From a virus: a DNA stretch of 64,000 bases. The stretch covers positions 1 through 64,000 of the IMG/VR virus record IMGVR_UViG_3300027668_000011; one strand, written 5' to 3'. The translations under genes were made by a program, and so were the position numbers. A model generated the notes under the pieces. The model made no database searches, was not told the origin of the DNA, and saw only the letters and a program-made list of their open reading frames with translations. Shown piece after piece: positions 1 to 64,000 of this stretch (the stretch's first letter is position 1; each line of letters starts with the position of its first letter).

Positions 1-584
1 TAGTTTTCTGGATGCCGGTGTGTTTCTAATCTTCGCTTAGTGTTATTTAACAACTTTTTTTCTAAAAACTTTTCTTCTTGGACCAAATCGTCTGATGGCT
101 CGCCAAAATGTACTGACGAGTCTTCAACATTTCCAATTAGTTTAAAGTTGACACAATAGGGGAATCTGGCGAAGAAGGTAGATTTATATTCGTCGGAGTC
201 TATGTGATGGCGATTGGCACTCGCTCCTTCTTTATGATACTGCGATGACTCGGAGAATTTTACTACAGAAAACGGTGATATAGTTGGGACATTTGAAGCT
301 GGGTGCCAATTTAATATATCAATAGCAAAATGTAAGTGGTAGTATTCTGTGAGTCTTTGAACTATTTCTGGATTGGTTATATACCCAAGTGTGCCGTCTG
401 GAGTTGGGCCACCTTGAGGAAGATTCCAAAAAATGTTTGTTGTACTGAATGCTTCGAAAAATAAATTGTGTTGTTCTGGGTGTTTGCAATTAATGAACTC
501 AAAATCGACTTCATCGAATAATTCATCTGCTGTAATGGGTAAGGGTAAATCTAAATCAATGTAACATCCGTTCGGAGTATACAA
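1..584 (-). CDS. hypothetical protein, possible 2OG-Fe(II) oxygenase-like (partial, runs off the left edge)
   Basis: An open frame of about 194 codons reads leftward with no stop before base 1, so the C-terminus is missing. No ATG is available after the upstream in-frame stop. The best start is TTG at 584-582, behind the purine-rich GGGATAAAG and just past the stop of gp13 (590-592). The product has the stretches HHIDSDEY and FARFPYCVNFKLIGN followed by VHFGEP. An HxD motif followed by a hydrophobic strand resembles the jelly-roll 2-oxoglutarate/Fe(II) oxygenases common in marine phages, but the distal His and Arg are not certain in the part available. The frame is convincing as coding because it is compact with gp13 and long. 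The function is a guess. Confidence 0.6.
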   Translation of the reverse strand, partial: MYTPNGCYIDLDLPLPITADELFDEVDFEFINCKHPEQHNLFFEAFSTTNIFWNLPQGGPTPDGTLGYITNPEIVQRLTEYYHLHFAIDILNWHPASNVPTISPFSVVKFSESSQYHKEGASANRHHIDSDEYKSTFFARFPYCVNFKLIGNVEDSSVHFGEPSDDLVQEEKFLEKKLLNNTKRRLETHRHPEN

Positions 585-589
585 AATCT

Positions 590-1357
590 TTATCCCATCA
601 CAAAACCTAGAGGGGAATTTCCTTCTTCCATATTATGGATGCCGGCTACTAATTGCTCTAGTTCTGAGAGTGCTTCATTTTTAAGAGCATCACCATTTAA
701 CTGTATTGCTCCACCTGGGCCTGGTAGTCCACCTGTAAACTTACTTCTTGCTTCACCTAACATTAGTTTAGATTGTGCTAGTGCATAGTTACTTAACCAG
801 TCACTTGCATACACATCTTTAATCAATACACTTTCAGGTATAAAATTGTTTACACCTACTGCAATATCTTCTGCATGGTTAACATTTCGTAATATAGTAA
901 GTTGCTTACTATTTCTATTAAAGGTAAAGTTGTATTCGCTACCAAAGATTCGACCAATTGTTTCTTTATACTGTGCAAAAGCATCAAATACTGCTAGTCC
1001 GCCTATTTGCCCTGCTTGTAGCATGTACATGTTATTAAACGCAACATCAAACGGATCAAAGTTTGTTCCGCCGCCGCTGTTTGTACCTATACCACGTCTG
1101 TATAATCGTTTGACGTCAATTACTTCATCTGGAAGGGTGTATTCTACTACACCTGCTGTAGTTTGTATAAAAATAACTGCTTCTTCTACACTACCACTGC
1201 TCAGTTGACGATATTTTTGAAGTGCTTTGTTAATTGCTATGTCGTAATGGGCTCTGTCTAACTCAACGTCCACCATGCCGTCAGCAAGTCTTAAAGATAT
1301 CTCTTCAATAATTTCTTGTCTGTCGTTGTAACCTATTTGATCGATTCTAGTTGCCAT
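590..1357 (-). CDS. gp13: neck protein, T4 gp13-like
   Basis: A 255-residue protein starting MATRIDQIGYN. The start at 1357 is chosen over an ATG 15 bases upstream because a late promoter motif lies exactly 5 nt before it. The N-terminal part has the helical pattern DVELDRAHYDIAINKALQKY followed by the strand VEYTLPDEVIDVKRLYRRG. This layout (short acidic helix, FIxTTAGVxEYxLP, then a VxxV(K/R)R segment) is the one I know from T4-type gp13 neck proteins of marine phages. In T4, gp13 and gp14 form the neck collar that seals the packaged head and receives the tail. gp14 and gp15 lie in the window on the opposite strand (9564-12024), not adjacent, which is a rearrangement relative to T4. Confidence 0.65.
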   Translation of the reverse strand: MATRIDQIGYNDRQEIIEEISLRLADGMVDVELDRAHYDIAINKALQKYRQLSSGSVEEAVIFIQTTAGVVEYTLPDEVIDVKRLYRRGIGTNSGGGTNFDPFDVAFNNMYMLQAGQIGGLAVFDAFAQYKETIGRIFGSEYNFTFNRNSKQLTILRNVNHAEDIAVGVNNFIPESVLIKDVYASDWLSNYALAQSKLMLGEARSKFTGGLPGPGGAIQLNGDALKNEALSELEQLVAGIHNMEEGNSPLGFVMG

Positions 1358-1362
1358 ACAAC

Positions 1363-1370
1363 TATTTATC
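1363..1370 (-). promoter_or_regulatory. T4-type late promoter GATAAATA, leaderless class
   Basis: GATAAATA reads leftward and is followed by GTTGT and then the ATG of the gp13-like gene. In T4 the late promoter octamer TATAAATA occupies about -13 to -6, so a 5-nt spacer puts the A of the ATG at +1. No Shine-Dalgarno is present. Confidence 0.75.
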
Positions 1371-1381
1371 ACTTTTTGCTA

Positions 1382-2545
1382 TTAAAAGGCTTTAAGAATG
1401 ATTGTAGTATCGTTTAGGCGTCCGGTGAGTGATGTTTCTACTGCTTTAATTTCTTCAAAGAACTTTTGACATTTAGTCTTAGCACTTGATTTAAATACAG
1501 GCATTTGGTCTGCTGGTTTGCGTAATGTTTTTTGTACACTAGTCTTTGCATCGAAGTCAATGATAGTAGTACCTTTAACTTTTAAGCCAGCACCTTCTCT
1601 TTTCATGTTTTTAGGATCCGGATGACTTGCTTTGTATACCCCTATCTTTCTAGACTTAGTATTATATACCCAAACTTCATTGGCATACACTACTTCTTCT
1701 GCAGATATACTTGCAATTCCTAATGTGCTTTCGTTTACCTGAAACTTTAGTTTAGTAACCATTTTTTCTTTGCTTACTGAACGTTTCTTTCTAGGCTTGC
1801 GAGTTGTTTTACCTGTTTCAATTAATGTATCACATGCTGTTTGAATCTTTTGAAACCATTTAAGATATTCTTTACGAAACTTGGGTGTCATAAATGAATA
1901 GCCTTCTTTAATTTGGTCACAATCCCAAGCAATAATTTCATGTGCTTCAGCTATTTGGGGCTCAACACTATCTCTAATAATTTTTGCATGGGCCGGCTTA
2001 ACTACTCCTCCAGCATACACTAGCATATCTTGATAAGGGTCGAAGTCTGGTAGTGTTTGTGTGCCGGCTATAAAGTCATCTAGTTTACCTTCCCAATCAC
2101 CTTGTAAGTTTTCTACTTGCTCTCGCATTCGTTGTTGTATAGAGATAACAGGTTTTAGTTTTGCTTCAGCAGTTGCTTCTTTTTTCTCTTCAATAATCTT
2201 GTTGCCTGCCTCTATCCAGTCAGCCCGTCTCGTATTAATATGCACTAATACCGCTTCTGGCATAAACCCTATCTTATGAGCAATATAAAAGTTAGTTGCT
2301 GAAGCTCCAAATACCCAATCTGGGTTTTTAAGGATTGCTTTAATATCTGCTTCGTCCCAATTGGATTGTTCTTTAATCCAAATTCGAGTTAGCTCTACTT
2401 TCTTCTTGTCTGCGATTTCAGTCCTAGCAAAATACTCGCAGTCTCGAAAACTTTTTAATTGTTTTTCAGGATCGACTATGTCGGCGTATTTCTTCCATTC
2501 GGGTTCTGGTGTAAAGTATACGTTCTTTGCTTTTCGCTTTGCCAA
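1382..2545 (-). CDS. conserved phage protein of unknown function
   Basis: A 387-residue, Lys/Glu-rich, probably cytoplasmic or virion protein without signal peptide or membrane segment. The start codon is TTG (2545-2543), preceded by GAGAG and by the TAA of the upstream membrane protein, with 2 bases between the genes. Notable parts are a helical N-terminal half (residues about 30-160, ending in a Gln/Glu-rich coil), a basic linker KPRKKRSVSKEK near residue 255, and a beta-rich C-terminal half. The strand-rich end and its place upstream of gp13 are compatible with a structural role, but I do not recognise a family. It would be transcribed from the bacterial-type promoter at 2808-2836. Confidence 0.85.
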   Translation of the reverse strand: MAKRKAKNVYFTPEPEWKKYADIVDPEKQLKSFRDCEYFARTEIADKKKVELTRIWIKEQSNWDEADIKAILKNPDWVFGASATNFYIAHKIGFMPEAVLVHINTRRADWIEAGNKIIEEKKEATAEAKLKPVISIQQRMREQVENLQGDWEGKLDDFIAGTQTLPDFDPYQDMLVYAGGVVKPAHAKIIRDSVEPQIAEAHEIIAWDCDQIKEGYSFMTPKFRKEYLKWFQKIQTACDTLIETGKTTRKPRKKRSVSKEKMVTKLKFQVNESTLGIASISAEEVVYANEVWVYNTKSRKIGVYKASHPDPKNMKREGAGLKVKGTTIIDFDAKTSVQKTLRKPADQMPVFKSSAKTKCQKFFEEIKAVETSLTGRLNDTTIILKAF

Positions 2546-2547
2546 AA

Positions 2548-2781
2548 TTATTTACTCTCTGTTAATACTGCTTCTGGATTTTCCAACACTTGCTTAATAG
2601 CTGTCGGTAACAGTTCATAGTTATGTATAGTAGATTTGTCTTTTAGAATATTGTGAATCTTTAGTGTAAGTGCAAGTCCGGCAATCCCTACGAATTGACC
2701 TTCTCTAAATCCTGCTTTGTAACTAAAATATGAATTTGCTATTATAAACAAGCCTATTATAATCATTATTTCTGATGACAT
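2548..2781 (-). CDS. small inner-membrane protein
   Basis: A 77-residue protein with one strongly hydrophobic N-terminal segment (residues about 5-17, IMIIIGLFIIANS) and a second weaker one near residues 29-41. It starts at ATG 2781 behind the strong Shine-Dalgarno AAGGAGAT. It is the first gene behind a near-consensus sigma-70-type promoter, so it is probably expressed early. Its function is not recognisable. Small membrane proteins of this type are frequent among early genes of large phages. Confidence 0.75.
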   Translation of the reverse strand: MSSEIMIIIGLFIIANSYFSYKAGFREGQFVGIAGLALTLKIHNILKDKSTIHNYELLPTAIKQVLENPEAVLTESK

Positions 2782-2807
2782 TTTTATCTCCTTCTTAATT
2801 GGTAGTT

Positions 2808-2836
2808 AGTATAGCACCACAAAAAAGGAATGTCAA
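2808..2836 (-). promoter_or_regulatory. sigma-70-type early promoter
   Basis: Reading leftward: TTGACA at 2836-2831, a 17-bp spacer, and TATACT at 2813-2808, one base from consensus. It points to the small membrane protein at 2781 and the 387-residue protein behind it. Confidence 0.8.
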
Positions 2837-2858
2837 TAGGTTATTTTGACGTCATTTA

Positions 2859-3281
2859 CTAAAGTTGCTTGGCTGTGAGTCCGATTGTAGCACTTGCACA
2901 CACTTTATCGTTTTTCCAGACCTCACAAGAGTAAAAAATGTGGTCTCTTCTACGTTTAATAAGTTTGGCTGTGAGTGTTAATTGGTCTCCGGGGAATACT
3001 GGAGTTCTAAATTTTGCTCTATCTACACTGGTAACAAAAGTAACATATCCACTATGTCCAACTTCGCTAATTTTGTCTTTTGCTAAATGTAATGCATGTA
3101 ATCCAGCACACTGATTCATACCTTCGATGAGATACACCCCGGGCCATATTTTAATGTGTGGGAAGTGTCCTTCTAGGACTGGATGGTCTGCTTGGATAGT
3201 ATATGTTGCAACAACATTCTCGTCATCTAATATATTATGCGAGTCTATTAATGCAATTGGGTGTCTGTGCGGTAGTTCCAT
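2859..3281 (-). CDS. FabZ/FabA-like hotdog-fold 3-hydroxyacyl-ACP dehydratase
   Basis: A 140-residue protein of the size and pattern of FabZ, the dehydratase that converts 3-hydroxyacyl-ACP to trans-2-enoyl-ACP in fatty-acid synthesis. It begins MELPHRHPIALIDSHN, like the LPHRYP-LLVDRV opening of FabZ. It carries the active-site pair His39 in EGHFP and Glu53 in LIEGMNQCAG, with the intervening PGVYLIEG loop. A beta-rich C-terminal half (RAKFRTPVFPGDQL) is also typical. I see both catalytic residues, so an active enzyme is likely. Whether it acts on host ACP substrates or on another thioester is inference. It follows a radical SAM gene and a ferredoxin reductase gene, which suggests a small lipid or cofactor modification cassette. 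A variant late promoter sits 5 nt before its ATG. Confidence 0.85.
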   Translation of the reverse strand: MELPHRHPIALIDSHNILDDENVVATYTIQADHPVLEGHFPHIKIWPGVYLIEGMNQCAGLHALHLAKDKISEVGHSGYVTFVTSVDRAKFRTPVFPGDQLTLTAKLIKRRRDHIFYSCEVWKNDKVCASATIGLTAKQL

Positions 3282-3286
3282 ACCAG

Positions 3287-3294
3287 TATTTAAC
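3287..3294 (-). promoter_or_regulatory. variant late promoter GTTAAATA, leaderless class
   Basis: GTTAAATA, then CTGGT, then the ATG of the FabZ-like gene. The octamer differs from GATAAATA at one base and the 5-nt spacer is the same as at six other genes. It overlaps the stop codon of the radical SAM gene. Confidence 0.5.
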
Positions 3295-5225
3295 TATTTC
3301 CTGTAGTAGTGGGTGTGATTTTCCGTAAATAATTTGTAAAAGTAATCGTTTACTTTACAATATTCTTTATAATTGAAATAAAAGTTGTTTTGTTCATCGT
3401 ATAGCTCGCCTGGAGCGGCTAATCTTTCATCGTGGTACGGTAATCCGTGTGCAACAAATAATGGACTTGATACATGTTTGTTTGCTGAAGTTAATCTATT
3501 GTTAAACTTCATGGCATACTTTACTATGTCGTAAAATGTTAGCCCATTTCTATTTTTCCAACTCAGCGTACTTTTCATTAACGTGCCTCTAGCATCCATT
3601 GGTATTTCTTCACCGTTTTTATCAAACTCTGTGAACTCATATCCATGCTCTTTCCAGTTAGCACTAAATTCACTTATACTAAGTTCAGTAAAATAGTGAG
3701 CATCATCATCAGTTTTTCTAATATACAACGGATTCATGTTAATAGTATGTAAAGGATTGTCTTTTGAAAGTAAAAACTTACTCATCTTGTTAAGAGTTTT
3801 CCTAGTATCACTGGGTAGACCGGCTATCATACCGCTCATAAATGTCATGCCCTTCCAATAGCCGTCTGCTAACTCTCTCAAATATGCAAATTGTATATTT
3901 GGGTTTAATCCTTTGCCAATATCTTTAGCACATTCAGGATCAGTTGTTTCAATACCCAAGTTTGTCAGTCTGCAACCACTTTCTGCAATTAACTGTGCTT
4001 GTGGTGGATTATGTTTACGATTCATGTATACTAAATCTAATCTAATGTACGAACTCCACTTTAATTTAAATGGAAGCGTCTGTGTCATTGCATGCCAGTC
4101 AATCATTTTTTGATGGTCATCATTAAACGTGTCATCTGTTAACCAATAATCTTCTATACCATACTTTTCGTAATTCTCTATTAGTTCTTCTCTGATATAA
4201 CTGAAATCTCTTACTGCTTCGCCTTTAGCTTTGCCGTTCAGTGGGAAAGAACAAAAACTGCATCTAAATATACATCCTCGAGCAACTTCCAAGGGTAATA
4301 TTTCGCCACGTTGGACTAAATCTTCTGATTGCCACACTTGGGTTGAATGTTTTATGTCTAACTTACTTTCGCCATCAGCAGTTACCATTACCTTATTTTT
4401 ATTTGTGGGTAAATGGTCTGCTTTGCCGCCATCTTTAAGGTGTTGTAATATTTGTGGCATTGTTACATCGCCAAATCCTAAATTCACATAGTCCATTAAA
4501 CCTTTTTCGTTAGGATCTGGATGCGAATATTGTGCAGTAACGTTTGCTCCGCCAATAATATATTTTACATTAGGATTTATATCATGTATATATTTGCCTA
4601 GTATCTTGTCGCCTTTTGCACCAGTTGAAAAGAAATGTTTACGAGTAACTGTTAAGTCTTTTATCCATTCGTCTTTTTCTTCTCGGTCAAACCCTTCAAA
4701 CGGATCAAAGTTTGATATGGATGGTCGTTGTGATAGTAATTGAAAACTTCTAAATGTGCTACTAACTCCTAACATTAAAGTTTCTTTACCTACAAACTTG
4801 TCTATAACTCGTTTTGTTGTTTCGATGTCTAAATGAAACATGTTATCTATAACTTGAACTGTAAAGCCATGCTCTCTGCATTCGTGTGCTAGTTTATACA
4901 CACCCATTGCTCTACTTGTATTAAAATTTGATCTGTCATACCTACCGTCTTTCCATTTGTCTACATCATTTACACCTGTTGTACGAGTTAATCCATCACG
5001 TTTTATACCGTGATGGTCGATAGTAGTTTCGCTCATAGATTGTAATGGATGCAGGTTCCCCCAGCCAGGTGAGTCTGTGAACAATAAAACCTGTACAGGT
5101 GTATGTGTTACTTCGATGTTTTTAAAAGGATTAATTAAACCAGGCTGGTTATGGAATTGCTTATACAACTCTAAGGTAAAATCTGTATACGTTAGATCCG
5201 GTACATGTTTTGTTGCTTCTGTCAT
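3294..5225 (-). CDS. radical SAM protein, probable B12-binding-type architecture
   Basis: A 643-residue protein. Cys318, Cys322 and Cys325 in ARGCIFRCSFC form the CxxxCxxC signature that binds the radical-SAM 4Fe-4S cluster. The upstream half (residues about 45-260) has alternating strands and helices (VQVLLFTDSPGWG, LMLGVSSTFRS, VKYIIGGANVT) as in the B12-binding or Rossmann-like domain often found before the radical SAM barrel. After the cluster come SSYIRLDLVY, LTNLGIETTDP and FMSGMIAGLPSD, which match the GIES and GLPGET-like barrel strands. The substrate is unknown. It is followed by a FabZ-like gene and preceded by a ferredoxin-NADP reductase gene that could supply its electrons. A late promoter lies 5 nt before its ATG. 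Confidence 0.85.
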   Translation of the reverse strand: MTEATKHVPDLTYTDFTLELYKQFHNQPGLINPFKNIEVTHTPVQVLLFTDSPGWGNLHPLQSMSETTIDHHGIKRDGLTRTTGVNDVDKWKDGRYDRSNFNTSRAMGVYKLAHECREHGFTVQVIDNMFHLDIETTKRVIDKFVGKETLMLGVSSTFRSFQLLSQRPSISNFDPFEGFDREEKDEWIKDLTVTRKHFFSTGAKGDKILGKYIHDINPNVKYIIGGANVTAQYSHPDPNEKGLMDYVNLGFGDVTMPQILQHLKDGGKADHLPTNKNKVMVTADGESKLDIKHSTQVWQSEDLVQRGEILPLEVARGCIFRCSFCSFPLNGKAKGEAVRDFSYIREELIENYEKYGIEDYWLTDDTFNDDHQKMIDWHAMTQTLPFKLKWSSYIRLDLVYMNRKHNPPQAQLIAESGCRLTNLGIETTDPECAKDIGKGLNPNIQFAYLRELADGYWKGMTFMSGMIAGLPSDTRKTLNKMSKFLLSKDNPLHTINMNPLYIRKTDDDAHYFTELSISEFSANWKEHGYEFTEFDKNGEEIPMDARGTLMKSTLSWKNRNGLTFYDIVKYAMKFNNRLTSANKHVSSPLFVAHGLPYHDERLAAPGELYDEQNNFYFNYKEYCKVNDYFYKLFTENHTHYYRK

Positions 5226-5230
5226 ATGTA

Positions 5231-5238
5231 TATTTATC
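5231..5238 (-). promoter_or_regulatory. T4-type late promoter GATAAATA, leaderless class
   Basis: GATAAATA, then TACAT, then the ATG of the radical SAM gene at 5225. There is no Shine-Dalgarno before that ATG. The motif overlaps the last codons and stop of the reductase gene. Confidence 0.75.
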
Positions 5239-5962
5239 AGTCTACGAATGCACGTTCTAACACAAAGTCGCCCGGCTCACCTAAATTTCCTTCTTGAAAA
5301 TTATGCTCTTCGAGAAAATCTCTACACTCGTAATTCATCTCTGGGCCTCCGCACACCATAACTCGATCTGTATCTTTATTAAAGCCTCCATCTGTAAAAT
5401 TATTTACATGTTCCCAGAAGCGTCCTGAACGTACATAATCTTCTTGGGTACAAGTGTCGTAATATTTAAGTGGAAATGTTTCTGCTAATTCTGCCATTAA
5501 GTCAGTGTAAGTATGCTCTGCGTGTGTTCGTGTGGTGTGTACCAATGTAACATTTTCAAACTTATCGTATGTATCAGGGTCTCTGATTATACTTAGGAAG
5601 GGTGCAATTCCTGTTCCAGTTGAAAGTAAAATTAAATTCTTTGCTTTAGTTATGTTATCAATCGTTAGTGTGCCGGTTGTCTTAGGCATTACTACTATTT
5701 CGTCTCCAACTTTTAAATGCTGTAGACGGCTTGTAAGAGGTCCGTCCGGTACCTTAATACTAAGGAACTCTAACTCGTCTTCATAGTTTGCACTTGCAAT
5801 ACTGTATGCTCTAATTAAAGGACGTGATCCTTCCTCTTCTCCTTTTAATCCAATCATAGCAAACTCGCCATTTATAAAACGAAAAGTTTGGCTTCGTGTG
5901 GTCTTAAAACTAAAAGTCTTGTCTGTCCAATGATGGACCCATGTTACAGTTTCTATGTTCAA
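5237..5962 (-). CDS. ferredoxin (flavodoxin)-NADP+ reductase, Fpr-like
   Basis: A 241-residue flavoprotein of the FNR family. The FAD-binding motif RAYSIAS is near residues 49-55. PDGPLTSRL and GDEIVV follow, and the NADP-binding loop LLSTGTGIAPF is near residues 111-121. The CGGPEMN motif and a C-terminal ERAFVD like that of bacterial subclass Fpr enzymes complete the fold. The reaction is reversible electron transfer between NADPH and ferredoxin or flavodoxin. The start is TTG at 5962 behind AAGGAT. In a phage it most likely serves low-potential electron supply to an iron-sulfur enzyme; the adjacent radical SAM gene is the obvious client, by inference. Confidence 0.92.
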   Translation of the reverse strand: MNIETVTWVHHWTDKTFSFKTTRSQTFRFINGEFAMIGLKGEEEGSRPLIRAYSIASANYEDELEFLSIKVPDGPLTSRLQHLKVGDEIVVMPKTTGTLTIDNITKAKNLILLSTGTGIAPFLSIIRDPDTYDKFENVTLVHTTRTHAEHTYTDLMAELAETFPLKYYDTCTQEDYVRSGRFWEHVNNFTDGGFNKDTDRVMVCGGPEMNYECRDFLEEHNFQEGNLGEPGDFVLERAFVD

Positions 5963-5984
5963 TGTTTATCCTTGTCTTAATACC

Positions 5985-6060
5985 TGGTGGAGATGATAGG
6001 GATCGAACCTACGACCTGTTCCGTGCAAGGGAACCGCTCTCCCAACTGAGCTACATCCCC
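5985..6060 (-). tRNA. tRNA-Ala (anticodon TGC)
   Basis: A 76-base cloverleaf: acceptor GGGGATG pairs with CATCTCC (one G-U), the D-arm has AGCTCAGTTGGGAGAGC, the anticodon stem GTTCC/GGAAC holds the loop CTTGCAC (anticodon TGC), and the T-loop is GTTCGATCC. The 3' CCA is encoded. It lies just downstream of the hairpin at 6070-6092. Confidence 0.95.
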
Positions 6061-6064
6061 AGAA

Positions 6065-6092
6065 ATTAAAAGAGCCCATACAATGAGCTCTT
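6065..6092 (-). terminator. possible intrinsic terminator
   Basis: Reading leftward, AAGAGC (6092-6087) pairs with GCTCTT (6075-6070) around an 11-nt loop, followed by TTAATTT. The stem is only 6 bp and the T tract is interrupted, so it may be a partial terminator or a processing element upstream of tRNA-Ala. Confidence 0.4.
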
Positions 6093-6105
6093 AGTAAATA
6101 TGTTG

Positions 6106-6345
6106 TTACTTAGATATTTTTCTATTTAAGTATGCTTTCATTCTATCGCCAACTGAGTTAGCGTTAGCAGTTATGTTTTTACCTATTTGTTCAGAATTTT
6201 TTCTAATGTTTTTACTAATTTGTTCTGCATTTGCTTGTACGTTTTTACCAACGTATTCGAACCAATAGTGTCCTTTTGAATCTTTTTGCGGACCGAATTT
6301 ATTAATTGACTCGACTTTTTTTGCAACTTTTTTTGCTTTTACCAT
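6106..6345 (-). CDS. small basic protein of unknown function
   Basis: A 79-residue Lys/Asn-rich protein starting MVKAKKVAKK. The start at 6345 is preferred over one 21 bases upstream because GGAGA lies 7 nt before it. The C-terminal half is an amphipathic repeat with NAEQISKNIRKNSEQIGKNI and AN-rich heptads, suggesting a coiled coil. It has its own late promoter at 6418-6425 and a hairpin downstream, so it forms a single-gene unit. The basic, repetitive nature would suit nucleic acid or membrane-surface binding, but that is only an inference. Confidence 0.7.
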   Translation of the reverse strand: MVKAKKVAKKVESINKFGPQKDSKGHYWFEYVGKNVQANAEQISKNIRKNSEQIGKNITANANSVGDRMKAYLNRKISK

Positions 6346-6417
6346 TTCTATCTCCGTGCAATACATGTGTATGTGTAATATATCATTACCGATATATAGT
6401 TTGTATTACAGCACATG

Positions 6418-6425
6418 TATTTATA
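6418..6425 (-). promoter_or_regulatory. T4-type late promoter TATAAATA
   Basis: An exact T4 late octamer, TATAAATA, reading leftward about 70 bases before the start of the small basic protein at 6345. Confidence 0.65.
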
Positions 6426-6427
6426 CC

Positions 6428-6508
6428 CTACTCGTCCTCTTCTCCTTTGATTATGATCCAGACTATGAACACAACACACCCGAACGCATACACGAAAATT
6501 TCTATCAT
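6428..6508 (-). CDS. tiny single-span membrane protein
   Basis: A 26-residue frame, MIEIFVYAFGCVVFIVWIII plus KGEEDE. It has one hydrophobic helix and an acidic tail. Its ATG (6508) lies next to the stop codon of the upstream gene in the string TAATATG, with GGGATT upstream, which fits translational coupling. The frame continues further upstream as an overlap with the 6510-6989 gene, but this coupled start is the plausible one. The evidence is position and hydrophobicity only. Confidence 0.45.
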   Translation of the reverse strand: MIEIFVYAFGCVVFIVWIIIKGEEDE

Positions 6509-6509
6509 A

Positions 6510-6989
6510 TTAATCCCATAAATTTTCGTAGTACTTGCCGAATAGTTTAAAGCCGTTACTAATACGTTCTTGGTATGCAGTACGTCCTTCCCAATCCCAA
6601 AGGGCGACAATCTCATCAATTTGGAATTGATTTTCCCAATCGTTATGTTTGCTCTCAAAGGCGAAGATCATTTCATCCATTACCCAATCCCAACGCTCAA
6701 AGAACTTGTTATCAGTCTCACCATTTTTAGTGTATGCTGTTAGTTCTTTTTTAGTAGGACGCAACTCTGCCGGGACATCTTCAGGGTACACATAAGGAGC
6801 ACCATGCTTGGTTAATTTGAGTTGCTTGAGCATTGGCTCAATGATATATGAAAGGGTATGATCCATACTCCAAGTGTCGAAGTCATCTATATGCACAGAT
6901 ACTTTAGGCTCATTACCAATACCAAACTTTTCGTATAGAAAGTTATGATACCAACGATGTGTCGGATACTTTCCTATTTTAATTTTCAT
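6510..6989 (-). CDS. conserved phage protein of unknown function
   Basis: A 159-residue protein beginning MKIKIGKYPTHRWYHNF. The start at 6989 overlaps the stop of the upstream gene (TAATG) and has GGAAGAAC upstream. It contains DFDTWSMDHTLSYIIEPMLKQLK, then DVP...RW and a Trp-rich acidic end (RWDWVMDEMIFAFE). This combination recurs in T4-type marine phages as a conserved unnamed protein, from memory. It probably sits in an early leftward cluster with the genes up to 8797. Confidence 0.85.
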   Translation of the reverse strand: MKIKIGKYPTHRWYHNFLYEKFGIGNEPKVSVHIDDFDTWSMDHTLSYIIEPMLKQLKLTKHGAPYVYPEDVPAELRPTKKELTAYTKNGETDNKFFERWDWVMDEMIFAFESKHNDWENQFQIDEIVALWDWEGRTAYQERISNGFKLFGKYYENLWD

Positions 6990-7339
6990 TAGTTCTTCCA
7001 CCACCTTATCTTTTTACCATAATCATTTTCAAATTGTTCTATGAGAGAGTCTTTTGATACAAGCTCTTTAGACTCAAAGCCATATAACCATTCACTTAAT
7101 GCATTCCAATCTTCTGTACGCATAGGAGCAACACTATATTCGGATTTACCACACCAATATGCGTCTTCATCAAGTCCATAGATATCAATACGTCCACATG
7201 AATAGGATTCAAGAAATTGTTTGTACTCCATTACTGGTAGTATCTTACCAGAAGTCTTTCGCAACTCGAAAGGTATGCCTCGTTCTTCGTACCAACGATT
7301 CATTACTGGACCCATCCAGTTTGTGCTATAACTAATCAT
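6989..7339 (-). CDS. phage protein of unknown function
   Basis: A 116-residue protein starting MISYSTNWMGPV. The ATG at 7339 overlaps the upstream stop as ATGA, which is why it is preferred to the TTG 15 bases upstream. It is rich in Trp, Tyr and Glu, with RGIPFELRK and YGLDEDAYWCGKSEY and no signal peptide or membrane segment. Cys residues are too few for a zinc site. It is translationally coupled on both sides within a cluster of small genes. Confidence 0.8.
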   Translation of the reverse strand: MISYSTNWMGPVMNRWYEERGIPFELRKTSGKILPVMEYKQFLESYSCGRIDIYGLDEDAYWCGKSEYSVAPMRTEDWNALSEWLYGFESKELVSKDSLIEQFENDYGKKIRWWKN

Positions 7340-7662
7340 ACTAACTTCATCCAATCAGTATCTTCTGGCATCATTTGTACTTGACCTTTGAATTGTTGTT
7401 GCTCTATTAACTGATTATAAACACCTGCGTTATTCATACGCAAACCATAACCTTCTTTGTGGCATCTGTAGAGTGATCCGCTTTCACCATGAAAATGAAT
7501 TTCATCTTCACGATCAAACACAAGAGTAATACCACTGTTCATTCGCCAACTGTCACCATCTAAGTAACCACCACTCCATCCTGCTAGAACTTTGTAGAAG
7601 GGGAATGTACCTTTGCCTTCTTTGATCTTTAATATTACCCAGTTGTCGGGATTATAATCCAC
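7336..7662 (-). CDS. phage protein of unknown function
   Basis: A 108-residue protein. The chosen start is GTG at 7662 with GGGGA upstream, overlapping the end of the preceding gene. A longer frame upstream would overlap that gene far more and has no good ribosome site. The sequence is beta-rich (WVILKIKEGKGTFPFYKVLAGWSGGYL, then GITLVFDREDEIHFHGESG), suggesting a small barrel or sandwich. I recognise no family. Confidence 0.7.
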   Translation of the reverse strand: MDYNPDNWVILKIKEGKGTFPFYKVLAGWSGGYLDGDSWRMNSGITLVFDREDEIHFHGESGSLYRCHKEGYGLRMNNAGVYNQLIEQQQFKGQVQMMPEDTDWMKLV

Positions 7663-7861
7663 TATTCCAATCCCCAAATATTTTAGGTGCTTGTTTTTCC
7701 GCCTCTTCCATATGATATTCACCAGGGTAATGCTTTAGGCAACGATATGCTTCTTTTCGTACAGCACTCGGTACTCGTGGAGTTTTCTTGGGATCCATTA
7801 AGTCTACAAGGAACTGCCTTGTGTTATTTACAGCATTACACCTTTCATTTGGCATTGTCAT
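7652..7861 (-). CDS. BPSL0761-like conserved small protein
   Basis: A 69-residue protein starting MTMPNERCNAVNNTRQFLVD. The MTMPxER-A--NTR-FL-DL opening followed by TPRVPSAVRKEAYRCLKHYP is the signature of a widespread small protein of phages and bacteria (BPSL0761-type), whose function is unknown. The start at 7861 has GGAG 7 nt upstream and overlaps the end of the upstream gene by 17 bases. It is a good family match but carries no functional inference. Confidence 0.8.
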   Translation of the reverse strand: MTMPNERCNAVNNTRQFLVDLMDPKKTPRVPSAVRKEAYRCLKHYPGEYHMEEAEKQAPKIFGDWNSGL

Positions 7862-8240
7862 TGCGATACTCCAACTCGTTCTGCATAGCAATTTTAATTG
7901 CTGGATTGATTGACGGCACATTCTTAATGACGGCTTCAATGTGGTCAGTGGTCATGTCACACAAAGTAATATATGACAGCGGTTGATCGCCGGCAATGCC
8001 ATATGTTCCCCAATCACATGACTCTCTAACCTGTTCATGAGAATCTGCAAGTGTAACGGTCAACAATTCTTCGTCACCGTTGGCACTGGAACGAATATAA
8101 CTTAATCCACCATCAACCATGTACTCGTTGCCGTTCTTATCCTTGTGAGTAACATAATCATGCCGGTGTCGGCTTTGCAATAATGTGCCGTCTGGGGTTC
8201 TCATTGCATTGCGTATCATACGATAATCTGTATCTGTCAT
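7845..8240 (-). CDS. conserved phage protein of unknown function
   Basis: A 131-residue acidic protein starting MTDTDYRMIRNAMRTPDG, with AGGATAG upstream. It has a central beta segment (GNEYMVDGGLSYIRSS, ELLTVTLADSHEQV) and a helical end (TTDHIEAVIKNVPSINPAIK). The pattern of an IRNA-RTPDGT start and a DMTTDHIEAV helix is familiar from unnamed T4-type phage proteins. It is the first gene downstream of tRNA-Trp. Confidence 0.85.
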   Translation of the reverse strand: MTDTDYRMIRNAMRTPDGTLLQSRHRHDYVTHKDKNGNEYMVDGGLSYIRSSANGDEELLTVTLADSHEQVRESCDWGTYGIAGDQPLSYITLCDMTTDHIEAVIKNVPSINPAIKIAMQNELEYRNDNAK

Positions 8241-8261
8241 TACATCTATCCTATTTCAATT

Positions 8262-8336
8262 TGGCGAGCTAGTAAGGATTCGAACCCCAATCGCAAGGTT
8301 TTGGAGACCTGCATCTTACCATTAGACCACTAACTC
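8262..8336 (-). tRNA. tRNA-Trp (anticodon CCA)
   Basis: A 75-base cloverleaf: acceptor GAGTTAG/CTAGCTC with one G-U, D-stem GTCT/AGAT, anticodon loop CTCCAAA (CCA, Trp), T-arm TGGGG-TTCGAAT-CCTTA, discriminator G and encoded CCA. The outermost anticodon-stem pair (27-43) appears to be C-T, a mismatch. It lies 3' of the structured RNA candidate and in the same transcript. Confidence 0.9.
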
Positions 8337-8360
8337 ATAAATAAGTATTGGTGTTTTAAC

Positions 8361-8512
8361 AGCTTCCCGGAACCGAGATCTTCAGTTCTCCACCGCTTCA
8401 AACTATCGTACCCAAGTGTACGGACTACTGTCATCGTGTTCCAATTCTTAGGAACTACCCTAAGTTCTATCATAGAAGGAACAACTTACTACTAGCACAG
8501 AGTTAATGTGCT
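8361..8512 (-). ncRNA. candidate structured RNA next to tRNA-Trp
   Basis: The 180 bases between the 92-residue gene and tRNA-Trp hold no convincing frame but several perfect hairpins. Reading leftward: 8512-8507 pairs with 8499-8494 (6 bp, 7-nt loop). Then comes a three-way junction with closing stem 8482-8478/8442-8438 (GTTCC/GGAAC), arms 8477-8473/8469-8465 (5 bp, 3-nt loop) and 8464-8459/8452-8447 (6 bp, 6-nt loop), with the arms directly abutting. Then 8422-8418/8411-8407 (5 bp, 6-nt loop), and an imperfect hairpin at 8388-8370. There is no T-loop, so it is not a tRNA. T4 also carries two small stable RNAs in its tRNA cluster; homology to those is not implied. Confidence 0.5.
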
Positions 8513-8518
8513 TGTCTG

Positions 8519-8797
8519 TTATACGAAATAATCTTTACGCTGTTTGATATTCCACTTCTCAACAACAGGAAGTCCAAACTCGTCTTCACCAACTACCACA
8601 TAAGCAACTGTCTTCTTAACAGTAGCATAACGGCGTCCGCTATCTCCCCCAACTCCATGAGATCCTACCCATACAACATGTGGGTGGTCTTCGCAAAATG
8701 CAAAATTATCTGGATTATTACTAAATTCAAAGTAATTTCCGTATTCTTTTTCAGTGAAAACGCCTATTGGATCTGCTGTATGAGTGTAATATGCCAT
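8519..8797 (-). CDS. small conserved phage protein of unknown function
   Basis: A 92-residue protein starting MAYYTHTADPIGVF, with GAGG upstream. It has an aromatic N-terminus and a HPHVVWVGSHGVGGDSGRRYATVKK stretch with a Gly-rich turn and two strands (TVAYVVVGEDEFGL, VEKWNI). I recall similar unnamed proteins in T4-type marine phages. It is the first gene after a near-perfect bacterial-type promoter, so early expression is likely. Confidence 0.75.
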   Translation of the reverse strand: MAYYTHTADPIGVFTEKEYGNYFEFSNNPDNFAFCEDHPHVVWVGSHGVGGDSGRRYATVKKTVAYVVVGEDEFGLPVVEKWNIKQRKDYFV

Positions 8798-8831
8798 GTA
8801 ACTACTGCCTCTTTGCGTTAATATGTATACT

Positions 8832-8859
8832 ATTATACAGTATTTTGCTGGTAAGTCAA
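8832..8859 (-). promoter_or_regulatory. sigma-70-type early promoter
   Basis: Reading leftward: TTGACT at 8859-8854, a 16-bp spacer, TATAAT at 8837-8832. An A-rich element GGTAAAAAAC lies just upstream, also seen at the promoter at 50563-50591. It should drive the 92-residue gene, the structured RNA candidate, tRNA-Trp and the small genes down to about 6428. Confidence 0.88.
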
Positions 8860-8886
8860 CCGTTTTTTACCGGTATTTGTGGTTTA

Positions 8887-8894
8887 GATAAGTA
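8887..8894 (+). promoter_or_regulatory. late-promoter-like GATAAGTA
   Basis: GATAAGTA, one base from GATAAATA, lies 34 bases before the ATG at 8929. The leader between holds the Shine-Dalgarno TAGGAGA. Confidence 0.5.
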
Positions 8895-8928
8895 CTATTG
8901 TAGGTCATACGGGTCGTAGGAGACGCAC

Positions 8929-9402
8929 ATGATAGAGATAGCAGGGGCAATTAGCCTGGCAAATGCCGCCTTCAAGGGCATTCAACGAGCAGTCGCGGCG
9001 GGTCGAGAAATAGAAGATGTTGCTGGATATTTTGGTAAGTTCTTTGATGCTAAGGATCAGATAATAGGTGCTAGCCAATACGGTCAAAATCAACCAATGA
9101 TTAAAAAGTTATTCAGTGGCAGTAGTGTAGAAGCACAGGCACTAGAAATAACAGCCGCCAAACATAAAATGGCAAATCTTGAGAAGGAACTCAGAGAGTT
9201 TTTAATATATTCAGGACAAGCTGGGTTCTATGAAGATATGATGAAAGAACGCAGAGCAATCCAACAAGCTAGAATGCGGGCGGCAACGCTCAAGGCAGAG
9301 TCTAGAAGGTTCTGGTTTGATATGGGTGCTATTGCTGTGGGCATAACAGCATGTGGTGGTATAATAGGCTTTATGGCTAGTTTAATTACATCAGCTAGTT
9401 AA
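8929..9402 (+). CDS. conserved phage protein with C-terminal membrane segment
   Basis: A 157-residue protein, MIEIAGAISLANAAFKGIQRAV..., with TAGGAGA before the ATG. The N-terminal helices (AISLANAAFKGIQRAVAAGRE), a middle charged helix (LEKELREFLIYSG, then MKERRAIQQARMRA) and a C-terminal hydrophobic span (residues about 132-154, DMGAIAVGITACGGIIGFMA) are the layout of a protein I know as frequent in marine T4-type phages, always unnamed. The membrane anchor plus a coiled middle suggests a membrane-associated late protein. Its gene stands alone, facing tRNA-Ser at its 3' side. Confidence 0.85.
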   Translation: MIEIAGAISLANAAFKGIQRAVAAGREIEDVAGYFGKFFDAKDQIIGASQYGQNQPMIKKLFSGSSVEAQALEITAAKHKMANLEKELREFLIYSGQAGFYEDMMKERRAIQQARMRAATLKAESRRFWFDMGAIAVGITACGGIIGFMASLITSAS

Positions 9403-9407
9403 GTAAG

Positions 9408-9497
9408 TGGCGGAGAGTGAGGGATTCGAACCCTCGATACAGTTACCCATATACCTCCTTAGCAGGGAGGCGCTTTCGACCACTCAGCCAACTCTCC
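9408..9497 (-). tRNA. tRNA-Ser (anticodon GCT)
   Basis: A 90-base class II tRNA: acceptor GGAGAGT/ACTCTCC, anticodon stem CCTCC/GGAGG with loop CTGCTAA (GCT), an extended variable arm (TATATGGGTAACTGTA), T-arm GAGGG-TTCGAAT-CCCTC, and encoded CCA. It has its own consensus promoter immediately upstream. Confidence 0.95.
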
Positions 9498-9507
9498 GTA
9501 TGTAGAC

Positions 9508-9536
9508 ATTATAGTAGTTATCACGTCTTGTGTCAA
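9508..9536 (-). promoter_or_regulatory. consensus sigma-70-type promoter for tRNA-Ser
   Basis: Reading leftward: TTGACA at 9536-9531, a 17-bp spacer, TATAAT at 9513-9508. Both hexamers match consensus exactly. The tRNA begins 10 bases further. Confidence 0.92.
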
Positions 9537-9550
9537 GAACTTTAGAAAGT

Positions 9551-9558
9551 GATAAATA
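9551..9558 (+). promoter_or_regulatory. T4-type late promoter GATAAATA, leaderless class
   Basis: GATAAATA, CTGCT, then the ATG of gp14 at 9564. It abuts the divergent tRNA-Ser promoter, so the two transcription units start within 20 bases of each other. Confidence 0.78.
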
Positions 9559-9563
9559 CTGCT

Positions 9564-10586
9564 ATGCCTAGATTAAGTTTATGGAACAAGAACAAAACAA
9601 ACGACTATGATTTTCAAGATAGAATTATTGCCGAGAATATCAACGCGGGTGGAACAGGAGTCTATGTACACAAATACATAGGAACATACACTGATGACAC
9701 CACTGCAAGTACCGGAACAGGAGACTTGTATATACAAGATGTACTGTTTTTAGAAAACAGAGACAGGAAGTATGATACTGATATCTACGAATTACGTGGC
9801 AGTTATACTCCCGGTGATCCAGAGTTTGACTTAACACAGTTTGGACTGTTTGTTAACAATGACTCATTGTTTATGACTTTCCATATGAATACCTTAGCTA
9901 GTTTATTAGGCAGACGTTTAATGGCAGGTGATGTTGTTGAGCTACCTCATTTACGAGATGACTTATTACTTGGTGGCGGTGAAGCCGTTAATAGATATTT
10001 TGTTGTTAGTGATGCAGGCAGACCAGCAGAAGGCTACGATGCAAGATGGTGGCCCCACTTGTGGAGAGTGAAACTAACTAACATAACAGACAGTCCAGAG
10101 TACAGAGATATACTTGGCACTGGTGAAAGTGCTGACGATTTACGAAATATATTAAGTACTTACAGCACAGAAATTGCTATATCAGATAAAGTTCAAGCAT
10201 TGGCGGCGGCTGAAACACCGTATGATGCAGACTATGTAGCTGGTGGTCATTTGTATGTAGAAGGTGACGCACCTGGAATTTATCTTCCTAATGTCGATGG
10301 CACTCCTCCAAACGGAGCAGTTATAGTTGGCAGTGGCGCAACATTCCCGGCAGATGCAAACGAAGGCGATTACTTCCTAAGAACAGACTTTTCACCGCAC
10401 AGATTATTCTTAAAGAACTTGAGTGTTTGGCGTAGGGTTAGTGATGATAAGACACAGGCATGGTCGGCGGCTAACAAGATACTTACTTCGTTTGTTAACA
10501 ATGATGACCAAAGAATTAATACTGATGGTACAACTGATTCAGTTAAAACTAATCTCAGTAAAATAGTGAAACCGAAGGCAGACTAG
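9564..10586 (+). CDS. gp14: neck protein, T4 gp14-like
   Basis: A 340-residue protein starting MPRLSLWNKNKTNDYDFQDR. It contains GGTGVYVHKYIGTY, QDVLFLENRDRKYD, LTQFGLFVNNDSLFMTFHMN, GDVVELPHL and RWWPHLWRVKL, which are diagnostic blocks of marine T4-type gp14. gp14 forms the neck with gp13 and is needed to join head and tail. The C-terminal third holds an added beta-rich stretch (GGHLYVEGDAPGIYLPN and FLKNLSVWRRV). The start at 9564 is set by the late promoter and by homology; an in-frame ATG at 9549 would lie upstream of the predicted transcript. gp15 follows after 1 base. Confidence 0.9.
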   Translation: MPRLSLWNKNKTNDYDFQDRIIAENINAGGTGVYVHKYIGTYTDDTTASTGTGDLYIQDVLFLENRDRKYDTDIYELRGSYTPGDPEFDLTQFGLFVNNDSLFMTFHMNTLASLLGRRLMAGDVVELPHLRDDLLLGGGEAVNRYFVVSDAGRPAEGYDARWWPHLWRVKLTNITDSPEYRDILGTGESADDLRNILSTYSTEIAISDKVQALAAAETPYDADYVAGGHLYVEGDAPGIYLPNVDGTPPNGAVIVGSGATFPADANEGDYFLRTDFSPHRLFLKNLSVWRRVSDDKTQAWSAANKILTSFVNNDDQRINTDGTTDSVKTNLSKIVKPKAD

Positions 10587-10587
10587 T

Positions 10588-12024
10588 ATGGCAAATATGG
10601 ATTATTTTTATGACGCACAGGTAAGAAGATACTTACTACAGTTCATGCGGATCTTTGGTGAATTTAAAGTTTCCGAAGGTAAACGTGGCGGTGTTACATA
10701 TTATAACAAAGCTCCTGTTAGATATTCAGACATGAGCCGAATGGTTGCTCACATCCTTACTAAGGGTGGCGAGAACATGATTAACAGCACTCCATTTATT
10801 GCATGTAGTATACAAAGTTTATTAATTGCTAGAGACAGGACACAAGATCCAACACTAGTTTCCAAAGTGCAAGTGGCTGAAAGGGCATACGATACTAATA
10901 CTTCAACGTACGGCACTGGAAAAGGAAACTTATATAGTACAGACAGAATAATGCCTGTACCTTACAACTTAACAATGCAAGTAGATATTTGGAGTAGTAA
11001 TACTGACCAGAAACTACAGTTGTTAGAACAAATTTTAATATTATTCAATCCAAGTTTGCAGTTACAACAAAACTCAAATCCGTTGGATTGGGCTAATATA
11101 TTCGAAGTTGAATTAACTGATATACAGTGGAGTAATAGAAGTATTCCAGCTGGTGTCGATGAAACGCTCGATGTTGCTACGCTGACATTTGTTATGCCTA
11201 TATGGCTAAGTCCGCCGGCGGCAGTTAAACGTCAAAAAATTATTAACTCTATTACTGCTAATGTGTACAAGACAGATAGCACAGGCGACTTAGGGTACGA
11301 TTCAGATATTTACGACTTCTTTAGAACCATAGACGGTGATATGGAAATTCAAACTATTACACCAAATAACTATTGGGTAAGTATAGATGGTGCTGAAGCA
11401 ACACTATTTAAAAGTGCTCCAACTGGTACTCCAGCTCAAAGTGTTTACGATGACGGAACTACCGTGAAAGCAAATTGGAATGACTTATTAGAAGTGTTAG
11501 CACCTCAAACTAGCAGTGGATCTGCTGGCTCGAATGCTGTAAACCTTGCAGATATTCCGTTAACGGCTGGAAGTACACTACAATTAAATATCAATAATGA
11601 CCTTGAAAGTGCCTCGTTAATCACAGGAACTATTGTCAGGTCAGTGACAGATACTGCTAAGTTAGTGTTCACATTAGACAGTGATACATTGCCTAGTACA
11701 ACACAAACTGATGTAACAAGAATTGTTAATCCGCTTAATAATTATCCAGGAGACGGCACACTAGTTGCAGTTGCAACTGGACAACGATACTTGCTTACTA
11801 ATGAAATTGTTGGAGACAACTGGGGCATCTTTAATGCAGATGTTCACGATATTATAGAATACGATGGTGCTAAATGGATTGTATCGCTTGATGCTAGTGC
11901 TCAAACTACAGTACAATACGTTAAAAACTTATACACAAACAAACAATACAAATACGAGAACGCCTCATGGACAAGCACACACGAAGGTCAGTACAACCCA
12001 GGATATTGGAAACTGAACCTGTAA
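10588..12024 (+). CDS. gp15: proximal tail sheath stabiliser, T4 gp15-like, with long C-terminal extension
   Basis: A 478-residue protein. Residues 1-235 are a clear gp15: MDYFYDAQVRRYLLQF, YSDMSRMVAHIL-KGGENMINSTPF, PVPYNLTMQVDIWSSNTDQK, LLEQILILFNPSLQLQ, WSNRSIP and DVATLTFVMPIWLSPPA. In T4 gp15 caps the tail tube and sheath and makes the connection to gp14. The usual marine-phage length is about 260-280 residues, so roughly 200 residues here are extra; they are Thr/Ser/Asn-rich and beta-like, ending with NKQYKYENASWTSTHEG, similar in style to the extension in gp14. It follows gp14 after one base and overlaps the Nudix gene. Confidence 0.93.
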   Translation: MANMDYFYDAQVRRYLLQFMRIFGEFKVSEGKRGGVTYYNKAPVRYSDMSRMVAHILTKGGENMINSTPFIACSIQSLLIARDRTQDPTLVSKVQVAERAYDTNTSTYGTGKGNLYSTDRIMPVPYNLTMQVDIWSSNTDQKLQLLEQILILFNPSLQLQQNSNPLDWANIFEVELTDIQWSNRSIPAGVDETLDVATLTFVMPIWLSPPAAVKRQKIINSITANVYKTDSTGDLGYDSDIYDFFRTIDGDMEIQTITPNNYWVSIDGAEATLFKSAPTGTPAQSVYDDGTTVKANWNDLLEVLAPQTSSGSAGSNAVNLADIPLTAGSTLQLNINNDLESASLITGTIVRSVTDTAKLVFTLDSDTLPSTTQTDVTRIVNPLNNYPGDGTLVAVATGQRYLLTNEIVGDNWGIFNADVHDIIEYDGAKWIVSLDASAQTTVQYVKNLYTNKQYKYENASWTSTHEGQYNPGYWKLNL

Positions 12025-12458
12025 AAACATTCGAAGGGATTGCTGGAGCAGGAGTTTTGTTTCTTGCTAAAGACACTGGACGATGCTTATTCCAATTAAG
12101 GAATAGTGATAAGCGTCATAAGAATACTTGGGGTTTTTGGGGTGGCATGATTGATAATGGTGAGACTCCATTTGAATGTATACAACGTGAATTAGAAGAA
12201 GAAATTGGGTTCGTTCCAGAACTACAAAAATTAAATCCTATAGATGTTTATCAAAGTAGAAACAAAAACTTTATGTATTACAGTTTCGTTGCTGTTGTGC
12301 CGAGTGAGTTTATTCCTACGTTAAACGATGAAAGTGCCGGGTATGCCTGGGTTGATATCGGCAAGTGGCCCAAGCCGTTACATGACGGTGCAAGGTCTAC
12401 ACTTGGCAGAAATAAAGGCACAGATAAACTACATACCATCCTAAAAATCAATATGTGA
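11967..12458 (+). CDS. Nudix hydrolase
   Basis: A 163-residue protein with a perfect Nudix box at residues 60-82 (G, five residues, E, seven residues, RELEEEIGF). Conserved flanking features are TWGFWGGMIDNGE and a C-terminal WVDIGKWP. Nudix enzymes hydrolyse nucleoside diphosphate derivatives; T4 has NudE, but the substrate cannot be told from sequence. The frame overlaps gp15 by 58 bases from the ATG at 11967. A TTG at about 12009 is an alternative start, but its ribosome site is too close. The match to the box is unambiguous. Confidence 0.93.
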   Translation: MDKHTRRSVQPRILETEPVKTFEGIAGAGVLFLAKDTGRCLFQLRNSDKRHKNTWGFWGGMIDNGETPFECIQRELEEEIGFVPELQKLNPIDVYQSRNKNFMYYSFVAVVPSEFIPTLNDESAGYAWVDIGKWPKPLHDGARSTLGRNKGTDKLHTILKINM

Positions 12459-12464
12459 TAAGTA
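12457..12464 (+). promoter_or_regulatory. late-promoter-like GATAAGTA, leaderless class
   Basis: GATAAGTA, CTAGT, then ATG at 12470. It has the same 5-nt spacing as the other leaderless promoters and overlaps the stop of the Nudix gene. Confidence 0.6.
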
Positions 12465-12469
12465 CTAGT

Positions 12470-13096
12470 ATGTCAAAAGATATTATAAATTTTGATGTAG
12501 TTAGACTGACCACCGAGCTGAACAAATACCACAAACACAAATCTATACCTACATCGTTTTTTAACGGTACGTGGACAATACCCCATTTACTAAAGATTTA
12601 CGATGAGTTAGAGAGTTATCACCAAAATATAGCTGATAACTTAATCGAGCAGTATAAAGTATCTGTTCAATCTAGTAGTGAAGGTTTGTATAAAAGTTTA
12701 GTAAACGAGTATAAAGCGTTTCTATCTACTCAGACTACTCGAGATCAACGATGGTACTATCCACCGGTGATGAATAAGTATCGACATAACATCAATCCTA
12801 TAAGAGCGTTAACATTTGATGTTCGAGAAATGGCGTATGTGGGTAATGCTTCAAGTAGTCATCACCAATGGCTGTCTGATTTAATAACAGATCCAAACTT
12901 TTATCATAGAGTAATACAAGATATAATTAAAGACAGAGAACGTGTAGATATAATTTTAAATTTTTATCATCCTGCTTATATTACTGCCGGATTAAATATT
13001 CCGTTTGAATTAAAACATTTGCAAACGTTACGCACAGACTTACTTGAGTATGCAAAATTATTTACGGAATTTAGAAACTGGACTCCGGACGAATAA
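12470..13096 (+). CDS. hypothetical phage protein
   Basis: A 208-residue protein starting MSKDIINFDVVRLTTELNKYHKH. The ATG at 12470 is chosen because of the late promoter 5 nt before it; a GTG 15 bases upstream overlaps the preceding stop. It is rich in His, Tyr and Asn, with RWYYPPVMNKYRHNINPIR and a helical C-terminal half. There is no signal peptide, membrane segment or known motif. It ends back to back with the cyclase gene, with adjacent stop codons and no terminator. Confidence 0.8.
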   Translation: MSKDIINFDVVRLTTELNKYHKHKSIPTSFFNGTWTIPHLLKIYDELESYHQNIADNLIEQYKVSVQSSSEGLYKSLVNEYKAFLSTQTTRDQRWYYPPVMNKYRHNINPIRALTFDVREMAYVGNASSSHHQWLSDLITDPNFYHRVIQDIIKDRERVDIILNFYHPAYITAGLNIPFELKHLQTLRTDLLEYAKLFTEFRNWTPDE

Positions 13097-15193
13097 TTAT
13101 TTGCCTGTGGCTATCATAATTCCGTTCCAATCCTTAGGCAAGTCTTGTGTCTTTTGAAATTCACAGCGTTCAATCCACATAGTATAGTAGCCTTTCATTT
13201 TGCCGTCAAACGTTTTAGATAATTGCTTACATAATTTAATTGCTTTATCAAAATCTTGATTGCGATAATGTTCATGCATTTGTGCATGTAGTTGTTTGCC
13301 TTTAACATACTTAGTTAGCTTAATATCTAATGCAGTATATATTTCTATGCCAACGCTTTTACCTTTTACTTGCAAGTCATCTACTTTTAAATAAAAGAAA
13401 TTATTCTTAGTATGTTTATATGTATCACCGCCCACAAGGAGTAAACATCCGTACTCTTTACATTTGCTTTCTATTCTTGCCGCGGTACTAACTGCATCTC
13501 CGAGTATGTCGTAACTGTGCCTGGCAGTGGAGCCCATTTCCCCAATATAACCGAGCCCAGTATTAATACCAGCACCCATACCAATGGGTGGTCTGCCTTC
13601 TTTAACAATTTTATCATTGAATTTCTCTACTGCCCTGAGCATTAATATGCCTGTTTCCACCGCACTCTTAGGGTGGTCTGGATCATCCATTGGAGCATTA
13701 TGTATATGCATACTGGCATCACCGATATATTTAATCACCATGCCGTTTGCATCTAGTATAGGTTGTGTAATTGCATCCATATACCCGTTCATTATTTCTG
13801 TTAACCCTTTAACATCATCGCCAAAGCTCTCGCCTAATGGGGTAAATCCACGTAAATCTGAGAAGCATATACTTACTTCCTTCTTCATACCCTGCTTAAT
13901 TAGTTCTGGGTTTTCTTGCAACATACGAACCACTGTAGGAGAGGCGTAACCGGCAAATTGTTTTTGTATCTCAGCTCTTAGTTTAAATTGTATCCAGAAG
14001 TTATTAAAACTTGCCTGTGTAAATATTAAGAAACTTGCTATTGCTGGAAAAGTAGCATCAAATAATACTAAGTTTGCAGTATAAGAATATATACTATAAT
14101 ATACAATTCCGCCTATAATAGTAACTGTGGTCACTAAACCTACCCAAATGTGCGATTTATATATTGCTAGACCTATTAATATCATGCCCAGTAACGCACA
14201 CAGAAGCTCGTACACAGCACTTAACTCGTTCCTGGTAATGTTACTGCTATCTATAAAGTTTTGTAGCATATGAGCGTGTATTTGCTGTGGATACAAGTTG
14301 CCTCTTGGTGTAGGCACAGGATTTGCAATACCTTCTGCTGTAACACCTACTATAACCATTTTGCCTGCAAGATGGGTCAGAGTTTCGGCTCCTAAGTATT
14401 CAATTTCCTCGAATGTATTATTAAAGCGAATGTATGCTGTGCCGTCTGACTGTGTTACAATTGGATCGTATCCTTTAACTGTAACTTCTTGTATTCCTAA
14501 TTCGCTAGTTTTAACTATATAACTTTTTTGACCTTTACTTACCCTTAGCATTTCAATAGCAAAACTAGGATACAGTCTATCGCCAACTGTAATTGCTAAT
14601 GGGTATGTTCGTGTTTGATTATCTGGCTGTGGCGCTGACGCTGTTACGCCTTTGCCGTTTGCTACTGCTTCTAGTAGCGGAATGTTTGTAACTAAGTTGG
14701 GCCACTTTAGTAAATAATTTTTTGCTGGCACAGGACCGATTGTGCCTGTTCCTATATGTGGGCCTGATGTTTTAATGCCTCTTGTACTAGTTGCTTGACT
14801 TAATACATTAAAGTTAATAGGATTACGTCTTGCTCCTTGCACATTAACTTTATTTTCCATCAAGTAATTAGCAAATATTTCATCTCCGGCGAATCTATCT
14901 GCTTCAGGAAACATAATAGTCCAGCCTAGCACACCGCCTCCGGCTCCTGCAACATCTATCACCAGTTGTGCATAGTATTGTCTGGGCCAAGGGTATTGAC
15001 CATTAACTGCTAAACTTTTTTCCCCGATGTTTAATAGTACAACATCCTGGCTTTGCTTAATTTCATCTAACTGTTGATATGCATCAAATGTTTGCCCTCT
15101 AACACTCTGTAGTGCCGTTGGATCTGCTACTCGCAATGCAAGTAGCAACACAATAGATATCAATACTGCATAACCACTATATAAAAATTTCAT
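13097..15193 (-). CDS. CHASE2-domain membrane adenylate cyclase (class III)
   Basis: A 698-residue protein with, in order: an N-terminal membrane helix (residues 8-21); an extracytoplasmic CHASE2 sensor domain (about 25-320, with VVLLNIGEKSL, YPWPRQYYAQL and LGWTIMFPEADR, typical of CHASE2); three further membrane helices (about 327-345, 349-368, 373-393); and a class III cyclase domain (437-620). In the cyclase, metal-binding Asp446 (FSDLRGFT) and Asp492 (YIGDASM) are present, as are Lys488 and Asp562, which select adenine, and Arg573. The transition-state Asn position reads Ser569 (GDAVSTAARIE). A helical, TPR-like tail follows. Synthesis of cAMP from ATP is the expected activity. I know of no such gene as a standard phage component. 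It has a leaderless-type late promoter. Confidence 0.93.
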   Translation of the reverse strand: MKFLYSGYAVLISIVLLLALRVADPTALQSVRGQTFDAYQQLDEIKQSQDVVLLNIGEKSLAVNGQYPWPRQYYAQLVIDVAGAGGGVLGWTIMFPEADRFAGDEIFANYLMENKVNVQGARRNPINFNVLSQATSTRGIKTSGPHIGTGTIGPVPAKNYLLKWPNLVTNIPLLEAVANGKGVTASAPQPDNQTRTYPLAITVGDRLYPSFAIEMLRVSKGQKSYIVKTSELGIQEVTVKGYDPIVTQSDGTAYIRFNNTFEEIEYLGAETLTHLAGKMVIVGVTAEGIANPVPTPRGNLYPQQIHAHMLQNFIDSSNITRNELSAVYELLCALLGMILIGLAIYKSHIWVGLVTTVTIIGGIVYYSIYSYTANLVLFDATFPAIASFLIFTQASFNNFWIQFKLRAEIQKQFAGYASPTVVRMLQENPELIKQGMKKEVSICFSDLRGFTPLGESFGDDVKGLTEIMNGYMDAITQPILDANGMVIKYIGDASMHIHNAPMDDPDHPKSAVETGILMLRAVEKFNDKIVKEGRPPIGMGAGINTGLGYIGEMGSTARHSYDILGDAVSTAARIESKCKEYGCLLLVGGDTYKHTKNNFFYLKVDDLQVKGKSVGIEIYTALDIKLTKYVKGKQLHAQMHEHYRNQDFDKAIKLCKQLSKTFDGKMKGYYTMWIERCEFQKTQDLPKDWNGIMIATGK

Positions 15194-15198
15194 AACAG

Positions 15199-15206
15199 TA
15201 TTTAGC
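15199..15206 (-). promoter_or_regulatory. variant late promoter GCTAAATA, leaderless class
   Basis: GCTAAATA, CTGTT, then the ATG of the cyclase gene at 15193. It is a one-base variant of GATAAATA with the same 5-nt spacing. Confidence 0.5.
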
Positions 15207-15208
15207 TG

Positions 15209-15661
15209 TTATTCAGTGTCGTTGAGTGGATTTTCAAGTATAGTCATTATCTTGTCTTCCAGCTCTTTTCTTAACTCTCTAGTTTCTGCATCCATCTCTT
15301 TAAAACGTGTATTCATATCACGTTCCATAGCATACACATCATTTCTAATTTCTCTTTGTGTGTCAGCTGATGTTTTTTCAGTTTCCCTTGATAAGTCCAT
15401 TGCTACTTTAACTTCGTCTCTAGCTGAATTAATATCTGCTCTCAAATCCGTTTTAATAACTTCAGTAAGTTCAGTTAGTCTTACTAGTTCAGTCTGAATT
15501 GCTTCTGGTTGTAAGTTTGCTAATGTTTCTTCTGCTTCAAGTAGTCTACTGTAGAGTTCAAAGCCTCCCCATAGTCCACCGATTATAGTACCAAGTAAAG
15601 GAAGCATAATCATAAGTTTTGAACCACTCATTTTTACACCTGCATATTCTACTTCTGCCAT
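15209..15661 (-). CDS. membrane-anchored coiled-coil protein
   Basis: A 150-residue protein. A short cytoplasmic N-terminus (MAEVEYAGVKMSGSK) precedes one membrane span (about 16-36, LMIMLPLLGTIIGGLWGGF), then a long charged coiled coil to the end (EVIKTDLRADINSARDEV, METDTRELRKEL-like heptads). TAGGAG precedes the ATG. I recall the MAEVEYxGxKxxGSK-L-LPLLGT start as a recurring unnamed protein of marine T4-type phages. It lies between the nidogen-like secreted protein and the cyclase. A spanin-like or scaffold role in the inner membrane is possible but unproven. Confidence 0.8.
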   Translation of the reverse strand: MAEVEYAGVKMSGSKLMIMLPLLGTIIGGLWGGFELYSRLLEAEETLANLQPEAIQTELVRLTELTEVIKTDLRADINSARDEVKVAMDLSRETEKTSADTQREIRNDVYAMERDMNTRFKEMDAETRELRKELEDKIMTILENPLNDTE

Positions 15662-15671
15662 TTTATTTCTC

Positions 15672-18600
15672 CTATTTTTCTTTTAATTTATATTGGCTGT
15701 ATATCATTTCTTTTAGTTTCTCTTGAGTATTTCCAGCCATCATGTAAAAACTCTGTACGTTATCAACATTCTTTTGTCCTTTGTACACTTGCGAACTACC
15801 ATACCATGCTTGTTGGTCTGCTAATTGTATTTGGCTAGTGTACTCACTAAAGCCTGCTGTATAACCAATATAAGCAACAGCAATAGTTTGGTCGCCATAT
15901 TCATTGGAGTCCTCATTACCTGCTTGTATTGTGTCTAATTCTGCTTGTAAGTTTGCGGCGGCAACTGTTGCTCCCATTGTATCTGCTAAACTTTCTACTG
16001 CGTCTGATTGTCGTTGCTCTTGGAACGTAGGTGCTTCAACTTCAAACCTACTGTAATCTGCCGGTGCTTGGCTTAGGAATTCTGTTAAGCCTGTGCCACT
16101 ACTTAATGCTGTGGTTAGTTCATCTTCAAACTGTATGTCTGCTCCACTTATGCCACTTGTACCGTCATCGAAGTTTTCTACAAACTGTAGTGTTTCTTCT
16201 TGTTGTACTGTTTGGGCATCAGCTGAACTTTCAGCAACTGTAAATGCACCAGTATCAAATGATTCTGTTACACTTGTTGTAGCACTGAAACTTTCTTGTC
16301 CCATGCTTTGCTCTATTTGTTCTTGGAAGAAACTATCACCACTTGTATCTTCTTGTGCTAACATTCCTTGTCCGCTGTCCTGGCTACCATTTGAATTTTG
16401 TGACTGGCTTGAACCGTCATTGCTTTGAGCATAACTACCACTGCCGTCATTACCACTGCTATTGCTACTGCCTGATCCATCGTCGAAACTACCTGAGCCG
16501 TCATCAATACTACCTGAGCCGTCATCAATAATATCAGCAATAAGTTCTTCAACAACTTCCTGTGTACTACCACCGTCGCTACTGTTAAAGTCTAAATTAA
16601 ATTGTGCTACACTAACACTCATTACACCTGAACCAGCATTACTAAGAAACTGGGTGTCTGTTTTTTGTTGTTCTTGTCGTTGTTCTTGTCGTTGTTCTTG
16701 TGCCTTGGGTGTAGTAGATTCTGCTACTTGATAATCGCCTGGGCCTTCTTGAAATTGTTCTTCATGCTGTTCTTCATGCAGTTCTATGTCAGCATACACT
16801 TCATTTCTAAAGTCGTCTAATTCGTCTGCACTTAATATGTCCTCCAATCCTTCTTCTTTGATAAAGGCTTCGAATGCCTCTTCTGGATCAAGGTCAAAGT
16901 ATGCCTCTTCCTCATACATTCTTTCGTTTTCAAATGCTATTAGTTCATCTTCCGATAAGTCAAAAAATTCTTCAAGCTCACATGTAGGACATTTTTCAAA
17001 ATCCTTTGCTATCATTTCTTCGTACATCAGTTCTTCTTCGTCTGAATAAACTTCATACACTTCATAAGCGTATTCTTCATCCATTAGCATGTCAAATGAT
17101 TCCCAATCCATCTCTCCACTCTCGTCAAATACTACTTCTTTGCCGTACCACTCATCTACTTGATCTTGTCCAAATTCTTTTAGATCGTATTCATACCAAT
17201 CTTTTGATGTCCAGCTGTATGCGTCTGGTCCAAACTCTGCTTCAAACTCTGCTTCCCACATATCTTCTTGTTGCTGGTATTCTTCTGTACTCCATATATC
17301 ACTGCTTGTATATCCATCTACCCAGCCGTTTTCTTCTGCTTCATTCAACATAAACTCGTCATGCATTTCATAGTTGTAATCGTCTTGTCCTATAATTTCA
17401 TAAACTAAGTCGCCTGGGTTGTTACCTTGAAATTGTATGTTAGGATCATGTCCTAATGCTAGTAGGTCACCTTGGCCCATTGTAATTAGTGTGGCTTCCT
17501 GCATACTTAAACCTTGACCAACTAACATCTGTTGTTCTTCACTTAAATATTCAAACTTTATATCGTCATCTTGCATTGGGTCGTATTGGTCAGGAACATA
17601 TATGCCATCTTCATTCAAATAAAAGTTATCGCCGGACGTATTATTCATGCTATCATAATCCACATTAGGATCATATCCATCGGAATAATAAGAGCCATCT
17701 ATACTAATTGTCGAACCATCACTTTGCGTAACTAATCCTGTGTTAGGATCATAGCCGTCCATGTTGCCAAATTCTTGTGGGTTATAATTAAAGTCATACG
17801 CTTCTCCTGTAGCATAATCATAATCACTGAAAGTTTCAAAAATACCTAATCCGGCACATTGTGGTAAGCTCGGATCTTCGTAACATGCATTTTCTTCTAA
17901 ATATGTGTCTTCTAAGTCACCAAAGTATCCGTCACAGTCTGGACTATATGAACTATCGGAGAGGCATTGTTGTGCTAAGAAACTTATACTATATAAACTA
18001 CATGATGTGCTAAAAAGAGGATTATTCTCACACTCTGCAGGCTGTACGCCATTACCGTCTTTGTATATTGCTCCGCCTTCTACGTTTCCTTGGTCATAGT
18101 CGTCCCATATAAAAAGGTGTCGTCCTTGAGTGCCGTCATTTGGGTTTATACAATCTGCACACCAACTATTATCACTAAAAAAGTATGCTTCAGTAAAGGA
18201 GTTCGAGTTTTTCTTTTCTCCAATTAAAACATTACTGTGACTAATTTCTAAGTTACCGTATATGTAAGCATAGTCATCGTTTTCGTCATCTGTGTTGCCT
18301 GGGCAATCTGTACAGTTTTGATTTAAAAGCACCACCTCAAACGTATTATGTGCGTTTGGATACATTGGATCAAATTTATCCGTATCTGCTGTTACGCCAT
18401 ACTCACGCATATAGTACCAGCCAAATGTAGCAAAGTTGCCCGAGTTATTAAAGAGCATTGTGCTATTAACCGGTGCTTGGGTATCGTATATTGTGCCTAA
18501 GTCTAAGTCACTCCAGAAAGGGAATAGTGTATCGTTCATTCCTGAAGAGGCACTTAGATGCTTTACATCATAACTACAGTAATCACTACTGCTAAACGCA

Positions 18601-18896
18601 CTTGACTTCAACAGTTTTAAACAACCATTAGTACTCATTAAGCCGTGAGTGAATGTTTCGCCATGCCAGTCAAAATCAAAGCCAATAGCAAATGCTATAT
18701 TACAACCTGTTTCATCTGCGGCGCCTTGACATAGTATTGAACCGTTGCTGTTGCCACCCTGATAATAGTCGCCAACAAGATTTACTAAAGGATAGCCAGT
18801 ATTATCAGTCGTGTATCCTCCGTCGGCTTCAGATACTGTAGGAAATAAAGTTAGTACGCCTACAGCAAGTGCTGTTATTAAGCGTTTGATTCCCAT
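15672..18896 (-). CDS. large secreted acidic protein with nidogen-like N-terminal domain
   Basis: A 1074-residue protein with a signal peptide (MGIKRLITALAVGVLTLFPTVSEA). Residues about 25-275 form a nidogen-like domain: IGFDFDWHGETFTHGLMSTNG, LFPFWSDLDLGT, NFATFGWYYM and NTFEVVLLNQN. Then come paired cysteines, Tyr/Asp-rich repeats, a very acidic Glu-rich helical stretch (about 510-710), a QEQRQEQ repeat, a tandem DDGSGS segment near residues 800-850, and a Gln/Ala-rich tail. Nidogen-like domains occur in extracellular adhesins and receptor-binding proteins. It overlaps the Asn/Thr-rich gene upstream by 19 bases, so the two secreted proteins are co-translated. A surface or matrix role is inferred. 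Confidence 0.85.
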   Translation of the reverse strand: MGIKRLITALAVGVLTLFPTVSEADGGYTTDNTGYPLVNLVGDYYQGGNSNGSILCQGAADETGCNIAFAIGFDFDWHGETFTHGLMSTNGCLKLLKSSAFSSSDYCSYDVKHLSASSGMNDTLFPFWSDLDLGTIYDTQAPVNSTMLFNNSGNFATFGWYYMREYGVTADTDKFDPMYPNAHNTFEVVLLNQNCTDCPGNTDDENDDYAYIYGNLEISHSNVLIGEKKNSNSFTEAYFFSDNSWCADCINPNDGTQGRHLFIWDDYDQGNVEGGAIYKDGNGVQPAECENNPLFSTSCSLYSISFLAQQCLSDSSYSPDCDGYFGDLEDTYLEENACYEDPSLPQCAGLGIFETFSDYDYATGEAYDFNYNPQEFGNMDGYDPNTGLVTQSDGSTISIDGSYYSDGYDPNVDYDSMNNTSGDNFYLNEDGIYVPDQYDPMQDDDIKFEYLSEEQQMLVGQGLSMQEATLITMGQGDLLALGHDPNIQFQGNNPGDLVYEIIGQDDYNYEMHDEFMLNEAEENGWVDGYTSSDIWSTEEYQQQEDMWEAEFEAEFGPDAYSWTSKDWYEYDLKEFGQDQVDEWYGKEVVFDESGEMDWESFDMLMDEEYAYEVYEVYSDEEELMYEEMIAKDFEKCPTCELEEFFDLSEDELIAFENERMYEEEAYFDLDPEEAFEAFIKEEGLEDILSADELDDFRNEVYADIELHEEQHEEQFQEGPGDYQVAESTTPKAQEQRQEQRQEQQKTDTQFLSNAGSGVMSVSVAQFNLDFNSSDGGSTQEVVEELIADIIDDGSGSIDDGSGSFDDGSGSSNSSGNDGSGSYAQSNDGSSQSQNSNGSQDSGQGMLAQEDTSGDSFFQEQIEQSMGQESFSATTSVTESFDTGAFTVAESSADAQTVQQEETLQFVENFDDGTSGISGADIQFEDELTTALSSGTGLTEFLSQAPADYSRFEVEAPTFQEQRQSDAVESLADTMGATVAAANLQAELDTIQAGNEDSNEYGDQTIAVAYIGYTAGFSEYTSQIQLADQQAWYGSSQVYKGQKNVDNVQSFYMMAGNTQEKLKEMIYSQYKLKEK

Positions 18897-20329
18897 TCTG
18901 CCTCACATTGGCCCGAACTTTTCTTCTTGCCTTTGCCTGTTTTCTTACGACATTTTTTCATGAACTTATCAAAGTCTTCGCCTGTGTTAAGTACATTCGA
19001 GTCTACTTTAGCCGATGACCTTGTGTTTTTCTTTCTGCCGAACCATCCACGTTTAGCATCTGCTCGTTCATCGCTATTCTCTGCCCATTGCTTAGTAGCC
19101 GCATCGCCAATTGCTCCCATGTAAGGACAAGGTGTTCCAGCCATTTCCATCGCTGTAAATACACGTTCGTCTTGACACATTAAACTAACTGCCGCAACCT
19201 TCATGCCCATATCGTATATAGTTTTACTTAACTTTATACGTTCACAGTTCATATCTCTAACTGATTTACCGCCACTTAGTCCAAATACTTGTCCTTGGAA
19301 AGCACCTGATATACCAGTTGTACATAAGTCTTGTGAGTAACTAGAACCAATGCTTGGTGCAATAGCACTAGCAGGTGGAGCCTTAGTTGTTATCTCTTGC
19401 TTAATAGTCTGGTCAGTCTTGTTGATGTTTTCGTTTTTATTAGTATTATTATTGGTGTTGGTATTGTTACTTTCTGACGTGTTGTCAGTTGTTACATTAC
19501 TGTCACTAGTCGATGTATTATTATTGTTATTAGTATTATCACTGGTCGAGTTGTTATTGTTATTATTGGTGTTGGTATTGTTACTAGTACTATTTGAATT
19601 CACGTTCTGATCAATATTACTATTGTTCGTATTAGTGTTATTCGAAGTACTGTTTACCGTGCTATCACTAGTGTTATTATTGGTGTTGGTATTGTTCGAA
19701 GTGCTATTGTTGGTGTTGGTATTATTATTCGTATTAGCATTGGTGTTATTTGTTCCACCACTCGACACATTGTTGTTGGTACTAGTCGATGTATTATTAT
19801 TCGTGTTCGTGTTCGCGTTGGTGTTATTATTTGTCGACGTATTATTATTGGTGTTGCTGTTGGTCGAATTGTTAGTATTGGTCGAATTATTCGTGTTCGT
19901 ATTCGCGTTGGTATTATTGTTGGTATTATTGTTGGTATTGGTATTCGTGTTCGTGTTCGTATTCGCGTTGGTGTTCGTGTTGGTGTTCGTATTCGCGTTG
20001 GTGTTCGTGTTCGTATTCGCGTTGGTGTTTGTATTTGTCGAATTATTCGTATTCGTCGAATTATTCGTATTCGTCGAAGTATTCGTGTTTGTGTTCGCGT
20101 TGGTATTCGTGTTCGTATTCGCGTTGGTATTCGTGTTCGTCGAAGTATTCGTGTTCGTCGAAGTATTCGTATTATTCGCAGTAGTTGTGGTTGTACTTGT
20201 AGTATCCGATGTACTTGCTTCACAATACTGGGTACCTGCTGTACATGTGCCGGTGGCCTGGGCCTGTACTGTACCAGTTGTCGTCATTAACCCAATCAAG
20301 GCTAATGCTGATAAGATTCTTATCTTCAT
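18878..20329 (-). CDS. secreted Asn/Thr-repeat protein with Cys-containing C-terminal domain
   Basis: A 483-residue protein. A signal peptide (about residues 1-23) is followed by a low-complexity stretch of alternating Asn and Thr (about 45-300), then a structured C-terminal domain (about 310-483). That domain has DLCTTGISGAFQGQVFGLSGG, MNCERIKLSKTIYDMGMKVA, SLMCQDERVFTAMEMAGTPCPYMG and a basic, Cys-bearing end (KKCRKKTGKGKKK). The C-terminal domain resembles one seen in other marine phages, from memory. The start has AAAGGAG upstream. Asn/Thr-rich linkers of this kind are flexible or amyloid-prone. Its position in a region with curlin-like genes suggests a role at the cell surface. Confidence 0.85.
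   Translation of the reverse strand: MKIRILSALALIGLMTTTGTVQAQATGTCTAGTQYCEASTSDTTSTTTTTANNTNTSTNTNTSTNTNTNANTNTNTNANTNTNTSTNTNNSTNTNNSTNTNTNANTNTNTNANTNTNTNTNANTNTNTNTNTNNNTNNNTNANTNTNNSTNTNNSTNSNTNNNTSTNNNTNANTNTNNNTSTSTNNNVSSGGTNNTNANTNNNTNTNNSTSNNTNTNNNTSDSTVNSTSNNTNTNNSNIDQNVNSNSTSNNTNTNNNNNNSTSDNTNNNNNTSTSDSNVTTDNTSESNNTNTNNNTNKNENINKTDQTIKQEITTKAPPASAIAPSIGSSYSQDLCTTGISGAFQGQVFGLSGGKSVRDMNCERIKLSKTIYDMGMKVAAVSLMCQDERVFTAMEMAGTPCPYMGAIGDAATKQWAENSDERADAKRGWFGRKKNTRSSAKVDSNVLNTGEDFDKFMKKCRKKTGKGKKKSSGQCEAEWESNA
19440..20190. repeat. low-complexity Asn/Thr codon repeat array
   Basis: About 750 bases of near-tandem 6-, 12- and 18-base units inside the preceding gene (on the plus strand variations of GTATTCGTGTTCGTATTCGCGTTG). 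Different synonymous codons are mixed, so it is not a single recent expansion, but slippage could change its length quickly. Confidence 0.85.
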
Positions 20330-20419
20330 TTTTTCTCCTTTAGGGTACTGTGTTTTAGTGGGGCAGTTATGTGTGGGTGTGTTGTGTAATAAAGTAAACC
20401 CTGTGTTATTATGTACAAG

Positions 20420-20427
20420 TATTTATC
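20420..20427 (-). promoter_or_regulatory. T4-type late promoter GATAAATA with leader
   Basis: GATAAATAC reads leftward about 90 bases before the ATG at 20329. The leader ends with AAAGGAG. The promoter lies just downstream of the terminator at 20439-20461, so it begins a new unit. Confidence 0.72.
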
Positions 20428-20438
20428 GTTTAAAAAAC

Positions 20439-20461
20439 AAAAAAGCACTCTTGCGAGTGCT
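20439..20461 (-). terminator. intrinsic terminator
   Basis: Reading leftward, AGCACTC pairs with GAGTGCT (7 bp, loop GCAA) followed by TTTTTTGTTTTTT. It ends the transcript of the lipoprotein gene at 20633-20911. Confidence 0.85.
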
Positions 20462-20507
20462 TTAGTGCTAACATTATCGCATCTAATCGTCTATCTATCG
20501 ATTATTG

Positions 20508-20663
20508 CTAACATTCCTTTGGGTTAGTTGTACAGTATTTTTCTAACTTCTCTTGGTTCTGTTTGAAAAGTAAGACTAATTCCTGTGCTGTGAGTTGCTT
20601 TTCCTTTTCTTTTCTGAAAAGAGAAAAGTTACCTACTTTCCCGGCTCTTTGTCTTTTTGTAAT
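20508..20663 (-). other. open -1 frame after the lipoprotein gene, possible frameshift extension
   Basis: A 51-codon open frame without ATG, GTG or TTG overlaps the end of the lipoprotein gene in its -1 frame and ends at 20508. The last part (EKQLTAQELVLLFKQNQEKL and then EKYCTTNPKEC) looks like real protein. The CAAAAAG stretch at 20659-20653 could allow a -1 shift, but it is not a canonical heptamer. A remnant gene is the alternative. Confidence 0.3.
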
Positions 20664-20911
20664 TCATCAGTTTGTTTATCAACATTTTCTGCAACTGTTT
20701 TAACAACACCTTGTGCTGTGTCAATAGTTACGTCTGCAATGTTTCGAACATCATCAGTAATCGCTACTGCCATTGTGGCGGCTCCGCCCACAACAGAGTC
20801 AACTGTTCCTGTGACAATCTCTGTACCAGCATTCCAGGCGCCACTAACTGAGGCACATCCTACGATGCTTGATAAAAGAATTAAACCGAAAAAAGATACT
20901 AAATTATTCAT
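20633..20911 (-). CDS. small lipoprotein
   Basis: A 92-residue protein with a lipoprotein signal peptide: hydrophobic residues 4-15, then SSIVGCAS with the lipidated Cys19. The mature part has a small amphipathic region (VTGTVDSVVGGAATMAVAI) and a charged tail (ENVDKQTDELQKDKEPGK). It resembles short entericidin-like or spanin-like lipoproteins only in size. AAGGAG precedes the ATG; a late promoter lies 50 bases upstream and a terminator downstream. Outer-membrane or periplasmic location is inferred from the signal. Confidence 0.8.
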   Translation of the reverse strand: MNNLVSFFGLILLSSIVGCASVSGAWNAGTEIVTGTVDSVVGGAATMAVAITDDVRNIADVTIDTAQGVVKTVAENVDKQTDELQKDKEPGK

Positions 20912-20962
20912 ATCCGTCTCCTTATATAAGGTAATAAAGCCATCTGCTATTATTACATATAG

Positions 20963-20970
20963 TATTTATC
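20963..20970 (-). promoter_or_regulatory. T4-type late promoter GATAAATA with leader
   Basis: GATAAATAC reads leftward, 52 bases before the lipoprotein start. The octamer abuts the stop region of the upstream membrane gene. Confidence 0.7.
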
Positions 20971-20973
20971 TAA

Positions 20974-21312
20974 TTAAATGATGTGGTATGGGTCAAACGT
21001 GCCTGAAAGTCCGTTGTGTTTTTCAATTTCCCAAAGTTCCATACGCAGTATTTGTCTAGTGTGTTCGTTTGTGGTTGTTTGTATGAGGAACATTAATTGA
21101 CTTCTTTGGGAATTTTCTATTTGGTATATCAGTTCACACCAAGCATACATTAATCCAGTCAGCATAAATGTTGCCATAATGGTTACTGTTAGCATAGGGA
21201 ACATCAAAGAGATTATAACTAAATGTGGAATTGCTACAATCGTGAGTAATAACTGTGTAGATTTCTTATATTTAGAAATCGCAGTGGCGAGTTTAGCCTG
21301 TGTGGTTTTCAT
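20974..21312 (-). CDS. two-span membrane protein
   Basis: A 112-residue protein. After a basic N-terminus (KLATAISKYKKS) come two membrane helices (about residues 20-38 and 41-61), then a soluble charged tail (NSQRSQLMFLIQTTTNEHTRQ). It overlaps the 66-residue membrane gene by 20 bases. Two spans with both ends inside is a holin-like topology, but there is no endolysin beside it. I assign no function. Confidence 0.7.
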   Translation of the reverse strand: MKTTQAKLATAISKYKKSTQLLLTIVAIPHLVIISLMFPMLTVTIMATFMLTGLMYAWCELIYQIENSQRSQLMFLIQTTTNEHTRQILRMELWEIEKHNGLSGTFDPYHII

Positions 21313-21493
21313 CTAGTTGATTATTCTGTGCTTTGTGCAGTTCTTCTATAATACTGTTTTTGAAGTCTGCGCCATGCCAATAACTATCTAAACCGATATC
21401 CACCATAAGTGCTACTAATACTAATGTTAGTATGAAGCTAAGGTATATGTTTATACCAGCTGATATCTTCAACCACTTGATCATGTGTCTCAT
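21293..21493 (-). CDS. small single-span membrane protein
   Basis: A 66-residue protein, MRHMIKWLKISAGINIYLSF, with one membrane span (about 12-35) and a hydrophilic tail. The first ATG lies 7 bases after a consensus -10 TATAAT, so the transcript would start almost at the ATG. The second ATG (Met4) is the other possible start. It is probably early and followed by the 112-residue membrane protein in the same transcript. Confidence 0.7.
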   Translation of the reverse strand: MRHMIKWLKISAGINIYLSFILTLVLVALMVDIGLDSYWHGADFKNSIIEELHKAQNNQLDENHTG

Positions 21494-21500
21494 AGCGTTA

Positions 21501-21529
21501 ATTATAGCAATTATTTAACGACTTGTCAA
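21501..21529 (-). promoter_or_regulatory. consensus sigma-70-type promoter
   Basis: Reading leftward: TTGACA at 21529-21524, a 17-bp spacer, TATAAT at 21506-21501. Both hexamers match consensus. It lies in the gap after the curlin-like gene and begins a new, probably early, transcript into the two small membrane genes. Confidence 0.92.
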
Positions 21530-21535
21530 CCTTTA

Positions 21536-22477
21536 TTAGTCTTGGGTTACACTTATAGAACAGCCGCCAACTGTGTGGCACGTCTGAGTAAGTGAGTATG
21601 ACTTTGCTGAATTCGAGCTTTGTAATAGCGTCAGATTACTAGGTTGTGTTCCGTTCAACACTATTGTGGCTGTGTGAGCACCATTACTGTGTTGAGTTAT
21701 ACTACCAACGGTACCATCAACGTAAGAGGAATAATTTAATGTCTTTGCTCCATCTGTTTGTTGATTGACATAAAGTGTGTTGTCATCTGCATACAAGTAT
21801 AAATTTGCAGTATGACCATCATAAGTATCAAGACTACCGTTTCTTTGCATTCCAACAAGAGTATTATTGTTACCGTGAATGTCTAACGTTGCTGTATGGT
21901 TTCCGCCCTCGTCGCCATCATCGTAAAATGTGGTACTCGATATACTGCCGCCAGAACCAAACCAAACTCCTTGACCATATCGAACTGTATTAGAATTTCC
22001 TTTGATATGAAATCCTATATCTGATTTGCCACAACTTGCGCCACGAGTACAATTTTGATGGAAGTATATCTGATTACTATTTCCGTCTAAGTCGCCGCCA
22101 AACCCAATACCAGTGCCCCAGGCATTAGTCCAGCCAACTTCGTTATTACTGCCATGCTGTTCTATTTGCATAGTGTTGTGGGTGCCATCAACACTAAAAA
22201 ACACGTTGTTACTTTCGGCGCCCTCGGAGTGTCCTTGGCCTATTTTAAGTGTATTGTTAGTATTATTATTCAATCCTAGTACTATATCTATTTTATTAAT
22301 AGCGCCGGCTTGCATTATATCTACAACCACATTATCACCTTCCTGATCTAGCACCACTTCATTGTCTGCTTTTGCTGTTGCTGGTAATAATAGCATCATA
22401 CCCAATAAGATATATCCTAATACTAACAGAGGAGTATCTTTTGGCTTCATGTCATTTAATTTTTTTTCTATATTCAT
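21536..22477 (-). CDS. curlin-like secreted protein (CsgA/CsgB-type repeats), copy 1
   Basis: A 313-residue protein with an unusually long N-terminus before its signal helix (about 15-37) and the mature start ADNEVVLDQEGDNVVVDIMQAG. The rest is a series of Asn/Gln/Gly-rich strands with N-x-V/I-x-x-x-Q-x-G/H-x-x-N spacing (NTMQIEQHGSNNEVG, NSNQIYFHQN, NSNTVRYGQG, NNTLVGMQRNG, DNTLYVNQQTDG, NLTLLQSSNSA). This is the beta-helix amyloid pattern of curli subunits. It ends with a Cys pair (QTCHTVGGCSI). The ATG overlaps the stop of the FecR-domain gene (ATGA). It is probably secreted through the CsgG pore encoded upstream. Confidence 0.8.
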   Translation of the reverse strand: MNIEKKLNDMKPKDTPLLVLGYILLGMMLLLPATAKADNEVVLDQEGDNVVVDIMQAGAINKIDIVLGLNNNTNNTLKIGQGHSEGAESNNVFFSVDGTHNTMQIEQHGSNNEVGWTNAWGTGIGFGGDLDGNSNQIYFHQNCTRGASCGKSDIGFHIKGNSNTVRYGQGVWFGSGGSISSTTFYDDGDEGGNHTATLDIHGNNNTLVGMQRNGSLDTYDGHTANLYLYADDNTLYVNQQTDGAKTLNYSSYVDGTVGSITQHSNGAHTATIVLNGTQPSNLTLLQSSNSAKSYSLTQTCHTVGGCSISVTQD

Positions 22478-23646
22478 TCTTGTGTTATACTTATTAATAT
22501 GTTTTCACAACTACTTAAACATATAATAGTGTCTCCTAAATCTCCGTCTTTTATATCTAGCTGTGCGACAGAACCTTTTCGTAATTTAATACTAATTTTA
22601 TTGCTTACTTGCCTGAGAAAAAATACTTTGCCATCTAAGTCTGGAATAATATTAAATTGATTTCCAGGATTGGTTCCGTATACAGCACCTATTAATTTAT
22701 TATCGCCACTGCCTGAGTCTCCGCCTTTTTCATCTAATCCACTAGTAGTTTTTTCTACAATGTCTAATAAGTCTACTAGGAAGTCTACATTTAATAAATC
22801 TATATCCAATTCCGTGTAGTCTAAATCTTCTGTTGTATCTGCTAAAACATCTTGCTCAATTGCATTTGCATCTAAGCCATCAAAGTCTAATAATCCGTTG
22901 TCGCCTTTTAATTCTTGTACTTGTTCTTCTTTTGCTTCTGTAATCTGTTTTGGTTCTGCTACAATAAACATATTATCTATCATATTTAAATCTAAATCAA
23001 CCAACACAACAGGCTGTGTAGGGCTTGTTTCAAATGTGCTTACCATTACTGCCTGGTAGGCTTCATCTAATATTACTGTGCCGCCTTGATTTGTTACCGT
23101 TATGCTACCACTTGGAGCACACCCTTCTTCTAATGCTACTGTATTAGTACAGTCTTCGTCCGGTAATAATATCACTAGACTCCTACCCAGTTCATCGACT
23201 GTGGTAGTAAAATCGGTTCCTCTAATCCCTATACTTGCGGTAGGGGTCAGGATTGTTATATTTTCTTTTGCTACGAGACCTAAACTGCCCGTGGCAAACC
23301 TAGCTGTTCCTTGTACAAAATTTAATGCCATCTTGCTTTTACTTGGATCTGGGTCGAATACATATTCGTCTATTTCCATGTAAGTGTGTTCTGTTAGACT
23401 AACCTGGGTTTTGTCGAGAAACTCAATTTTTAGTCTCCCATTTGTTGTTTCTACTTCATCATAACTTACAATATTGGCTAAAATATTAGCCGCCAGTTCT
23501 TCGCCTGACAACCTTACAATACTTCCAGTTGCTCCACTTTGTTCAATAATGCCGCCGATGCTCTCAGCGGCACTCAGATTTGGTGTAAGCAACAGTACTA
23601 ATACTGCTGTTATGTTAATCAGTCTGTTTAATAAGAACTGATGCAT
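22474..23646 (-). CDS. FecR-domain secreted protein
   Basis: A 390-residue protein with a signal peptide (about 1-27, ending LSAAES). The FecR domain spans about residues 28-180: GGIIEQSGATGSIVRLSGEEL, VETTNGRLKIEFLDKTQVSLT, YMEIDEYVFDP, VQGTARFATG and the diagnostic TPTASIGIRGTDFTT. The C-terminal half is acidic, with DLDYTELDIDLLNVDFLVDL. FecR domains are periplasmic or secreted ligand-binding modules. It sits between the two curlin-like genes with overlapping reading frames on both sides, so it is likely part of the same secretion unit, perhaps binding substrate or membrane. Confidence 0.85.
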   Translation of the reverse strand: MHQFLLNRLINITAVLVLLLTPNLSAAESIGGIIEQSGATGSIVRLSGEELAANILANIVSYDEVETTNGRLKIEFLDKTQVSLTEHTYMEIDEYVFDPDPSKSKMALNFVQGTARFATGSLGLVAKENITILTPTASIGIRGTDFTTTVDELGRSLVILLPDEDCTNTVALEEGCAPSGSITVTNQGGTVILDEAYQAVMVSTFETSPTQPVVLVDLDLNMIDNMFIVAEPKQITEAKEEQVQELKGDNGLLDFDGLDANAIEQDVLADTTEDLDYTELDIDLLNVDFLVDLLDIVEKTTSGLDEKGGDSGSGDNKLIGAVYGTNPGNQFNIIPDLDGKVFFLRQVSNKISIKLRKGSVAQLDIKDGDLGDTIICLSSCENILISITQE

Positions 23647-24445
23647 TTTCGCTATTTAGATTTATGTTAATTATACCTTCACACGTTGGACTACATGTTG
23701 CTGTCATGTCCTGTATGAATTGAAAATCACCATCACTGCCGTCTAAGACTACTGTTAAGGAATGACCACCGTTACCACTTTGTTTAGTAGCAAATTTGTT
23801 GTCGTCTCCTATAATTTCCATATTCCATACAACGTTACTAGTATCAATTGTAATACCTGCTAAAGCAGATGTGCCAGTTCCAGTACTTTTAATTCCGCCA
23901 ACAGCGTTATTGCCTGATGCTGATGCCCAAGCTGTAGTATTGTTGAAACTTGCAGTAAAATTGTTCCTAGAACCAAGTATATCTAAATCAAAGTTAGTGC
24001 TTTCCGCCGCGGCACTGTGAGCTATGCCAACATCAAATGTGTTGCCGTCGCCCTGAATGTCTACTAGCATGTCTGTATTATCTGCACTATTAGAGTTAGC
24101 ACCGATCTGTAAATCCCAGACGTTACTATCACCTAATTGATAAAAGTCCATTACTGAACTTCCGGATCCATCAAATATTAAGTCTCCAAAAAACTTATTT
24201 GTGTTACCGTCTTGTATGATATCAATTATCAAACTGTTACCAGTTACAACTAAATCTCCTGACCCTGAGGCCACTCCAGAAACTCTGTTACTGTTACCAG
24301 CTTGTAATATTGTTAATATTAAGTTGTCACCTTCTTGGTCTAGTAGTACTTCGTTATCCGTTGCACCTAGAGCCTGACTTCCTATTATTACACTTACTAT
24401 AGCGAAGACTTGTAGTGTAAATTTCTTTATTACGTTTGTCTTCAT
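23615..24445 (-). CDS. curlin-like secreted protein, copy 2
   Basis: A 276-residue protein with a signal peptide (about 1-28, ending QALGAT). The mature start DNEVLLDQEGDNLILTILQAG is nearly the same as in copy 1, then NSNRVSG, NSLIIDIIQDGNTNKFFG, SSVMDFYQLGDSNVWDL and NKFATKQSGNGGHSLTV repeats follow. These show the N-x-x-x-I-x-Q-x-G curlin spacing. It ends in a Cys-bearing strand segment. The ATG overlaps the CsgG stop (ATGA) with GGAGAAG upstream. The two copies are clearly related at the N-terminus and diverge later, as major and minor curli subunits do. Confidence 0.8.
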   Translation of the reverse strand: MKTNVIKKFTLQVFAIVSVIIGSQALGATDNEVLLDQEGDNLILTILQAGNSNRVSGVASGSGDLVVTGNSLIIDIIQDGNTNKFFGDLIFDGSGSSVMDFYQLGDSNVWDLQIGANSNSADNTDMLVDIQGDGNTFDVGIAHSAAAESTNFDLDILGSRNNFTASFNNTTAWASASGNNAVGGIKSTGTGTSALAGITIDTSNVVWNMEIIGDDNKFATKQSGNGGHSLTVVLDGSDGDFQFIQDMTATCSPTCEGIININLNSENASVLIKQTD

Positions 24446-25452
24446 TTTTCTTCTCCATTAATGGGTTCACTTTTTAGTAATATTTTTTTCCAAAAAGTAT
24501 TCTGTGATGACGTAGGCTTCTCGTCTACATCTGTATCCAAAATTTCTTGATTATTGACTTTCATCCAGTAAGCTCGTTCTTGCTGATCTACTTCTTCTTG
24601 CCAATTCTCCGGATACACAATTTTCCAATATCCTCTTTCATCACCTTGTTGTATCAATGCCAATACTGCGGCTTCAATCGCCGACCGGACTGCATAAGTT
24701 ACGCTCTCGTTCTGTGTCATGCCACTTTCCAATTCAAGCAATCGTGTATCCATGTCTAAAAATTTGAATACGTCTCCTGCCATTCCTGTACTAAGGATAG
24801 TTTTGTATGTCTGTACATTCAGTATTACTTCACCGGTGAGCGTACTTACTGCTCTAAGTGATATAGTAACACTATCTCTTCTATATTGGTTTGTAGTACC
24901 AATACCTAAGTACCTTGCACCATTACCGCCAGTCTCTACATTAGTGTCATAACCTACAACACCTCCTTCGAGTATCATACCAGCAAATAACAATGGCTGT
25001 ACTGCTTGTTGAGGTTTTTCTTCAGTCTGATATTGTTCGCGTGTACTACGAACTATCTGCCTTTCCCTCACTAAGTTATCTAAGCCAAGACCCCGTTCAA
25101 CTACCCGGAACCATGTTCCTTTTGGGTTTTCGTGAGCACCTGCCGCCTTCAAGGCGTCAATCAATATGCTCTTCGGATCCTGTGTGACCGCTGTACTAAA
25201 ACTAGCGACACCATCTTGACTTTTTCTTTGTCCTGTTTGGTCAGTAAACTGATAAACAGCTACCACTGGCATTGTTTCGCTAGGTGGTAAATATCGTAAT
25301 TTTCGATATGTGGGTAATTCTACTTGCTTCGGCTCTTCTACGCATTCGAGAAAGTCCGTATTACATGCTGTATCACCGGGTATAGATATACTAGCACACC
25401 CAGTTAAGTACATTGCGCCGACAAAGAACAGTATGTAATTAGACAGTTTCAT
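24442..25452 (-). CDS. csgG: CsgG-like curli secretion pore lipoprotein
   Basis: A 336-residue lipoprotein (signal with YLTGCAS, lipidated Cys19). It carries the blocks of CsgG: VVAVYQFTDQTGQRK, a long insert with WFRVVERGLGLDNLVRERQ, LLFAGMILEGGVVGYDTNVETGG, ARYLGIG, YRRDSVTISLRAVSTLTGEVILNVQTYKTILS and a C-terminal YAVRSAIEAAVLALI. CsgG forms a nonameric outer-membrane channel for curli subunits. The length is some 60 residues above the E. coli protein. Gene order CsgF-CsgG-curlin-FecR-curlin, with stop/start overlaps, makes an operon of a curli-like system. CsgG-like genes have been reported in some marine T4-type phages, from memory. Confidence 0.93.
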   Translation of the reverse strand: MKLSNYILFFVGAMYLTGCASISIPGDTACNTDFLECVEEPKQVELPTYRKLRYLPPSETMPVVAVYQFTDQTGQRKSQDGVASFSTAVTQDPKSILIDALKAAGAHENPKGTWFRVVERGLGLDNLVRERQIVRSTREQYQTEEKPQQAVQPLLFAGMILEGGVVGYDTNVETGGNGARYLGIGTTNQYRRDSVTISLRAVSTLTGEVILNVQTYKTILSTGMAGDVFKFLDMDTRLLELESGMTQNESVTYAVRSAIEAAVLALIQQGDERGYWKIVYPENWQEEVDQQERAYWMKVNNQEILDTDVDEKPTSSQNTFWKKILLKSEPINGEEK

Positions 25453-25967
25453 TAACCGCCGCCAATGTTGCCGATTCCAATTGGAATCTCAATAGTTGTT
25501 ATTGTTCCGTCAGGGTCAACAATAGTCATTCTAATAATAGATAGCCCATCTTCATTAACTGTTTTAATGTATGTAACAGTATTTCCTTCAATTTCAAAAC
25601 TACCTGAATCTGAATTTGTACATGCAATAACTACTGCTGGATCACAAAACATGCTGTCGACTAATCCTTTAGAAATTTGTGAATAAATTCTACTCTCCAA
25701 ATTTCTAATAAATTTATTAATTGTCGAATTATCATTGTCACGTTCTGCTCGTTTTAACGCAGATTCTATGTCTTCTTTAATCTTATCTTTTCGTGACTTC
25801 TCCTGGTTCTCAATTGTTAAATAATGTGCTCCTGTCCCGTTACCAGAAAATGACGGAGACTTGAACTTAAACTTTAGTTCATCGGCATAAAGGTCACTAT
25901 TAGCCAAAGACATTATAAAATATCCGACCATAACCAACATACCTAAGTGTGTACCTGTAATTTTCAT
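25452..25967 (-). CDS. csgF: CsgF-like curli assembly protein
   Basis: A 171-residue protein with a signal peptide (about 1-28). The mature start ELKFKFKSPSFSGNGTGAHYL corresponds to the conserved CsgF N-terminus (F-NPSFGGNP-NG), the part that inserts into the CsgG channel. A charged helix (RKDKIKEDIESALKRAERD) and a beta-rich C-terminus (DSGSFEIEGNTVTYIKTVN, IIRMTIVDPDGTITTIEIP) follow, as in CsgF. It is directly upstream of CsgG with a TAATG overlap. CsgF links nucleation of the curli fibre to the pore. CsgE is not visible in the window. Confidence 0.85.
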   Translation of the reverse strand: MKITGTHLGMLVMVGYFIMSLANSDLYADELKFKFKSPSFSGNGTGAHYLTIENQEKSRKDKIKEDIESALKRAERDNDNSTINKFIRNLESRIYSQISKGLVDSMFCDPAVVIACTNSDSGSFEIEGNTVTYIKTVNEDGLSIIRMTIVDPDGTITTIEIPIGIGNIGGG

Positions 25968-25968
25968 T

Positions 25969-26268
25969 TTACTTTCCTGTTTGCTTTTGTTTTAATGTTT
26001 TTAATGCAGTTTCTTGTTCTGCATTGTCTAGCACTTGTTGTCTAGCTCTGTATTCTAACACAACATCAACTTTCTGTTGTAGCCTAATTAAATCTTGGTC
26101 TAATCTACGCATTTTATCTATTACTCTGATTAGTGCTATATGCATGTCGCCAAGAGCGGGATCTATCTTTTCTCCAATAAACCACCATATATAATATATA
26201 AAGTAACCGAGTCCAACGCATAACACGATTGGAAATCCAAAGTCATTAATCGCCTGTGCAATATCCAT
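25969..26268 (-). CDS. single-span membrane protein with coiled tail (phage curli-operon partner)
   Basis: A 99-residue protein, MDIAQAINDFGFPIVLCVGLGYFIYY, with one membrane span (about 12-31) and a helical charged tail (ALIRVIDKMRRLDQDLIRLQQKVDVVLEY). It begins at a TAATG overlap with the upstream gene. The short periplasmic lead, one span and cytoplasmic coil recur next to CsgG in marine T4-type phages, from memory. A holin-like or scaffold role is conceivable. Confidence 0.8.
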   Translation of the reverse strand: MDIAQAINDFGFPIVLCVGLGYFIYYIWWFIGEKIDPALGDMHIALIRVIDKMRRLDQDLIRLQQKVDVVLEYRARQQVLDNAEQETALKTLKQKQTGK

Positions 26269-26564
26269 TAGTCTCTCCTAGCATCCACTTTGCCATCTTC
26301 GACAAAATTATCTGCTCTCGAAACTCGATCTATGTCAGGTCTGAGGTCTAAGGCACTGCTAACTAGCAAGTCTATTTTTAACATTTCGTTACTCATAGTA
26401 CTTGCTCTCGCTTCTAGTGATGTGCAAAACATAGTCAAAGTTTTGACCTGGTCTACAACACCCTCGAGAATTTGTTTTATTACCATAAAGATAAAGAATC
26501 CCATTACTAGACTTCCGGCGATGGGGGCTCCTACTTCAGCGATCAATCCAAATATTTCTTCCAT
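26268..26564 (-). CDS. single-span membrane protein with coiled tail, paralogous layout
   Basis: A 98-residue protein, MEEIFGLIAEVGAPIAGSLVMGFFIFMVI, with one membrane span (about 12-31), a coil with Cys47 and an acidic-basic end. The layout matches the next gene downstream, so the two may form a hetero-oligomer. It is the first gene after the late promoter at 26629-26636 and therefore heads the curli-like operon. Confidence 0.8.
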   Translation of the reverse strand: MEEIFGLIAEVGAPIAGSLVMGFFIFMVIKQILEGVVDQVKTLTMFCTSLEARASTMSNEMLKIDLLVSSALDLRPDIDRVSRADNFVEDGKVDARRD

Positions 26565-26628
26565 ATTATATACACACCTTTTAAGGGTTGCTACTTTAAG
26601 TGTGTGTGTTACTGTCTACTCGTTACTA

Positions 26629-26636
26629 TTTATCGT
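26629..26636 (-). promoter_or_regulatory. T4-type late promoter GATAAATA heading the curli-like operon
   Basis: GATAAATA reads leftward about 65 bases before the ATG at 26564. No terminator is visible between here and 22474, so it should drive the whole csgF-csgG-curlin-fecR set. Confidence 0.72.
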
Positions 26637-26704
26637 TTGGGTTTAGTTTCTATGTAACAACTGTTATGCAATATCACATATTTCCTGGTAAAAATACTCG
26701 TTTG

Positions 26705-26712
26705 TATAAATA
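26705..26712 (+). promoter_or_regulatory. T4-type late promoter TATAAATA
   Basis: An exact T4 octamer, TATAAATAC, 113 bases before the 44-codon gene at 26825. It is divergent from the promoter at 26629. Confidence 0.7.
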
Positions 26713-26824
26713 CATTCTGTAACACAATTGTAACATACTTGTAGATTGATTGTAACAGTTCCTACTATAGGATGAAGTTACGACAAGTAAGTTAAAGTTT
26801 GTTATCACATTTTAGGAGAAAAGT

Positions 26825-26959
26825 ATGGCGAATCCAACAGGAATAGTAGCCATGTTATCCAAGTTCGGAACATCGGTTACCAATCTTTCTAAAGAATTTG
26901 ACAAATACATGAAGTCAGGAAATATCTGGCATGTCATGAATCAAAGTCAGAAGCTTTAA
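26825..26959 (+). CDS. 44-residue protein of unknown function
   Basis: A small gene: MANPTGIVAMLSKFGTSVTN followed by LSKEFDKYMKSGNIWHVMNQ and SQKL. It has a strong AGGAGA 8 bases before the ATG, a late promoter upstream and a strong bidirectional terminator starting 12 bases after its stop, so it is an independent, probably highly expressed unit. It is amphipathic and mildly basic with no membrane span. Size and expression signals would suit a small virion or assembly protein. I do not recognise it. Confidence 0.75.
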   Translation: MANPTGIVAMLSKFGTSVTNLSKEFDKYMKSGNIWHVMNQSQKL

Positions 26960-26963
26960 TCAC

Positions 26964-26994
26964 AAAAAAAGGGAGTTAAAAAACTCCCTTTTTT
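26964..26994. terminator. bidirectional intrinsic terminator
   Basis: A7, then GGGAGTT-AAAA-AACTCCC (7-bp stem, 26971-26988), then TTTTTT. It serves the 44-codon gene on the plus strand and the giant tail gene (27010-30411) on the minus strand. Confidence 0.92.
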
Positions 26995-27009
26995 ATTGTT
27001 TGTAAACTC

Positions 27010-30000
27010 TTACATCAAGTTAACAAGTACTTCTATAACAGCTTCTCCGCCTTCTGAAGAACCAACTGCTTTACCAATCATTCTTCCTGCCTGTGCATCG
27101 TTATTAGCCTTAGCCATACCGTTACCTGCGGAAACCATTAAGTCACCTTTAGCAACTGGACCAGTAACCTTAGTAGGTACTCTTCCTGTTAATGCTACAA
27201 ATTGACCTTCTGCTCCTGCGTTCATCATATAAGCTGGATCAGTACTGATAACACCTGCTACTGCATGACAGTTTTCACTATCACATGCTGTAACTTCTTT
27301 ATCACCACCAAACATAACAACTGTGCCTGCTTCTAGTTCTGCATCACTTTCGTATTTCTCAGCCAAATCCGCATACTGCGCCGAAGTTGCATTACCTTGG
27401 AATGTAGTTGCGTAAACATTTGCATATTTAAGTCCACTTGATCCTAAGTTTAATGCATTGTTTGAAGAAGGAGTAATTGTTCCACTGTGTGAATCATTAG
27501 CATCGCTTCTTAAGAACTGAGAACTAGTTAAGTCATCTAGTGTATCAGCATCAACATTCAATGCATCAACAAACGCATTGGTTACTACTGCACTAACTCT
27601 AGCATCTGCTCTAGCACTTGTATAGTAAAGGTTTGTGCCTTCACTTAAATTACTTGTACTAAATGGTGTTAATGTAACTGCAATATCATTTGCATTTACA
27701 GTAATACCAGTACCTGCGCCAATAGCCAAGTCAGCTGATCCGCTTGTTGCGCCACCAGTTAAACCTGCACCTGCTGTAACACCTGTAATGTCACCTGTTG
27801 TTGTTGAATATCCATATGCTTCAATTTTATCTTGAATTGCCGCTGATGTCATCAACGTAGTATTATTATCAGCAAATGATTCTGAACTTATCTGAACTGC
27901 TCCGCCGTCTAGTTCTGCAACTGTGATGCCTGAAACGTTTAGTGTAACAGTGCCTGAAGTACCGCCTCCACTTAAACCAGTTCCTGCTGTAACACCTGTT
28001 ACATAACCAGTGTCTGTTAAACTAATAGCACCAGTAGAAGCATTATAAGTAATACCTGTTCCACCGTTAATACTTGCTCTAGCTCTTGCAGTTGTGTGGT
28101 AAAGGTTTGAACCTTCGCTTAAATTACTTGTACTAAATCCTGCAATACTTGTTGTTAAGTCAATTGTACCGTCAGCATCATCATATGTTACTGTAATTCC
28201 ACTTTCTGTATTTGCAGTAAACATTGCGCCTGCAATATCTTGTACTCTTTCAGTTGTGTGGTAAAGGTTTGTGCCTTCACTTAAATTACTTGTACTTGCG
28301 TTGGCAATTCTTGCATCTGCTCTAGCATCTGTGTAGTAAAGGTTGGAACCTTCTGATACACCTGAAGTACTACCCTGTGTAAATGTTAACACACCAGTTG
28401 TACTGTTATATGCTAATTCAGTTGATCCTTCACTAATACTTGCTCTTGCTCTAGCAGTAGTAAAGTATTCGTTGCTACCTTCTGATAAATCACCAGTGTC
28501 AGCCGCCGCTATTCTGGCATCTGCTCTAGCATCTGTATAGTATAAGTTACCTGATTCTGATAAGTCACCAGTATCTTTGCTACTTAAATCTAAGTTAGCA
28601 CCGGTTGCCGCCGCCACTCGAGCATTTGCTCTAGCATCTGTGTAGTATAAGTTACCTGATTCTGTTAAATCTGCTGTAGTTCTAGCAAGTGGATAAGTGC
28701 TTGAACCATCAAACATTTCCCATCTGTCACTAGCTTCTTTCCACTGTAGTTTAACGTTAGTTGATGTTCCACGTTCTATTTCAATACCTGAATCTTCACT
28801 TGGAGTGCCAGCTTCATTATTGTTAAGAACAATCATGTTATCATCAATAGTTAATGTTTCAGTATTAACAATAGTCTGTGTACCGTTAACTGTTAAGTTA
28901 CCACTGATAATCATGTTATCACTGAATGTCTTAGCACCTGCAACAGTTTGAGTACCACTTGTTGATACTACTGTAGCATCTACACTAATAGCACCGTCTG
29001 TATAAGTAATACCTGTTCCACCACTTAAATGTGCATTAATTTGTGCTTCGGCTTCAGCCGCACTAGGTCCAGTATAAGTAATTACACCGTTGCTAATTGC
29101 TAAACTTCCGTCTCCGCCTGCATCATTAACAGTAATAGATGCTTTAGCTAGTGCATCAGTATACTGTGTAATTGTTGTAGCGAATGCTCCACCACTAAAT
29201 GACATGCCTGTTCCAGCACTTAAATGTGCTCTAACGTTTGCCGCAGTTGGGCCAGTATATGTATACGCACCTGTTGAACTGTTATATGAAAGACTTCCGT
29301 CTCCGCTAGTAACAGCACTAAAGTCTGCATGTCCAACAAGACCTTGGTAAGCTGAACCGTCATTTGTGAATGACCACTCATCTGCCGCTTCAATCCATTT
29401 GAACTGAACGTTAGTTGAATCGCCCCTTTCAACAATAAGACCAACATCTTCACTTGGAGTGCCAGTTGCGTCTGAATTTAATGTTATAAGGTTATCAGCA
29501 ATATTTAATTGAGCGCCTGAGGAGTTCAAAGTACCGCTTACGGTAGTTGTTCCTGAGAACGTCTTGTTGCCTGAGATTGTTTGAGTGCCAGTAGTTGTAA
29601 TTACTGTGGCATCAATTGCAAAGGTTCCTGAACTATTTGTAATACCAGTTCCACCTGTTAAGTAAGTTGCACCATCAACGTATGTTTTGTTAGTGGCGTC
29701 ACCTGCATGTCCAGGAGCTGGTAAGTTGTTAACTGAATTACTGTTTAAGTTAATGTTGGAAGCCATTGTTAAGCCGCCAGTACCAGTAAGTGTTTGTCCT
29801 GCATCAACTGTAATTGCTGATTGGATATTAATTACACCTGTTCCAGATGCGTTAAGTTCTACGTCACCTGATCCTGATGTTACTATTCCAACGTTTTGGT
29901 TTGCATCAGCACTAATTTGGATTGTACCTGAATTGTCTTGAAGTACTTGTTGTCCGTTAATGTAAAGTGATCCTGGACCAACATATACATCACGCCATTG

Positions 30001-30411
30001 CTTACTGCTTGAACCTAAATCGTAAGTAACGTCTGCTGATGGTATAATGTGTCCTGCAAGTGTTCCACCTGCTAAGAATGTTTGCACACCTGTTGTAAAT
30101 GTTCCTGAAGAAGCATTAAGTGATACTGCGTCAGCTGAAACAGTAATACCGCCTCCAGCAATAACATTAATTGTTGCATCACCAGTAGTTGCTCCACCAG
30201 TTAAACCTGCTCCAGCTACAACCGAACTAATGTCGCCTGCCGCCGCTGATGTTACTTCTGTATATTTTGCTATTCTGTGTCCGCCTGCTGTACTTCCGTC
30301 GTGGACTATAACGGTGTTTAAATCTGTATCGACTGTGATCTCACCTGCCAAACCAGTAAAGCTACTGTGTTGGGTAGTGGTGCCTCGTCTCCATTGAATT
30401 GCTGTGGCCAT
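27010..30411 (-). CDS. large repetitive tail fibre/structural protein, paralogue A
   Basis: A 1133-residue protein. It starts MATAIQWRRGTTTQHSSFTG with GEITVDTDLNTVIVHDGSTA, the N-terminal fold used by phage tail fibre and major-tropism-type proteins. The middle has at least seven LSEGTNLYYTDARADARI-type units separated by beta segments and repeats of GAGLTGGATSGxAxL. The C-terminal region (QYADLAEKYESDAELEAGTVVMFGG, DPAYMMNAGAEGQFVALTGRVP) resembles chaperone or receptor tip domains of fibre proteins. TAGGAAT precedes the ATG and a late promoter lies 80 bases upstream. Host recognition or a baseplate-linked fibre is the likely role. Confidence 0.85.
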   Translation of the reverse strand: MATAIQWRRGTTTQHSSFTGLAGEITVDTDLNTVIVHDGSTAGGHRIAKYTEVTSAAAGDISSVVAGAGLTGGATTGDATINVIAGGGITVSADAVSLNASSGTFTTGVQTFLAGGTLAGHIIPSADVTYDLGSSSKQWRDVYVGPGSLYINGQQVLQDNSGTIQISADANQNVGIVTSGSGDVELNASGTGVINIQSAITVDAGQTLTGTGGLTMASNINLNSNSVNNLPAPGHAGDATNKTYVDGATYLTGGTGITNSSGTFAIDATVITTTGTQTISGNKTFSGTTTVSGTLNSSGAQLNIADNLITLNSDATGTPSEDVGLIVERGDSTNVQFKWIEAADEWSFTNDGSAYQGLVGHADFSAVTSGDGSLSYNSSTGAYTYTGPTAANVRAHLSAGTGMSFSGGAFATTITQYTDALAKASITVNDAGGDGSLAISNGVITYTGPSAAEAEAQINAHLSGGTGITYTDGAISVDATVVSTSGTQTVAGAKTFSDNMIISGNLTVNGTQTIVNTETLTIDDNMIVLNNNEAGTPSEDSGIEIERGTSTNVKLQWKEASDRWEMFDGSSTYPLARTTADLTESGNLYYTDARANARVAAATGANLDLSSKDTGDLSESGNLYYTDARADARIAAADTGDLSEGSNEYFTTARARASISEGSTELAYNSTTGVLTFTQGSTSGVSEGSNLYYTDARADARIANASTSNLSEGTNLYHTTERVQDIAGAMFTANTESGITVTYDDADGTIDLTTSIAGFSTSNLSEGSNLYHTTARARASINGGTGITYNASTGAISLTDTGYVTGVTAGTGLSGGGTSGTVTLNVSGITVAELDGGAVQISSESFADNNTTLMTSAAIQDKIEAYGYSTTTGDITGVTAGAGLTGGATSGSADLAIGAGTGITVNANDIAVTLTPFSTSNLSEGTNLYYTSARADARVSAVVTNAFVDALNVDADTLDDLTSSQFLRSDANDSHSGTITPSSNNALNLGSSGLKYANVYATTFQGNATSAQYADLAEKYESDAELEAGTVVMFGGDKEVTACDSENCHAVAGVISTDPAYMMNAGAEGQFVALTGRVPTKVTGPVAKGDLMVSAGNGMAKANNDAQAGRMIGKAVGSSEGGEAVIEVLVNLM

Positions 30412-30488
30412 TTTATTATTCCTATGTTGTCTATATGTTATATAGTCTGACTCGCGTAGTCAGTCAATAAGGTTTTCCCTATTGCACA

Positions 30489-30496
30489 TATTTATC
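30489..30496 (-). promoter_or_regulatory. T4-type late promoter GATAAATA with leader
   Basis: GATAAATA reads leftward, 77 bases before the ATG at 30411, in the gap between the two giant tail genes. Confidence 0.72.
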
Positions 30497-30529
30497 GTTT
30501 TGTTGGAGTTTGGACTGGTTTACGAGTTA

Positions 30530-33500
30530 TTAAACTAGTACTTCTACAATGCCTTCGCCAGCATGTTCTTTATTGGATATTGCTTTACCAATAATGCATG
30601 CCGCACCTACAAAGTGTGGATCGGAACTGACCATTGCCACGCCTGGGGTAGAACTAGTTATTAGCACATCACCTTTGCTAACTATACCAACTACTCTTAT
30701 AGGAACTCGTCCTCTAAGTGCAACTGCTTTAACAAATTGCCCGGAAAGTGCGGAATTCATTAAGTGTGCTGGGTCTGTACTTACAACACCTGCTACTTTA
30801 GAATTATTGAATTCAGTTGTCACTGTTACTTCTTGTTCTCCGCCTAGTACTAATACTGTGCCTGGTGGATAGTCTGCATCTGCTAGATAGTTTTCTGCCA
30901 AATCCGCATACTGGGCTGTGGTTGCAACACCATTAAATGTCGTTGCATAAACATTTGCATACTTATTAGAAGCAGAACCTAAGTTAATTGTATTGTTTGT
31001 GCTAGGGGTAATGTCGGCACTATGCGTATCTGCCGCATCGCTTCTTAAGAAACTTGCACTACTAATACTATCTAATGTATCTGCATCTACATTAAGAGCA
31101 TCAATTGCCGCTTTGGTAATTCTTGCATCTGCTCTTGCATTCGTGTAATATAAATTTGTTCCTTCTGATAAATCACTTGTACTAGCCGCTGTAATTCTTG
31201 CATCAGCTCTAGCATTTGTAAAGTATAAGTTAGTCGAACCTTCTGTTATTTCGTCTGTATTATCTTTACTTGCTACTTGTGAATCAACGTATGCTTTTAC
31301 TGATTGCTGACTTGGAAGTTTAGTAGCACTATTTGATGCCATATTATCTTCGTCAACTAATGCGTTAGTAATTCTTGCATCTGCTCTTGCATTCGTGTAA
31401 TATAAATTTGTTCCTTCTGATAAACCAGTTGTGGTTTGTGCCGCAAATTTAGTATCAAAAGCACTATTTGCTCTTGTGTCTGCTCTAGCATTTGTAAAGT
31501 AAAGGTTCGTGCCTTCTGATAAATCACTTGTACTAGCCGCTGTTATTCTAGCGTCTGCTCTTGCATTTGTAAAGTATAAATTAGTCGAACCTTCTGTTAT
31601 TTCGTCTGTATTATCTTTACTTGCTACCTGTGAATCAACGTATGCTTTAACACTTTGCTGACTTGGAAGTTTAGTAGCACTATTTGATGCCATATTATCT
31701 TCGTCAACTAATGCATTTGTAATTCTAGCATCTGCTCTTGCATTTGTGTAATACAAGTTAGTGCCTTCACTTAAAGCACTTGTACTTGATGCTGTAATTC
31801 TAGCATCTGCTCTCGCATCTGTGTAATATAAGTTTGTGCCTTCGCTTAAATTTGTTGTGGACTTAGCAGTAAAACCTGCGTCTACTCTAGCGTCTGCTCT
31901 AGCATTTGTATAATATAAATTTGAACTACCTTCGCTTAAATCATCTGTATCTTTGCTACTTAAATCTAACGATCCGCCAATGATAGACGCCACTTTCGTG
32001 TCAACGTATGATTTAACAGATTGCTGTGAAGGTAATTTAGTAGCACTATTAGTTACCATAGTATCTTCATCTATAAGTGCATTTGTAATTCTTGCATCTG
32101 CTCTAGCATTTGTGTAATATAAATTTGTTCCTTCACTTAAAGCACTTGTACTTGATGCTGTAATTCTTGCATCTGCTCTCGCATCTGTGTAATATAAGTT
32201 TGTAGTTTCTGTAATATTGCTTGTATTAAAATCTGTAAAGTCTAATGCAATTTCATTTGCACTAGCAGTAATGCCTTTTCCACCTATAACGTTTAGTGTA
32301 GGAGAACCAGTTGTTCCGCCTCCGGTCATACCTGAGCCAGCAATTATACCTGTTATATCTGCAAGTGTTGAAATTGTAATTGTGCTACCACTATGGGTAA
32401 CATCCATGTTTGTTCCGCCTAGTATACTAACTACGCCGGCGCTACTAACTGCTTGGTTGCCTGCTGTATCTGTTGTAAAACTCCAAGCATTATAATTATC
32501 TGCGGTACTTGTAAATATACCGTTAGTGTAACTTAATTGAGAACCAGATGCATTGAATAAGTTTTTTATGTAAGTATCGTCTGTTATTACTGCATCAGCT
32601 GAAACAGTAATACCATTTCCGCCTATAACGTTTAGTGTTGCATCACCTGTAGTTGCTCCGCCGGTCATACCTGCTCCAGCTACTACACTTGTAATATCGC
32701 CAAGTAAATCTGCATCAACTGTTAATGTGCCTGCGGCATCATTGTAAGTTAAAGTTACGTTTGCTCCGCCAACTAGTAAAGAACTAACTCTGTCATCTAC
32801 TCTTTCATCTGTAAAGTATAAATTTGAACCTTCTGCAACATTAGTTGTTGTCAATGCGCCTACAGTACTTGTAAATGCTCCTGCTCCATCGTAACTAATG
32901 TTAGCACCTGTGGCACTCAAAGAACTTTTTGCTGTATTAACAATGCTTGATGTATTTGAACTAATAGTAATAACGTTTGCCGCAACATTACTTACTTTAG
33001 TTATTGATATGTCTGTACCTTGTGCAAGAGCGGCAAGATAGTTTTCACCACCTTGATAATCATTTATTGCTATTCTGCCTGTGCCTGTTGTATAATTAAC
33101 CGTATCAACTGTTGCTGTTGTTACGTTTTTAATAATACCGCCTTCTACAGTTTTAAGTCTGTCATTGTCAAAGAAAACAGTACCGTTAACTAAAATAGAG
33201 TCGTCTGCTTGTCTGGCTCCAAGTACTATACCGCCGTCAATTGTTAATCTTTCTAATGGTCTATTGCCAGTTGTATAAGAACTTCCACCATATTGAACTG
33301 TTGTATATGTTGCTACATTTCCAATATCACCAATATACATTGTGCTGTTACCGAATGTTTGGAAATGTGCTTGGTCAACGCCAAGTTTCTTAGTAGTGTC
33401 GATGCCACTAGCTGTTGATATTGATCCTGCACCACTAGTATCGCTTACTAAGTAAGGTGTAATTTCAGATGATTTAGTACTGTAATAAATGTTACCACCT

Positions 33501-35794
33501 AAGATGGATAACGCACTTTCGCCGACGGCGATTGTGTGCTTAAAGAATGAATGGTTTACGTTTGTTAGCCATTGATTGTTATGATGTGTTGCTCTACCTG
33601 TGCCTGCACCAACACCTGTTGCAATAAAGACTGTGCCTACAGTGTTATTTGCGGCACCAACTAATGTATAATTAGTTGTTCCTACAACTGCAATTGTGTA
33701 CTTGTTGCCTACTACAAAGCTACCTGCGGTTACAAGTGTTGTACTGCTGTTAACCACATTGCCGTTAATTGTTAAAACACCGCTACCCTGGTTATCGACA
33801 TTTGCGGCATTATTAACATCTATACCTGGTGCAATCCTTAGTGATCCTGATATGACCTTGTTACCTTGTATTTGCTGAGTTATTCCGCCTTGTTTGCCTA
33901 TAGTTATTAGACCGTGTTCAGTTCCACTTAATACTGGTGTAAAACTTACTCCTGGTGTGCCGCCATCTAACCCGTCAACTTCTGTTTCTAAATTAATATT
34001 GTTATTTGCTGTATATGATGCGTCAGATAAGTTTTTCCAATTCATGGAAGGAGAATCTACTCTAATTGCTCTATTAACTTTCAATGCCGTAGTAGTATTA
34101 GTATGGCCTCGTTCTATTGATTGTTTTAGCAATACATACGCTTCCATCTGTGTATTTGCAGTATCAACGTATGCCTTAGTTGTAGCATCTGTTGTTGCAC
34201 TAGGAGTGCCTAATCCAGTAATTTTATTTGTACTCATAGCAATAGCACCGGACATTGTTCCGCCTGCTAATGGAAGTTTTGTTGCTATAGAGTTTACTAA
34301 TGTTGTATTAAGAGCGGCATCGTTGCCTAATGCTGTTGCAATTTCGCCTAGCGTATCTAATGTTGCTCCGGCTGTACCAACAATAGTTGCAATTTCGTCA
34401 TCTACATATTTTTTCGTTGACACATGTGCATCAGCTGAAGGTGTTGCTACCGTTGTAGTTGCTCCTGTTAAGTCCACAGAGCCTGTAAATGTCTTAGTGC
34501 CTGCTAAACTTTGGTTACCAGTAGTTAATATAACTGTTGATCCAGTATCCAACGTTAATGTATTTGCCGCATCATCGTAAACTTTGGTTAAGTTTGTGCC
34601 CGCAACTAATAGTGTATTAACTTGGTCGTCAACTGATTCTGCAAAATCTGTAATCTGTGAGCTTGGTACTGCAATGTTTAAATCTGCCGCCGCTGTTAGT
34701 CTGCCTTGTGCATCTACAGTGAATGTAGGTATTGCTGTTGCACTACCATAACTTGCACCTGTTACTGCTGTATTATCTAGTACAAATTCACCGTTAGTGA
34801 CTGTTAAGCCTGTTCCAGCTGTTAAGTGTGCTCTTACTTCTGAAGCACTTGGGCCAGTGTATGTAAATACACCTGTTGTATTGTTGTATGCTAAACTTCC
34901 GTCTCCGCCTGCATCACTGATACTTAAAAGTAGTTCTGCGGCTGTTGTAAAGTCAGAAACTTGTGATGCTGTAATTACTATAGGTGTTGTTACACCGCTT
35001 GTTATTCTGCCTTGTTGGTCAACTGTAAATGTTCCTGTTGATCCTGCTGTTCCGTAAGTTGCTGGAGTAACTGCCGTGTTATCTAAGTTAATAGTTGGAG
35101 TTACGCTTTCACCTGTAACTACAGTAGACGTTAAACCTGTGCCGCCTGTAATTGTTGCAACATAGTTACCCGTTGTATCTGTTCCTAATGCAACTGAATT
35201 TGCTTGTATTGTTACACTCATGCTTGGTGCTGAACTTGTAGCATTAAGTCCTAGTGCAATACTACCTGCAACATCACCTGTGAGTGCTAATGTTCTGTCA
35301 TTTGTAAATTTGTCTGCAATTGTGGCTGTACCAGTTACTGGTCCTGTTAAGTGTCCAACAAATTCTGTTGAAGTAAAACTTGTAAAACCGGTGCCTACGC
35401 CGCCCGTAATAGTCGCTGTGCCGTCTGTAAATGTAGTACCAGTAATTGTAGCACTTGCTGTAACATCACCTGTTACGCCCAGTGTAGTAACTGTGCCATC
35501 ATCATTTTTAACTAGCAAGGTGTTAGTTGCGCCAGCGTATTCAAGTCTCACATTAGCGTCTGCTACGTTAGTACGCATGTCTAAGAATGCTGTGCCTGAA
35601 TCAGCGTCAGCGTTAATTACATAACCATTTGCATTGTTAAGTGTTACTGTGTCTGAAAGATAAGTTGTATCGCCTGTAACTTGTAACGTTCCTGTTATTA
35701 CAGTATTACCTGTGACCGCCAAATGGGTGTCTACGGATAAACTACCTTTTACTTTCAGATCCGATTCTGGGTTAAAATTCGATTGTTTTGTCAT
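30530..35794 (-). CDS. giant repetitive tail fibre/structural protein, paralogue B
   Basis: A 1754-residue protein related to the neighbouring 27010-30411 gene. It shares the LSEGTNLYYTNARADARI repeat (about eleven units), GAGMTGGATTGDATLNVIGG blocks, and the C-terminal TTAQYADLAENYLADADYPPGTVLVLGG with DPAHLMNSALSGQFVKAVALRGRVP. Its N-terminus (VKGSLSVDTHLAVTGNTVIT) is of the tail-fibre type. A 117-residue segment is present as a tandem duplicate. TAGGAT precedes the ATG and a late promoter lies about 42 bases upstream. The pair probably forms long fibres or a whisker-like structure. Confidence 0.85.
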   Translation of the reverse strand: MTKQSNFNPESDLKVKGSLSVDTHLAVTGNTVITGTLQVTGDTTYLSDTVTLNNANGYVINADADSGTAFLDMRTNVADANVRLEYAGATNTLLVKNDDGTVTTLGVTGDVTASATITGTTFTDGTATITGGVGTGFTSFTSTEFVGHLTGPVTGTATIADKFTNDRTLALTGDVAGSIALGLNATSSAPSMSVTIQANSVALGTDTTGNYVATITGGTGLTSTVVTGESVTPTINLDNTAVTPATYGTAGSTGTFTVDQQGRITSGVTTPIVITASQVSDFTTAAELLLSISDAGGDGSLAYNNTTGVFTYTGPSASEVRAHLTAGTGLTVTNGEFVLDNTAVTGASYGSATAIPTFTVDAQGRLTAAADLNIAVPSSQITDFAESVDDQVNTLLVAGTNLTKVYDDAANTLTLDTGSTVILTTGNQSLAGTKTFTGSVDLTGATTTVATPSADAHVSTKKYVDDEIATIVGTAGATLDTLGEIATALGNDAALNTTLVNSIATKLPLAGGTMSGAIAMSTNKITGLGTPSATTDATTKAYVDTANTQMEAYVLLKQSIERGHTNTTTALKVNRAIRVDSPSMNWKNLSDASYTANNNINLETEVDGLDGGTPGVSFTPVLSGTEHGLITIGKQGGITQQIQGNKVISGSLRIAPGIDVNNAANVDNQGSGVLTINGNVVNSSTTLVTAGSFVVGNKYTIAVVGTTNYTLVGAANNTVGTVFIATGVGAGTGRATHHNNQWLTNVNHSFFKHTIAVGESALSILGGNIYYSTKSSEITPYLVSDTSGAGSISTASGIDTTKKLGVDQAHFQTFGNSTMYIGDIGNVATYTTVQYGGSSYTTGNRPLERLTIDGGIVLGARQADDSILVNGTVFFDNDRLKTVEGGIIKNVTTATVDTVNYTTGTGRIAINDYQGGENYLAALAQGTDISITKVSNVAANVITISSNTSSIVNTAKSSLSATGANISYDGAGAFTSTVGALTTTNVAEGSNLYFTDERVDDRVSSLLVGGANVTLTYNDAAGTLTVDADLLGDITSVVAGAGMTGGATTGDATLNVIGGNGITVSADAVITDDTYIKNLFNASGSQLSYTNGIFTSTADNYNAWSFTTDTAGNQAVSSAGVVSILGGTNMDVTHSGSTITISTLADITGIIAGSGMTGGGTTGSPTLNVIGGKGITASANEIALDFTDFNTSNITETTNLYYTDARADARITASSTSALSEGTNLYYTNARADARITNALIDEDTMVTNSATKLPSQQSVKSYVDTKVASIIGGSLDLSSKDTDDLSEGSSNLYYTNARADARVDAGFTAKSTTNLSEGTNLYYTDARADARITASSTSALSEGTNLYYTNARADARITNALVDEDNMASNSATKLPSQQSVKAYVDSQVASKDNTDEITEGSTNLYFTNARADARITAASTSDLSEGTNLYFTNARADTRANSAFDTKFAAQTTTGLSEGTNLYYTNARADARITNALVDEDNMASNSATKLPSQQSVKAYVDSQVASKDNTDEITEGSTNLYFTNARADARITAASTSDLSEGTNLYYTNARADARITKAAIDALNVDADTLDSISSASFLRSDAADTHSADITPSTNNTINLGSASNKYANVYATTFNGVATTAQYADLAENYLADADYPPGTVLVLGGEQEVTVTTEFNNSKVAGVVSTDPAHLMNSALSGQFVKAVALRGRVPIRVVGIVSKGDVLITSSTPGVAMVSSDPHFVGAACIIGKAISNKEHAGEGIVEVLV
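31160..31771. repeat. 351-bp tandem duplication in giant tail gene
   Basis: Two copies of a block with period 351 bases (117 codons). For example TAGTCGAACCTTCTGTTATT occurs at 31231 and again at 31582, followed by long near-identical sequence in both. Each copy carries the ITEGSTNLYFTNARADARI and LPSQQSVKAYVDSQVASK segments. Confidence 0.85.
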
Positions 35795-35835
35795 TATATT
35801 CTAAATCCTACAAATTTAAATAATTGCTTTAGTTG

Positions 35836-35843
35836 TATTTATC
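35836..35843 (-). promoter_or_regulatory. T4-type late promoter GATAAATA with leader
   Basis: GATAAATAC reads leftward, 41 bases before the ATG at 35794, downstream of the gp23 terminator. TAGGAT lies in the leader. Confidence 0.73.
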
Positions 35844-35868
35844 TTTCTTGCGGGATTTTTTTCAAGTC

Positions 35869-35893
35869 AAAAAAAAGCACACCTAAGTGTGCT
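35869..35893 (-). terminator. intrinsic terminator after major capsid gene
   Basis: Reading leftward, AGCACAC-TTAG-GTGTGCT (7-bp stem, 35893-35876) is followed by a run of eight T. It ends the head-gene transcript after gp23 (stop at 35928). Confidence 0.92.
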
Positions 35894-35927
35894 TTTAATT
35901 TGTTTCTTTAGACCTTTAAGATAAATC

Positions 35928-37067
35928 TTATTGGAATGCAACGTTTGACAATGTTATTGCGTCAACGTAGTCTGCCGCGTTACCCAAAGATGAAGCAGTG
36001 TTAGTAAGTTCAATGTAACCATATCTGGTCATGAACGAAACTACTGGTTCAAATGTGCTTGGATCCATTACTGGACCTGTTGACATTAATGGGATGTAAG
36101 GACAATAGAACGCAGGAGCATCAGTTTCTGATGAACCTTTGTATCCAACAAGTACTTTAGTTCCATCAGCCGCATAACTATCAACAAAAACTTTGATAGA
36201 GCCATTAAGGACTCCAGCTAGTTTAGTGTTAGTAGGTGCTTCGAATGAACCTTCAGTAGTTCTTGCGAACGTTGAAGTAGATGCTGATTGTAATATTGTA
36301 AGTGCTTCAGGTGAAACAACAATATAGTTACCAGCGCCACGTCTAGTTCTAGCCGCGATTCTATTCGCCGCTCTATTGATCTCAATAGCCAATACCGCAT
36401 GTCTGTCACCGACGTAAGTCTGTGTGCCAGTTACTGCGTTAAAGTCTAGGGTAGTACCTGCGCCAGCTAGAGATCTTAGTGAACCAATAATTTCTTGGTC
36501 AATTTCTACTACGATTTCTTGTGCCAATGCCTGCATAATTTCAGCTTCAACATCAAGACCATGCATTGATTCAGCATCTTGTGCCGCTTCAAATGTCCAT
36601 CTTGCAGATAGACGTCTTGTTTTTGCTTCAACTGTTTGTTTTAAGATTTGGATGCTTAATTTCTTACCAGCAGTTCCTTCACTACTTGCAGTAGCGTCTG
36701 GATTTCCTGAGTAAGCGTTAGCAATCTTAAATGGGCTAAGAGCCTCATCACCTGGGTTCACGCCAGTTGCCGCTTCGGCATAACGTGTTCTTAGTGTGTG
36801 GATTTGCCCAACTGGGCCACTCATAGGCTGTACGCCCACAAGTTCGTTAGCTATAACTGAAGGCATAACCCTTCTGATTAGAGGTAACATTACTTTGTTT
36901 AATGTAGCAACGTTGCCAGCCTGTGTAGCACCACTTGATGCTGATTCCTGAATATATCTTTTAGTGTTTTCCAGGACTACGTCCAAAGTACTCTTTCTAG
37001 AACCGTTAAGTCCTTCTAAAAGTGCGTCTTTGGTAGCTGACCAATTGCTCTCAAATAATTCTGCCAT
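35928..37067 (-). CDS. gp23: major capsid protein, T4 gp23-like
   Basis: A 379-residue HK97-fold capsid protein. It carries marine T4-type gp23 blocks: NVATLNKVMLPLIRRVMPSVIANELVGVQPM, GPVGQIHTLRTRYA, KKLSIQILKQTVEAKTRRLSARWTFEAAQD, AEIMQALAQEIVVEIDQEI, RAANRIAARTRRGAGNYIVVSP and a C-terminal FMTRYGYIELTN. It is shorter than T4 gp23 (521), as in marine relatives. The N-terminal 60 residues are the usual target of gp21 processing. AGGAGAT precedes the ATG. It is the last gene of the head operon and is followed by a strong terminator. Confidence 0.97.
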   Translation of the reverse strand: MAELFESNWSATKDALLEGLNGSRKSTLDVVLENTKRYIQESASSGATQAGNVATLNKVMLPLIRRVMPSVIANELVGVQPMSGPVGQIHTLRTRYAEAATGVNPGDEALSPFKIANAYSGNPDATASSEGTAGKKLSIQILKQTVEAKTRRLSARWTFEAAQDAESMHGLDVEAEIMQALAQEIVVEIDQEIIGSLRSLAGAGTTLDFNAVTGTQTYVGDRHAVLAIEINRAANRIAARTRRGAGNYIVVSPEALTILQSASTSTFARTTEGSFEAPTNTKLAGVLNGSIKVFVDSYAADGTKVLVGYKGSSETDAPAFYCPYIPLMSTGPVMDPSTFEPVVSFMTRYGYIELTNTASSLGNAADYVDAITLSNVAFQ

Positions 37068-37077
37068 TTCTTATCTC

Positions 37078-38187
37078 CTAATTTGAAAGTCCGGCTAATT
37101 TACGGATTTGGTTAATTTCAACCACGTCCTGTTCATCTTCCGATGAAGGCTGAACGTTTTTATTACCAGTGTGTGTTGACACAACTGATTCATTAATTGC
37201 TTTCCTACTCTCTACTGCTGGAACTTCTCCATCTAAAACAGATGGGAGATACTTATTGAATTGCTTCTCTAAGTTCTCAGTCTTTACACTTTCGAGTAAA
37301 TCTACCATTAATTCTTTTTTGCTTTTGCTAAGAGGTTTAAGTAGCTCACTTAATGCATCTTTACGATTCATTAAATCATTAGCTACGTTCAACTTAGATT
37401 CAACTAGTGATTTTGCTTCAGCAGTGGCTACCGCTTGGGCTTTAGTTTCTTCTAATGTTTTCTTAACGTCTGCGATTTCTTTCTGTAAGTCTTTTACATC
37501 AGAGGTTTCATTCAAGTAACTTGAACGATACTCATTTGCAAATGATTCAAATATTCTACGACCAAAATCGTTTTCTCTTGCGGCGGTAATATCGTCTTTA
37601 AAACTGGAAACGTTCTCTTTTACAATAGCGTTTACTGTTTTTTCAACTGTATCAGCGGCACGTTTAATGAAGTCTGATTTTGATTCAGCAAGTTGTTTTT
37701 TGCCTTCTCTCATCATTTTCACTTTTTGCTCTACTAGTTCCTGCTTGTCTGAATGGAATTCTTTAAGCTCTCCAGCCAGCTGTTCAACAACAAAATCGTC
37801 GAGTTTAGTTACATGTTCTGCAACGTTAGAACGTTCAGCTCTTAACTCTTTAATCTCTTTTGCTAGTTGTTCAGACACAAACTTGTTTAGCTTTGTGCTA
37901 TGTTCACTGATAGCCTTTTTATAAGCAACTCTTTCACCAGCAACAGCTTTTTTATCTTCAGCAATCTCGGCAACTTCTGCTTCGATACGCTGATGAATAA
38001 AACCGTCAACTGCTTCAACAATAAGACCTTTGTCATGCTCATATCTCTGAGCAAACTCTTCTCTTAATTCTGCTGTAAGTTGTTCTTTGGCTTCGGCAAG
38101 ACGACTTTCCCATGCCTCAACGATACTTGTACGAACTTCTTCGTTAATATCACTAGACTCGATCAGGTCCTCAAAATTTACTGCCAT
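37078..38187 (-). CDS. gp22: prohead core scaffold protein, T4 gp22-like
   Basis: A 369-residue, highly charged, almost wholly helical protein (EELRAE, KELRAERSNVAEHVTKLD and KELKEFHSDKQEL coils) beginning MAVNFEDLIESSDINEEVRTS. Coil content, length and its place between gp21 and gp23 identify it as the scaffold that shapes the prohead and is later degraded by gp21. Its C-terminal part (LLKPLSKSKKELMVDLLESV and a proline-poor tail ending IRKLAGLSN) matches marine gp22 style. GGAG precedes the ATG. Confidence 0.9.
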   Translation of the reverse strand: MAVNFEDLIESSDINEEVRTSIVEAWESRLAEAKEQLTAELREEFAQRYEHDKGLIVEAVDGFIHQRIEAEVAEIAEDKKAVAGERVAYKKAISEHSTKLNKFVSEQLAKEIKELRAERSNVAEHVTKLDDFVVEQLAGELKEFHSDKQELVEQKVKMMREGKKQLAESKSDFIKRAADTVEKTVNAIVKENVSSFKDDITAARENDFGRRIFESFANEYRSSYLNETSDVKDLQKEIADVKKTLEETKAQAVATAEAKSLVESKLNVANDLMNRKDALSELLKPLSKSKKELMVDLLESVKTENLEKQFNKYLPSVLDGEVPAVESRKAINESVVSTHTGNKNVQPSSEDEQDVVEINQIRKLAGLSN

Positions 38188-38196
38188 AGTAGTCTC

Positions 38197-38823
38197 CTAC
38201 CTCAATTTTAATTCATTAATAAAATTAATGATTTGTTTAGTTAGATGCTTCTCAGCACCAATGTTTCCGTGTGTATAGTCTTTAGCGATCTCATGTAACA
38301 TGCTACCGCCTTCCATATTAAACAAAGACTCATAAATTGTCTTTGGATAAGCATCGGGCGCCGAAGGTTGAGCAACAATATCAACAGTAATGATATCAAA
38401 ATCAGACACACGACCTGACTCATTAACATTACCACTTCCTCTACTACTTACTCCTAACTTTGCACCAGCTTTTAATAAAGCTCTTGCAATGTTTCCCATC
38501 GGTGTATCGATAATTTTCAATTTACCCATTCCATCACTGCCATCACATTGCATTTCTGTAATGATATGACTAACTCTGTCTAGGTTAATTTGTAACTCTT
38601 CTGGGTGATCTAACTCACCCATCACAGTCTCACCAGTTGATAATCTTGCTGTAACGTTCTCAACAGCACGTTGGATTTCATCTTTTGGATAAACCCTGCC
38701 ATTCTGATTTTTAACATCGCCTTGGATGAATAAACCAGCCATAAATAAATCCTTTCCGTCATTAGATTCAAGTAATTGAATCTTACTGGCTTCTGGACTC
38801 ATATATTCGTATAACTTACGCAC
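38197..38823 (-). CDS. gp21: prohead protease, T4 gp21-like (S21 family)
   Basis: A 208-residue serine protease. Motifs: LFMAGLFIQGDVKNQNGRVYP, ETVMGELDHPEELQINLDRVSHII with the catalytic His in LDHP, and KLGVSSRGSGNV with the nucleophilic Ser in the S-S-R-G loop. The start codon is GTG (38823) with AAGG upstream. The enzyme removes the scaffold and trims capsid proteins during head maturation. Its place between the acidic core gene and gp22 matches T4 order. Confidence 0.95.
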   Translation of the reverse strand: MRKLYEYMSPEASKIQLLESNDGKDLFMAGLFIQGDVKNQNGRVYPKDEIQRAVENVTARLSTGETVMGELDHPEELQINLDRVSHIITEMQCDGSDGMGKLKIIDTPMGNIARALLKAGAKLGVSSRGSGNVNESGRVSDFDIITVDIVAQPSAPDAYPKTIYESLFNMEGGSMLHEIAKDYTHGNIGAEKHLTKQIINFINELKLR

Positions 38824-38846
38824 TATTAATATACCTTAAAGTTCAG

Positions 38847-39599
38847 TTATGCCTTTTTAGGCAAAACCTTGATGTTATCAGTTGGTGTATGGTCTTTAGC
38901 TGATTCGCCTTTTTTGCCTTCGCCGCCGTCGTTAGCTTTAACAGGTGTTCCTGCTCCAGTTACTACAGTTGCTTTTGGCTTTTTAGTTAAAGGGGATTCT
39001 TTGCTGTCTGCTTCGCCACCTTTTGGTGCCGCTACAGTGTCAGACAATTTAGTAGCTTCTTCAACTACTTCTTCGTCTTCTTCAACTTCCTCGTCTAAAT
39101 CATATTCAATTGACTCTTCTTCTGGCTGTTCCATGTCCATTTCCATGTCCATGTCTACTGGCAATTCTTCGCCTTCGCCTTCTTCTTCGCCTGAAAGTAA
39201 TTTTTCAAATTCAGCTCTTAAATCTTCAAGTTCGTCTTCTAAACTGTCGACTTTGTCTTCTAAATCTTCTTCTTCACCAGCTTCTTCTTCGCTTCCGAAT
39301 CCGCCAATCTCATCGTCATCAATTCCAGCGTCTGTATCTGCTACATCGCTAACAAAATCTGCTTCTGGATCGCTATCATCAATAGCTTCTTCAACTGCTT
39401 CTTCTTCTGATTCCTCAGACTCTTCAACTGCTTCTTCTTCAGTTTCTTCAGTTTCGACTACTTCATCTTCGTCTAAGATACGCTCGTACTCGGCTCGAGC
39501 AGTTTCAACGACATATTCGTGAAGTAGCTCTTCGGCACGCTCGTTATCTTCTGCAAGTAGTAGTTCGAGAACTTGTTCTAATTTATTGCGTTCTGACAT
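38847..39599 (-). CDS. acidic prohead core protein, T4 gp67/gp68 position
   Basis: A 250-residue extremely acidic protein: an N-terminal helix (NKLEQVLELLLAEDNERAEEL) and then long Glu/Asp runs (EEEAVEESEES, DLEDKVDSLEDELEDLRAEFEKLL), ending in a Lys/Pro/Gly tail with KVLPKK. In T4 the small acidic core proteins gp67 and gp68 lie between gp20 and gp21; this gene is in the same slot. The composition agrees, but sequence identity to gp67 or gp68 is not claimed. AGGAG precedes the ATG. Confidence 0.7.
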   Translation of the reverse strand: MSERNKLEQVLELLLAEDNERAEELLHEYVVETARAEYERILDEDEVVETEETEEEAVEESEESEEEAVEEAIDDSDPEADFVSDVADTDAGIDDDEIGGFGSEEEAGEEEDLEDKVDSLEDELEDLRAEFEKLLSGEEEGEGEELPVDMDMEMDMEQPEEESIEYDLDEEVEEDEEVVEEATKLSDTVAAPKGGEADSKESPLTKKPKATVVTGAGTPVKANDGGEGKKGESAKDHTPTDNIKVLPKKA

Positions 39600-39805
39600 T
39601 ATTGAGCTCCTATAATTATAGTATAAAATGAATGTTTTTTATGCTGTTATACAGCAAAAATTGTATTTACATCTTAATATGTGTAATACTTATACGGTGG
39701 TGGGGTTTTTGAATAGTTATAGGCTAAAACAAGCCCATTTGGAATGAAATGTGTGATTATAGTGTATATGTAAAGAATATTTATACTTTGCTACGTTTAA
39801 GAAAA
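39600..39805 (-). promoter_or_regulatory. non-coding gap with late promoter TATAAATA (39778-39785)
   Basis: About 200 bases without a credible gene. It holds an exact TATAAATA reading leftward at 39785-39778, about 180 bases before the acidic core gene, and a small hairpin GCTGT-TAT-ACAGC (39643-39655). Together they suggest a long leader for the gp67/68-21-22-23 operon. A TATACTATAATTATAGG string directly before the gene is AT-rich but not a convincing promoter. Confidence 0.5.
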
Positions 39806-40633
39806 CTACGTTGTTAAATACGGTTTTAGTGTTTCAACATAGGCTTGGTGTGCTTCTAACGGCAAGTGGTGGTCATATTGTGTGCCTGGACTATTTTCCC
39901 ATCCGCCCCATAAGTCATCGCACACTGACAAATAATCTGCTATGCCTTTCTGCTGTAGCATGGTATTGGGTATATCCCATTTAGTGCATACCTTAGCATA
40001 AGGATCCCTAGACACCATATCATATCCTTCTGCCCAGTCAAATGTGTTGGGTGAGAATATAACTTTTTTGCCTTTTAATTGCAATTTTTGTAAGGCATAG
40101 GTTAATATCATTTGCTGTTTGTGTCTCTGTACATCAGCATCATATATGTACAAAAAATGCTTTTTTAGTGCTTCAAAACTATTGTTAGTAAATGCTCTTT
40201 CGTATCGTTGTACTATGTTATTGTCTGCTAAAGTCTTATCTATATCTTCATTAAAGATACTGCCGTAACTGTCTATCATTATCGTAGGAGCATATCCTTT
40301 GCCATAGCCGGGAGCATGTTCGTCCCTATACTTCTCTATCAGCACATGGTTAAAATCTACGTTATCCCAGCCTTTTTCAGGATCGTAACGTGGCGAGTCT
40401 TTAAGTTTGATTTCTTCTCTAGTAACTGTTGTAGCATTTATAATAAACACGTCTGGATCGTAGTGTTTTAATGCATAGTCTACTTGTAGTGCAATGCCAA
40501 AGTTACTACAACCAGGTTTAGCTAAGTTGTAATATTCTGCATTTATGTGTGAGGATATTAAAGAACCGAATTCGATTCCTTTATGCTGTGGATCTACTGA
40601 GGACCATGAGCAACCGCAAACGGCTAGCTTCAT
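39806..40633 (-). CDS. SGNH/GDSL-like hydrolase domain protein
   Basis: A 275-residue protein. It has GCSWSS near residue 7, YYNLAKPGCSNFGIALQVDYAL, YDPDVFIINATTVTREE, and near the C-terminus DHHLPLEAHQAYVETLKPYL. These match the block I Ser, the Gly/Asn blocks and the Asp/His-x-x-x-His end of the SGNH esterase fold. The gene sits between the small gp20-linked gene and the head core gene, a place for phage accessory genes. Esterase or acetyl-hydrolase activity on host glycan is inferred. The start overlaps the stop of the 67-residue gene (TAAATG). Confidence 0.75.
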   Translation of the reverse strand: MKLAVCGCSWSSVDPQHKGIEFGSLISSHINAEYYNLAKPGCSNFGIALQVDYALKHYDPDVFIINATTVTREEIKLKDSPRYDPEKGWDNVDFNHVLIEKYRDEHAPGYGKGYAPTIMIDSYGSIFNEDIDKTLADNNIVQRYERAFTNNSFEALKKHFLYIYDADVQRHKQQMILTYALQKLQLKGKKVIFSPNTFDWAEGYDMVSRDPYAKVCTKWDIPNTMLQQKGIADYLSVCDDLWGGWENSPGTQYDHHLPLEAHQAYVETLKPYLTT

Positions 40634-40837
40634 TTAAAATTCCGGAGTTGCTTCAGCGGCTTTGGCATACATAAGTGATGCAAATTCACGCTGTTCTAAA
40701 TTCTCTGACTTTTTAATTTCTCTATATTTTCTTAACTTGTTCAGTGTTTTTAAAGTAAGTTTAGTTTTTCTAGTATCGTCAAGAGATCTGCCAACTGACC
40801 TGTCATTTTCTGGATTGTAAAATTCTGTTAATCTCAT
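40634..40837 (-). CDS. small conserved protein beside the portal gene
   Basis: A 67-residue basic protein, MRLTEFYNPENDRSVGRSLD, with a helical KTLNKLRKYREIKKSENLEQ stretch. The ATG overlaps the portal stop as TAATG. A short, basic conserved gene directly after gp20 is a recurrent feature of marine T4-type phages. The function is unknown. Confidence 0.8.
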   Translation of the reverse strand: MRLTEFYNPENDRSVGRSLDDTRKTKLTLKTLNKLRKYREIKKSENLEQREFASLMYAKAAEATPEF

Positions 40838-42531
40838 TATAAGTTTCCATCTGGTATTTCTGAACCAGGTTCCATTCCGCTAACATCTGGACTCATTACA
40901 TCATCCATTGGTGCTGGTATGTCTTCTACCGGTGCCATTATGTCTAACGGAGCACTTGGGCCAGGTCTAACGCCTACATTTCGTAAGCCTACATCTTCTG
41001 CGCCGTCTGTATTGTATTTATTCTCCATCTTCCAATAATGCTCGTTATCCTTCATCTCTTCTTGCGTTAAGCCTAAGTACTTCTTAAGTTTAAATTGCTG
41101 ACTTAAATACGGTACTGCTTCTAAACTGCCGAATAGCTGTGCTCTTTGAAGGTTCATGTCCAAGTCTCTGTATGAACTGAAGTTTTGAGGTACTGTTAAT
41201 TCTAATTTAAATGTACTTGAATCAAGCTCAATGCCTTTATAGTTTAAGAACATTTTAAATTCTCTATCTAATGTTCGTATAATTTGCTTTTGTAGTCTTT
41301 GACAAAACTTAGCAAATTGAAATTCTTGTATGTATGCAACGCCTACTTTACCGTCAGTTGTTGCCGCTGTTCCATCATCTGGGCCAGTAGGCAAATATGA
41401 ACTTGGTACTCTCAATCCTCTTAGCAGTTTGTTGTTAAAGTATTTTAAGTCGTCAATTTGACCTAAGTTCTCACCGCCAGGCAATGTATCAACTTTACTA
41501 CCACGACCGTCTGCCGTTTGAGCAAAGAAGTAATCTTCTAACATACTCATTGGATTGTAAGCCGCATCTGCAACATTGTTGCCGTCTTTGTTTTTGTTAG
41601 GTACACGTTTTTGCTGTACTTCATACTTAACACGTTCTAAGTACTGTTGTGCTTTATGAGGAGGCATATTACCAACGTCAATCATAAACACTCTTCTTTC
41701 AGGTGCTCTATGAACTCTGTAAATAATAATACTATCTTCTAATAATTCTTTTTGTTTAAAAACTTTAAATACTGGCTCTAATACGCTAATGCCAAAGGGC
41801 CATGAATGATCCATGCCTTCTGTTAAACTAATATGTACTACATGCTGTGCATCAACTGGACTACCTGTTGTAGCACCTTGGTCTCCGCCCATAGGCGAAT
41901 AGTTACTAACACTAGTTCCAACATTGCCGCCTGCCATCATGCCGCCACCTGCGCCATATGGTCTGGCATGTAATGCCGCGGCACTTGTTGCCGACATTTG
42001 TTCAAAGTTAACGTCTAAGTTTTTAATAAAGTAAGTTTCAATCTTCTTACCTTCACTTTCGTTAACAACAACCTTTTCAATGTTTGCTGGGTCAACCCAA
42101 AATAGTTTATAAGTTTCTGGATCTCTAATAAAGAACTGGTCTCCGTATTTAAGAGTGTTCCTTACCATTTTAAAAGCTCGTCTTCTTAGCTCGTTGTTGT
42201 TACACCATTGATCAAGTGTTTTGCTAAGAATTTTCATTTCTGTTTCGCTAGGATCTTCTGTAAACTCGAATATGAATGGTAGTTTAGTGTACTCGTCATC
42301 TTGTGAGCAAAATTCTGCAATAATATCTAGTGCCGCATTGATCTCCAAGTCGTTGTCCATTTGGTCATACTGAATATAACGCATAAGTCTGTTAGGACTG
42401 CCTGCATATACTTCAGGTAACCAACTGCTAAACCGAGCCGCACCAAATTGTCCAGCTGACTGCCCATCAATGTTCGAAGGCATTCCTCCGTTTGATGATG
42501 TTGCATTAAAATATTTTCGCCAAGTTGCCAT
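40837..42531 (-). CDS. gp20: portal vertex protein, T4 gp20-like
   Basis: A 564-residue portal protein with marine gp20 blocks: RMMRYIQYDQMDNDLEINAALDIIAEFCSQ-like start (here LMRYIQYDQMDNDLEI), WVDPANIEKVV, HISLTEGMDHSWPFGISVLEP, IYRVHRAPERRVFMIDVGNMPPHKAQQYLE, YNPMSMLEDYFFAQTADGRGS and LPGGENLGQIDDLKYF. The dodecameric portal is the DNA gate and head-tail connector. AAAGGAAC precedes the ATG and a late promoter is 22 bases upstream. It heads the head operon. Confidence 0.97.
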   Translation of the reverse strand: MATWRKYFNATSSNGGMPSNIDGQSAGQFGAARFSSWLPEVYAGSPNRLMRYIQYDQMDNDLEINAALDIIAEFCSQDDEYTKLPFIFEFTEDPSETEMKILSKTLDQWCNNNELRRRAFKMVRNTLKYGDQFFIRDPETYKLFWVDPANIEKVVVNESEGKKIETYFIKNLDVNFEQMSATSAAALHARPYGAGGGMMAGGNVGTSVSNYSPMGGDQGATTGSPVDAQHVVHISLTEGMDHSWPFGISVLEPVFKVFKQKELLEDSIIIYRVHRAPERRVFMIDVGNMPPHKAQQYLERVKYEVQQKRVPNKNKDGNNVADAAYNPMSMLEDYFFAQTADGRGSKVDTLPGGENLGQIDDLKYFNNKLLRGLRVPSSYLPTGPDDGTAATTDGKVGVAYIQEFQFAKFCQRLQKQIIRTLDREFKMFLNYKGIELDSSTFKLELTVPQNFSSYRDLDMNLQRAQLFGSLEAVPYLSQQFKLKKYLGLTQEEMKDNEHYWKMENKYNTDGAEDVGLRNVGVRPGPSAPLDIMAPVEDIPAPMDDVMSPDVSGMEPGSEIPDGNL

Positions 42532-42552
42532 AAAAGTTCCTTTATATGCGTA

Positions 42553-42560
42553 TATTTATC
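42553..42560 (-). promoter_or_regulatory. T4-type late promoter GATAAATA with leader
   Basis: GATAAATA reads leftward, 21 bases before the portal ATG at 42531. Confidence 0.78.
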
Positions 42561-42593
42561 ACTTTAATGAAATAATGTCAAGTCTTTTTGAAA

Positions 42594-45500
42594 TTAGTCG
42601 TTTAGAACTTTAGTAGCTTTGATTTGAGCCTTTAATAGCTTGTTATTTTCGGTCTGTAATGATATTAGTTCGCCTATCCTATCTTCGTTAGGAGTTGGGG
42701 TTGTTGAGGTTGGTTTTGAATTGAAGTCGTCCATAGTAGTATCTACTTTGGGCTTGGTATCTTTTTGCTTTTTAGTTTCTGGGAATTGTGCGGCTGTGTC
42801 AACATCTGTTCCAGTGTTGCCATTAAATCCAGTTAAGTCGCCACCCTTTCTCTTCTCTAACTGTTCTCTTCTTCGTTTGGCTCTGCCAGCCGGTGACCTA
42901 TCTATTGCCGTAGGTATCGGCACAGAGTCGAAGATGTCTTCATCATCATAGTCCGAAGTCTCACCAATTGGCAAAGCTTCTGGTCTTCCTATGCCCGTTG
43001 TTGTTGTCTCTGCAAAACTGCCAGTTCCGCCAGCCATCTGATCTTTCTTACTTCTAATGTCCATCTTTGCCCACATCACATCGTTCTTAAGCCTTTGTTC
43101 GTCATCCATATAATCCATCGAATCAATGTCGGGGCCTTTTTCGAGGGCGGCTGTGGCTGTTTGTAGTCTTTCTGTTAACTCTTTTAACGATGTACTAGCA
43201 ATACCCCAGTCATCTTCGCTCAAGAGATCTTCGATAACTGTTGGTGTTTTAGTTACACCTTTTTCTACTAATGGCGCACTAGTTTTTTGTAGTGCTTTCT
43301 GTCCTGCTTTACTAGTAGGAACGTTTGACATGTCTGTGTTTACTTGCTTGGCTCCTGCTGAACTACTACCGCCTATTAATCCTAATGCCGCTATTTTTAA
43401 TAAATCTGCGAAGTTTATATCGGCTATTTGCTGTGCTAGATAGGCTATGCCATCGCCCATTATGTAGAACCCTTGACCAATACCGGCTCCGTCGAAATTA
43501 CCTAATGCTTCATTAAGTTGTGCTGTACTTGTGGCAAACATTCCCATGTGTTTAGATTGGCTTTCTAAATTGTCGAATATAACAAATGGGTCGTCGCCCA
43601 TTTTCTCAAACGAGTCTCCAACATGTTTCATATTAACAGCGAACTTAGTTATGTTACTTCCAAATATCATTATGAATCTAGATTCTTCTGCTAACAGTAG
43701 GAACATGTCGCTCATTTCATTCATTCGTGCCATTGTGTTAAGTAATGTTACAGGTAGTTTTATTATTGCCTGTTGTAATAATACAAACCCTTTAGCTATA
43801 ATTAATAACGGCTTTACACTAATGCCAGCAAGTCCGTCGATAAACTTTTTCATTTTTTCTATAGGACTGTCTGCTCCAAACAATGCTCCGATGCCGTCTT
43901 TGATACCGCTCATTAATGTACCGCCGCTCATAGCACTCATGCCGCCACCAAGTGACTTCATTGCGCCGCCAGCCATACTCAAGTTTTTCATATCCACACG
44001 GTTAAATGCATATAATGAATCTGCTAGTCTCTCCATAACAGGTCCTGCCATAGAGCCAATAAGCATAAATGGTAACATAGGGGCCATTAGCGTCATAGCG
44101 GCTCCTACTGCCAATAATCCGCCTGCTGTATTCATTAGTCCACCACCGTCAACGTCTGCCAGTGCTGATAAGCTAGGGCCGAAGTTTTTAAGAGGCTCAT
44201 TAATTAACTGCATAGCAAGACCTAATGGTATTAATGCAAGACCCAATGCTCCAATGGCTATTGCGCCTGTTATAATAAATGGTGATATAAAACTAAGTCC
44301 TGCCGCCGCTATACCTAATACTACAAGTCCTGCCGCCAACACGCCAATTGTTTTAAGACCAACATCTTTCATTAATTGGAGTCCTTTGCCTAATGGAAGA
44401 ATTGATAATCCTAATAGTGCTATCGCCGCCGCTCCTGTGAGCATCGATCCTGATGCTTTACCTAGCACCGTGGCTAGTGCCGCCAATCCGCCTAGTGCAA
44501 TTGTGCCTTTTACAATTGAAGTCCACTCTACATCATTGAACTGTTTAAGTCCTACAGCCGCTAATCCAACTGATGCACCTAATAATGCAATTGCCGCCGC
44601 GCCTTTAAGTACTTTAGTGTCGCCAAATTTCTTAACGCCATCTGCTATTCTTTGTAGGAAGCCGCCTGTTTTGCCGCCTCCGGATAATGCTGATTCGGTG
44701 ATATCAGTGGCTTTACTGCCTGCCGCTTCCAAGCCGCTTCCAACTGATGTGGCACCGCTACTTGATACTCTATTCTTTATCGTGTCTGCAAGTGCTCCAC
44801 CAACTCCGGCTTGTACTTTTCCGGTAACTGCCTGAACTGCAAGGGCTTTCGCCGTCGACAATGCAATTATCACAGGAACTGCCGCGGCTAGCAACTTTAA
44901 TAGGCCAGAAGTTATTGCTGAGCCTATGTCTCCTAACAGTGTCTGAATCACTCCAGCGAAGCCGTCTTTATCGAAAGCTGTTTTGATATATTGGGCAAAG
45001 TCTGCTAATTGATCTGCCGCTACTTTAATCCATTTAGCTAAAGTTGTCGCCATTTTGCCTACTCTGTCGCCCATACTCATTGCGGCTCCACTCATATCGT
45101 CTACGCCAAAGCCAAAGATGTCTAGTATTTCTTTGAAGCCGTCTGATATTGCTCCTGTTACTTCTGGATCTGAGAATAAACTGTAGAATGCATTCTGGGC
45201 TCCGCCTGATATCTGTGCCATTACTTTATTAAATTGGTTAGTACCCTTTTGTACTAAGTCCATTTGAAAGCCTGTGCCTAATGATTTATTAATATCTTTC
45301 ATTTTGCTTTCGGACTGTTCAAACTGTGCTATAGCGTTTGCCATAGTTTTTGCTGATTCGTCGCCAATGTTAGCCATTGCTCTGATACGTTGTTTTTCAC
45401 TGTGGCTAAGATTGCCTAGTGTCGACGTTAGACCTTCTACCATTCCTTGTGCTTGGTCTTGGCTTAATGTGCCGTTTTGTACTGCTGTTATATATTCGTT

Positions 45501-46631
45501 CATCGGGCCTTGAAGATTAGGTAATGCTGTTACCATACCAATAGCCGCTTGGCTCATTCCAATAGCACTTGTATTCGCCGCTTCCTGGAATGCTGTTGCA
45601 AGATCGGCTCCTGCTTTTCCGCCCATAGCCGCCATGCCAGAAGCAAATACTTCTATGCCGCCAATAACATCACTTCGTACTGCATCGTTAAATTGCAGAA
45701 GTGTTGCTGTTAATTGACCTTCGTCTAATAGCTGACTTACAAAGTTTTGTAATTCTGCTGTACTCACACCAATTGCTGTTGAGTATGCTTGTTGTAATCT
45801 TGTTGTTCTTGCTACTTGTTGGTTTAATCTTCCCTGGTCAACATTACCCAAGTTTAACATTGCTTGTCGTCTATCTAATGCTTGTCCAAAACGATCCATG
45901 CTGTCCTGGAAACTTAAACCAAGTTCCTCTGACGTGTCTGCCGCAAATTTCATTGTGTCAGTAAATCTACCAAAGCCCTGAGTTGCTATTACACTAGAAG
46001 AATTTGCCATTCTCTGTGCCGCACCTGCAAAACCGTCGCCCAATGCACCCAGTTGTCCAATTGCTTGGGTAGTAGTTTTACCCATATCAGTGTAAGTACT
46101 GTTAAACCCAATACCAACTGAAGTAAGGTCGTTAATTGCACTGCCGGCGCCCATCATTGCTTTACTAATAAAGCCTGCGCCTGTTACTGCCGCGCCGCCA
46201 AGTAGCATACCTGCTTTAAATACGCCTCCGCCAACAAAGCCTACTGCTCCGACAAGTTGTTCGCCTGTGTTTTCAAAGTCGTCTATAACTTTAGTAGCAA
46301 AGGATTTATATTCCTTTTTGTCTACTTTATTGCCGTCTCTGATAGCATCTTCGTTACCTTTGATGCCCCTAATCATTTCTTGTAAGAACCCGCCGGCTTC
46401 TTTAGCCTCTTCCTGTCTAGCTTTGTCAGAACTTTTTTCGTCTTTTGCATTGTTAGTTATTGCTAAATGCATCTTCTTATTGTTCTCTACTAGTGCTTTA
46501 AGGTCTTTGTCTGACACACCGTTATTTTTTGCAATCTCTTGAAGTACTTTGGATACTTCTTCCATGGTGGATTCTGTTGCCCAATCTGGGAAACGAAAAT
46601 TCTGTCCTTCTATGTTAAATTCAACTGCCAC
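42594..46631 (-). CDS. tail tape measure protein (gp29-position, probable)
   Basis: A 1345-residue protein. The N-terminal part is helical and charged, then comes a long Ala/Gly/Met-rich region with many hydrophobic helices (residues about 540-960, for example LLKLLAAAVPVIIALSTAKA), which is the signature of a tape measure. The 135-500 region carries AGSAINDLTSVGIGFNSTYTDM and SAIGMSQAAIGMVTAL. The C-terminus is a coil. It is more than twice the length of T4 gp29 (590), so a longer tail or a fused domain is expected. The start codon is GTG (46631) with AAAGGAAA upstream. It is followed on the opposite strand by the gp26-like gene. Confidence 0.75.
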   Translation of the reverse strand: MAVEFNIEGQNFRFPDWATESTMEEVSKVLQEIAKNNGVSDKDLKALVENNKKMHLAITNNAKDEKSSDKARQEEAKEAGGFLQEMIRGIKGNEDAIRDGNKVDKKEYKSFATKVIDDFENTGEQLVGAVGFVGGGVFKAGMLLGGAAVTGAGFISKAMMGAGSAINDLTSVGIGFNSTYTDMGKTTTQAIGQLGALGDGFAGAAQRMANSSSVIATQGFGRFTDTMKFAADTSEELGLSFQDSMDRFGQALDRRQAMLNLGNVDQGRLNQQVARTTRLQQAYSTAIGVSTAELQNFVSQLLDEGQLTATLLQFNDAVRSDVIGGIEVFASGMAAMGGKAGADLATAFQEAANTSAIGMSQAAIGMVTALPNLQGPMNEYITAVQNGTLSQDQAQGMVEGLTSTLGNLSHSEKQRIRAMANIGDESAKTMANAIAQFEQSESKMKDINKSLGTGFQMDLVQKGTNQFNKVMAQISGGAQNAFYSLFSDPEVTGAISDGFKEILDIFGFGVDDMSGAAMSMGDRVGKMATTLAKWIKVAADQLADFAQYIKTAFDKDGFAGVIQTLLGDIGSAITSGLLKLLAAAVPVIIALSTAKALAVQAVTGKVQAGVGGALADTIKNRVSSSGATSVGSGLEAAGSKATDITESALSGGGKTGGFLQRIADGVKKFGDTKVLKGAAAIALLGASVGLAAVGLKQFNDVEWTSIVKGTIALGGLAALATVLGKASGSMLTGAAAIALLGLSILPLGKGLQLMKDVGLKTIGVLAAGLVVLGIAAAGLSFISPFIITGAIAIGALGLALIPLGLAMQLINEPLKNFGPSLSALADVDGGGLMNTAGGLLAVGAAMTLMAPMLPFMLIGSMAGPVMERLADSLYAFNRVDMKNLSMAGGAMKSLGGGMSAMSGGTLMSGIKDGIGALFGADSPIEKMKKFIDGLAGISVKPLLIIAKGFVLLQQAIIKLPVTLLNTMARMNEMSDMFLLLAEESRFIMIFGSNITKFAVNMKHVGDSFEKMGDDPFVIFDNLESQSKHMGMFATSTAQLNEALGNFDGAGIGQGFYIMGDGIAYLAQQIADINFADLLKIAALGLIGGSSSAGAKQVNTDMSNVPTSKAGQKALQKTSAPLVEKGVTKTPTVIEDLLSEDDWGIASTSLKELTERLQTATAALEKGPDIDSMDYMDDEQRLKNDVMWAKMDIRSKKDQMAGGTGSFAETTTTGIGRPEALPIGETSDYDDEDIFDSVPIPTAIDRSPAGRAKRRREQLEKRKGGDLTGFNGNTGTDVDTAAQFPETKKQKDTKPKVDTTMDDFNSKPTSTTPTPNEDRIGELISLQTENNKLLKAQIKATKVLND

Positions 46632-46663
46632 TCAGTATTTCCTTTAAAACTAGTTTTAATGTA

Positions 46664-46671
46664 GATAAATA
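46664..46671 (+). promoter_or_regulatory. T4-type late promoter GATAAATA, rightward
   Basis: GATAAATAA, 73 bases before the gp26-like ATG (46744). The leader ends with CAGGAG. It transcribes across the leftward promoter at 46713-46720. Confidence 0.7.
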
Positions 46672-46712
46672 AGTACTAAGTTAATCATTAGATAAAAATT
46701 TAACTACAAACG

Positions 46713-46720
46713 TATTTATC
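46713..46720 (-). promoter_or_regulatory. T4-type late promoter GATAAATA, leftward
   Basis: GATAAATAC reading leftward, 82 bases before the tape measure GTG (46631). The leader ends with AAAGGAAA. It faces the promoter at 46664-46671, so the two leaders overlap in antisense by about 35 bases. Confidence 0.7.
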
Positions 46721-46743
46721 TTAAAGAATTAACAGGAGTTTTA

Positions 46744-47622
46744 ATGAGCAAAAATATGAACAAAACGCAGAATCCGTTAAGTGCCTACTTCAGAGCACCA
46801 AAGATATTCACAAAAATCCCTAGTGGTGGTAAATTTTATGACGAAGGTATTGTCGTATTCAATGATGATAGTACCCAAGAATTAGCAATTTATCCAATGA
46901 CTACTAAAGATGAGTTGTTATTAAAAAATCCAGATGCTTTATTAAACGGTGAGGCAGTTGCTTCATTGATCCATTCATGTGTACCAGAAATTAAAAATGC
47001 AAGAGATTTATATAGTGCTGACGTAGATGCATTACTAATTGCAATTAGAGGTGCAAGTGGTGGTGATGATGTTGATGTTGCCGCTAAGTGTCCAAAGTGC
47101 GAAACTACTACTGACGTAACTGTAAGTGTTGCACAAAGTTTGCAGACAATGGAAGAACTAGACGATGTCTACGAAGTTACTCTTGCAAACGGACTTGTTA
47201 TTTCAGGTATGCCATTTAGTTATAAGAACACTATTAAGGCAGGTGTTGCCAGTTTCCAAAGTACAAGAAGTATGCAAAGTATTTCTGCATTAGACGACGA
47301 CATGGAAAGGCTAAAAGCATTTAATACTAGTTTTGTTAAACTAGCAGACTTAAACTTCGAGTTATTGATTGATGCTATTTATAGTGTTAGTTTTCAAGAT
47401 GAGAAGGGCGAAGATGCTGTTATTAAAGACAAAAAAGTTATTAGAGAGTTTTTAGAGAATACTGATAACAACGTTGGAAAAGAAATTGAAGCATTTATCA
47501 ATAGCATTAATGCTAAGGGTGTTAATAACGAGGTGCAAGTTGAATGTAGCAATGAAGAATGTGATAACACATTTAATTCTACTATTAACTTTGATCCTGT
47601 AAATTTTTTCACGGGTTCCTAG
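46744..47622 (+). CDS. baseplate hub/assembly protein, gp26-like, with zinc ribbon
   Basis: A 292-residue protein. It starts with a beta region (APKIFTKIPSGGKFYDEGIV, ELAIYPMTTKDELLLKNPD), then a helical part with IRGASGGDDVDVAAKCPKC (Cys116, Cys119) and a C-terminal CSNEEC (Cys268, Cys273). The two Cys pairs look like a zinc ribbon. The region KDELLLKNPDALLNG and the overall layout match gp26-like proteins of marine T4-type phages. It ends FDPVNFFTGS after a slippery string that probably produces a longer form (see 47607-47846). CAGGAG precedes the ATG. Confidence 0.65.
   Translation: MSKNMNKTQNPLSAYFRAPKIFTKIPSGGKFYDEGIVVFNDDSTQELAIYPMTTKDELLLKNPDALLNGEAVASLIHSCVPEIKNARDLYSADVDALLIAIRGASGGDDVDVAAKCPKCETTTDVTVSVAQSLQTMEELDDVYEVTLANGLVISGMPFSYKNTIKAGVASFQSTRSMQSISALDDDMERLKAFNTSFVKLADLNFELLIDAIYSVSFQDEKGEDAVIKDKKVIREFLENTDNNVGKEIEAFINSINAKGVNNEVQVECSNEECDNTFNSTINFDPVNFFTGS
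47601..47610 (+). other. canonical -1 ribosomal frameshift site
   Basis: AAATTTTTTC contains two overlapping X-XXY-YYZ heptamers in the correct phase: A-AAT-TTT (47601-47607) and T-TTT-TTC (47604-47610). The zero-frame stop TAG is 9 bases further. The -1 frame is open from here to 47846. Confidence 0.8.
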
Positions 47623-47846
47623 GGTCAGCCGAGCCTGAAGAAATTTCAGCCTACTTAGGTAAACTCGAGAAAGAAGGTCAAGCAATTTCTAAACAAGTAG
47701 CCGAGCTGGCTATTTTTAGTGAGGGTGCCGTTTCGTATACTGAGGGTTGGCACCTGAGTCCATCTGAGCGTGAAGAACTTATAAAGACCTTAAACCGCTA
47801 CAACAAAATGAAGAGCGGTGACAAGAGTCAAGACTGGATGGATTAA
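47607..47846 (+). CDS. -1-frame C-terminal extension of the gp26-like protein (gp51-position)
   Basis: Seventy-nine codons in the -1 frame after the slippery site, with no usable start codon of its own (the only ATGs lie near the 3' end). The encoded segment reads FHGFLGSAEPEEISAYLGKL and then EKEGQAISKQVAELAIFSEG, AVSYTEGWHLSPSEREELIK and TLNRYNKMKSGDKSQDWMD. It is a helical, charged domain of chaperone type. A fused product would have 367 residues. In T4, gp51 is the small catalyst of hub assembly next to gp26, so a gp26/gp51 frameshift pair, like tail-chaperone pairs of other phages, is a good working model. The stop overlaps the stop of the convergent lipoprotein gene. Confidence 0.75.
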   Translation, partial: FHGFLGSAEPEEISAYLGKLEKEGQAISKQVAELAIFSEGAVSYTEGWHLSPSEREELIKTLNRYNKMKSGDKSQDWMD

Positions 47847-50197
47847 AACTGTAAGTTAAATCCTATTTCTAATGTGTCGCCATCAACTGAACTAGTAGTT
47901 GCTTTAGCATAGAACATTTTATATGTGTGCATTAGTGTAGTCCTAAATGCAACATCATTGTTACTAAATTCAGATACCAATCCACCGTCCCACACAATGC
48001 TTGTATTACTCAAGCTCTGGTGCATACTAGTACCTAATGTTAAGTATGTATTTCCGTACACTGATGTGTGCATACCTGTTACATCTACATATAATTCTGC
48101 ATCGTTTAAAGTAAAGTCTTTTACTGTGATGTTGTACTGACTGTTTTCTTCTGTAAAGCCTTGTACTGACGTCTTATACATTGCTAGGCCCGTTGTAACA
48201 TGTAGGTTAGGTAGTATAGGAGTAGTATATTCTGCAAATGCATTTAGTGTAGAAACATCTAATTCAGCAGTACCGTTGCCATACCATTTGCCGTTACTGT
48301 TAGCACCGATCTTGTCTGTCATATAACCTAAACCGTAATGGAATTGTCCTGTTTGCTTGTCCAAGTATACTAATGCACCGTTAGATGTGTTGCCTACTGT
48401 AACACCTATGTTATCAAAATTGTGCGAGTAACCTTGAATACCTGTAACACTATTTCTTGCCATAAACACATTGTCGCTAAGTGTTGCATTTTTAATATTA
48501 TGGAACAATGTTTTATTATCAGCAATAGTCTGTGCGTACTGCAATGGCTTATTAAGTAGTTCTGATCTCATTTCTTGTAACTGCGACGGTGGATCTAAAC
48601 TAATAAAGAAACTAGTAATTGTTTGTGTGTCTGATGGTTGCATAATATTTGCACCAATAAAGTCGTAATCATATTTGCCATCTACTTCAACAGGGAATAA
48701 CATATTAAATACAGGATTATTATCTGGTACAGCAAACTGGCTAGTTTCTGTGTAAGTGCCATCGCCATTGTTAATCATAGCATACGCTCGGTCTTGTGAA
48801 GTAACTAGTATATCGTCAATGCCATCATGATTGAAGTCTAGTATATAAATGTGGTTCACGCCGTTGTTAATTCCTTCTATTAACTCTTCGGCCCTAAATG
48901 CCGCATGGTCAAATGTTCTGTCGCCGTTGTTAGTTAAGAACTGTAACACATGCCCTTGATAATAATTTTCGCCGTCTGTGTTTGCTATAACTAAGTCTAG
49001 TAAGCCGTCTGCATTAACATCCGTTGCCTGCATATCGAATGCAATATTATATTCATAATACCCAGGAGGTAATGCGGTGTAGTCTGTTGTGTAATCTGAT
49101 TCAGTGTTGCCCCAATAAATGCCACCTACACTATCTCCACCTAAGGAAACATAGGCGCCTTGACTCCAGCCTAGTGCAATATCTCCAAAACCGTCACCAT
49201 CAAAATCTGCTATTGTTGTAGATGTCGCAAAGTGAGTATCATGACCTACTTTGAACCTAGTGTCTTTAAAGTTACCTGATCCGTCATTTAGCATAAAGAA
49301 CTTGTATCCGTTCCCACCGTTCGTACCCATATCAGCAACGGGTATTGTGTTAGGCATAAAGATGTCATTAAAGCCGTCTCCATTTAAATCACCTACAGCA
49401 TGGTCATGAACCATCAATCCAACTTCGACCCCATCTTTATTTTTGTTTGAAAGCATAAAGTCTGGCAAGTTATCATGCGACTTTATAAATTTGCCATTAT
49501 CAGTTAACCACAAGTTACCTGTGTTAAACAAGTCTTTATTACCGTCGCCGTTTAAATCGTATTGGTGTGCAATACCCATGTTGTATTCTTGTACAGGCGC
49601 ATCTTCTCCGTTATACCAACCCATGTTAGTCATAGTCGAATCTTGTCCATACACTAACGGACATACTCCGTTATCAAACACACTACAATCTAATGCAAAG
49701 TGTCCTTCGCCGTCATTAATAAATTGTAATGCTCGTGTGCCAGGTATCGTATTTCGGTCACCGAATGTTTGTACCCACACAACAAAGTCGTTATGTCCAT
49801 CTTGGTTGATATCATTTTCTATAACATAACTTGCATTGGTCATCCAAGCACCTGGACCTGTATATTCGTCTGAGTCTGGATTGTTTAAGTCTTTGCCGCC
49901 GTGACTACCATTAATAGTAACTTGCAAAAATGCAAAGTCTTCAACAGTGTATTTGCCGTTAACCCAAGTTGTATCATTATAATCGCCTACACCATAAGAC
50001 ACATTGTTATAACCTAACGCACTATTAGTATTTTCAAAGTTATCTGAAAAAGTCTCAAACTGTATTCGCTTGTCAGGTGATGTAGTAACCGTTGTTGGAG
50101 GTGTTACTACAGTTGGGGTGGGTGCAGTTGTACTGCCGCCGCCACTTGCACATGCACCTAAGCCTAATGATAAAAGTATTGCACAGAAATTAATCAT
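47843..50197 (-). CDS. lipoprotein with VCBS/FG-GAP beta-propeller and outer-membrane-type barrel end
   Basis: A 784-residue protein. The lipobox is LGLGACAS with Cys16; the start at 50197 (behind GGGGAA) is chosen because it begins the signal peptide, although the frame is open 43 codons further upstream. Residues about 80-500 hold repeated calcium-binding D-x-D/N-x-D-G-x-x-D loops (DINQDGHNDF, DLNGDGNKDL, DLNGDGFNDI, DFDGDGFGDI, DVNADGLLDL, DFNHDGIDDI), the VCBS/FG-GAP pattern of an integrin-like propeller. The C-terminal 200 residues are amphipathic strands ending in GFNLQF, an aromatic end like an outer-membrane beta-barrel signal. A surface-exposed anchor is the likely outcome. Confidence 0.85.
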   Translation of the reverse strand: MINFCAILLSLGLGACASGGGSTTAPTPTVVTPPTTVTTSPDKRIQFETFSDNFENTNSALGYNNVSYGVGDYNDTTWVNGKYTVEDFAFLQVTINGSHGGKDLNNPDSDEYTGPGAWMTNASYVIENDINQDGHNDFVVWVQTFGDRNTIPGTRALQFINDGEGHFALDCSVFDNGVCPLVYGQDSTMTNMGWYNGEDAPVQEYNMGIAHQYDLNGDGNKDLFNTGNLWLTDNGKFIKSHDNLPDFMLSNKNKDGVEVGLMVHDHAVGDLNGDGFNDIFMPNTIPVADMGTNGGNGYKFFMLNDGSGNFKDTRFKVGHDTHFATSTTIADFDGDGFGDIALGWSQGAYVSLGGDSVGGIYWGNTESDYTTDYTALPPGYYEYNIAFDMQATDVNADGLLDLVIANTDGENYYQGHVLQFLTNNGDRTFDHAAFRAEELIEGINNGVNHIYILDFNHDGIDDILVTSQDRAYAMINNGDGTYTETSQFAVPDNNPVFNMLFPVEVDGKYDYDFIGANIMQPSDTQTITSFFISLDPPSQLQEMRSELLNKPLQYAQTIADNKTLFHNIKNATLSDNVFMARNSVTGIQGYSHNFDNIGVTVGNTSNGALVYLDKQTGQFHYGLGYMTDKIGANSNGKWYGNGTAELDVSTLNAFAEYTTPILPNLHVTTGLAMYKTSVQGFTEENSQYNITVKDFTLNDAELYVDVTGMHTSVYGNTYLTLGTSMHQSLSNTSIVWDGGLVSEFSNNDVAFRTTLMHTYKMFYAKATTSSVDGDTLEIGFNLQF

Positions 50198-50213
50198 TTG
50201 CGTATTCCCCTTT

Positions 50214-50531
50214 TTATTTGTTAACATGTTTACAATTTCCCCTATATGTGTAGCCAGGACAACTACATTTACCGTCCTGTATCGTGTAAGTCTTACCGTT
50301 ACTGCCTTGAACAACAACAACATCATCTGCTAATTGCTCGTCTGCCTCACCTAACTTAACAAACTTACGTCTGCTTTTGCTAAACTGCTTTAACGGATTA
50401 TTAAACGTTTTAAGTTCAGCAGTTTCGGATGGCTTGTATGCAACTAGTTGCCCAGCACCATTAACATGGTAAATCCCATTGTTAACGGAGTACTTGCCCC
50501 AGTCAGTTACTTCTTGCAGTATCTCTATCAT
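50214..50531 (-). CDS. SWIM-type zinc-finger protein
   Basis: A 105-residue protein with a C-terminal SWIM motif: CSCPGYTYRGNCKHV (Cys89, Cys91, Cys100, His102, the CxCxnCxH pattern). SWIM domains bind nucleic acid or protein partners. The N-terminal part (EVTDWGKYSVNNGIYHVNG) is beta-like. The ATG has AAAGGAT upstream and a perfect sigma-70-type promoter directly before it, so this is an early gene. The convergent layout with the oxygenase-like gene and the tiny gap to the propeller lipoprotein are notable. Confidence 0.88.
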   Translation of the reverse strand: MIEILQEVTDWGKYSVNNGIYHVNGAGQLVAYKPSETAELKTFNNPLKQFSKSRRKFVKLGEADEQLADDVVVVQGSNGKTYTIQDGKCSCPGYTYRGNCKHVNK

Positions 50532-50562
50532 AGTGTTATCCTTTTTGCTAAACTAAGTGTAT

Positions 50563-50591
50563 ATTATACTAGGAAACTGCTTCTATGTCAA
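50563..50591 (-). promoter_or_regulatory. perfect sigma-70-type early promoter
   Basis: Reading leftward: TTGACA at 50591-50586, a 17-bp spacer, TATAAT at 50568-50563. Directly upstream is the A-rich GGTAAAAAAC shared with the promoter at 8832-8859. Transcription goes to the SWIM gene. Confidence 0.93.
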
Positions 50592-50653
50592 GTTTTTTAC
50601 CAGTTTTTCTGGTAACTTTTACTAAAAAATCGGTAATAGCTAGTCTCCGTGCA

Positions 50654-50661
50654 TATAAATA
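50654..50661 (+). promoter_or_regulatory. T4-type late promoter TATAAATA
   Basis: TATAAATA, six bases, then the ATG at 50668. It is close to the leaderless class but with a spacer one base longer. The next ATG in frame (50692) has GAGAG upstream. Confidence 0.65.
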
Positions 50662-50667
50662 CAGTTA

Positions 50668-51222
50668 ATGTACACTAGAGAGACAACATCAATGAGTAAG
50701 TTCAGCACCGTATATAATTTTAAATTAGACATACCTGCAATACTAGAACTAGAGCAGGAAGTTGTTAACACTATACCCGAAAGCAAATACTACATGCACA
50801 AGGATCCAGATCGTACAGACATAGTACAAGACATACTAATGCTTTCAGATTTATCGTGTTTGGAAAAAGTTAAAGAACTGTTAAGTCCTATACAAGTGTT
50901 AGCGGAGCATAGTATTGGATTTGAAACTGTTCCTGCAAACGAACATGTTATAAATCATAATGACTATCTGTTAGGTTGGGGCAATCCATTTACTCGTAAG
51001 TGCAATATGTTATTCAATCTAGAGGATCACCCTATCTATATAACGCATGGGAAGGAAAATGAATCTAAGTATATTATGCCAGGTCAAGTCATGGCATTAA
51101 ATGTACAACTATCACATGGATGTGACCACAGAGATATCGATGTAAGTTCTAAAATGTTTTCAATTAATTTACGGATGAACTATTTCGATACCGTAGCATA
51201 TTTAAATACCATAATTAATTAA
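50668..51222 (+). CDS. possible 2OG-Fe(II) oxygenase-like protein
   Basis: A 184-residue protein (or 176 if MSKFSTVYNF at 50692 is the start, which has a GAGAG ribosome site). It contains EHVINHNDYLLGW (an HxD motif), CNMLFNLEDHPIYITHG, YIMPGQVMALNVQLSHGCDHRDI (a distal His) and SINLRMNY. HxD, distal His and a following Arg in a beta-rich setting fit a jelly-roll oxygenase of the aspartyl/prolyl-hydroxylase type. The identification rests on this spacing only. It is convergent with the 32-residue membrane gene on the other strand, overlapping by 8 bases. Confidence 0.75.
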   Translation: MYTRETTSMSKFSTVYNFKLDIPAILELEQEVVNTIPESKYYMHKDPDRTDIVQDILMLSDLSCLEKVKELLSPIQVLAEHSIGFETVPANEHVINHNDYLLGWGNPFTRKCNMLFNLEDHPIYITHGKENESKYIMPGQVMALNVQLSHGCDHRDIDVSSKMFSINLRMNYFDTVAYLNTIIN

Positions 51223-51313
51223 AAGCTTCATGTCCTTCAAAATACATGCCTATCATTACATATACCGCAATGTTAATAAAAATACATAGCGACATCATAA
51301 TTCCATAAGTCAT
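51215..51313 (-). CDS. tiny single-span membrane protein
   Basis: A 32-residue frame, MTYGIMMSLCIFINIAVYVM and then IGMYFEGHEAFN. One hydrophobic helix spans residues about 6-24. The ATG overlaps the stop of the lipoprotein gene in TGATG and AACAGG lies upstream, which is the same coupling as other genes in this phage. It overlaps the 3' end of the convergent oxygenase-like gene by 8 bases. Confidence 0.5.
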   Translation of the reverse strand: MTYGIMMSLCIFINIAVYVMIGMYFEGHEAFN

Positions 51314-51507
51314 CAAAACCTGTTAAACAAATCAGCCGCATTACATTGTGGCTGAGCTCTACAAGTGAAGATGTTCCTATTCCATGTTATTGGATCTGGC
51401 ATGTAATCAAACTGTGATTGTTGATTTATTGAAAACTTTAACGGCACACTACTACATGCCGTTAAAGTTACTACTAGTATTAAAGTTTTTGCTATTTTAG
51501 TCAGCAC
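51313..51507 (-). CDS. small lipoprotein
   Basis: A 64-residue protein starting with GTG at 51507, with GGAGA upstream. A lipoprotein signal has TLTACSS with lipidated Cys18. The mature part has two Cys in FTCRAQPQC and ends DLFNRF. It overlaps the copper-oxygenase-like gene by 11 bases, so it is co-translated with a periplasmic redox protein. It could anchor or assist that enzyme in the outer membrane. Confidence 0.78.
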   Translation of the reverse strand: MLTKIAKTLILVVTLTACSSVPLKFSINQQSQFDYMPDPITWNRNIFTCRAQPQCNAADLFNRF

Positions 51508-52774
51508 CGTTTTCTCTCCGTTTGTCTAATAGTGATGTGTATCCTTCTTCGTCTAAGTGTGTTATAGCTAACCAGGCGTGGGTCATTTCGTCCCCTGTTC
51601 TACTACCGCCCATTACCCACATATCAGAGTCTGGGTTGTTTGGGTTATCTGATGTGTTGTCGTACCATTGTTTCAATACAATAACTGCACCAGCTGGAAT
51701 TAGCGGTGCTACATCTGGAGCATATAAATGACTGTGATGCCATGTTGCACTCCAATTTGATACTTGGCTAATTTGTTCTGTTTTGCCTGTGATAGGATAG
51801 AATATTTCCAAACTTGCGGCATTCATTCTTAAATGCCCGTGTGGTTGAAAACTGTCTAATCTCACAGGATGGTCAAAACTGTGGAAGCCTTGTGTCATGT
51901 GATAACCGTTCGGAGCAATAACTATATCGTCTTGGTCACCTAAGCGATACAACGATAAGTCTTGCTTATACTTTAATGTTTCACTTTCTTCTTGTGAGTA
52001 TAGCCAAAGTCCTATCTCTACTACATTGTCTTTGATTACACTCCCAGGAGCCATTGCGCCTAATCCACCTGGGTACATATGAATGTCCCAACTTACTTCT
52101 GCATTTGCTGGAATAGTCCTGCACACACCCTCTGGTACTATCTCACCCCATTTACCCATTGCATATTCTGTTAACATGCCCTGGTTACCGCTCTCAGTTA
52201 TAATACTACTGTTGGCGTGATGTACTACTGCTTTAGCTTCGCCACGTGGCTTAACTTGTACTGCTTTTATGCAACGATCCTCTGTTAGTCCAGTCGGAAC
52301 TAAATGCTTATGCCATAAGTCGTTACCACTTGCAGGAATGTCTATTGCTACACTGGGTATAACTGTATCGGGTAAGCCAAACTGCTCAGTGAAACTCCAT
52401 GCTTCTGGATCTGGTAGTTGTGCTGTCTGCACCGTTATGTCAGGATCACCTCGTAGGCTTCCTTTATCTACCCATTCCACAATTGTGTCTATATCCATTT
52501 GAGATAGACGCCAATCTCCTTGCAAGTCTTGTATGCCAATTCCATGATCGTATGCGTATGGAGGCATCTCTCTTGTCATTACTTTATAACTTATAAGAGG
52601 AGCCCATGGTCTAACTTGTTCGTACGTTTCAAAACTCATTGGTCCTATGCCACCTGCTCTATGGCATACTACACAATTGTTATTAATAATATCAGCAACG
52701 CCTGACACATAGTCTGTTGCCCATGATGATGTAGACACAGTGGCTAAAAAAGCCGTGAGTATATACTTGTACAT
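51497..52774 (-). CDS. periplasmic cytochrome c fused to copper monooxygenase (PHM-like) domain
   Basis: A 425-residue protein with a signal peptide (about 1-19). The haem c site is CVVCH (residues 34-38) with Met70 a possible axial ligand. From about residue 140 a copper type II ascorbate-dependent monooxygenase-like module follows. It shows the peptidylglycine-hydroxylating monooxygenase ligand set: His185-His186 (VVHHANS), His232 (WDIHMYP), His312-x-His314 (QPHGHLR) and Met397 (GDEMTHA). All copper ligands are present at PHM-like spacing, so an active enzyme is likely. Such cytochrome/monooxygenase fusions occur in marine bacteria. I know of no phage example. AAAGGAAAA precedes the ATG. 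Confidence 0.88.
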   Translation of the reverse strand: MYKYILTAFLATVSTSSWATDYVSGVADIINNNCVVCHRAGGIGPMSFETYEQVRPWAPLISYKVMTREMPPYAYDHGIGIQDLQGDWRLSQMDIDTIVEWVDKGSLRGDPDITVQTAQLPDPEAWSFTEQFGLPDTVIPSVAIDIPASGNDLWHKHLVPTGLTEDRCIKAVQVKPRGEAKAVVHHANSSIITESGNQGMLTEYAMGKWGEIVPEGVCRTIPANAEVSWDIHMYPGGLGAMAPGSVIKDNVVEIGLWLYSQEESETLKYKQDLSLYRLGDQDDIVIAPNGYHMTQGFHSFDHPVRLDSFQPHGHLRMNAASLEIFYPITGKTEQISQVSNWSATWHHSHLYAPDVAPLIPAGAVIVLKQWYDNTSDNPNNPDSDMWVMGGSRTGDEMTHAWLAITHLDEEGYTSLLDKRRENGAD

Positions 52775-52852
52775 GTGTTTTCCTTTGGATTGCGTATCAA
52801 CTACGAGCGAGTGCTCTAATACTAATATAACCTTATGTTATATTCTTACATA

Positions 52853-52860
52853 TATTTATC
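52853..52860 (-). promoter_or_regulatory. T4-type late promoter GATAAATA with leader
   Basis: GATAAATATA reads leftward, about 78 bases before the ATG at 52774. It heads the cytochrome, lipoprotein and 32-residue membrane gene set. Confidence 0.72.
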
Positions 52861-52864
52861 TTAA

Positions 52865-53434
52865 TTGGATAAGTTCTAGAACTGTTTATATATGTTTGTT
52901 ACAATTAATTACAATTAGCTTTTTAGATACTTCGTATCTTTTCCAACTACTAACTTCATTCATTACATTCATTTCAGTTCTTGTTAGAAAGTTTCTAATT
53001 AGTTAATTAATGCGATATCATATAGTTGGAGTCATACTTCTCCTATTGCAAGGAGAAGCTGTTCGGAAAATATAGTGTCTGTCGACATCATATGAGCCAT
53101 CATCATCTCTAACTCGGGTGCTATAAGGAACCAGTGAGCTTTCTGTCCCCATACACTACCGTCTCATCTCACGGAAATTTATGTAACCTTGTAGAGTTTA
53201 GTTACACAAACTTGTAGGTTGCTTTTTCTCATTGCCTACATCCTTTTAATACAGTTTGTCGTGTGTTTGTATCTTTACCGCTATACATCTCCAATTCTCG
53301 CACCTTGTTCAGGTTTGTCGAGGAGTCCGATATTGGCCTCGGGTGGGGCTGGTGTATAGTCCTATGTAGTGTGACTTGGTGTCTGTGGTGTGCCTTGCTG
53401 TGACTTGGTGTCTGTGTTGTTATGCAATAGTTAG
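52865..53434. other. longest non-coding stretch, hairpin-rich
   Basis: About 570 bases between the GIY-YIG-like gene and the late promoter have no credible gene. Hairpins: CTTCTCC-(8 nt)-GGAGAAG at 53037-53058; GTAAC/GTTAC at 53183-53205; TGTAGG/CCTACA at 53213-53240; nested CTCG/CGAG and ACCT/AGGT at 53297-53322. The last 100 bases are GT-rich with an 18-base direct repeat. A 17-codon frame with AAAGGATG upstream lies inside on the minus strand but is too short to trust. Possible roles are a structured RNA or a long regulatory leader. Group I intron, tmRNA or RNase P features were not found. Confidence 0.5.
53370..53416. repeat. 18-base direct repeat
   Basis: TGTGACTTGGTGTCTGTG occurs at 53370-53387 and 53399-53416 (period 29), in the GT-rich end of the non-coding stretch. 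Confidence 0.9.
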
Positions 53435-53860
53435 TTATCTATCTTTCAATGCTTCTCGTAGAATTTTTGAACCGCCTACCCTAACGTTAATAATACCGTT
53501 ATAGTAATCATCGGTTTCTAATACACGCCTTTCAAATTGTTCTCTGGCTTCGAGATAACTTGCAACGCCTCTACTGGGGCAATACCAAATTATTTCTCTT
53601 GTAAACTTACCTTCTCCTAGCTCTGATACATCAGCATTTAGATGATCTGAACTTCCCCAATAAGTTTTCCAGTCCGATTCTTTCGTTCCGCGACGTTTGT
53701 TCTTTTTGCCTTTTAGTGGAGGCTTAGTTGTTTTAAATTTGGCTAACTTTTTACCTACATACTTTCTATCGTTTGTGGTATTAGTAATTAAGTAGACAAA
53801 TGCCTCGCAATCGTCTGGAAGTGAGTCTACTGTTTTGCCTTCATAAGTCCATGGTGTCAT
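53435..53860 (-). CDS. GIY-YIG-like nuclease domain protein
   Basis: A 141-residue protein. FVYLITNTTNDRKYVGKK corresponds to the GIY...YIG core (Y-x-I, then Y-V-G), and W..YWGSSDHL, GKFTREIIWYCPS and YLEAREQF follow, the last with the conserved Glu. This sequence order matches the GIY-YIG superfamily, although the first Gly is replaced. It follows gp46 with only 5 bases between, in the same early transcript. Homing or DNA-processing nuclease activity is likely but not certain. Confidence 0.7.
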   Translation of the reverse strand: MTPWTYEGKTVDSLPDDCEAFVYLITNTTNDRKYVGKKLAKFKTTKPPLKGKKNKRRGTKESDWKTYWGSSDHLNADVSELGEGKFTREIIWYCPSRGVASYLEAREQFERRVLETDDYYNGIINVRVGGSKILREALKDR

Positions 53861-53865
53861 GCATA

Positions 53866-55635
53866 TTAGTTATCCAATATTTCGATGTCATTGGCATAAG
53901 AAGTGAAACCTCCTTCCTTTACAACATACAATACATTACTAACTCTTCCTTGCAGTTCTTCTTTATGGGAAATTAAGAATACATTTTTCTTAGATTCTCT
54001 TCCCATCTTTTTAAGTACGCCCAGTGCCGCTTCAACACCAGTTGTATCCATACCAGAGTCAACAAGTTCATCGATACACATTAAGTTCATTGGTTGGTTA
54101 AGACTTTCATAAATATCTCTGAATGCCCAACTCATGCCAAGTATTAATCTGTTACGTTCGCCTCTACTTAAATTATCAAAGTCTAAGTCTCTGCCATATT
54201 CAGTAATGTCTACACTCAAGTCTGAGTTGAATCTAACATCATGTGGCAAGCCTAACTTTTCTAAATAATAATTTAGTCTGTAGTTTAAGTATTGTAAGTT
54301 CTGGTCGATAATTTTCTTTCTTATAAAACTGTCTTTGCTTGTTAATAGTTTATACAAAAAGTCTTGATGGTCTTTTAATTTAGTCCACTCGTTAATGCCT
54401 TCATAACTAACTTCTTCCAAGCCAGTTTCTCTAAGTGTAACTACTTGGTCAGAATATGGATTAGTTTCTTCTTTACGTTCAGCAAGTTGCTCTGTGATAG
54501 TATCTAAATTATGTCTATGCTGTAAAGCATCTTCCATGCTGTTATAAAAAGTAATAGGACTTTCAGGCAGTTCTCCGATGTCAGTTAGGCTTTGCTCTAA
54601 CACAGCTATTTTGCCTTCTAATTCTGTAGAATACGATAGCTCTTTTTTTTCTTTTTCTTTAAGCTCTGCGGTATACGTTTCATGAGTATCCAAGTGTGCT
54701 GTACTTTGATCACATGCCGGGCATACACCTGATTCAGCTTTCTCGATATCGCTTCGTATACTAACAAGTGTACTAGCATTACGTTTGCTACTAGTTTGTA
54801 GTTGCTTTAACTCATTTTGTAAGCCTTGCATTTTTGAATACTGTTTGTGAACAATATCTAATTCTCTGTGCTTGTCTAGTTCGGAATCAATATCAGTTTC
54901 ACTTAATGCATCCAATGATGCTTGTAAGTCTTTTAATTTTACGCTATGTTGATTGTCCCATGCTTTCCTACGCAATTCAATGTCGTCAATGTTCTTTTCA
55001 ATACGCTTGTTAGCATTCTGTACTGCTTGTATTCTAGACTCTTCGTCTTTAATGCTGTCTTTGGTATTTTTAAGTAGCTCTTTAAGTAGCTCTGCTTTTT
55101 CACTAATCTCAGTGATGCCTAGTAACTGCTCAATCATATCACGTTGGTCATTAGTTTTCATACTAAGGAACGGTTCAGTGTATGTATTCAATGCAATCAA
55201 ATGCTTAAACATATTATGAGGGAACCCTATAATACGTTCTATTTCTTTTTGTGTTTCTCTACTGTCGCCTTGCTGTTCGTCATCAGCTTTCTCTACACCA
55301 TCTATAAAAAACTTTAAAGTGTTAGGACGTCTGCCACGTTCAATTCTATATTCGTTTCCGTTGATATCAAAGTCAACAGTAATAATCATGCCTTTAGCAT
55401 TTGTTTTATTAATTAAGTTATCACGTCTAATGTTTGTTAACGCTTCGCCGTATAATCCATAACTTAATGCATTAATGATTGTCGTTTTACCTGTACCGTT
55501 TCTACTGCCATCGCCACCTAAGTCTAAATTGTGTCCTAGGACTAGTGTTAGTTGCTCGGTATCAAATGTAACCGCCTGGGTATTGTTGCCAATACTCATA
55601 AAGTTTTTTGCTGTTACGTTTTTTATAGTAAGCAT
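53866..55635 (-). CDS. gp46: recombination nuclease subunit, T4 gp46-like (Rad50/SbcC type)
   Basis: A 589-residue SMC-type ATPase. The Walker A is SRNGTGKTT (residues about 44-52). Long coiled coils flank the zinc hook CPAC (VCPACDQS). The signature motif is NLSRGERNRLILGMSW, Walker B is MNLMCIDELVDSG, and the H-loop is FLISHKEEL. With gp47 it resects double-strand ends for recombination-dependent replication. The ATG follows the gp47 stop directly (TAAATG), and the gene is downstream of gp47 as in T4. Confidence 0.96.
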   Translation of the reverse strand: MLTIKNVTAKNFMSIGNNTQAVTFDTEQLTLVLGHNLDLGGDGSRNGTGKTTIINALSYGLYGEALTNIRRDNLINKTNAKGMIITVDFDINGNEYRIERGRRPNTLKFFIDGVEKADDEQQGDSRETQKEIERIIGFPHNMFKHLIALNTYTEPFLSMKTNDQRDMIEQLLGITEISEKAELLKELLKNTKDSIKDEESRIQAVQNANKRIEKNIDDIELRRKAWDNQHSVKLKDLQASLDALSETDIDSELDKHRELDIVHKQYSKMQGLQNELKQLQTSSKRNASTLVSIRSDIEKAESGVCPACDQSTAHLDTHETYTAELKEKEKKELSYSTELEGKIAVLEQSLTDIGELPESPITFYNSMEDALQHRHNLDTITEQLAERKEETNPYSDQVVTLRETGLEEVSYEGINEWTKLKDHQDFLYKLLTSKDSFIRKKIIDQNLQYLNYRLNYYLEKLGLPHDVRFNSDLSVDITEYGRDLDFDNLSRGERNRLILGMSWAFRDIYESLNQPMNLMCIDELVDSGMDTTGVEAALGVLKKMGRESKKNVFLISHKEELQGRVSNVLYVVKEGGFTSYANDIEILDN

Positions 55636-56655
55636 TTATAAGGTCTCTAAACTTCTGTAAATTTTAACAAGCTCGCCGGTGTCGACTAAGTTGCTTTCGA
55701 TTGTTTCTAATTGCTGTATAACAATTTGGTCAACACTTTCAAATTGTATTTCACCACCTTCGAAGGCTTCCTCTTCTTCTTTAACAGGAAGTAATTGTAT
55801 CTCTCTAACTTTAAATTGTTCTGCAAATGTTTCACGAATAAAGTTTGCTTCTTCGTAACTGATGTTTACATCTAGTTTAACTCTTGCATGAGTTTGTGAA
55901 TCTAAATATTTTTCAGGCGCTTCAAGTAACTGACGTAACCCTATAGTAACATACTTTGGACACTCTGCCCAATTAACATATTGTGGCTCGCCATCCCATT
56001 CTAAAAACATTGCACCACGTTCATTATCTTGTGCATCTGCATAGTTATGTGGGAAAGCATTACCGATGTAATGTATGTTGCCTTTATATTGACGTTTGTG
56101 GAAGTGACCACTGAATACATATTCTGGACCACTTAACATGTCTGCTCTAATACCACCGTGATCCGGCATTTCAATCATTGCATTCATTTTAAAGTATGGT
56201 AACTCGAAATGTCCAAACATGTATTTGCATTTTACTTTAGCAACATCTTTGTGTTCGTCTCCGATTAACCATGGAACGATAGCAACATCATCTTGTAGGA
56301 AGTGTTCATCTACCATAACAATGTTAGACATATCTCTAGCAAACTCGATACTGTTTAAGTCACGCTTTTCTCTATAAAACAAGTCATGATTTCCAGTGAT
56401 AAAGTACACAGTTTCAAATGCATCGTTTAATCGCTTTAAGTCTTTGATAGTAGAGTTCATAGTAGCAATGTTAATACTTGCTCTATGATGATGCCAGTCG
56501 CCCAGAAATATACAAGTCTCGCAATTCCGTGCTTTCGCTTCCTTAATAAACCACGTTATAAAGTTATCGCAGTCTATTAAATGTTGTCTACTGTTTTGTT
56601 TTAAGCCGTAATGTATATCGGTGAAACACGCGGCCCTTTCAAAAAGGTTTGCCAT
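55636..56655 (-). CDS. gp47: recombination nuclease subunit, T4 gp47-like (Mre11/SbcD type)
   Basis: A 339-residue metallophosphoesterase. The motifs are FTDIHYG, FLGDWHHHR, FITGNHDLFY, YMFGHFELP and VFSGHFHKRQY, the five Mre11 metal-binding blocks. It partners gp46 as the nuclease part of the end-resection complex. The gene follows gp55 after 8 bases and precedes gp46 directly. Confidence 0.96.
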   Translation of the reverse strand: MANLFERAACFTDIHYGLKQNSRQHLIDCDNFITWFIKEAKARNCETCIFLGDWHHHRASINIATMNSTIKDLKRLNDAFETVYFITGNHDLFYREKRDLNSIEFARDMSNIVMVDEHFLQDDVAIVPWLIGDEHKDVAKVKCKYMFGHFELPYFKMNAMIEMPDHGGIRADMLSGPEYVFSGHFHKRQYKGNIHYIGNAFPHNYADAQDNERGAMFLEWDGEPQYVNWAECPKYVTIGLRQLLEAPEKYLDSQTHARVKLDVNISYEEANFIRETFAEQFKVREIQLLPVKEEEEAFEGGEIQFESVDQIVIQQLETIESNLVDTGELVKIYRSLETL

Positions 56656-56663
56656 AGTGGTTG

Positions 56664-57536
56664 TTACTCAGTTGATGTATTTTCTACTTCAGTTTCTGCA
56701 ATCGCACGAAGTTCTTTCATCTCATTCTCGTATGCAATCTGTCTACCATAACTTGGTAAATGACCAGACTCGATTAAGATGTCGTCTCTAATTGATTGGT
56801 TACGTTTCTCTAAGTTTAACACTCTAGTGAAACTGTTATTAACTGTAGCGGTATAATATGCAAATGGATTGTCTGATTTTGCTTCGTTGAATTGCAATCC
56901 TATTTGAGCAAGTTGTACTAATGCTTGTCCACGCATTTCGTCAACATAAGTGTAACCTCGCCAGTTACCTCTTTGACTGTAACGCTCTACAAGTTTCATA
57001 AACATGCTACCGAGGGTATTTGTAATTTTTCCGTGGTCAACACTAAAATGACCATTGTGTAGTCCACCTACCCAATGACTTCTAGCAACTTCCCTAGGAT
57101 TTGTTCCAGCACCATCTACTATATAATGTTTAAATGGAGGGAAATTTAGTTTTGCTTTTGTATCAGCAACTGTTTTAGTAGTTTTCTTTCTACCCGGTTC
57201 ATCTGGAATATGGTCATATCCCATAACTCTAAACACTAGTTCATCTACTGCAAGAGAAAGCGGATCAACTGCAAAGTCTTTCTGCTTAGGCTTCTTATCC
57301 CAACCGCCTTCTTTCATAGCAGTTTGGTAGCCTTCTGATTGTAGTTTTGCTGACCTATTCTCTTGAGCCTGTTTAATAGTAGTTTTATTAATTTCGTTGA
57401 CATCCATTAAAATGATGTCTGGGTTCATGTACTTGTCATCTTGCACATAACAATACGACATCTTACTAGCATGAATCTGCTTTAGTATGTCTTTGTTGTT
57501 TAAATAATTAACCTTTTTTGGTGTAATGTGAGCCAT
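56664..57536 (-). CDS. gp55: late-transcription sigma factor, T4 gp55-like
   Basis: A 290-residue protein. The sigma-related core is in residues about 175-270: MKLVERYSQRGNWRGYTYVDEM, GQALVQLAQIGLQFNEAKSD, NPFAYYTATVNNSFTRVL and LEKRNQSIRDDILI, corresponding to the region 2 helices of gp55. It directs host RNA polymerase to TATAAATA-type late promoters, many of which are in this window. The N-terminal 150 residues are an added region relative to T4 gp55 (185). AAGGAG precedes the ATG. The gene has both an early promoter and a late motif upstream, and leads the operon gp55-gp47-gp46. Confidence 0.92.
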   Translation of the reverse strand: MAHITPKKVNYLNNKDILKQIHASKMSYCYVQDDKYMNPDIILMDVNEINKTTIKQAQENRSAKLQSEGYQTAMKEGGWDKKPKQKDFAVDPLSLAVDELVFRVMGYDHIPDEPGRKKTTKTVADTKAKLNFPPFKHYIVDGAGTNPREVARSHWVGGLHNGHFSVDHGKITNTLGSMFMKLVERYSQRGNWRGYTYVDEMRGQALVQLAQIGLQFNEAKSDNPFAYYTATVNNSFTRVLNLEKRNQSIRDDILIESGHLPSYGRQIAYENEMKELRAIAETEVENTSTE

Positions 57537-57558
57537 ATAATCTCCTTAGTTAAACAGT

Positions 57559-57587
57559 ATTATAGTGCCTAAGCAAGACAAAGTCAA
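57559..57587 (-). promoter_or_regulatory. sigma-70-type early promoter of the gp55 operon
   Basis: Reading leftward: TTGACT at 57587-57582, a 17-bp spacer, TATAAT at 57564-57559, then AAGGAG and the gp55 ATG (57536). Confidence 0.9.
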
Positions 57588-57627
57588 CTGTTTTCTAATA
57601 ATCGTACTAATAATTAAAACGTGCTAT

Positions 57628-57645
57628 TATTTATCTTGATAAATA
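57628..57645. promoter_or_regulatory. palindromic back-to-back late promoters
   Basis: TATTTATC-TT-GATAAATA: two perfect GATAAATA octamers face outward with 2 bases between. The rightward one lies 18 bases before the ATG at 57663 (GAAGGAG between). The leftward one would add a late transcript of gp55-47-46 to the early one at 57559-57587. Confidence 0.75.
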
Positions 57646-57662
57646 CAACGAAGGAGCACAAT

Positions 57663-58409
57663 ATGGCAAATGAAACATCAAATACCCAACCTAGTGTAAA
57701 CAGCGAAGACGGTTCTCAAGAATTTAATCAATTCATGAAACGCAACGACGGCACAGAATTTGGGGAAATAGACTGGCGAGCAAGAATCCGACCTAAGAAA
57801 GGCGGAGAGAAATGGGCATACGGTCTAGTAGATCCCGATGATCCTTCTAAAGAAATTACTGATAGTGTACTAAAACCATTGCAAGAGAGAGGCGGAATTG
57901 TGTTTCCTTTTACTCCGGATATCTTCCTTGCGGCTTCAGTAGATTATAATGAGTCTACCCAACATGGATCGAACTATCCGTTTTATACATACATTAATAG
58001 TAGACCTACAACGATACCTATCACAGGAACGTTCACAGCAAATACTACAGACGAAGCACAATATATGTTAGCAATATTTCATTTTTTAAGAAGTGTTACT
58101 AAAGCATTCTATGGTGATAGTGCTGTTAAGAGTGGATTCTTTGGAACTCCTCCTCCAGTGTTATTATTTGAATACTTAGGAGAATTTGGGTTTAACAAAG
58201 TTCCAGTTATCATACGAAACTATAACTTCCAGTTACCGCCCAACGTAGATTACGTTCCGGTTAAATACAAAGGTAAAACTACAATGATGCCAACGGAAAC
58301 TAGTATAATGATAGAACTTGCACCACAATACACATATAGAAAAACAAGAAAGAAATTTAACTTGCAAAGATTTACTAGTGGCAAGGGACTATCGGATGGA
58401 TTTATCTAA
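57663..58409 (+). CDS. baseplate/tail-tube junction protein, gp48/gp54-like (probable)
   Basis: A 248-residue protein starting MANETSNTQPSV; the start at 57663 is chosen for its GAAGGAG and promoter (a longer frame from 57621 runs through the promoter). A core of IPITGTFTANTTDEAQYMLA, FHFLRSVTKAFYG, GTPPPVLLFEYLGEFGFNKV and VDYVPVKY is typical of the tail-tube cap and junction proteins of marine T4-type phages. It leads the rightward baseplate operon. gp48 and gp54 share the tube-like fold, so I cannot say which it is. Confidence 0.6.
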   Translation: MANETSNTQPSVNSEDGSQEFNQFMKRNDGTEFGEIDWRARIRPKKGGEKWAYGLVDPDDPSKEITDSVLKPLQERGGIVFPFTPDIFLAASVDYNESTQHGSNYPFYTYINSRPTTIPITGTFTANTTDEAQYMLAIFHFLRSVTKAFYGDSAVKSGFFGTPPPVLLFEYLGEFGFNKVPVIIRNYNFQLPPNVDYVPVKYKGKTTMMPTETSIMIELAPQYTYRKTRKKFNLQRFTSGKGLSDGFI

Positions 58410-58708
58410 TGGCTAACACGGTTAACAAAGACAGTTTTTTACGCAGAGCTTCCACAAGAGGATTATTTCTTGACGTAAACGATTTGCCTAAACTTCCAAA
58501 AAGTCGAGCAGATAGAAAGTATTCAGTAGAACCTAAATACGCAAAACGCCCTGACTTACTAGCATACGAACTATATGGAACGGTCCAACTATGGTGGGTG
58601 TTTGCATTAAGAAACCCAGATGCATTAGTAGACCCTATAGAAGACTTTGTGTCAGGTTTAATAATATTCGTACCCTCTAAGGAAGTAATAGACAGGCTAG
58701 CAAACTAA
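58409..58708 (+). CDS. gp53: baseplate wedge protein, gp53-like
   Basis: A 99-residue protein. The block KYAKRPDLLAYELYGTVQLWWVFALRN, followed by DPIEDFVSGLIIFVPS, matches the C-terminal domain of T4-type gp53, which initiates wedge assembly around the hub. It is shorter than T4 gp53 (196) because the N-terminal part is reduced. The ATG shares a base with the stop codon of the upstream gene (TAATG). Confidence 0.75.
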   Translation: MANTVNKDSFLRRASTRGLFLDVNDLPKLPKSRADRKYSVEPKYAKRPDLLAYELYGTVQLWWVFALRNPDALVDPIEDFVSGLIIFVPSKEVIDRLAN

Positions 58709-61194
58709 TGTTTGGATCTTCCAAAGACAAAGAGACAGCTGAAACTCCTATAAAGGAAGACCGATGGATTGGTGCTGTAGCCGGTAACAAACTAGATGCT
58801 TTCAATAACGCATCATATAATTTTAGACTTTACATGATACCCGATGATGACGGCAACGGCGGCGGATATAAAAACGGAGCCTTAAAAGCCGCACCAGAAC
58901 AAACAGTTATTATTGCTCAGACTAGTGTAACTGGTGTAGCAATAGAAAATGTAGAATTAAATATCGTTAGGTCCGGAGCAGGTGTATTTGTGACCAACGG
59001 TTCTTTTACACTTATACAGCCCGGCGCCGCAGACTTACTAGACCAGATACAGATGGCAAAACAAGTGCTAGGCATCAAAGCCGGTATGTTTGCTAATGCA
59101 CCTGTATTTCTCGAATTGAACTTTAAAGGATACACAGAGGATTTAGACGATAATGAATCCGGTGGCGAACCTGTTTCTATCGATGGGCCATGGTGTTGGC
59201 AATTAGAAATTGCGACTATCGATGTAAACATTAATGATGCTGGTAGCACATATGATGTTACGTTCGTACAAACCGAATCAACCGCATACTCGGATACATT
59301 TTATACAATTCCAGCTGACACCAGTATGACTGGTAGCACTATTGTAGAATGTATGAAATCCTTAGAAGATACACTTAAACAGTTCAGAGAAGACAACTAT
59401 AAAGAACATGCTGTACAAGATGAAGTATCGTTTGACTTCTCTAATCTTGTGTTGATGCTCGATGGAGACGGCAATTTAAATTATAGTAACTACAAACAAG
59501 CTGAACAAGTAAACAGATTAATGAATGCAGATTCCATGGGAATCAAGACCAGAGAAGAATACGATAAAATATTAGAAGACAATCCAGACAGTTTAGATGG
59601 TGGTATAGAAGCCAGCGGTGGAGTTTGGAGACGAAACAGAATACAACTAAAGCAAGGCACTAACTTACATAAGATCCTTACAACATTGCTAGTAATGAAT
59701 GATGACTTTTTAAAGGCAATCACAAGAAAGACAGACTTCACTGATCCTACCATAGACAAAGACGGTCTAGACATGAATCAAACATTTACCACATGGTACA
59801 GAATAGAAGCGGTTACTGAGTGGCTAGACTATGACCATAGAAGAAATACTTACGCAAAGAAAGTAACTTATAAACCTATACTTTATGAAACAGCAGACGA
59901 CTCACTAGCCAGTGGCCCGGGTGAATTTGATACTACTAAAGAAAATATTAACACTCGAATAAATGAACTGAAAATAAAAAAAGCATATCATTATTTGTAT
60001 ACTGGACAAAATGACCAAATTTTAGAAGCAACTATTGGCTATAAAGCAGGACAACTATTACTAGGTGCTCCGCAAGGAGGATTGATGGGTGATGCATCTA
60101 CTAATCCTAACGCACCAGGAACTCCGACAACTGATGACGACCTCAACAATTCACAAAAGAAGGCTAAGATTGCGGCGGCACAAGAAAACACAGACGCACT
60201 AACCAAGAAATTAAATAACTCTGCATACCAGAATGAAGTTGCTGACCAACTACAGTTAAGTGCTTCTGAAAGAAAGTCTCTACAAGAAAATAAACAGACA
60301 CAAAGGAATTTAGCAGAAGCTATGGTATTATTGAATAACGGAGGCAATGATCCGCTAGGGTATTTCAGGTCCCAAGAAGCCAATGCAGATCCTAGCACCC
60401 CTACATCATCGGATCCGACGCCAACGCAAAACGACCCACCGTACAAGCCAGAGCCGAGTGGCTATTTGTATGGAGCGGATCTTATTGACAATGCCGGCGG
60501 CAGTGAAATTGTTATTGGCGAACTTAGTTCTCGTCAAGCAATGAACTCGTTAAAGATGGCAGTTACTAAACCGGGATTTGACTATACTAAGAGTATTGTG
60601 TCCACATCAGGTAATACTGTTGACGGCACGCCTAAAGCAACATTGTTTGGATACATGTACCAAAATGTCAATGATGCAAGTATATTAATTGATTTAGGAT
60701 TAAAAATTAGAGGCGATGTATGGTACTTAGGCGAGAAGCCAACGGACCCGCAGAAAGGCAAAGGCATGTCAGCGAAACTAGACAACATTGGAAAGGCAAC
60801 CACTATGGATTCCATATCGTATACCGGCAATGATAACTATTTTCTATTTACAATGCAAACTCCGAGGGTAATAGATCCTGATATGGATGATGAAGATAAC
60901 AACACAGGGTATCTTGAGAAAGCAGGCACGGCTTACTTTATAAGCGGTGTATATCAAATCATGGCAACTACATGTACATTTAGTAATGGCATGTTTGAAA
61001 TAGAAGTAAATGCTAAAAAGAATACAGCACTAAATTTATCTGAGTACGACATAGTAGATATAGATTACGGAGATGGCTACTTAGCCGGTCCAGCAGATGA
61101 TGGATTTGATCCTAATGCAGAAGCAGACGCCGTCAACGCACGACAACTAGAAACATTTAATGAGTCCAAAGCGGACAGGAGTACAGGCGGATGA
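58708..61194 (+). CDS. large baseplate hub protein (gp27-position, probable)
   Basis: An 828-residue protein. The N-terminal third (VELNIVRSGAGVFVTNGSFTLIQP, APVFLELNFKGYT, WQLEIATIDVNINDAGSTYDVTFVQTES) looks like the tube-like hub fold. Then comes a region with STIVECMKSLEDTLKQ and LVLMLDGDG, an Asn/Gln/Pro-rich linker (about 465-570), and a C-terminal beta part (DVWYLGEKPT, YFLFTMQTPRVIDPDMDD, GTAYFISGVYQIMATTCTFSNGMFEIEVNAKKN). It overlaps gp53 by a base and gp5-like by 4 bases. Position and size indicate a hub component linking tube and spike. Assignment to gp27 is by context, not by clear sequence similarity. Confidence 0.6.
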   Translation: MFGSSKDKETAETPIKEDRWIGAVAGNKLDAFNNASYNFRLYMIPDDDGNGGGYKNGALKAAPEQTVIIAQTSVTGVAIENVELNIVRSGAGVFVTNGSFTLIQPGAADLLDQIQMAKQVLGIKAGMFANAPVFLELNFKGYTEDLDDNESGGEPVSIDGPWCWQLEIATIDVNINDAGSTYDVTFVQTESTAYSDTFYTIPADTSMTGSTIVECMKSLEDTLKQFREDNYKEHAVQDEVSFDFSNLVLMLDGDGNLNYSNYKQAEQVNRLMNADSMGIKTREEYDKILEDNPDSLDGGIEASGGVWRRNRIQLKQGTNLHKILTTLLVMNDDFLKAITRKTDFTDPTIDKDGLDMNQTFTTWYRIEAVTEWLDYDHRRNTYAKKVTYKPILYETADDSLASGPGEFDTTKENINTRINELKIKKAYHYLYTGQNDQILEATIGYKAGQLLLGAPQGGLMGDASTNPNAPGTPTTDDDLNNSQKKAKIAAAQENTDALTKKLNNSAYQNEVADQLQLSASERKSLQENKQTQRNLAEAMVLLNNGGNDPLGYFRSQEANADPSTPTSSDPTPTQNDPPYKPEPSGYLYGADLIDNAGGSEIVIGELSSRQAMNSLKMAVTKPGFDYTKSIVSTSGNTVDGTPKATLFGYMYQNVNDASILIDLGLKIRGDVWYLGEKPTDPQKGKGMSAKLDNIGKATTMDSISYTGNDNYFLFTMQTPRVIDPDMDDEDNNTGYLEKAGTAYFISGVYQIMATTCTFSNGMFEIEVNAKKNTALNLSEYDIVDIDYGDGYLAGPADDGFDPNAEADAVNARQLETFNESKADRSTGG

Positions 61195-62735
61195 GTTTAC
61201 GCGGAAATTATAGAGCAGATAAGTTTAAAGTTAGTAGAAATAATCCCACTGCGGAAATGACTAAAAATGCTGATTTAGATTTCGGTGTATATTTAGGCGA
61301 AGTTATTGTTAGACCTAAAGACGATACTAACAGTGGCAGACTAACAGTGTATATTCCATCGTTAGGCAAAGATAGAGATAATCCGAGTAATTGGGTTAAT
61401 GCATTCTGGAGTACTCCGTTTGGTGGAAGTACCCCGGCTAACAGAATTGGAGACAATTTAGCATCGTATGTCGAAACACAAAAAACATATGGCATGTGGA
61501 TGGTACCGCCTGATGTAGGTAACTGGGTATTAGTATGTTTTGCTGACGGCAAATCTAAATTACCATTTGTACTAGGATGTTTACTACCAGATCAAATGGC
61601 TAACATGGTACCTGGTAATGCCGCAGGCAGAACTTTTGGCACAGACCAAAAATTGCCAGTTGCAGAAGTTAATAGACAAACAGACCAAATAAATCACGGT
61701 GTTAATGCTACACGACCAGTTAACCCATATATAACAAAACCTATTCTTGACCAAGGCTTAATAAATGACAAGCTCAGAGGCTTATCGTCATCTAGTGCAA
61801 GAAGAGAATCACCTAGTGCAGTATTTGGTATATCTACTCCTGGTGCAGAAGATGTAAATTTAACTACAGGTAAAAAAGACGGCACACACAGAACAGGTGG
61901 ACACAGTTTTGTGATGGACGATGGCGACATCAACGGCGACAGTAAAAATATAAGAATTAGAACAGCAGGTGGCAACCAAGTATTAATGGACGACACTAAC
62001 GGACTAATTTATATAATAAATGCAAAAGGTACTGCGTGGGTAGAGATGAGTGGAGACGGCGACATACAAATATATAGTGAAAAAGATATTTCGTATAGAG
62101 CTAAAGGTAACATCAATATTCGTGCAGACAAAAATTTAAATCTAGAAGGCAACACATCTGTAAATATTAATGCAGGTGTTTATGGCGAAGCACATGAACA
62201 ACAAGACGAGGACGGCAATCAACGTGGCGTACTCAACATTAACGCTGGCGCAGAAGCTACTATGAAAGTTATGAAAGACTTTGTGTTAGAAGTAGACGAG
62301 TTAGGCAGTATGCATTTAACTGCCAGACGATCACTACTTGCAACCGCTGGCGCTGACATGCATTTAAATGCTAAGTCTAACATGTTTAGTACAGCGTCAG
62401 AAACTCAGCATATTAAGGCAGGCGGTGAGACAAATATACAAGCAGGTAATAAAGTAAACGTAGTGGGCAGTACGGTGCATCTCAATGATGGTGGTAGTGC
62501 AACACAGGCAGAAAACAGTAAAGCCGCTTTGGCTATACCGACAATAGCACATGAAGACCAGCCAATAGAAACACCAGGGTGGGAATATGACTTTCAAGCA
62601 ACTAGCGAAGATAATCCGTTGACCACTGACGGTGAGAGAGATGGTAATAAAGATACTGTTACTAGTATTATAGAGCCATTACTGACTCGAGAGCCTTACA
62701 TAGGCCATGCAGACAAAGACAAACCAACTAGTTAA
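61191..62735 (+). CDS. gp5: gp5-like baseplate spike protein without lysozyme domain
   Basis: A 514-residue protein. The N-terminal OB-like domain (FGVYLGEVIVRPKDDTNSGRLTVYIPSLG, WMVPPDVGNWVLVCFADG, LPFVLGCLLPDQM) is that of gp5/VgrG. A linker follows, then a domain with GHSFVMDDGD, IRTAGGNQVLMDDTNGLIYIINAKG, and a triple-strand beta-helix with octad-like repeats (INIRADKNLNLEGNTSVNINAG, MHLNAKSNM, TNIQAGNKVNVVG). In T4, gp5 also has a lysozyme domain between these parts. No such domain is visible here, as in marine relatives. This is the membrane-piercing needle. Confidence 0.88.
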   Translation: MSLRGNYRADKFKVSRNNPTAEMTKNADLDFGVYLGEVIVRPKDDTNSGRLTVYIPSLGKDRDNPSNWVNAFWSTPFGGSTPANRIGDNLASYVETQKTYGMWMVPPDVGNWVLVCFADGKSKLPFVLGCLLPDQMANMVPGNAAGRTFGTDQKLPVAEVNRQTDQINHGVNATRPVNPYITKPILDQGLINDKLRGLSSSSARRESPSAVFGISTPGAEDVNLTTGKKDGTHRTGGHSFVMDDGDINGDSKNIRIRTAGGNQVLMDDTNGLIYIINAKGTAWVEMSGDGDIQIYSEKDISYRAKGNINIRADKNLNLEGNTSVNINAGVYGEAHEQQDEDGNQRGVLNINAGAEATMKVMKDFVLEVDELGSMHLTARRSLLATAGADMHLNAKSNMFSTASETQHIKAGGETNIQAGNKVNVVGSTVHLNDGGSATQAENSKAALAIPTIAHEDQPIETPGWEYDFQATSEDNPLTTDGERDGNKDTVTSIIEPLLTREPYIGHADKDKPTS

Positions 62736-62947
62736 GCTGTTTCGTTATTCTTATTTGTATGTATTTGTTGTTGTAAATCAGCAAACTTGATATAGGCTCT
62801 ATATTTGCCTTCTTGTTCTTCAGCAACTGATCTTCTTAAAGTTTTAATTTCGGCTCTTAGTTGATTACATTCGTTGTTCTTGTCAACAAGCATAAGACGA
62901 AGTTCTTCTTCTAAGGTATCGTTTAAGCTATGGTTATTATTCACCAA
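62732..62947 (-). CDS. small coiled-coil protein
   Basis: A 71-residue highly charged protein with heptad-like LEEELRLMLVDKNNECNQLR and AEIKTLRRSVAEEQEG helices. It overlaps the stop of the gp5-like gene by 4 bases and the hydrolase gene by 11 bases. No function is apparent. Confidence 0.65.
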   Translation of the reverse strand: MVNNNHSLNDTLEEELRLMLVDKNNECNQLRAEIKTLRRSVAEEQEGKYRAYIKFADLQQQIHTNKNNETA

Positions 62948-63563
62948 ACATCTCCCTTTTTATAATTTCAACCGTTTCAAAATTAACTAGCACTTCGTTG
63001 TGACTAGTACCCATTTCAATCTGTTTCAAATTATTAAAATTACTAGGAACAGATTTCTGTGTTTTAACAGTTAGAGTGCCATCGTTAGATTCACCCATAC
63101 CAGCAAGAGCATTTCCGGCTCCTCTAGTTCCTGTTGTTACTATGTTAATTATCTTAAAATCATTGTTTACAGTTTGTAATGCAGTGATAAACGTACTCTT
63201 TGGATTTAGTGCTGTAAAAAGTTTGCTGTGTCTGAATGCATACGATAACCATTTTGCTGTTCTACTACCGCCCCACGGAGCACTCATGGCTAAAAATACT
63301 TCACAGTTAGCAAATGCCTGTACCGCTTTTAATCCTAGCAAACACCCGTAACTATGTGCTATTACGGAGAATGGTTCATGCCCAAACTCATCGAGTATTT
63401 CCATTTTGATACGAGTTACTAATGTTTCCGGTAGCTCTTGCGTGTCGTACTCTATATAAAGTACGTTATGTTCTGGCAAGAATATTTGTAAAAAGTTAAA
63501 ACTTAACGTGGAGGCGCCACTACCATGTATAAAAACAATATTTTTGTTAGGCGGTAACGGCAT
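62937..63563 (-). CDS. alpha/beta hydrolase
   Basis: A 208-residue protein starting MPLPPNKNIVFIHGSGAST; the start at 63563 overlaps the end of the upstream gene, and an upstream frame adds 8 unlikely residues. The oxyanion motif HGSG, the nucleophile elbow IAHSYGCLLG (Ser in HSYG), a candidate Asp in ESNDGTLTV and His in GTSHNEVLV make a full triad. Lipase or esterase activity is expected. The target is unknown; esterified lipid or surface glycan is possible. Confidence 0.88.
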   Translation of the reverse strand: MPLPPNKNIVFIHGSGASTLSFNFLQIFLPEHNVLYIEYDTQELPETLVTRIKMEILDEFGHEPFSVIAHSYGCLLGLKAVQAFANCEVFLAMSAPWGGSRTAKWLSYAFRHSKLFTALNPKSTFITALQTVNNDFKIINIVTTGTRGAGNALAGMGESNDGTLTVKTQKSVPSNFNNLKQIEMGTSHNEVLVNFETVEIIKREMFGE

Positions 63564-63822
63564 TCTTGAGCATAGATTCCATGTCATAGAATTCCTGTGG
63601 TACTTTGCCCTTCTGACCTACAAGATTAACCATTTCGAACAATACATAGCCCTTAGTGTGGTAATCGTAAATGCCTACGGAATGTAGACGATTCTGTTTT
63701 TTCGACATCATCTTTTGGAAACGAGGTCCGTACCCAGAAGACTGATCAGTTAATTTTAACTGCTTGTTAACTGCGTCTGCTTTTTTGCAAATGCTGTCGA
63801 ATCGTTCAATGATATTTCTCAT
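63547..63822 (-). CDS. hypothetical phage protein
   Basis: A 91-residue basic protein starting MRNIIERFDSICKKADAVNK, then SSGYGPRFQKMMSKKQNRLHS and the beta stretch GIYDYHTKGYVLFEMVNLVGQ. TAGGAAT precedes the ATG and a bacterial-type promoter lies upstream. It looks like a small early protein. I do not recognise the family. Confidence 0.75.
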   Translation of the reverse strand: MRNIIERFDSICKKADAVNKQLKLTDQSSGYGPRFQKMMSKKQNRLHSVGIYDYHTKGYVLFEMVNLVGQKGKVPQEFYDMESMLKNAVTA

Positions 63823-63871
63823 TGTTATTCCTATAAATTTATAAAATTAGCAAGATAATTCCTACTATGTT

Positions 63872-63900
63872 ATTATGTATCCATTCTATTGAAAAGTCAA
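63872..63900 (-). promoter_or_regulatory. sigma-70-type early promoter
   Basis: Reading leftward: TTGACT at 63900-63895, a 17-bp spacer, CATAAT at 63877-63872. An A-tract lies upstream. It points to the gene at 63822. Confidence 0.75.
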
Positions 63901-63952
63901 CATTTTTTTAGGCTTATTATGGTGTTTATTATAACTAGTTTTAATCCTTTAG

Positions 63953-63960
63953 GATAAATA
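63953..63960 (+). promoter_or_regulatory. T4-type late promoter GATAAATA, leaderless class
   Basis: GATAAATA, GTTGT, then ATG at 63966. The 16-base string is identical to that before the gp13-like gene at 1357. Confidence 0.75.
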
Positions 63961-63965
63961 GTTGT

Positions 63966-64000
63966 ATGGCAAATATATACAGAGGATTCAGCACAACAGG
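63966..64000 (+). CDS. gp25: probable baseplate wedge protein gp25 (partial, first 11 codons)
   Basis: Only MANIYRGFSTTG is visible before the right edge (the last codon is incomplete). The Y-x-GFST opening is that of marine T4-type gp25, and the position after the gp5-like gene supports it. The leaderless-type promoter supports the start. Confidence 0.5.
   Translation, partial: MANIYRGFSTT

Follow-up and report, generated by a model that had tools for sequence, protein, structure and literature searches.

Why would a phage carry genes for the secretion of curli, and do these genes form a system of their own? The question is raised by a 64,000-nt stretch of viral DNA (the window), in which a preliminary description recognized a curli-like operon and suggested, given its FecR gene and two membrane genes, that it may be a distinct system. 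That suggestion is not supported, since the same arrangement of genes, FecR and the second curlin among them, has already been published for pelagiphage myo- and podoviruses (Zaragoza-Solas 2020, PMC7029224; Wittmers 2022, PMC9599517), and a phage curli module was also described by Buchholz 2022 (PMC9004378). The window operon is of the kind already published in ocean phages, and the roles put forward for it (lysis, aggregation and progeny capture) are all in print. New here are a curli-specific FecR tail motif, the signal peptide and domain layout of FecR, the bacterial FecR-CHASE2 pairs, the Caulobacteraceae operons and the absence of a kinase domain from the head genes.

Operon organization

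Reading of the open reading frames in the window located seven genes on the minus strand, from 26564 to 21536, all where they had been claimed: single-span membrane proteins 1 (98 aa, 26268..26564) and 2 (99 aa, 25969..26268), the outer-membrane pore accessory protein and nucleation chaperone CsgF (25452..25967), the lipoprotein outer-membrane secretion pore CsgG (24442..25452), curlin-like subunit 1 (23615..24445), a FecR-domain protein (22474..23646) and curlin-like subunit 2 (21536..22477). The overlapping starts and stops noted before are also present (1, 1, 4, 32 and 4 nt), the sole gap being a 1-nt spacer before CsgF. The T4-type late-promoter word GATAAATA lies at 26627..26634 on the same strand, 63-70 nt before the start of the first gene; the motif [TG]ATAAAT[AG] occurs within the 150 nt that precede the operon in 57 of 88 distinct loci versus 150 of 3220 random 150-mers. 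Purifying selection acts across the operon genes (dN/dS 0.03-0.26). Judged from its sequence, the module is a phage-borne type VIII (curli) secretion operon, and its late-promoter word is conserved.

The two head genes are paralogues, both matching phrog_18771 (3e-23 and 8e-21 for proteins 1 and 2, respectively), and membrane protein 1 has a dN/dS of 0.03 against its relative at locus L004. They are apparently the genes published as 'histidine kinases' (Wittmers 2022, PMC9599517), a label that we reject for proteins of 98-99 aa, no phosphoacceptor or ATPase domain of histidine kinases having been detected in 20 members of the head-pair family. Their resemblance to holins and YvrJ is weak and not significant (phrog_4898 0.028 and YvrJ 0.049 at best).

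Secretion pore and curlin-like subunits

CsgG and CsgF match PF03783 (E 3.4e-48) and PF10614 (E 3.3e-11), respectively, both well over the curated Pfam cut-offs. The alignment of CsgG with E. coli CsgG (PDB 3x2r, E 5e-45) spans the region holding both transmembrane hairpins, the lipobox cysteine is invariant in 17 relatives and the mature N-terminus of CsgF, FKSPSFSG, is conserved in 23 clusters, in agreement with the lipoprotein and the CsgF N-terminus recognized earlier. We found no match to the periplasmic gate CsgE in the 81.5 kb record, itself a fragment; CsgE was reported to be dispensable in E. coli (PMC7029224).

The two proteins described as secreted and curlin-like do share a mature N-terminus (DNEVxLDQEGDN). 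Searched alone, curlin 1 of the window falls below the cut-off against Curlin_rpt (E 0.0034) and curlin 2 is not significant (0.58); nevertheless, 15 of the 35 members of the curlin 1 family match Curlin_rpt at E<=0.01 (best 6.8e-8) and relatives of curlin 2 reach 5.5e-11, so that, judged at family level, both predicted substrates belong to the curlin family. Curlin 1, predicted to be secreted, is all-beta and solenoid-like in its AlphaFold2 model (pTM 0.70), with weak beta-helix matches in the PDB (Foldseek, E above 0.02). No tblastn match was obtained for curlin 1 in isolated phages, because curlins diverge fast, and identification by gene position was used instead. Curlin 2 is the fastest-evolving gene of the operon (dN/dS about 0.22-0.26; 48-65% identity where the pore retains 80-98%) and is optional among relatives, missing where FecR overlaps the cyclase gene. 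A C-x(2-6)-C pair lies within the last 45 aa of curlin 2 in 49 of 49 cases; as a general C-terminal signature the pair was dropped, since it is present in the FecR clade of the window, but in only 35 of 107 FecR proteins.

Distribution in phages

The complete order (two membrane genes, CsgF, CsgG, curlin, FecR, curlin) was identified in 56 distinct viral loci, 23 further loci showing the same order with the second curlin undetected, and two phages in culture, HTVC008M and Melnitz, have the module as well; the pairing of substrates and pore is thus kept in related phages. The window belongs to a T4-like lineage other than that of the published pelagiphages, probably a jumbo one: its gp23 is at 70% to that of Pseudomonas phage PA5oct, and relatives of 85-100% occur on contigs of up to 340 kb.

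With the pelagiphage module of Wittmers 2022 (PMC9599517) the window shares one or two small head genes, CsgF, CsgG, CsgA/B, FecR, a second CsgA/B and a downstream adenylate cyclase; it differs in its larger T4-like lineage, in additional genes for secreted proteins, about 6 kb in all, that lie between curlin 2 and the cyclase, and in head genes without a kinase domain. HTVC008M, in whose operon only CsgF and CsgG were identified as such (Zaragoza-Solas 2020, PMC7029224), shares CsgF, CsgG (48.5% identical), a curlin, the cyclase and the FecR tail GGQENAITINQTN, whereas its curlin 2 bears a PA14 domain. According to its GenBank record, Methylophilales phage Melnitz has the complete module, with FecR and two curlin-repeat proteins. 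This record is at odds with the text of Buchholz 2022 (PMC9004378), in which csgA/B were stated to be absent and a role in lysis was proposed.

CHASE2 cyclase and bacterial counterparts

The distal member of the module lies beyond the region of the preliminary description (21536-26564), which did not mention it: a CHASE2-adenylate/guanylate cyclase (13097..15193, minus strand; PF05226 4.9e-33, PF00211 2.6e-15). Among the 75 loci whose sequence runs on for over 5 kb past FecR, 68 have a cyclase there. The FSDLRGF and KYIGDA motifs and the arginine are present, while the catalytic-loop asparagine is a serine in the window lineage, and this replacement of the transition-state asparagine was observed in 21 of 80 cyclases. 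Between curlin 2 and the cyclase, open reading frames of a variable insert (15209..21493, minus strand) encode small proteins of 66, 112 and 92 aa, a secreted Asn/Thr-repeat protein of 483 aa, an acidic secreted protein of 1074 aa and a coiled-coil membrane protein of 150 aa, the genes of the last three being retained in only 5-14 loci.

FecR-domain and CHASE2-cyclase genes are adjacent, and often overlap, in many bacteria without linkage to curli; no CsgG was detected beside these pairs, and their FecR proteins differ from that of the window in lacking the curlin-like tail (0/80). The curli operons of E. coli and ordinary Alphaproteobacteria share with the phage module CsgG, CsgF, curlin repeats and curlins ending in phi-x-phi-x-Q, but the phage record (81.5 kb, a fragment) yielded no CsgE, and five of the six alphaproteobacterial operons read have neither FecR nor a cyclase within about 8 kb. 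FecR had been described as foreign to bacterial curli operons, which needs correction: two Caulobacteraceae MAG contigs (L163 and L290) carry, among ordinary bacterial genes, the order CsgF-CsgG-curlin-curlin-FecR-CHASE2 cyclase. These are the closest bacterial counterpart, with the cyclase in the same operon and a FecR tail INVTQD, and they differ from the window in being chromosomal, in having both curlins ahead of FecR and in giving no match to the membrane genes of the operon head. The linkage is therefore not specific to phages, and a phage-only origin was rejected.

FecR protein and its C-terminal tail

A FecR-domain protein is encoded between the two curlins, as had been described (PF04773, E 1.3e-9). 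From its sequence and AlphaFold2 model, it is composed of a signal peptide, the FecR domain, a disordered acidic linker and a separate C-terminal six-strand domain (pLDDT 84-89), and it terminates in a curlin-like strand, ISITQE. The terminal I-x-I-x-Q is invariant in 30 relatives with 28-67% identity. A terminal phi-x-phi-x-Q, in which the curlins of the phage module and bacterial curlins likewise end, was observed in 105 of 107 FecR proteins of curli operons and in none of 80 unlinked to curli (10 of 1185 other ORFs, about 1%), counts that are not independent because the linked phage FecR proteins form one family. The four motif-bearing proteins of the bacterial FecR set all come from curli-type loci. 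A matrix trained solely on six bacterial curlin C-termini separated the linked FecR proteins from background (AUC 0.97; 52/84 above the 99th percentile), in contrast to the unlinked ones (AUC 0.64; 0/80).

The profile-profile comparison of the C-terminal domain with curlin 1 was not significant (hhalign, E 0.07; a higher score for 1 of 60 column-shuffled controls) and no Curlin_rpt match was found in FecR, and we therefore claim a shared tail motif, not homology. The tail could also be a chance or inherited trait of one phage FecR family that does not touch curlins, with FecR and the cyclase simply carried along. We regard this as a genuine possibility, though not the probable one: the published tree, in which curli-linked FecR is monophyletic (PMC9599517), and the non-significant profile comparison fit it, but the three terminal positions stay invariant while identity in the domain around them falls to 28%, and the same tail occurs on the bacterial FecR of the Caulobacteraceae operons.

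The FecR domain (PF04773) was found in 30 of 30 members, in none of which was a second, sigma-binding domain detected; nor was a cytoplasmic sigma-binding N-terminal segment found before a membrane span, the protein beginning with a signal-peptide-like helix. Because of its curlin-like terminal strand and its cyclase partner, FecR has the look of a fibre-machine component or sensor, not of a gene regulator.

Proposed role of the module

From the computed gene identities and order, late-promoter word, purifying selection, curli-restricted FecR tail and FecR-cyclase pairing, we infer that the module is probably a late-expressed phage type VIII system that exports curlins, with a FecR-CHASE2 sensor pair coupled to the fibre or pore. 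CsgG and CsgF would build the pore in the outer membrane; one or two curlin-like subunits would leave the cell by this route and may form fibres. FecR and the CHASE2 cyclase would be an ancient periplasmic sensor pair joined onto the secretion operon; via its C-terminal curlin-like strand, FecR may stay attached to the pore or the end of the fibre, or become part of it, and its FecR domain would signal the state of fibre or pore to the CHASE2 domain that the cyclase exposes in the periplasm. The phage would most likely profit from infected cells that aggregate or adhere. Against this reading we count the weak or non-significant matches of the window curlins to Pfam when searched alone, the FecR-curlin profile comparison, the non-independent FecR counts, the asparagine to serine replacement in the cyclase and the absence of clumping in Melnitz-infected cells (Buchholz 2022, PMC9004378).

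A role in lysis was proposed by Buchholz et al. (2022, PMC9004378), with CsgG/CsgF as a gated pore or a pinholin-like opening of the outer membrane that times lysis and the head proteins as holin-like partners. Gene synteny was the published argument, and the late-promoter word is compatible with it, as is the slight, non-significant likeness of the head genes to holins and YvrJ. We consider it unlikely, as it leaves the curlins under purifying selection, the FecR tail and the cyclase unexplained, and its premise of a curlin-less Melnitz is contradicted by the GenBank record. Opening of the outer membrane so that phage replication is fed by imported siderophores or large nutrients (PMC7029224, PMC9599517) appears quite improbable: the missing CsgE gate would suit such a pore, but the record without it is a fragment, and CsgF and the curlins, which uptake would not need, are conserved. 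Nor does CsgE appear among the hits listed for the alphaproteobacterial curli operons, which come from searches for other proteins. The view of Wittmers et al. (2022, PMC9599517) that FecR controls transcription of the operon in response to iron, with the head genes encoding histidine kinases, is highly improbable despite the printed annotation and a FecR domain fold resembling anti-sigma PupR (foldseek E 2e-4), given the signal peptide, the FecR domain alone in 30 members, the CHASE2 cyclase as distant bacterial pairing partner and head proteins, 98-99 aa long, that lack a kinase domain.

Within the preferred reading of a curlin-exporting module with a coupled sensor pair, we tentatively suggest, as a rather doubtful further step, that FecR is a periplasmic, fibre-coupled sensor that its curlin-like C-terminal strand keeps on the curli pore or fibre and that informs the inner-membrane CHASE2 cyclase of the onset of secretion, so that the phage, and some Caulobacteraceae, would set host cAMP according to the condition of an extracellular amyloid machine.

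The known marine-phage curli module is extended here to another, larger T4-like lineage and shown to end usually with a CHASE2 cyclase. For later work, the kinase label of the head genes, the curlins 'missing' from Melnitz and the 'absence' of FecR and cyclase from bacterial curli operons are corrected. If the FecR tail works as proposed, the supposed regulator would be what connects the exported amyloid to the inner-membrane cyclase, a link missing so far, and would give a concrete test of the purpose of phage curli operons.

The curli operon and its conservation

The operon occupies the - strand from 26564 to 21536, in a virus record of 81,541 bases, and comprises seven genes that overlap by 1-32 nt, with one 1 nt spacer. 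Two single-span membrane proteins (membrane proteins 1 and 2, 98/99 aa) stand at its head, followed by CsgF, CsgG, curlin-like 1, a FecR-domain protein and curlin-like 2. CsgG, CsgF and FecR were recognized by Pfam (E 3.4e-48, 3.3e-11 and 1.3e-9, respectively); by themselves the window's curlins match weakly (curlin 1, 0.0034; curlin 2, 0.58), and their assignment is secured by relatives (6.8e-8 for the curlin 1 family and 5.5e-11 for curlin 2 relatives). The alignment of the window CsgG with the solved E. coli CsgG (5e-45) spans the part containing both membrane hairpins, whose lack would have spoken against the preliminary description; the curli-like operon described there is confirmed.

IMG/VR was scanned twice, yielding 160 loci, and identical FecR sets were removed before gene orders were counted. 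The complete order, from the two head genes to curlin 2, was observed in 56 loci, and 23 further loci showed the same order with the second curlin not detected. An ORF is present between CsgG and FecR in all 102 loci showing both genes, and 96 of these ORFs end, within the last 25 residues, in phi-x-phi-x-Q, the terminal strand motif of curlins and curli-linked FecR; the pairing of substrate and pore genes is thus conserved in related phages. The T4-type late promoter suggested earlier is likewise supported, since 57 of 88 distinct regions preceding the operon carry the late word [TG]ATAAAT[AG] no further than 150 nt from the first gene, versus 4.7% of random 150-mers of the same loci. All operon genes are under purifying selection (dN/dS 0.03-0.26 against nearest relatives), curlin 2 being the fastest to diverge (65% identity to the compared locus L004, versus 90-98% for the other genes).

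Relation to described modules

The curli module of the window has already been published in phages: CsgF/CsgG with unassigned neighbours were reported in pelagimyophages, with a proposed role in 'sibling capture' (Zaragoza-Solas et al., 2020; PMC7029224), the pore was described in phage Melnitz, where a lysis role was proposed and csgA/B were said to be lacking (Buchholz et al., 2022; PMC9004378), and the whole set, with one or two 'histidine kinases', CsgF, CsgG, CsgA/B, FecR, a second CsgA/B and adenylate cyclase, was found in podo- and myoviruses (Wittmers et al., 2022; PMC9599517). The preliminary description was mostly right in recognizing a phage curli-like system, but its suggestion that this may be a distinct system is not supported. 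In the cultured phages HTVC008M and Melnitz the module is intact, as in the window; the Melnitz record itself (MZ577097.1) lists two curlin-repeat proteins (53793-54809 and 52015-52734), which conflicts with the stated lack of csgA/csgB. The new elements here are the tail motif of FecR and the controls on it, an operon in bacteria that corresponds to the phage one, the evidence on FecR-cyclase pairing, the relabelling of the head genes and the phage lineage.

The two small head proteins are distant paralogues within one phrog family and, judging from their position, correspond to the 'histidine kinases' of Wittmers et al. We rejected this label, as none of 20 family members has a kinase domain. 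Their resemblance to holin/YvrJ proteins is suggestive at best.

With respect to lineage, the window gp23 has 70% identity to its counterpart in Pseudomonas phage PA5oct and its kin (287 kb). Module-bearing viral contigs 83-340 kb in length carry a gp23 at 85-100% identity; in others the gp23 is 36-39% identical or was not found. These comparisons indicate that the window's phage belongs to a T4-like lineage, probably jumbo, different from that of the published pelagimyophages.

The FecR protein and its tail

FecR starts with a signal-peptide-like helix, and FecR is the sole domain detected in 30 relatives. AlphaFold2 modelled this domain confidently (roughly residues 31-215, which Foldseek finds PupR-like at E 2e-4), followed by an acidic, low-confidence linker and a C-terminal domain (331-389) of six 7-residue strands (pLDDT 84-89), in whose last strand I-x-I-x-Q is invariant across the 30 aligned relatives (28-67% identity). 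The motif [VIL]x[VIL]xQ occurs near the C-terminus in 105 of 107 phage FecR, which form one family, in 4 of 84 FecR-domain ORFs from genome contigs, all four in curli-type loci (L161-L164; 0/80 for the remainder), and in 10 of the 1185 remaining ORFs from these phage loci, curlins accounting for at least two. Ordinary bacterial curlins have the same ending (ITITQH, VTVIQH, VTVTQN), and a C-terminal scoring matrix trained with the ends of six bacterial curlins separated linked FecR from background with an AUC of 0.97, versus 0.64 for unlinked FecR. On these sequence grounds, we regard the tail as a specific motif shared with curlins; it is no proof of homology or contact, since profile-profile comparison of FecR with curlin 1 gave no significant match and the phage FecR are a single family.

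The FecR-cyclase pair

A CHASE2-cyclase gene (13097-15193, -), absent from the preliminary description, lies on the operon strand. The cyclase is downstream of FecR in 68 of the 75 loci having more than 5 kb of sequence past FecR, and in some loci the two genes touch or overlap, without curlin 2. The cyclase loop is YDILGDAVSTAAR, in which Ser replaces the usual transition-state Asn; 21 of 80 family members from phages, the window's included, have this replacement, which may alter activity. Between curlin 2 and the cyclase is a variable insert (15209-21493) encoding mostly secreted or membrane proteins. One is a 483-aa secreted protein (18878-20329, -), more than half Asn/Thr repeats (TNTNTNNN...), whose conserved C-terminal part is phrog_20531 and which occurs within this interval in 14 loci. 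It adjoins an acidic secreted protein of 1074 aa (15672-18896, -), present in only six related loci and with no Pfam or PHROG match.

Of the FecR-bearing loci from bacteria or MAGs (79, four of them curli-type), 48 have a cyclase match (32 spanning most of the model, many 0-18 nt from FecR); the two genes thus also pair outside curli loci. The preliminary description took FecR to be foreign to bacterial curli operons, which is contradicted by two Caulobacteraceae MAGs (L163 and L290) with tailed FecR and cyclase inside the curli operon, on contigs with ordinary bacterial neighbours. Both genes are absent within about 8 kb in five other alphaproteobacterial curli operons, so the linkage is not a general bacterial feature, and it is not confined to phages either.

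Phage-type curli module genes were also seen in Pirellulales (L164) and Planctomycetaceae (L161) MAG contigs binned with Planctomycetes; these are probably phage contigs wrongly assigned to species genomes. OR851715.1 ("Salmonella phage S.Kent 1-2-1", 1499 bases) encodes a CsgG-like protein 39% identical to the window CsgG and is probably host DNA deposited as phage.

Other genes in the window

Between the curli operon and a tail-fibre gene, a short opposite-strand ORF (26825-26959, +; about 44 aa, MANPTGIVAMLSKFGTSV...) is followed by a clear hairpin-T terminator. A secreted 425-aa protein (51497-52774, -) has a haem-binding CVVCH (CxxCH) motif near its mature N-terminus and no Pfam match; a protein resembling c-type cytochromes would be unusual for a phage. 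An 827-aa protein (47843-50326, -) contains a lipobox-like segment (LGLGACASGG) and FG-GAP repeats (5e-17), and its C-terminal part, judged by eye, resembles an outer-membrane barrel.

Proposed mechanism

We propose that, late in infection, CsgG/CsgF pores would be placed in the host outer membrane and would export one or both curlin-like subunits, identified here by their relatives, to form a fibre. FecR may be held to fibre or pore by its tail and, given the gene linkage, could constitute a sensor pair with the CHASE2 cyclase.

The curlin 2 N-terminus (21536-22477, -) has an unusual leader, MNI(D/E)(E/K)KLNxMKPKDTPLLVLGYIxLGM, kept in many relatives, in which a long charged n-region precedes the hydrophobic part; it is possibly a special targeting signal. 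HTVC008M curlin 2 (AGE60352.1; L291, 8549-9874), annotated as hypothetical, contains a PA14 domain (2.7e-6) before the curlin repeats and is a possible adhesin-tipped subunit. Together with the fast divergence of curlin 2, this domain argues for an exposed, binding role. The likely benefit of the system is the adhesion or aggregation of infected cells, although Melnitz cultures showed no clumping (PMC9004378), which counts against this reading.
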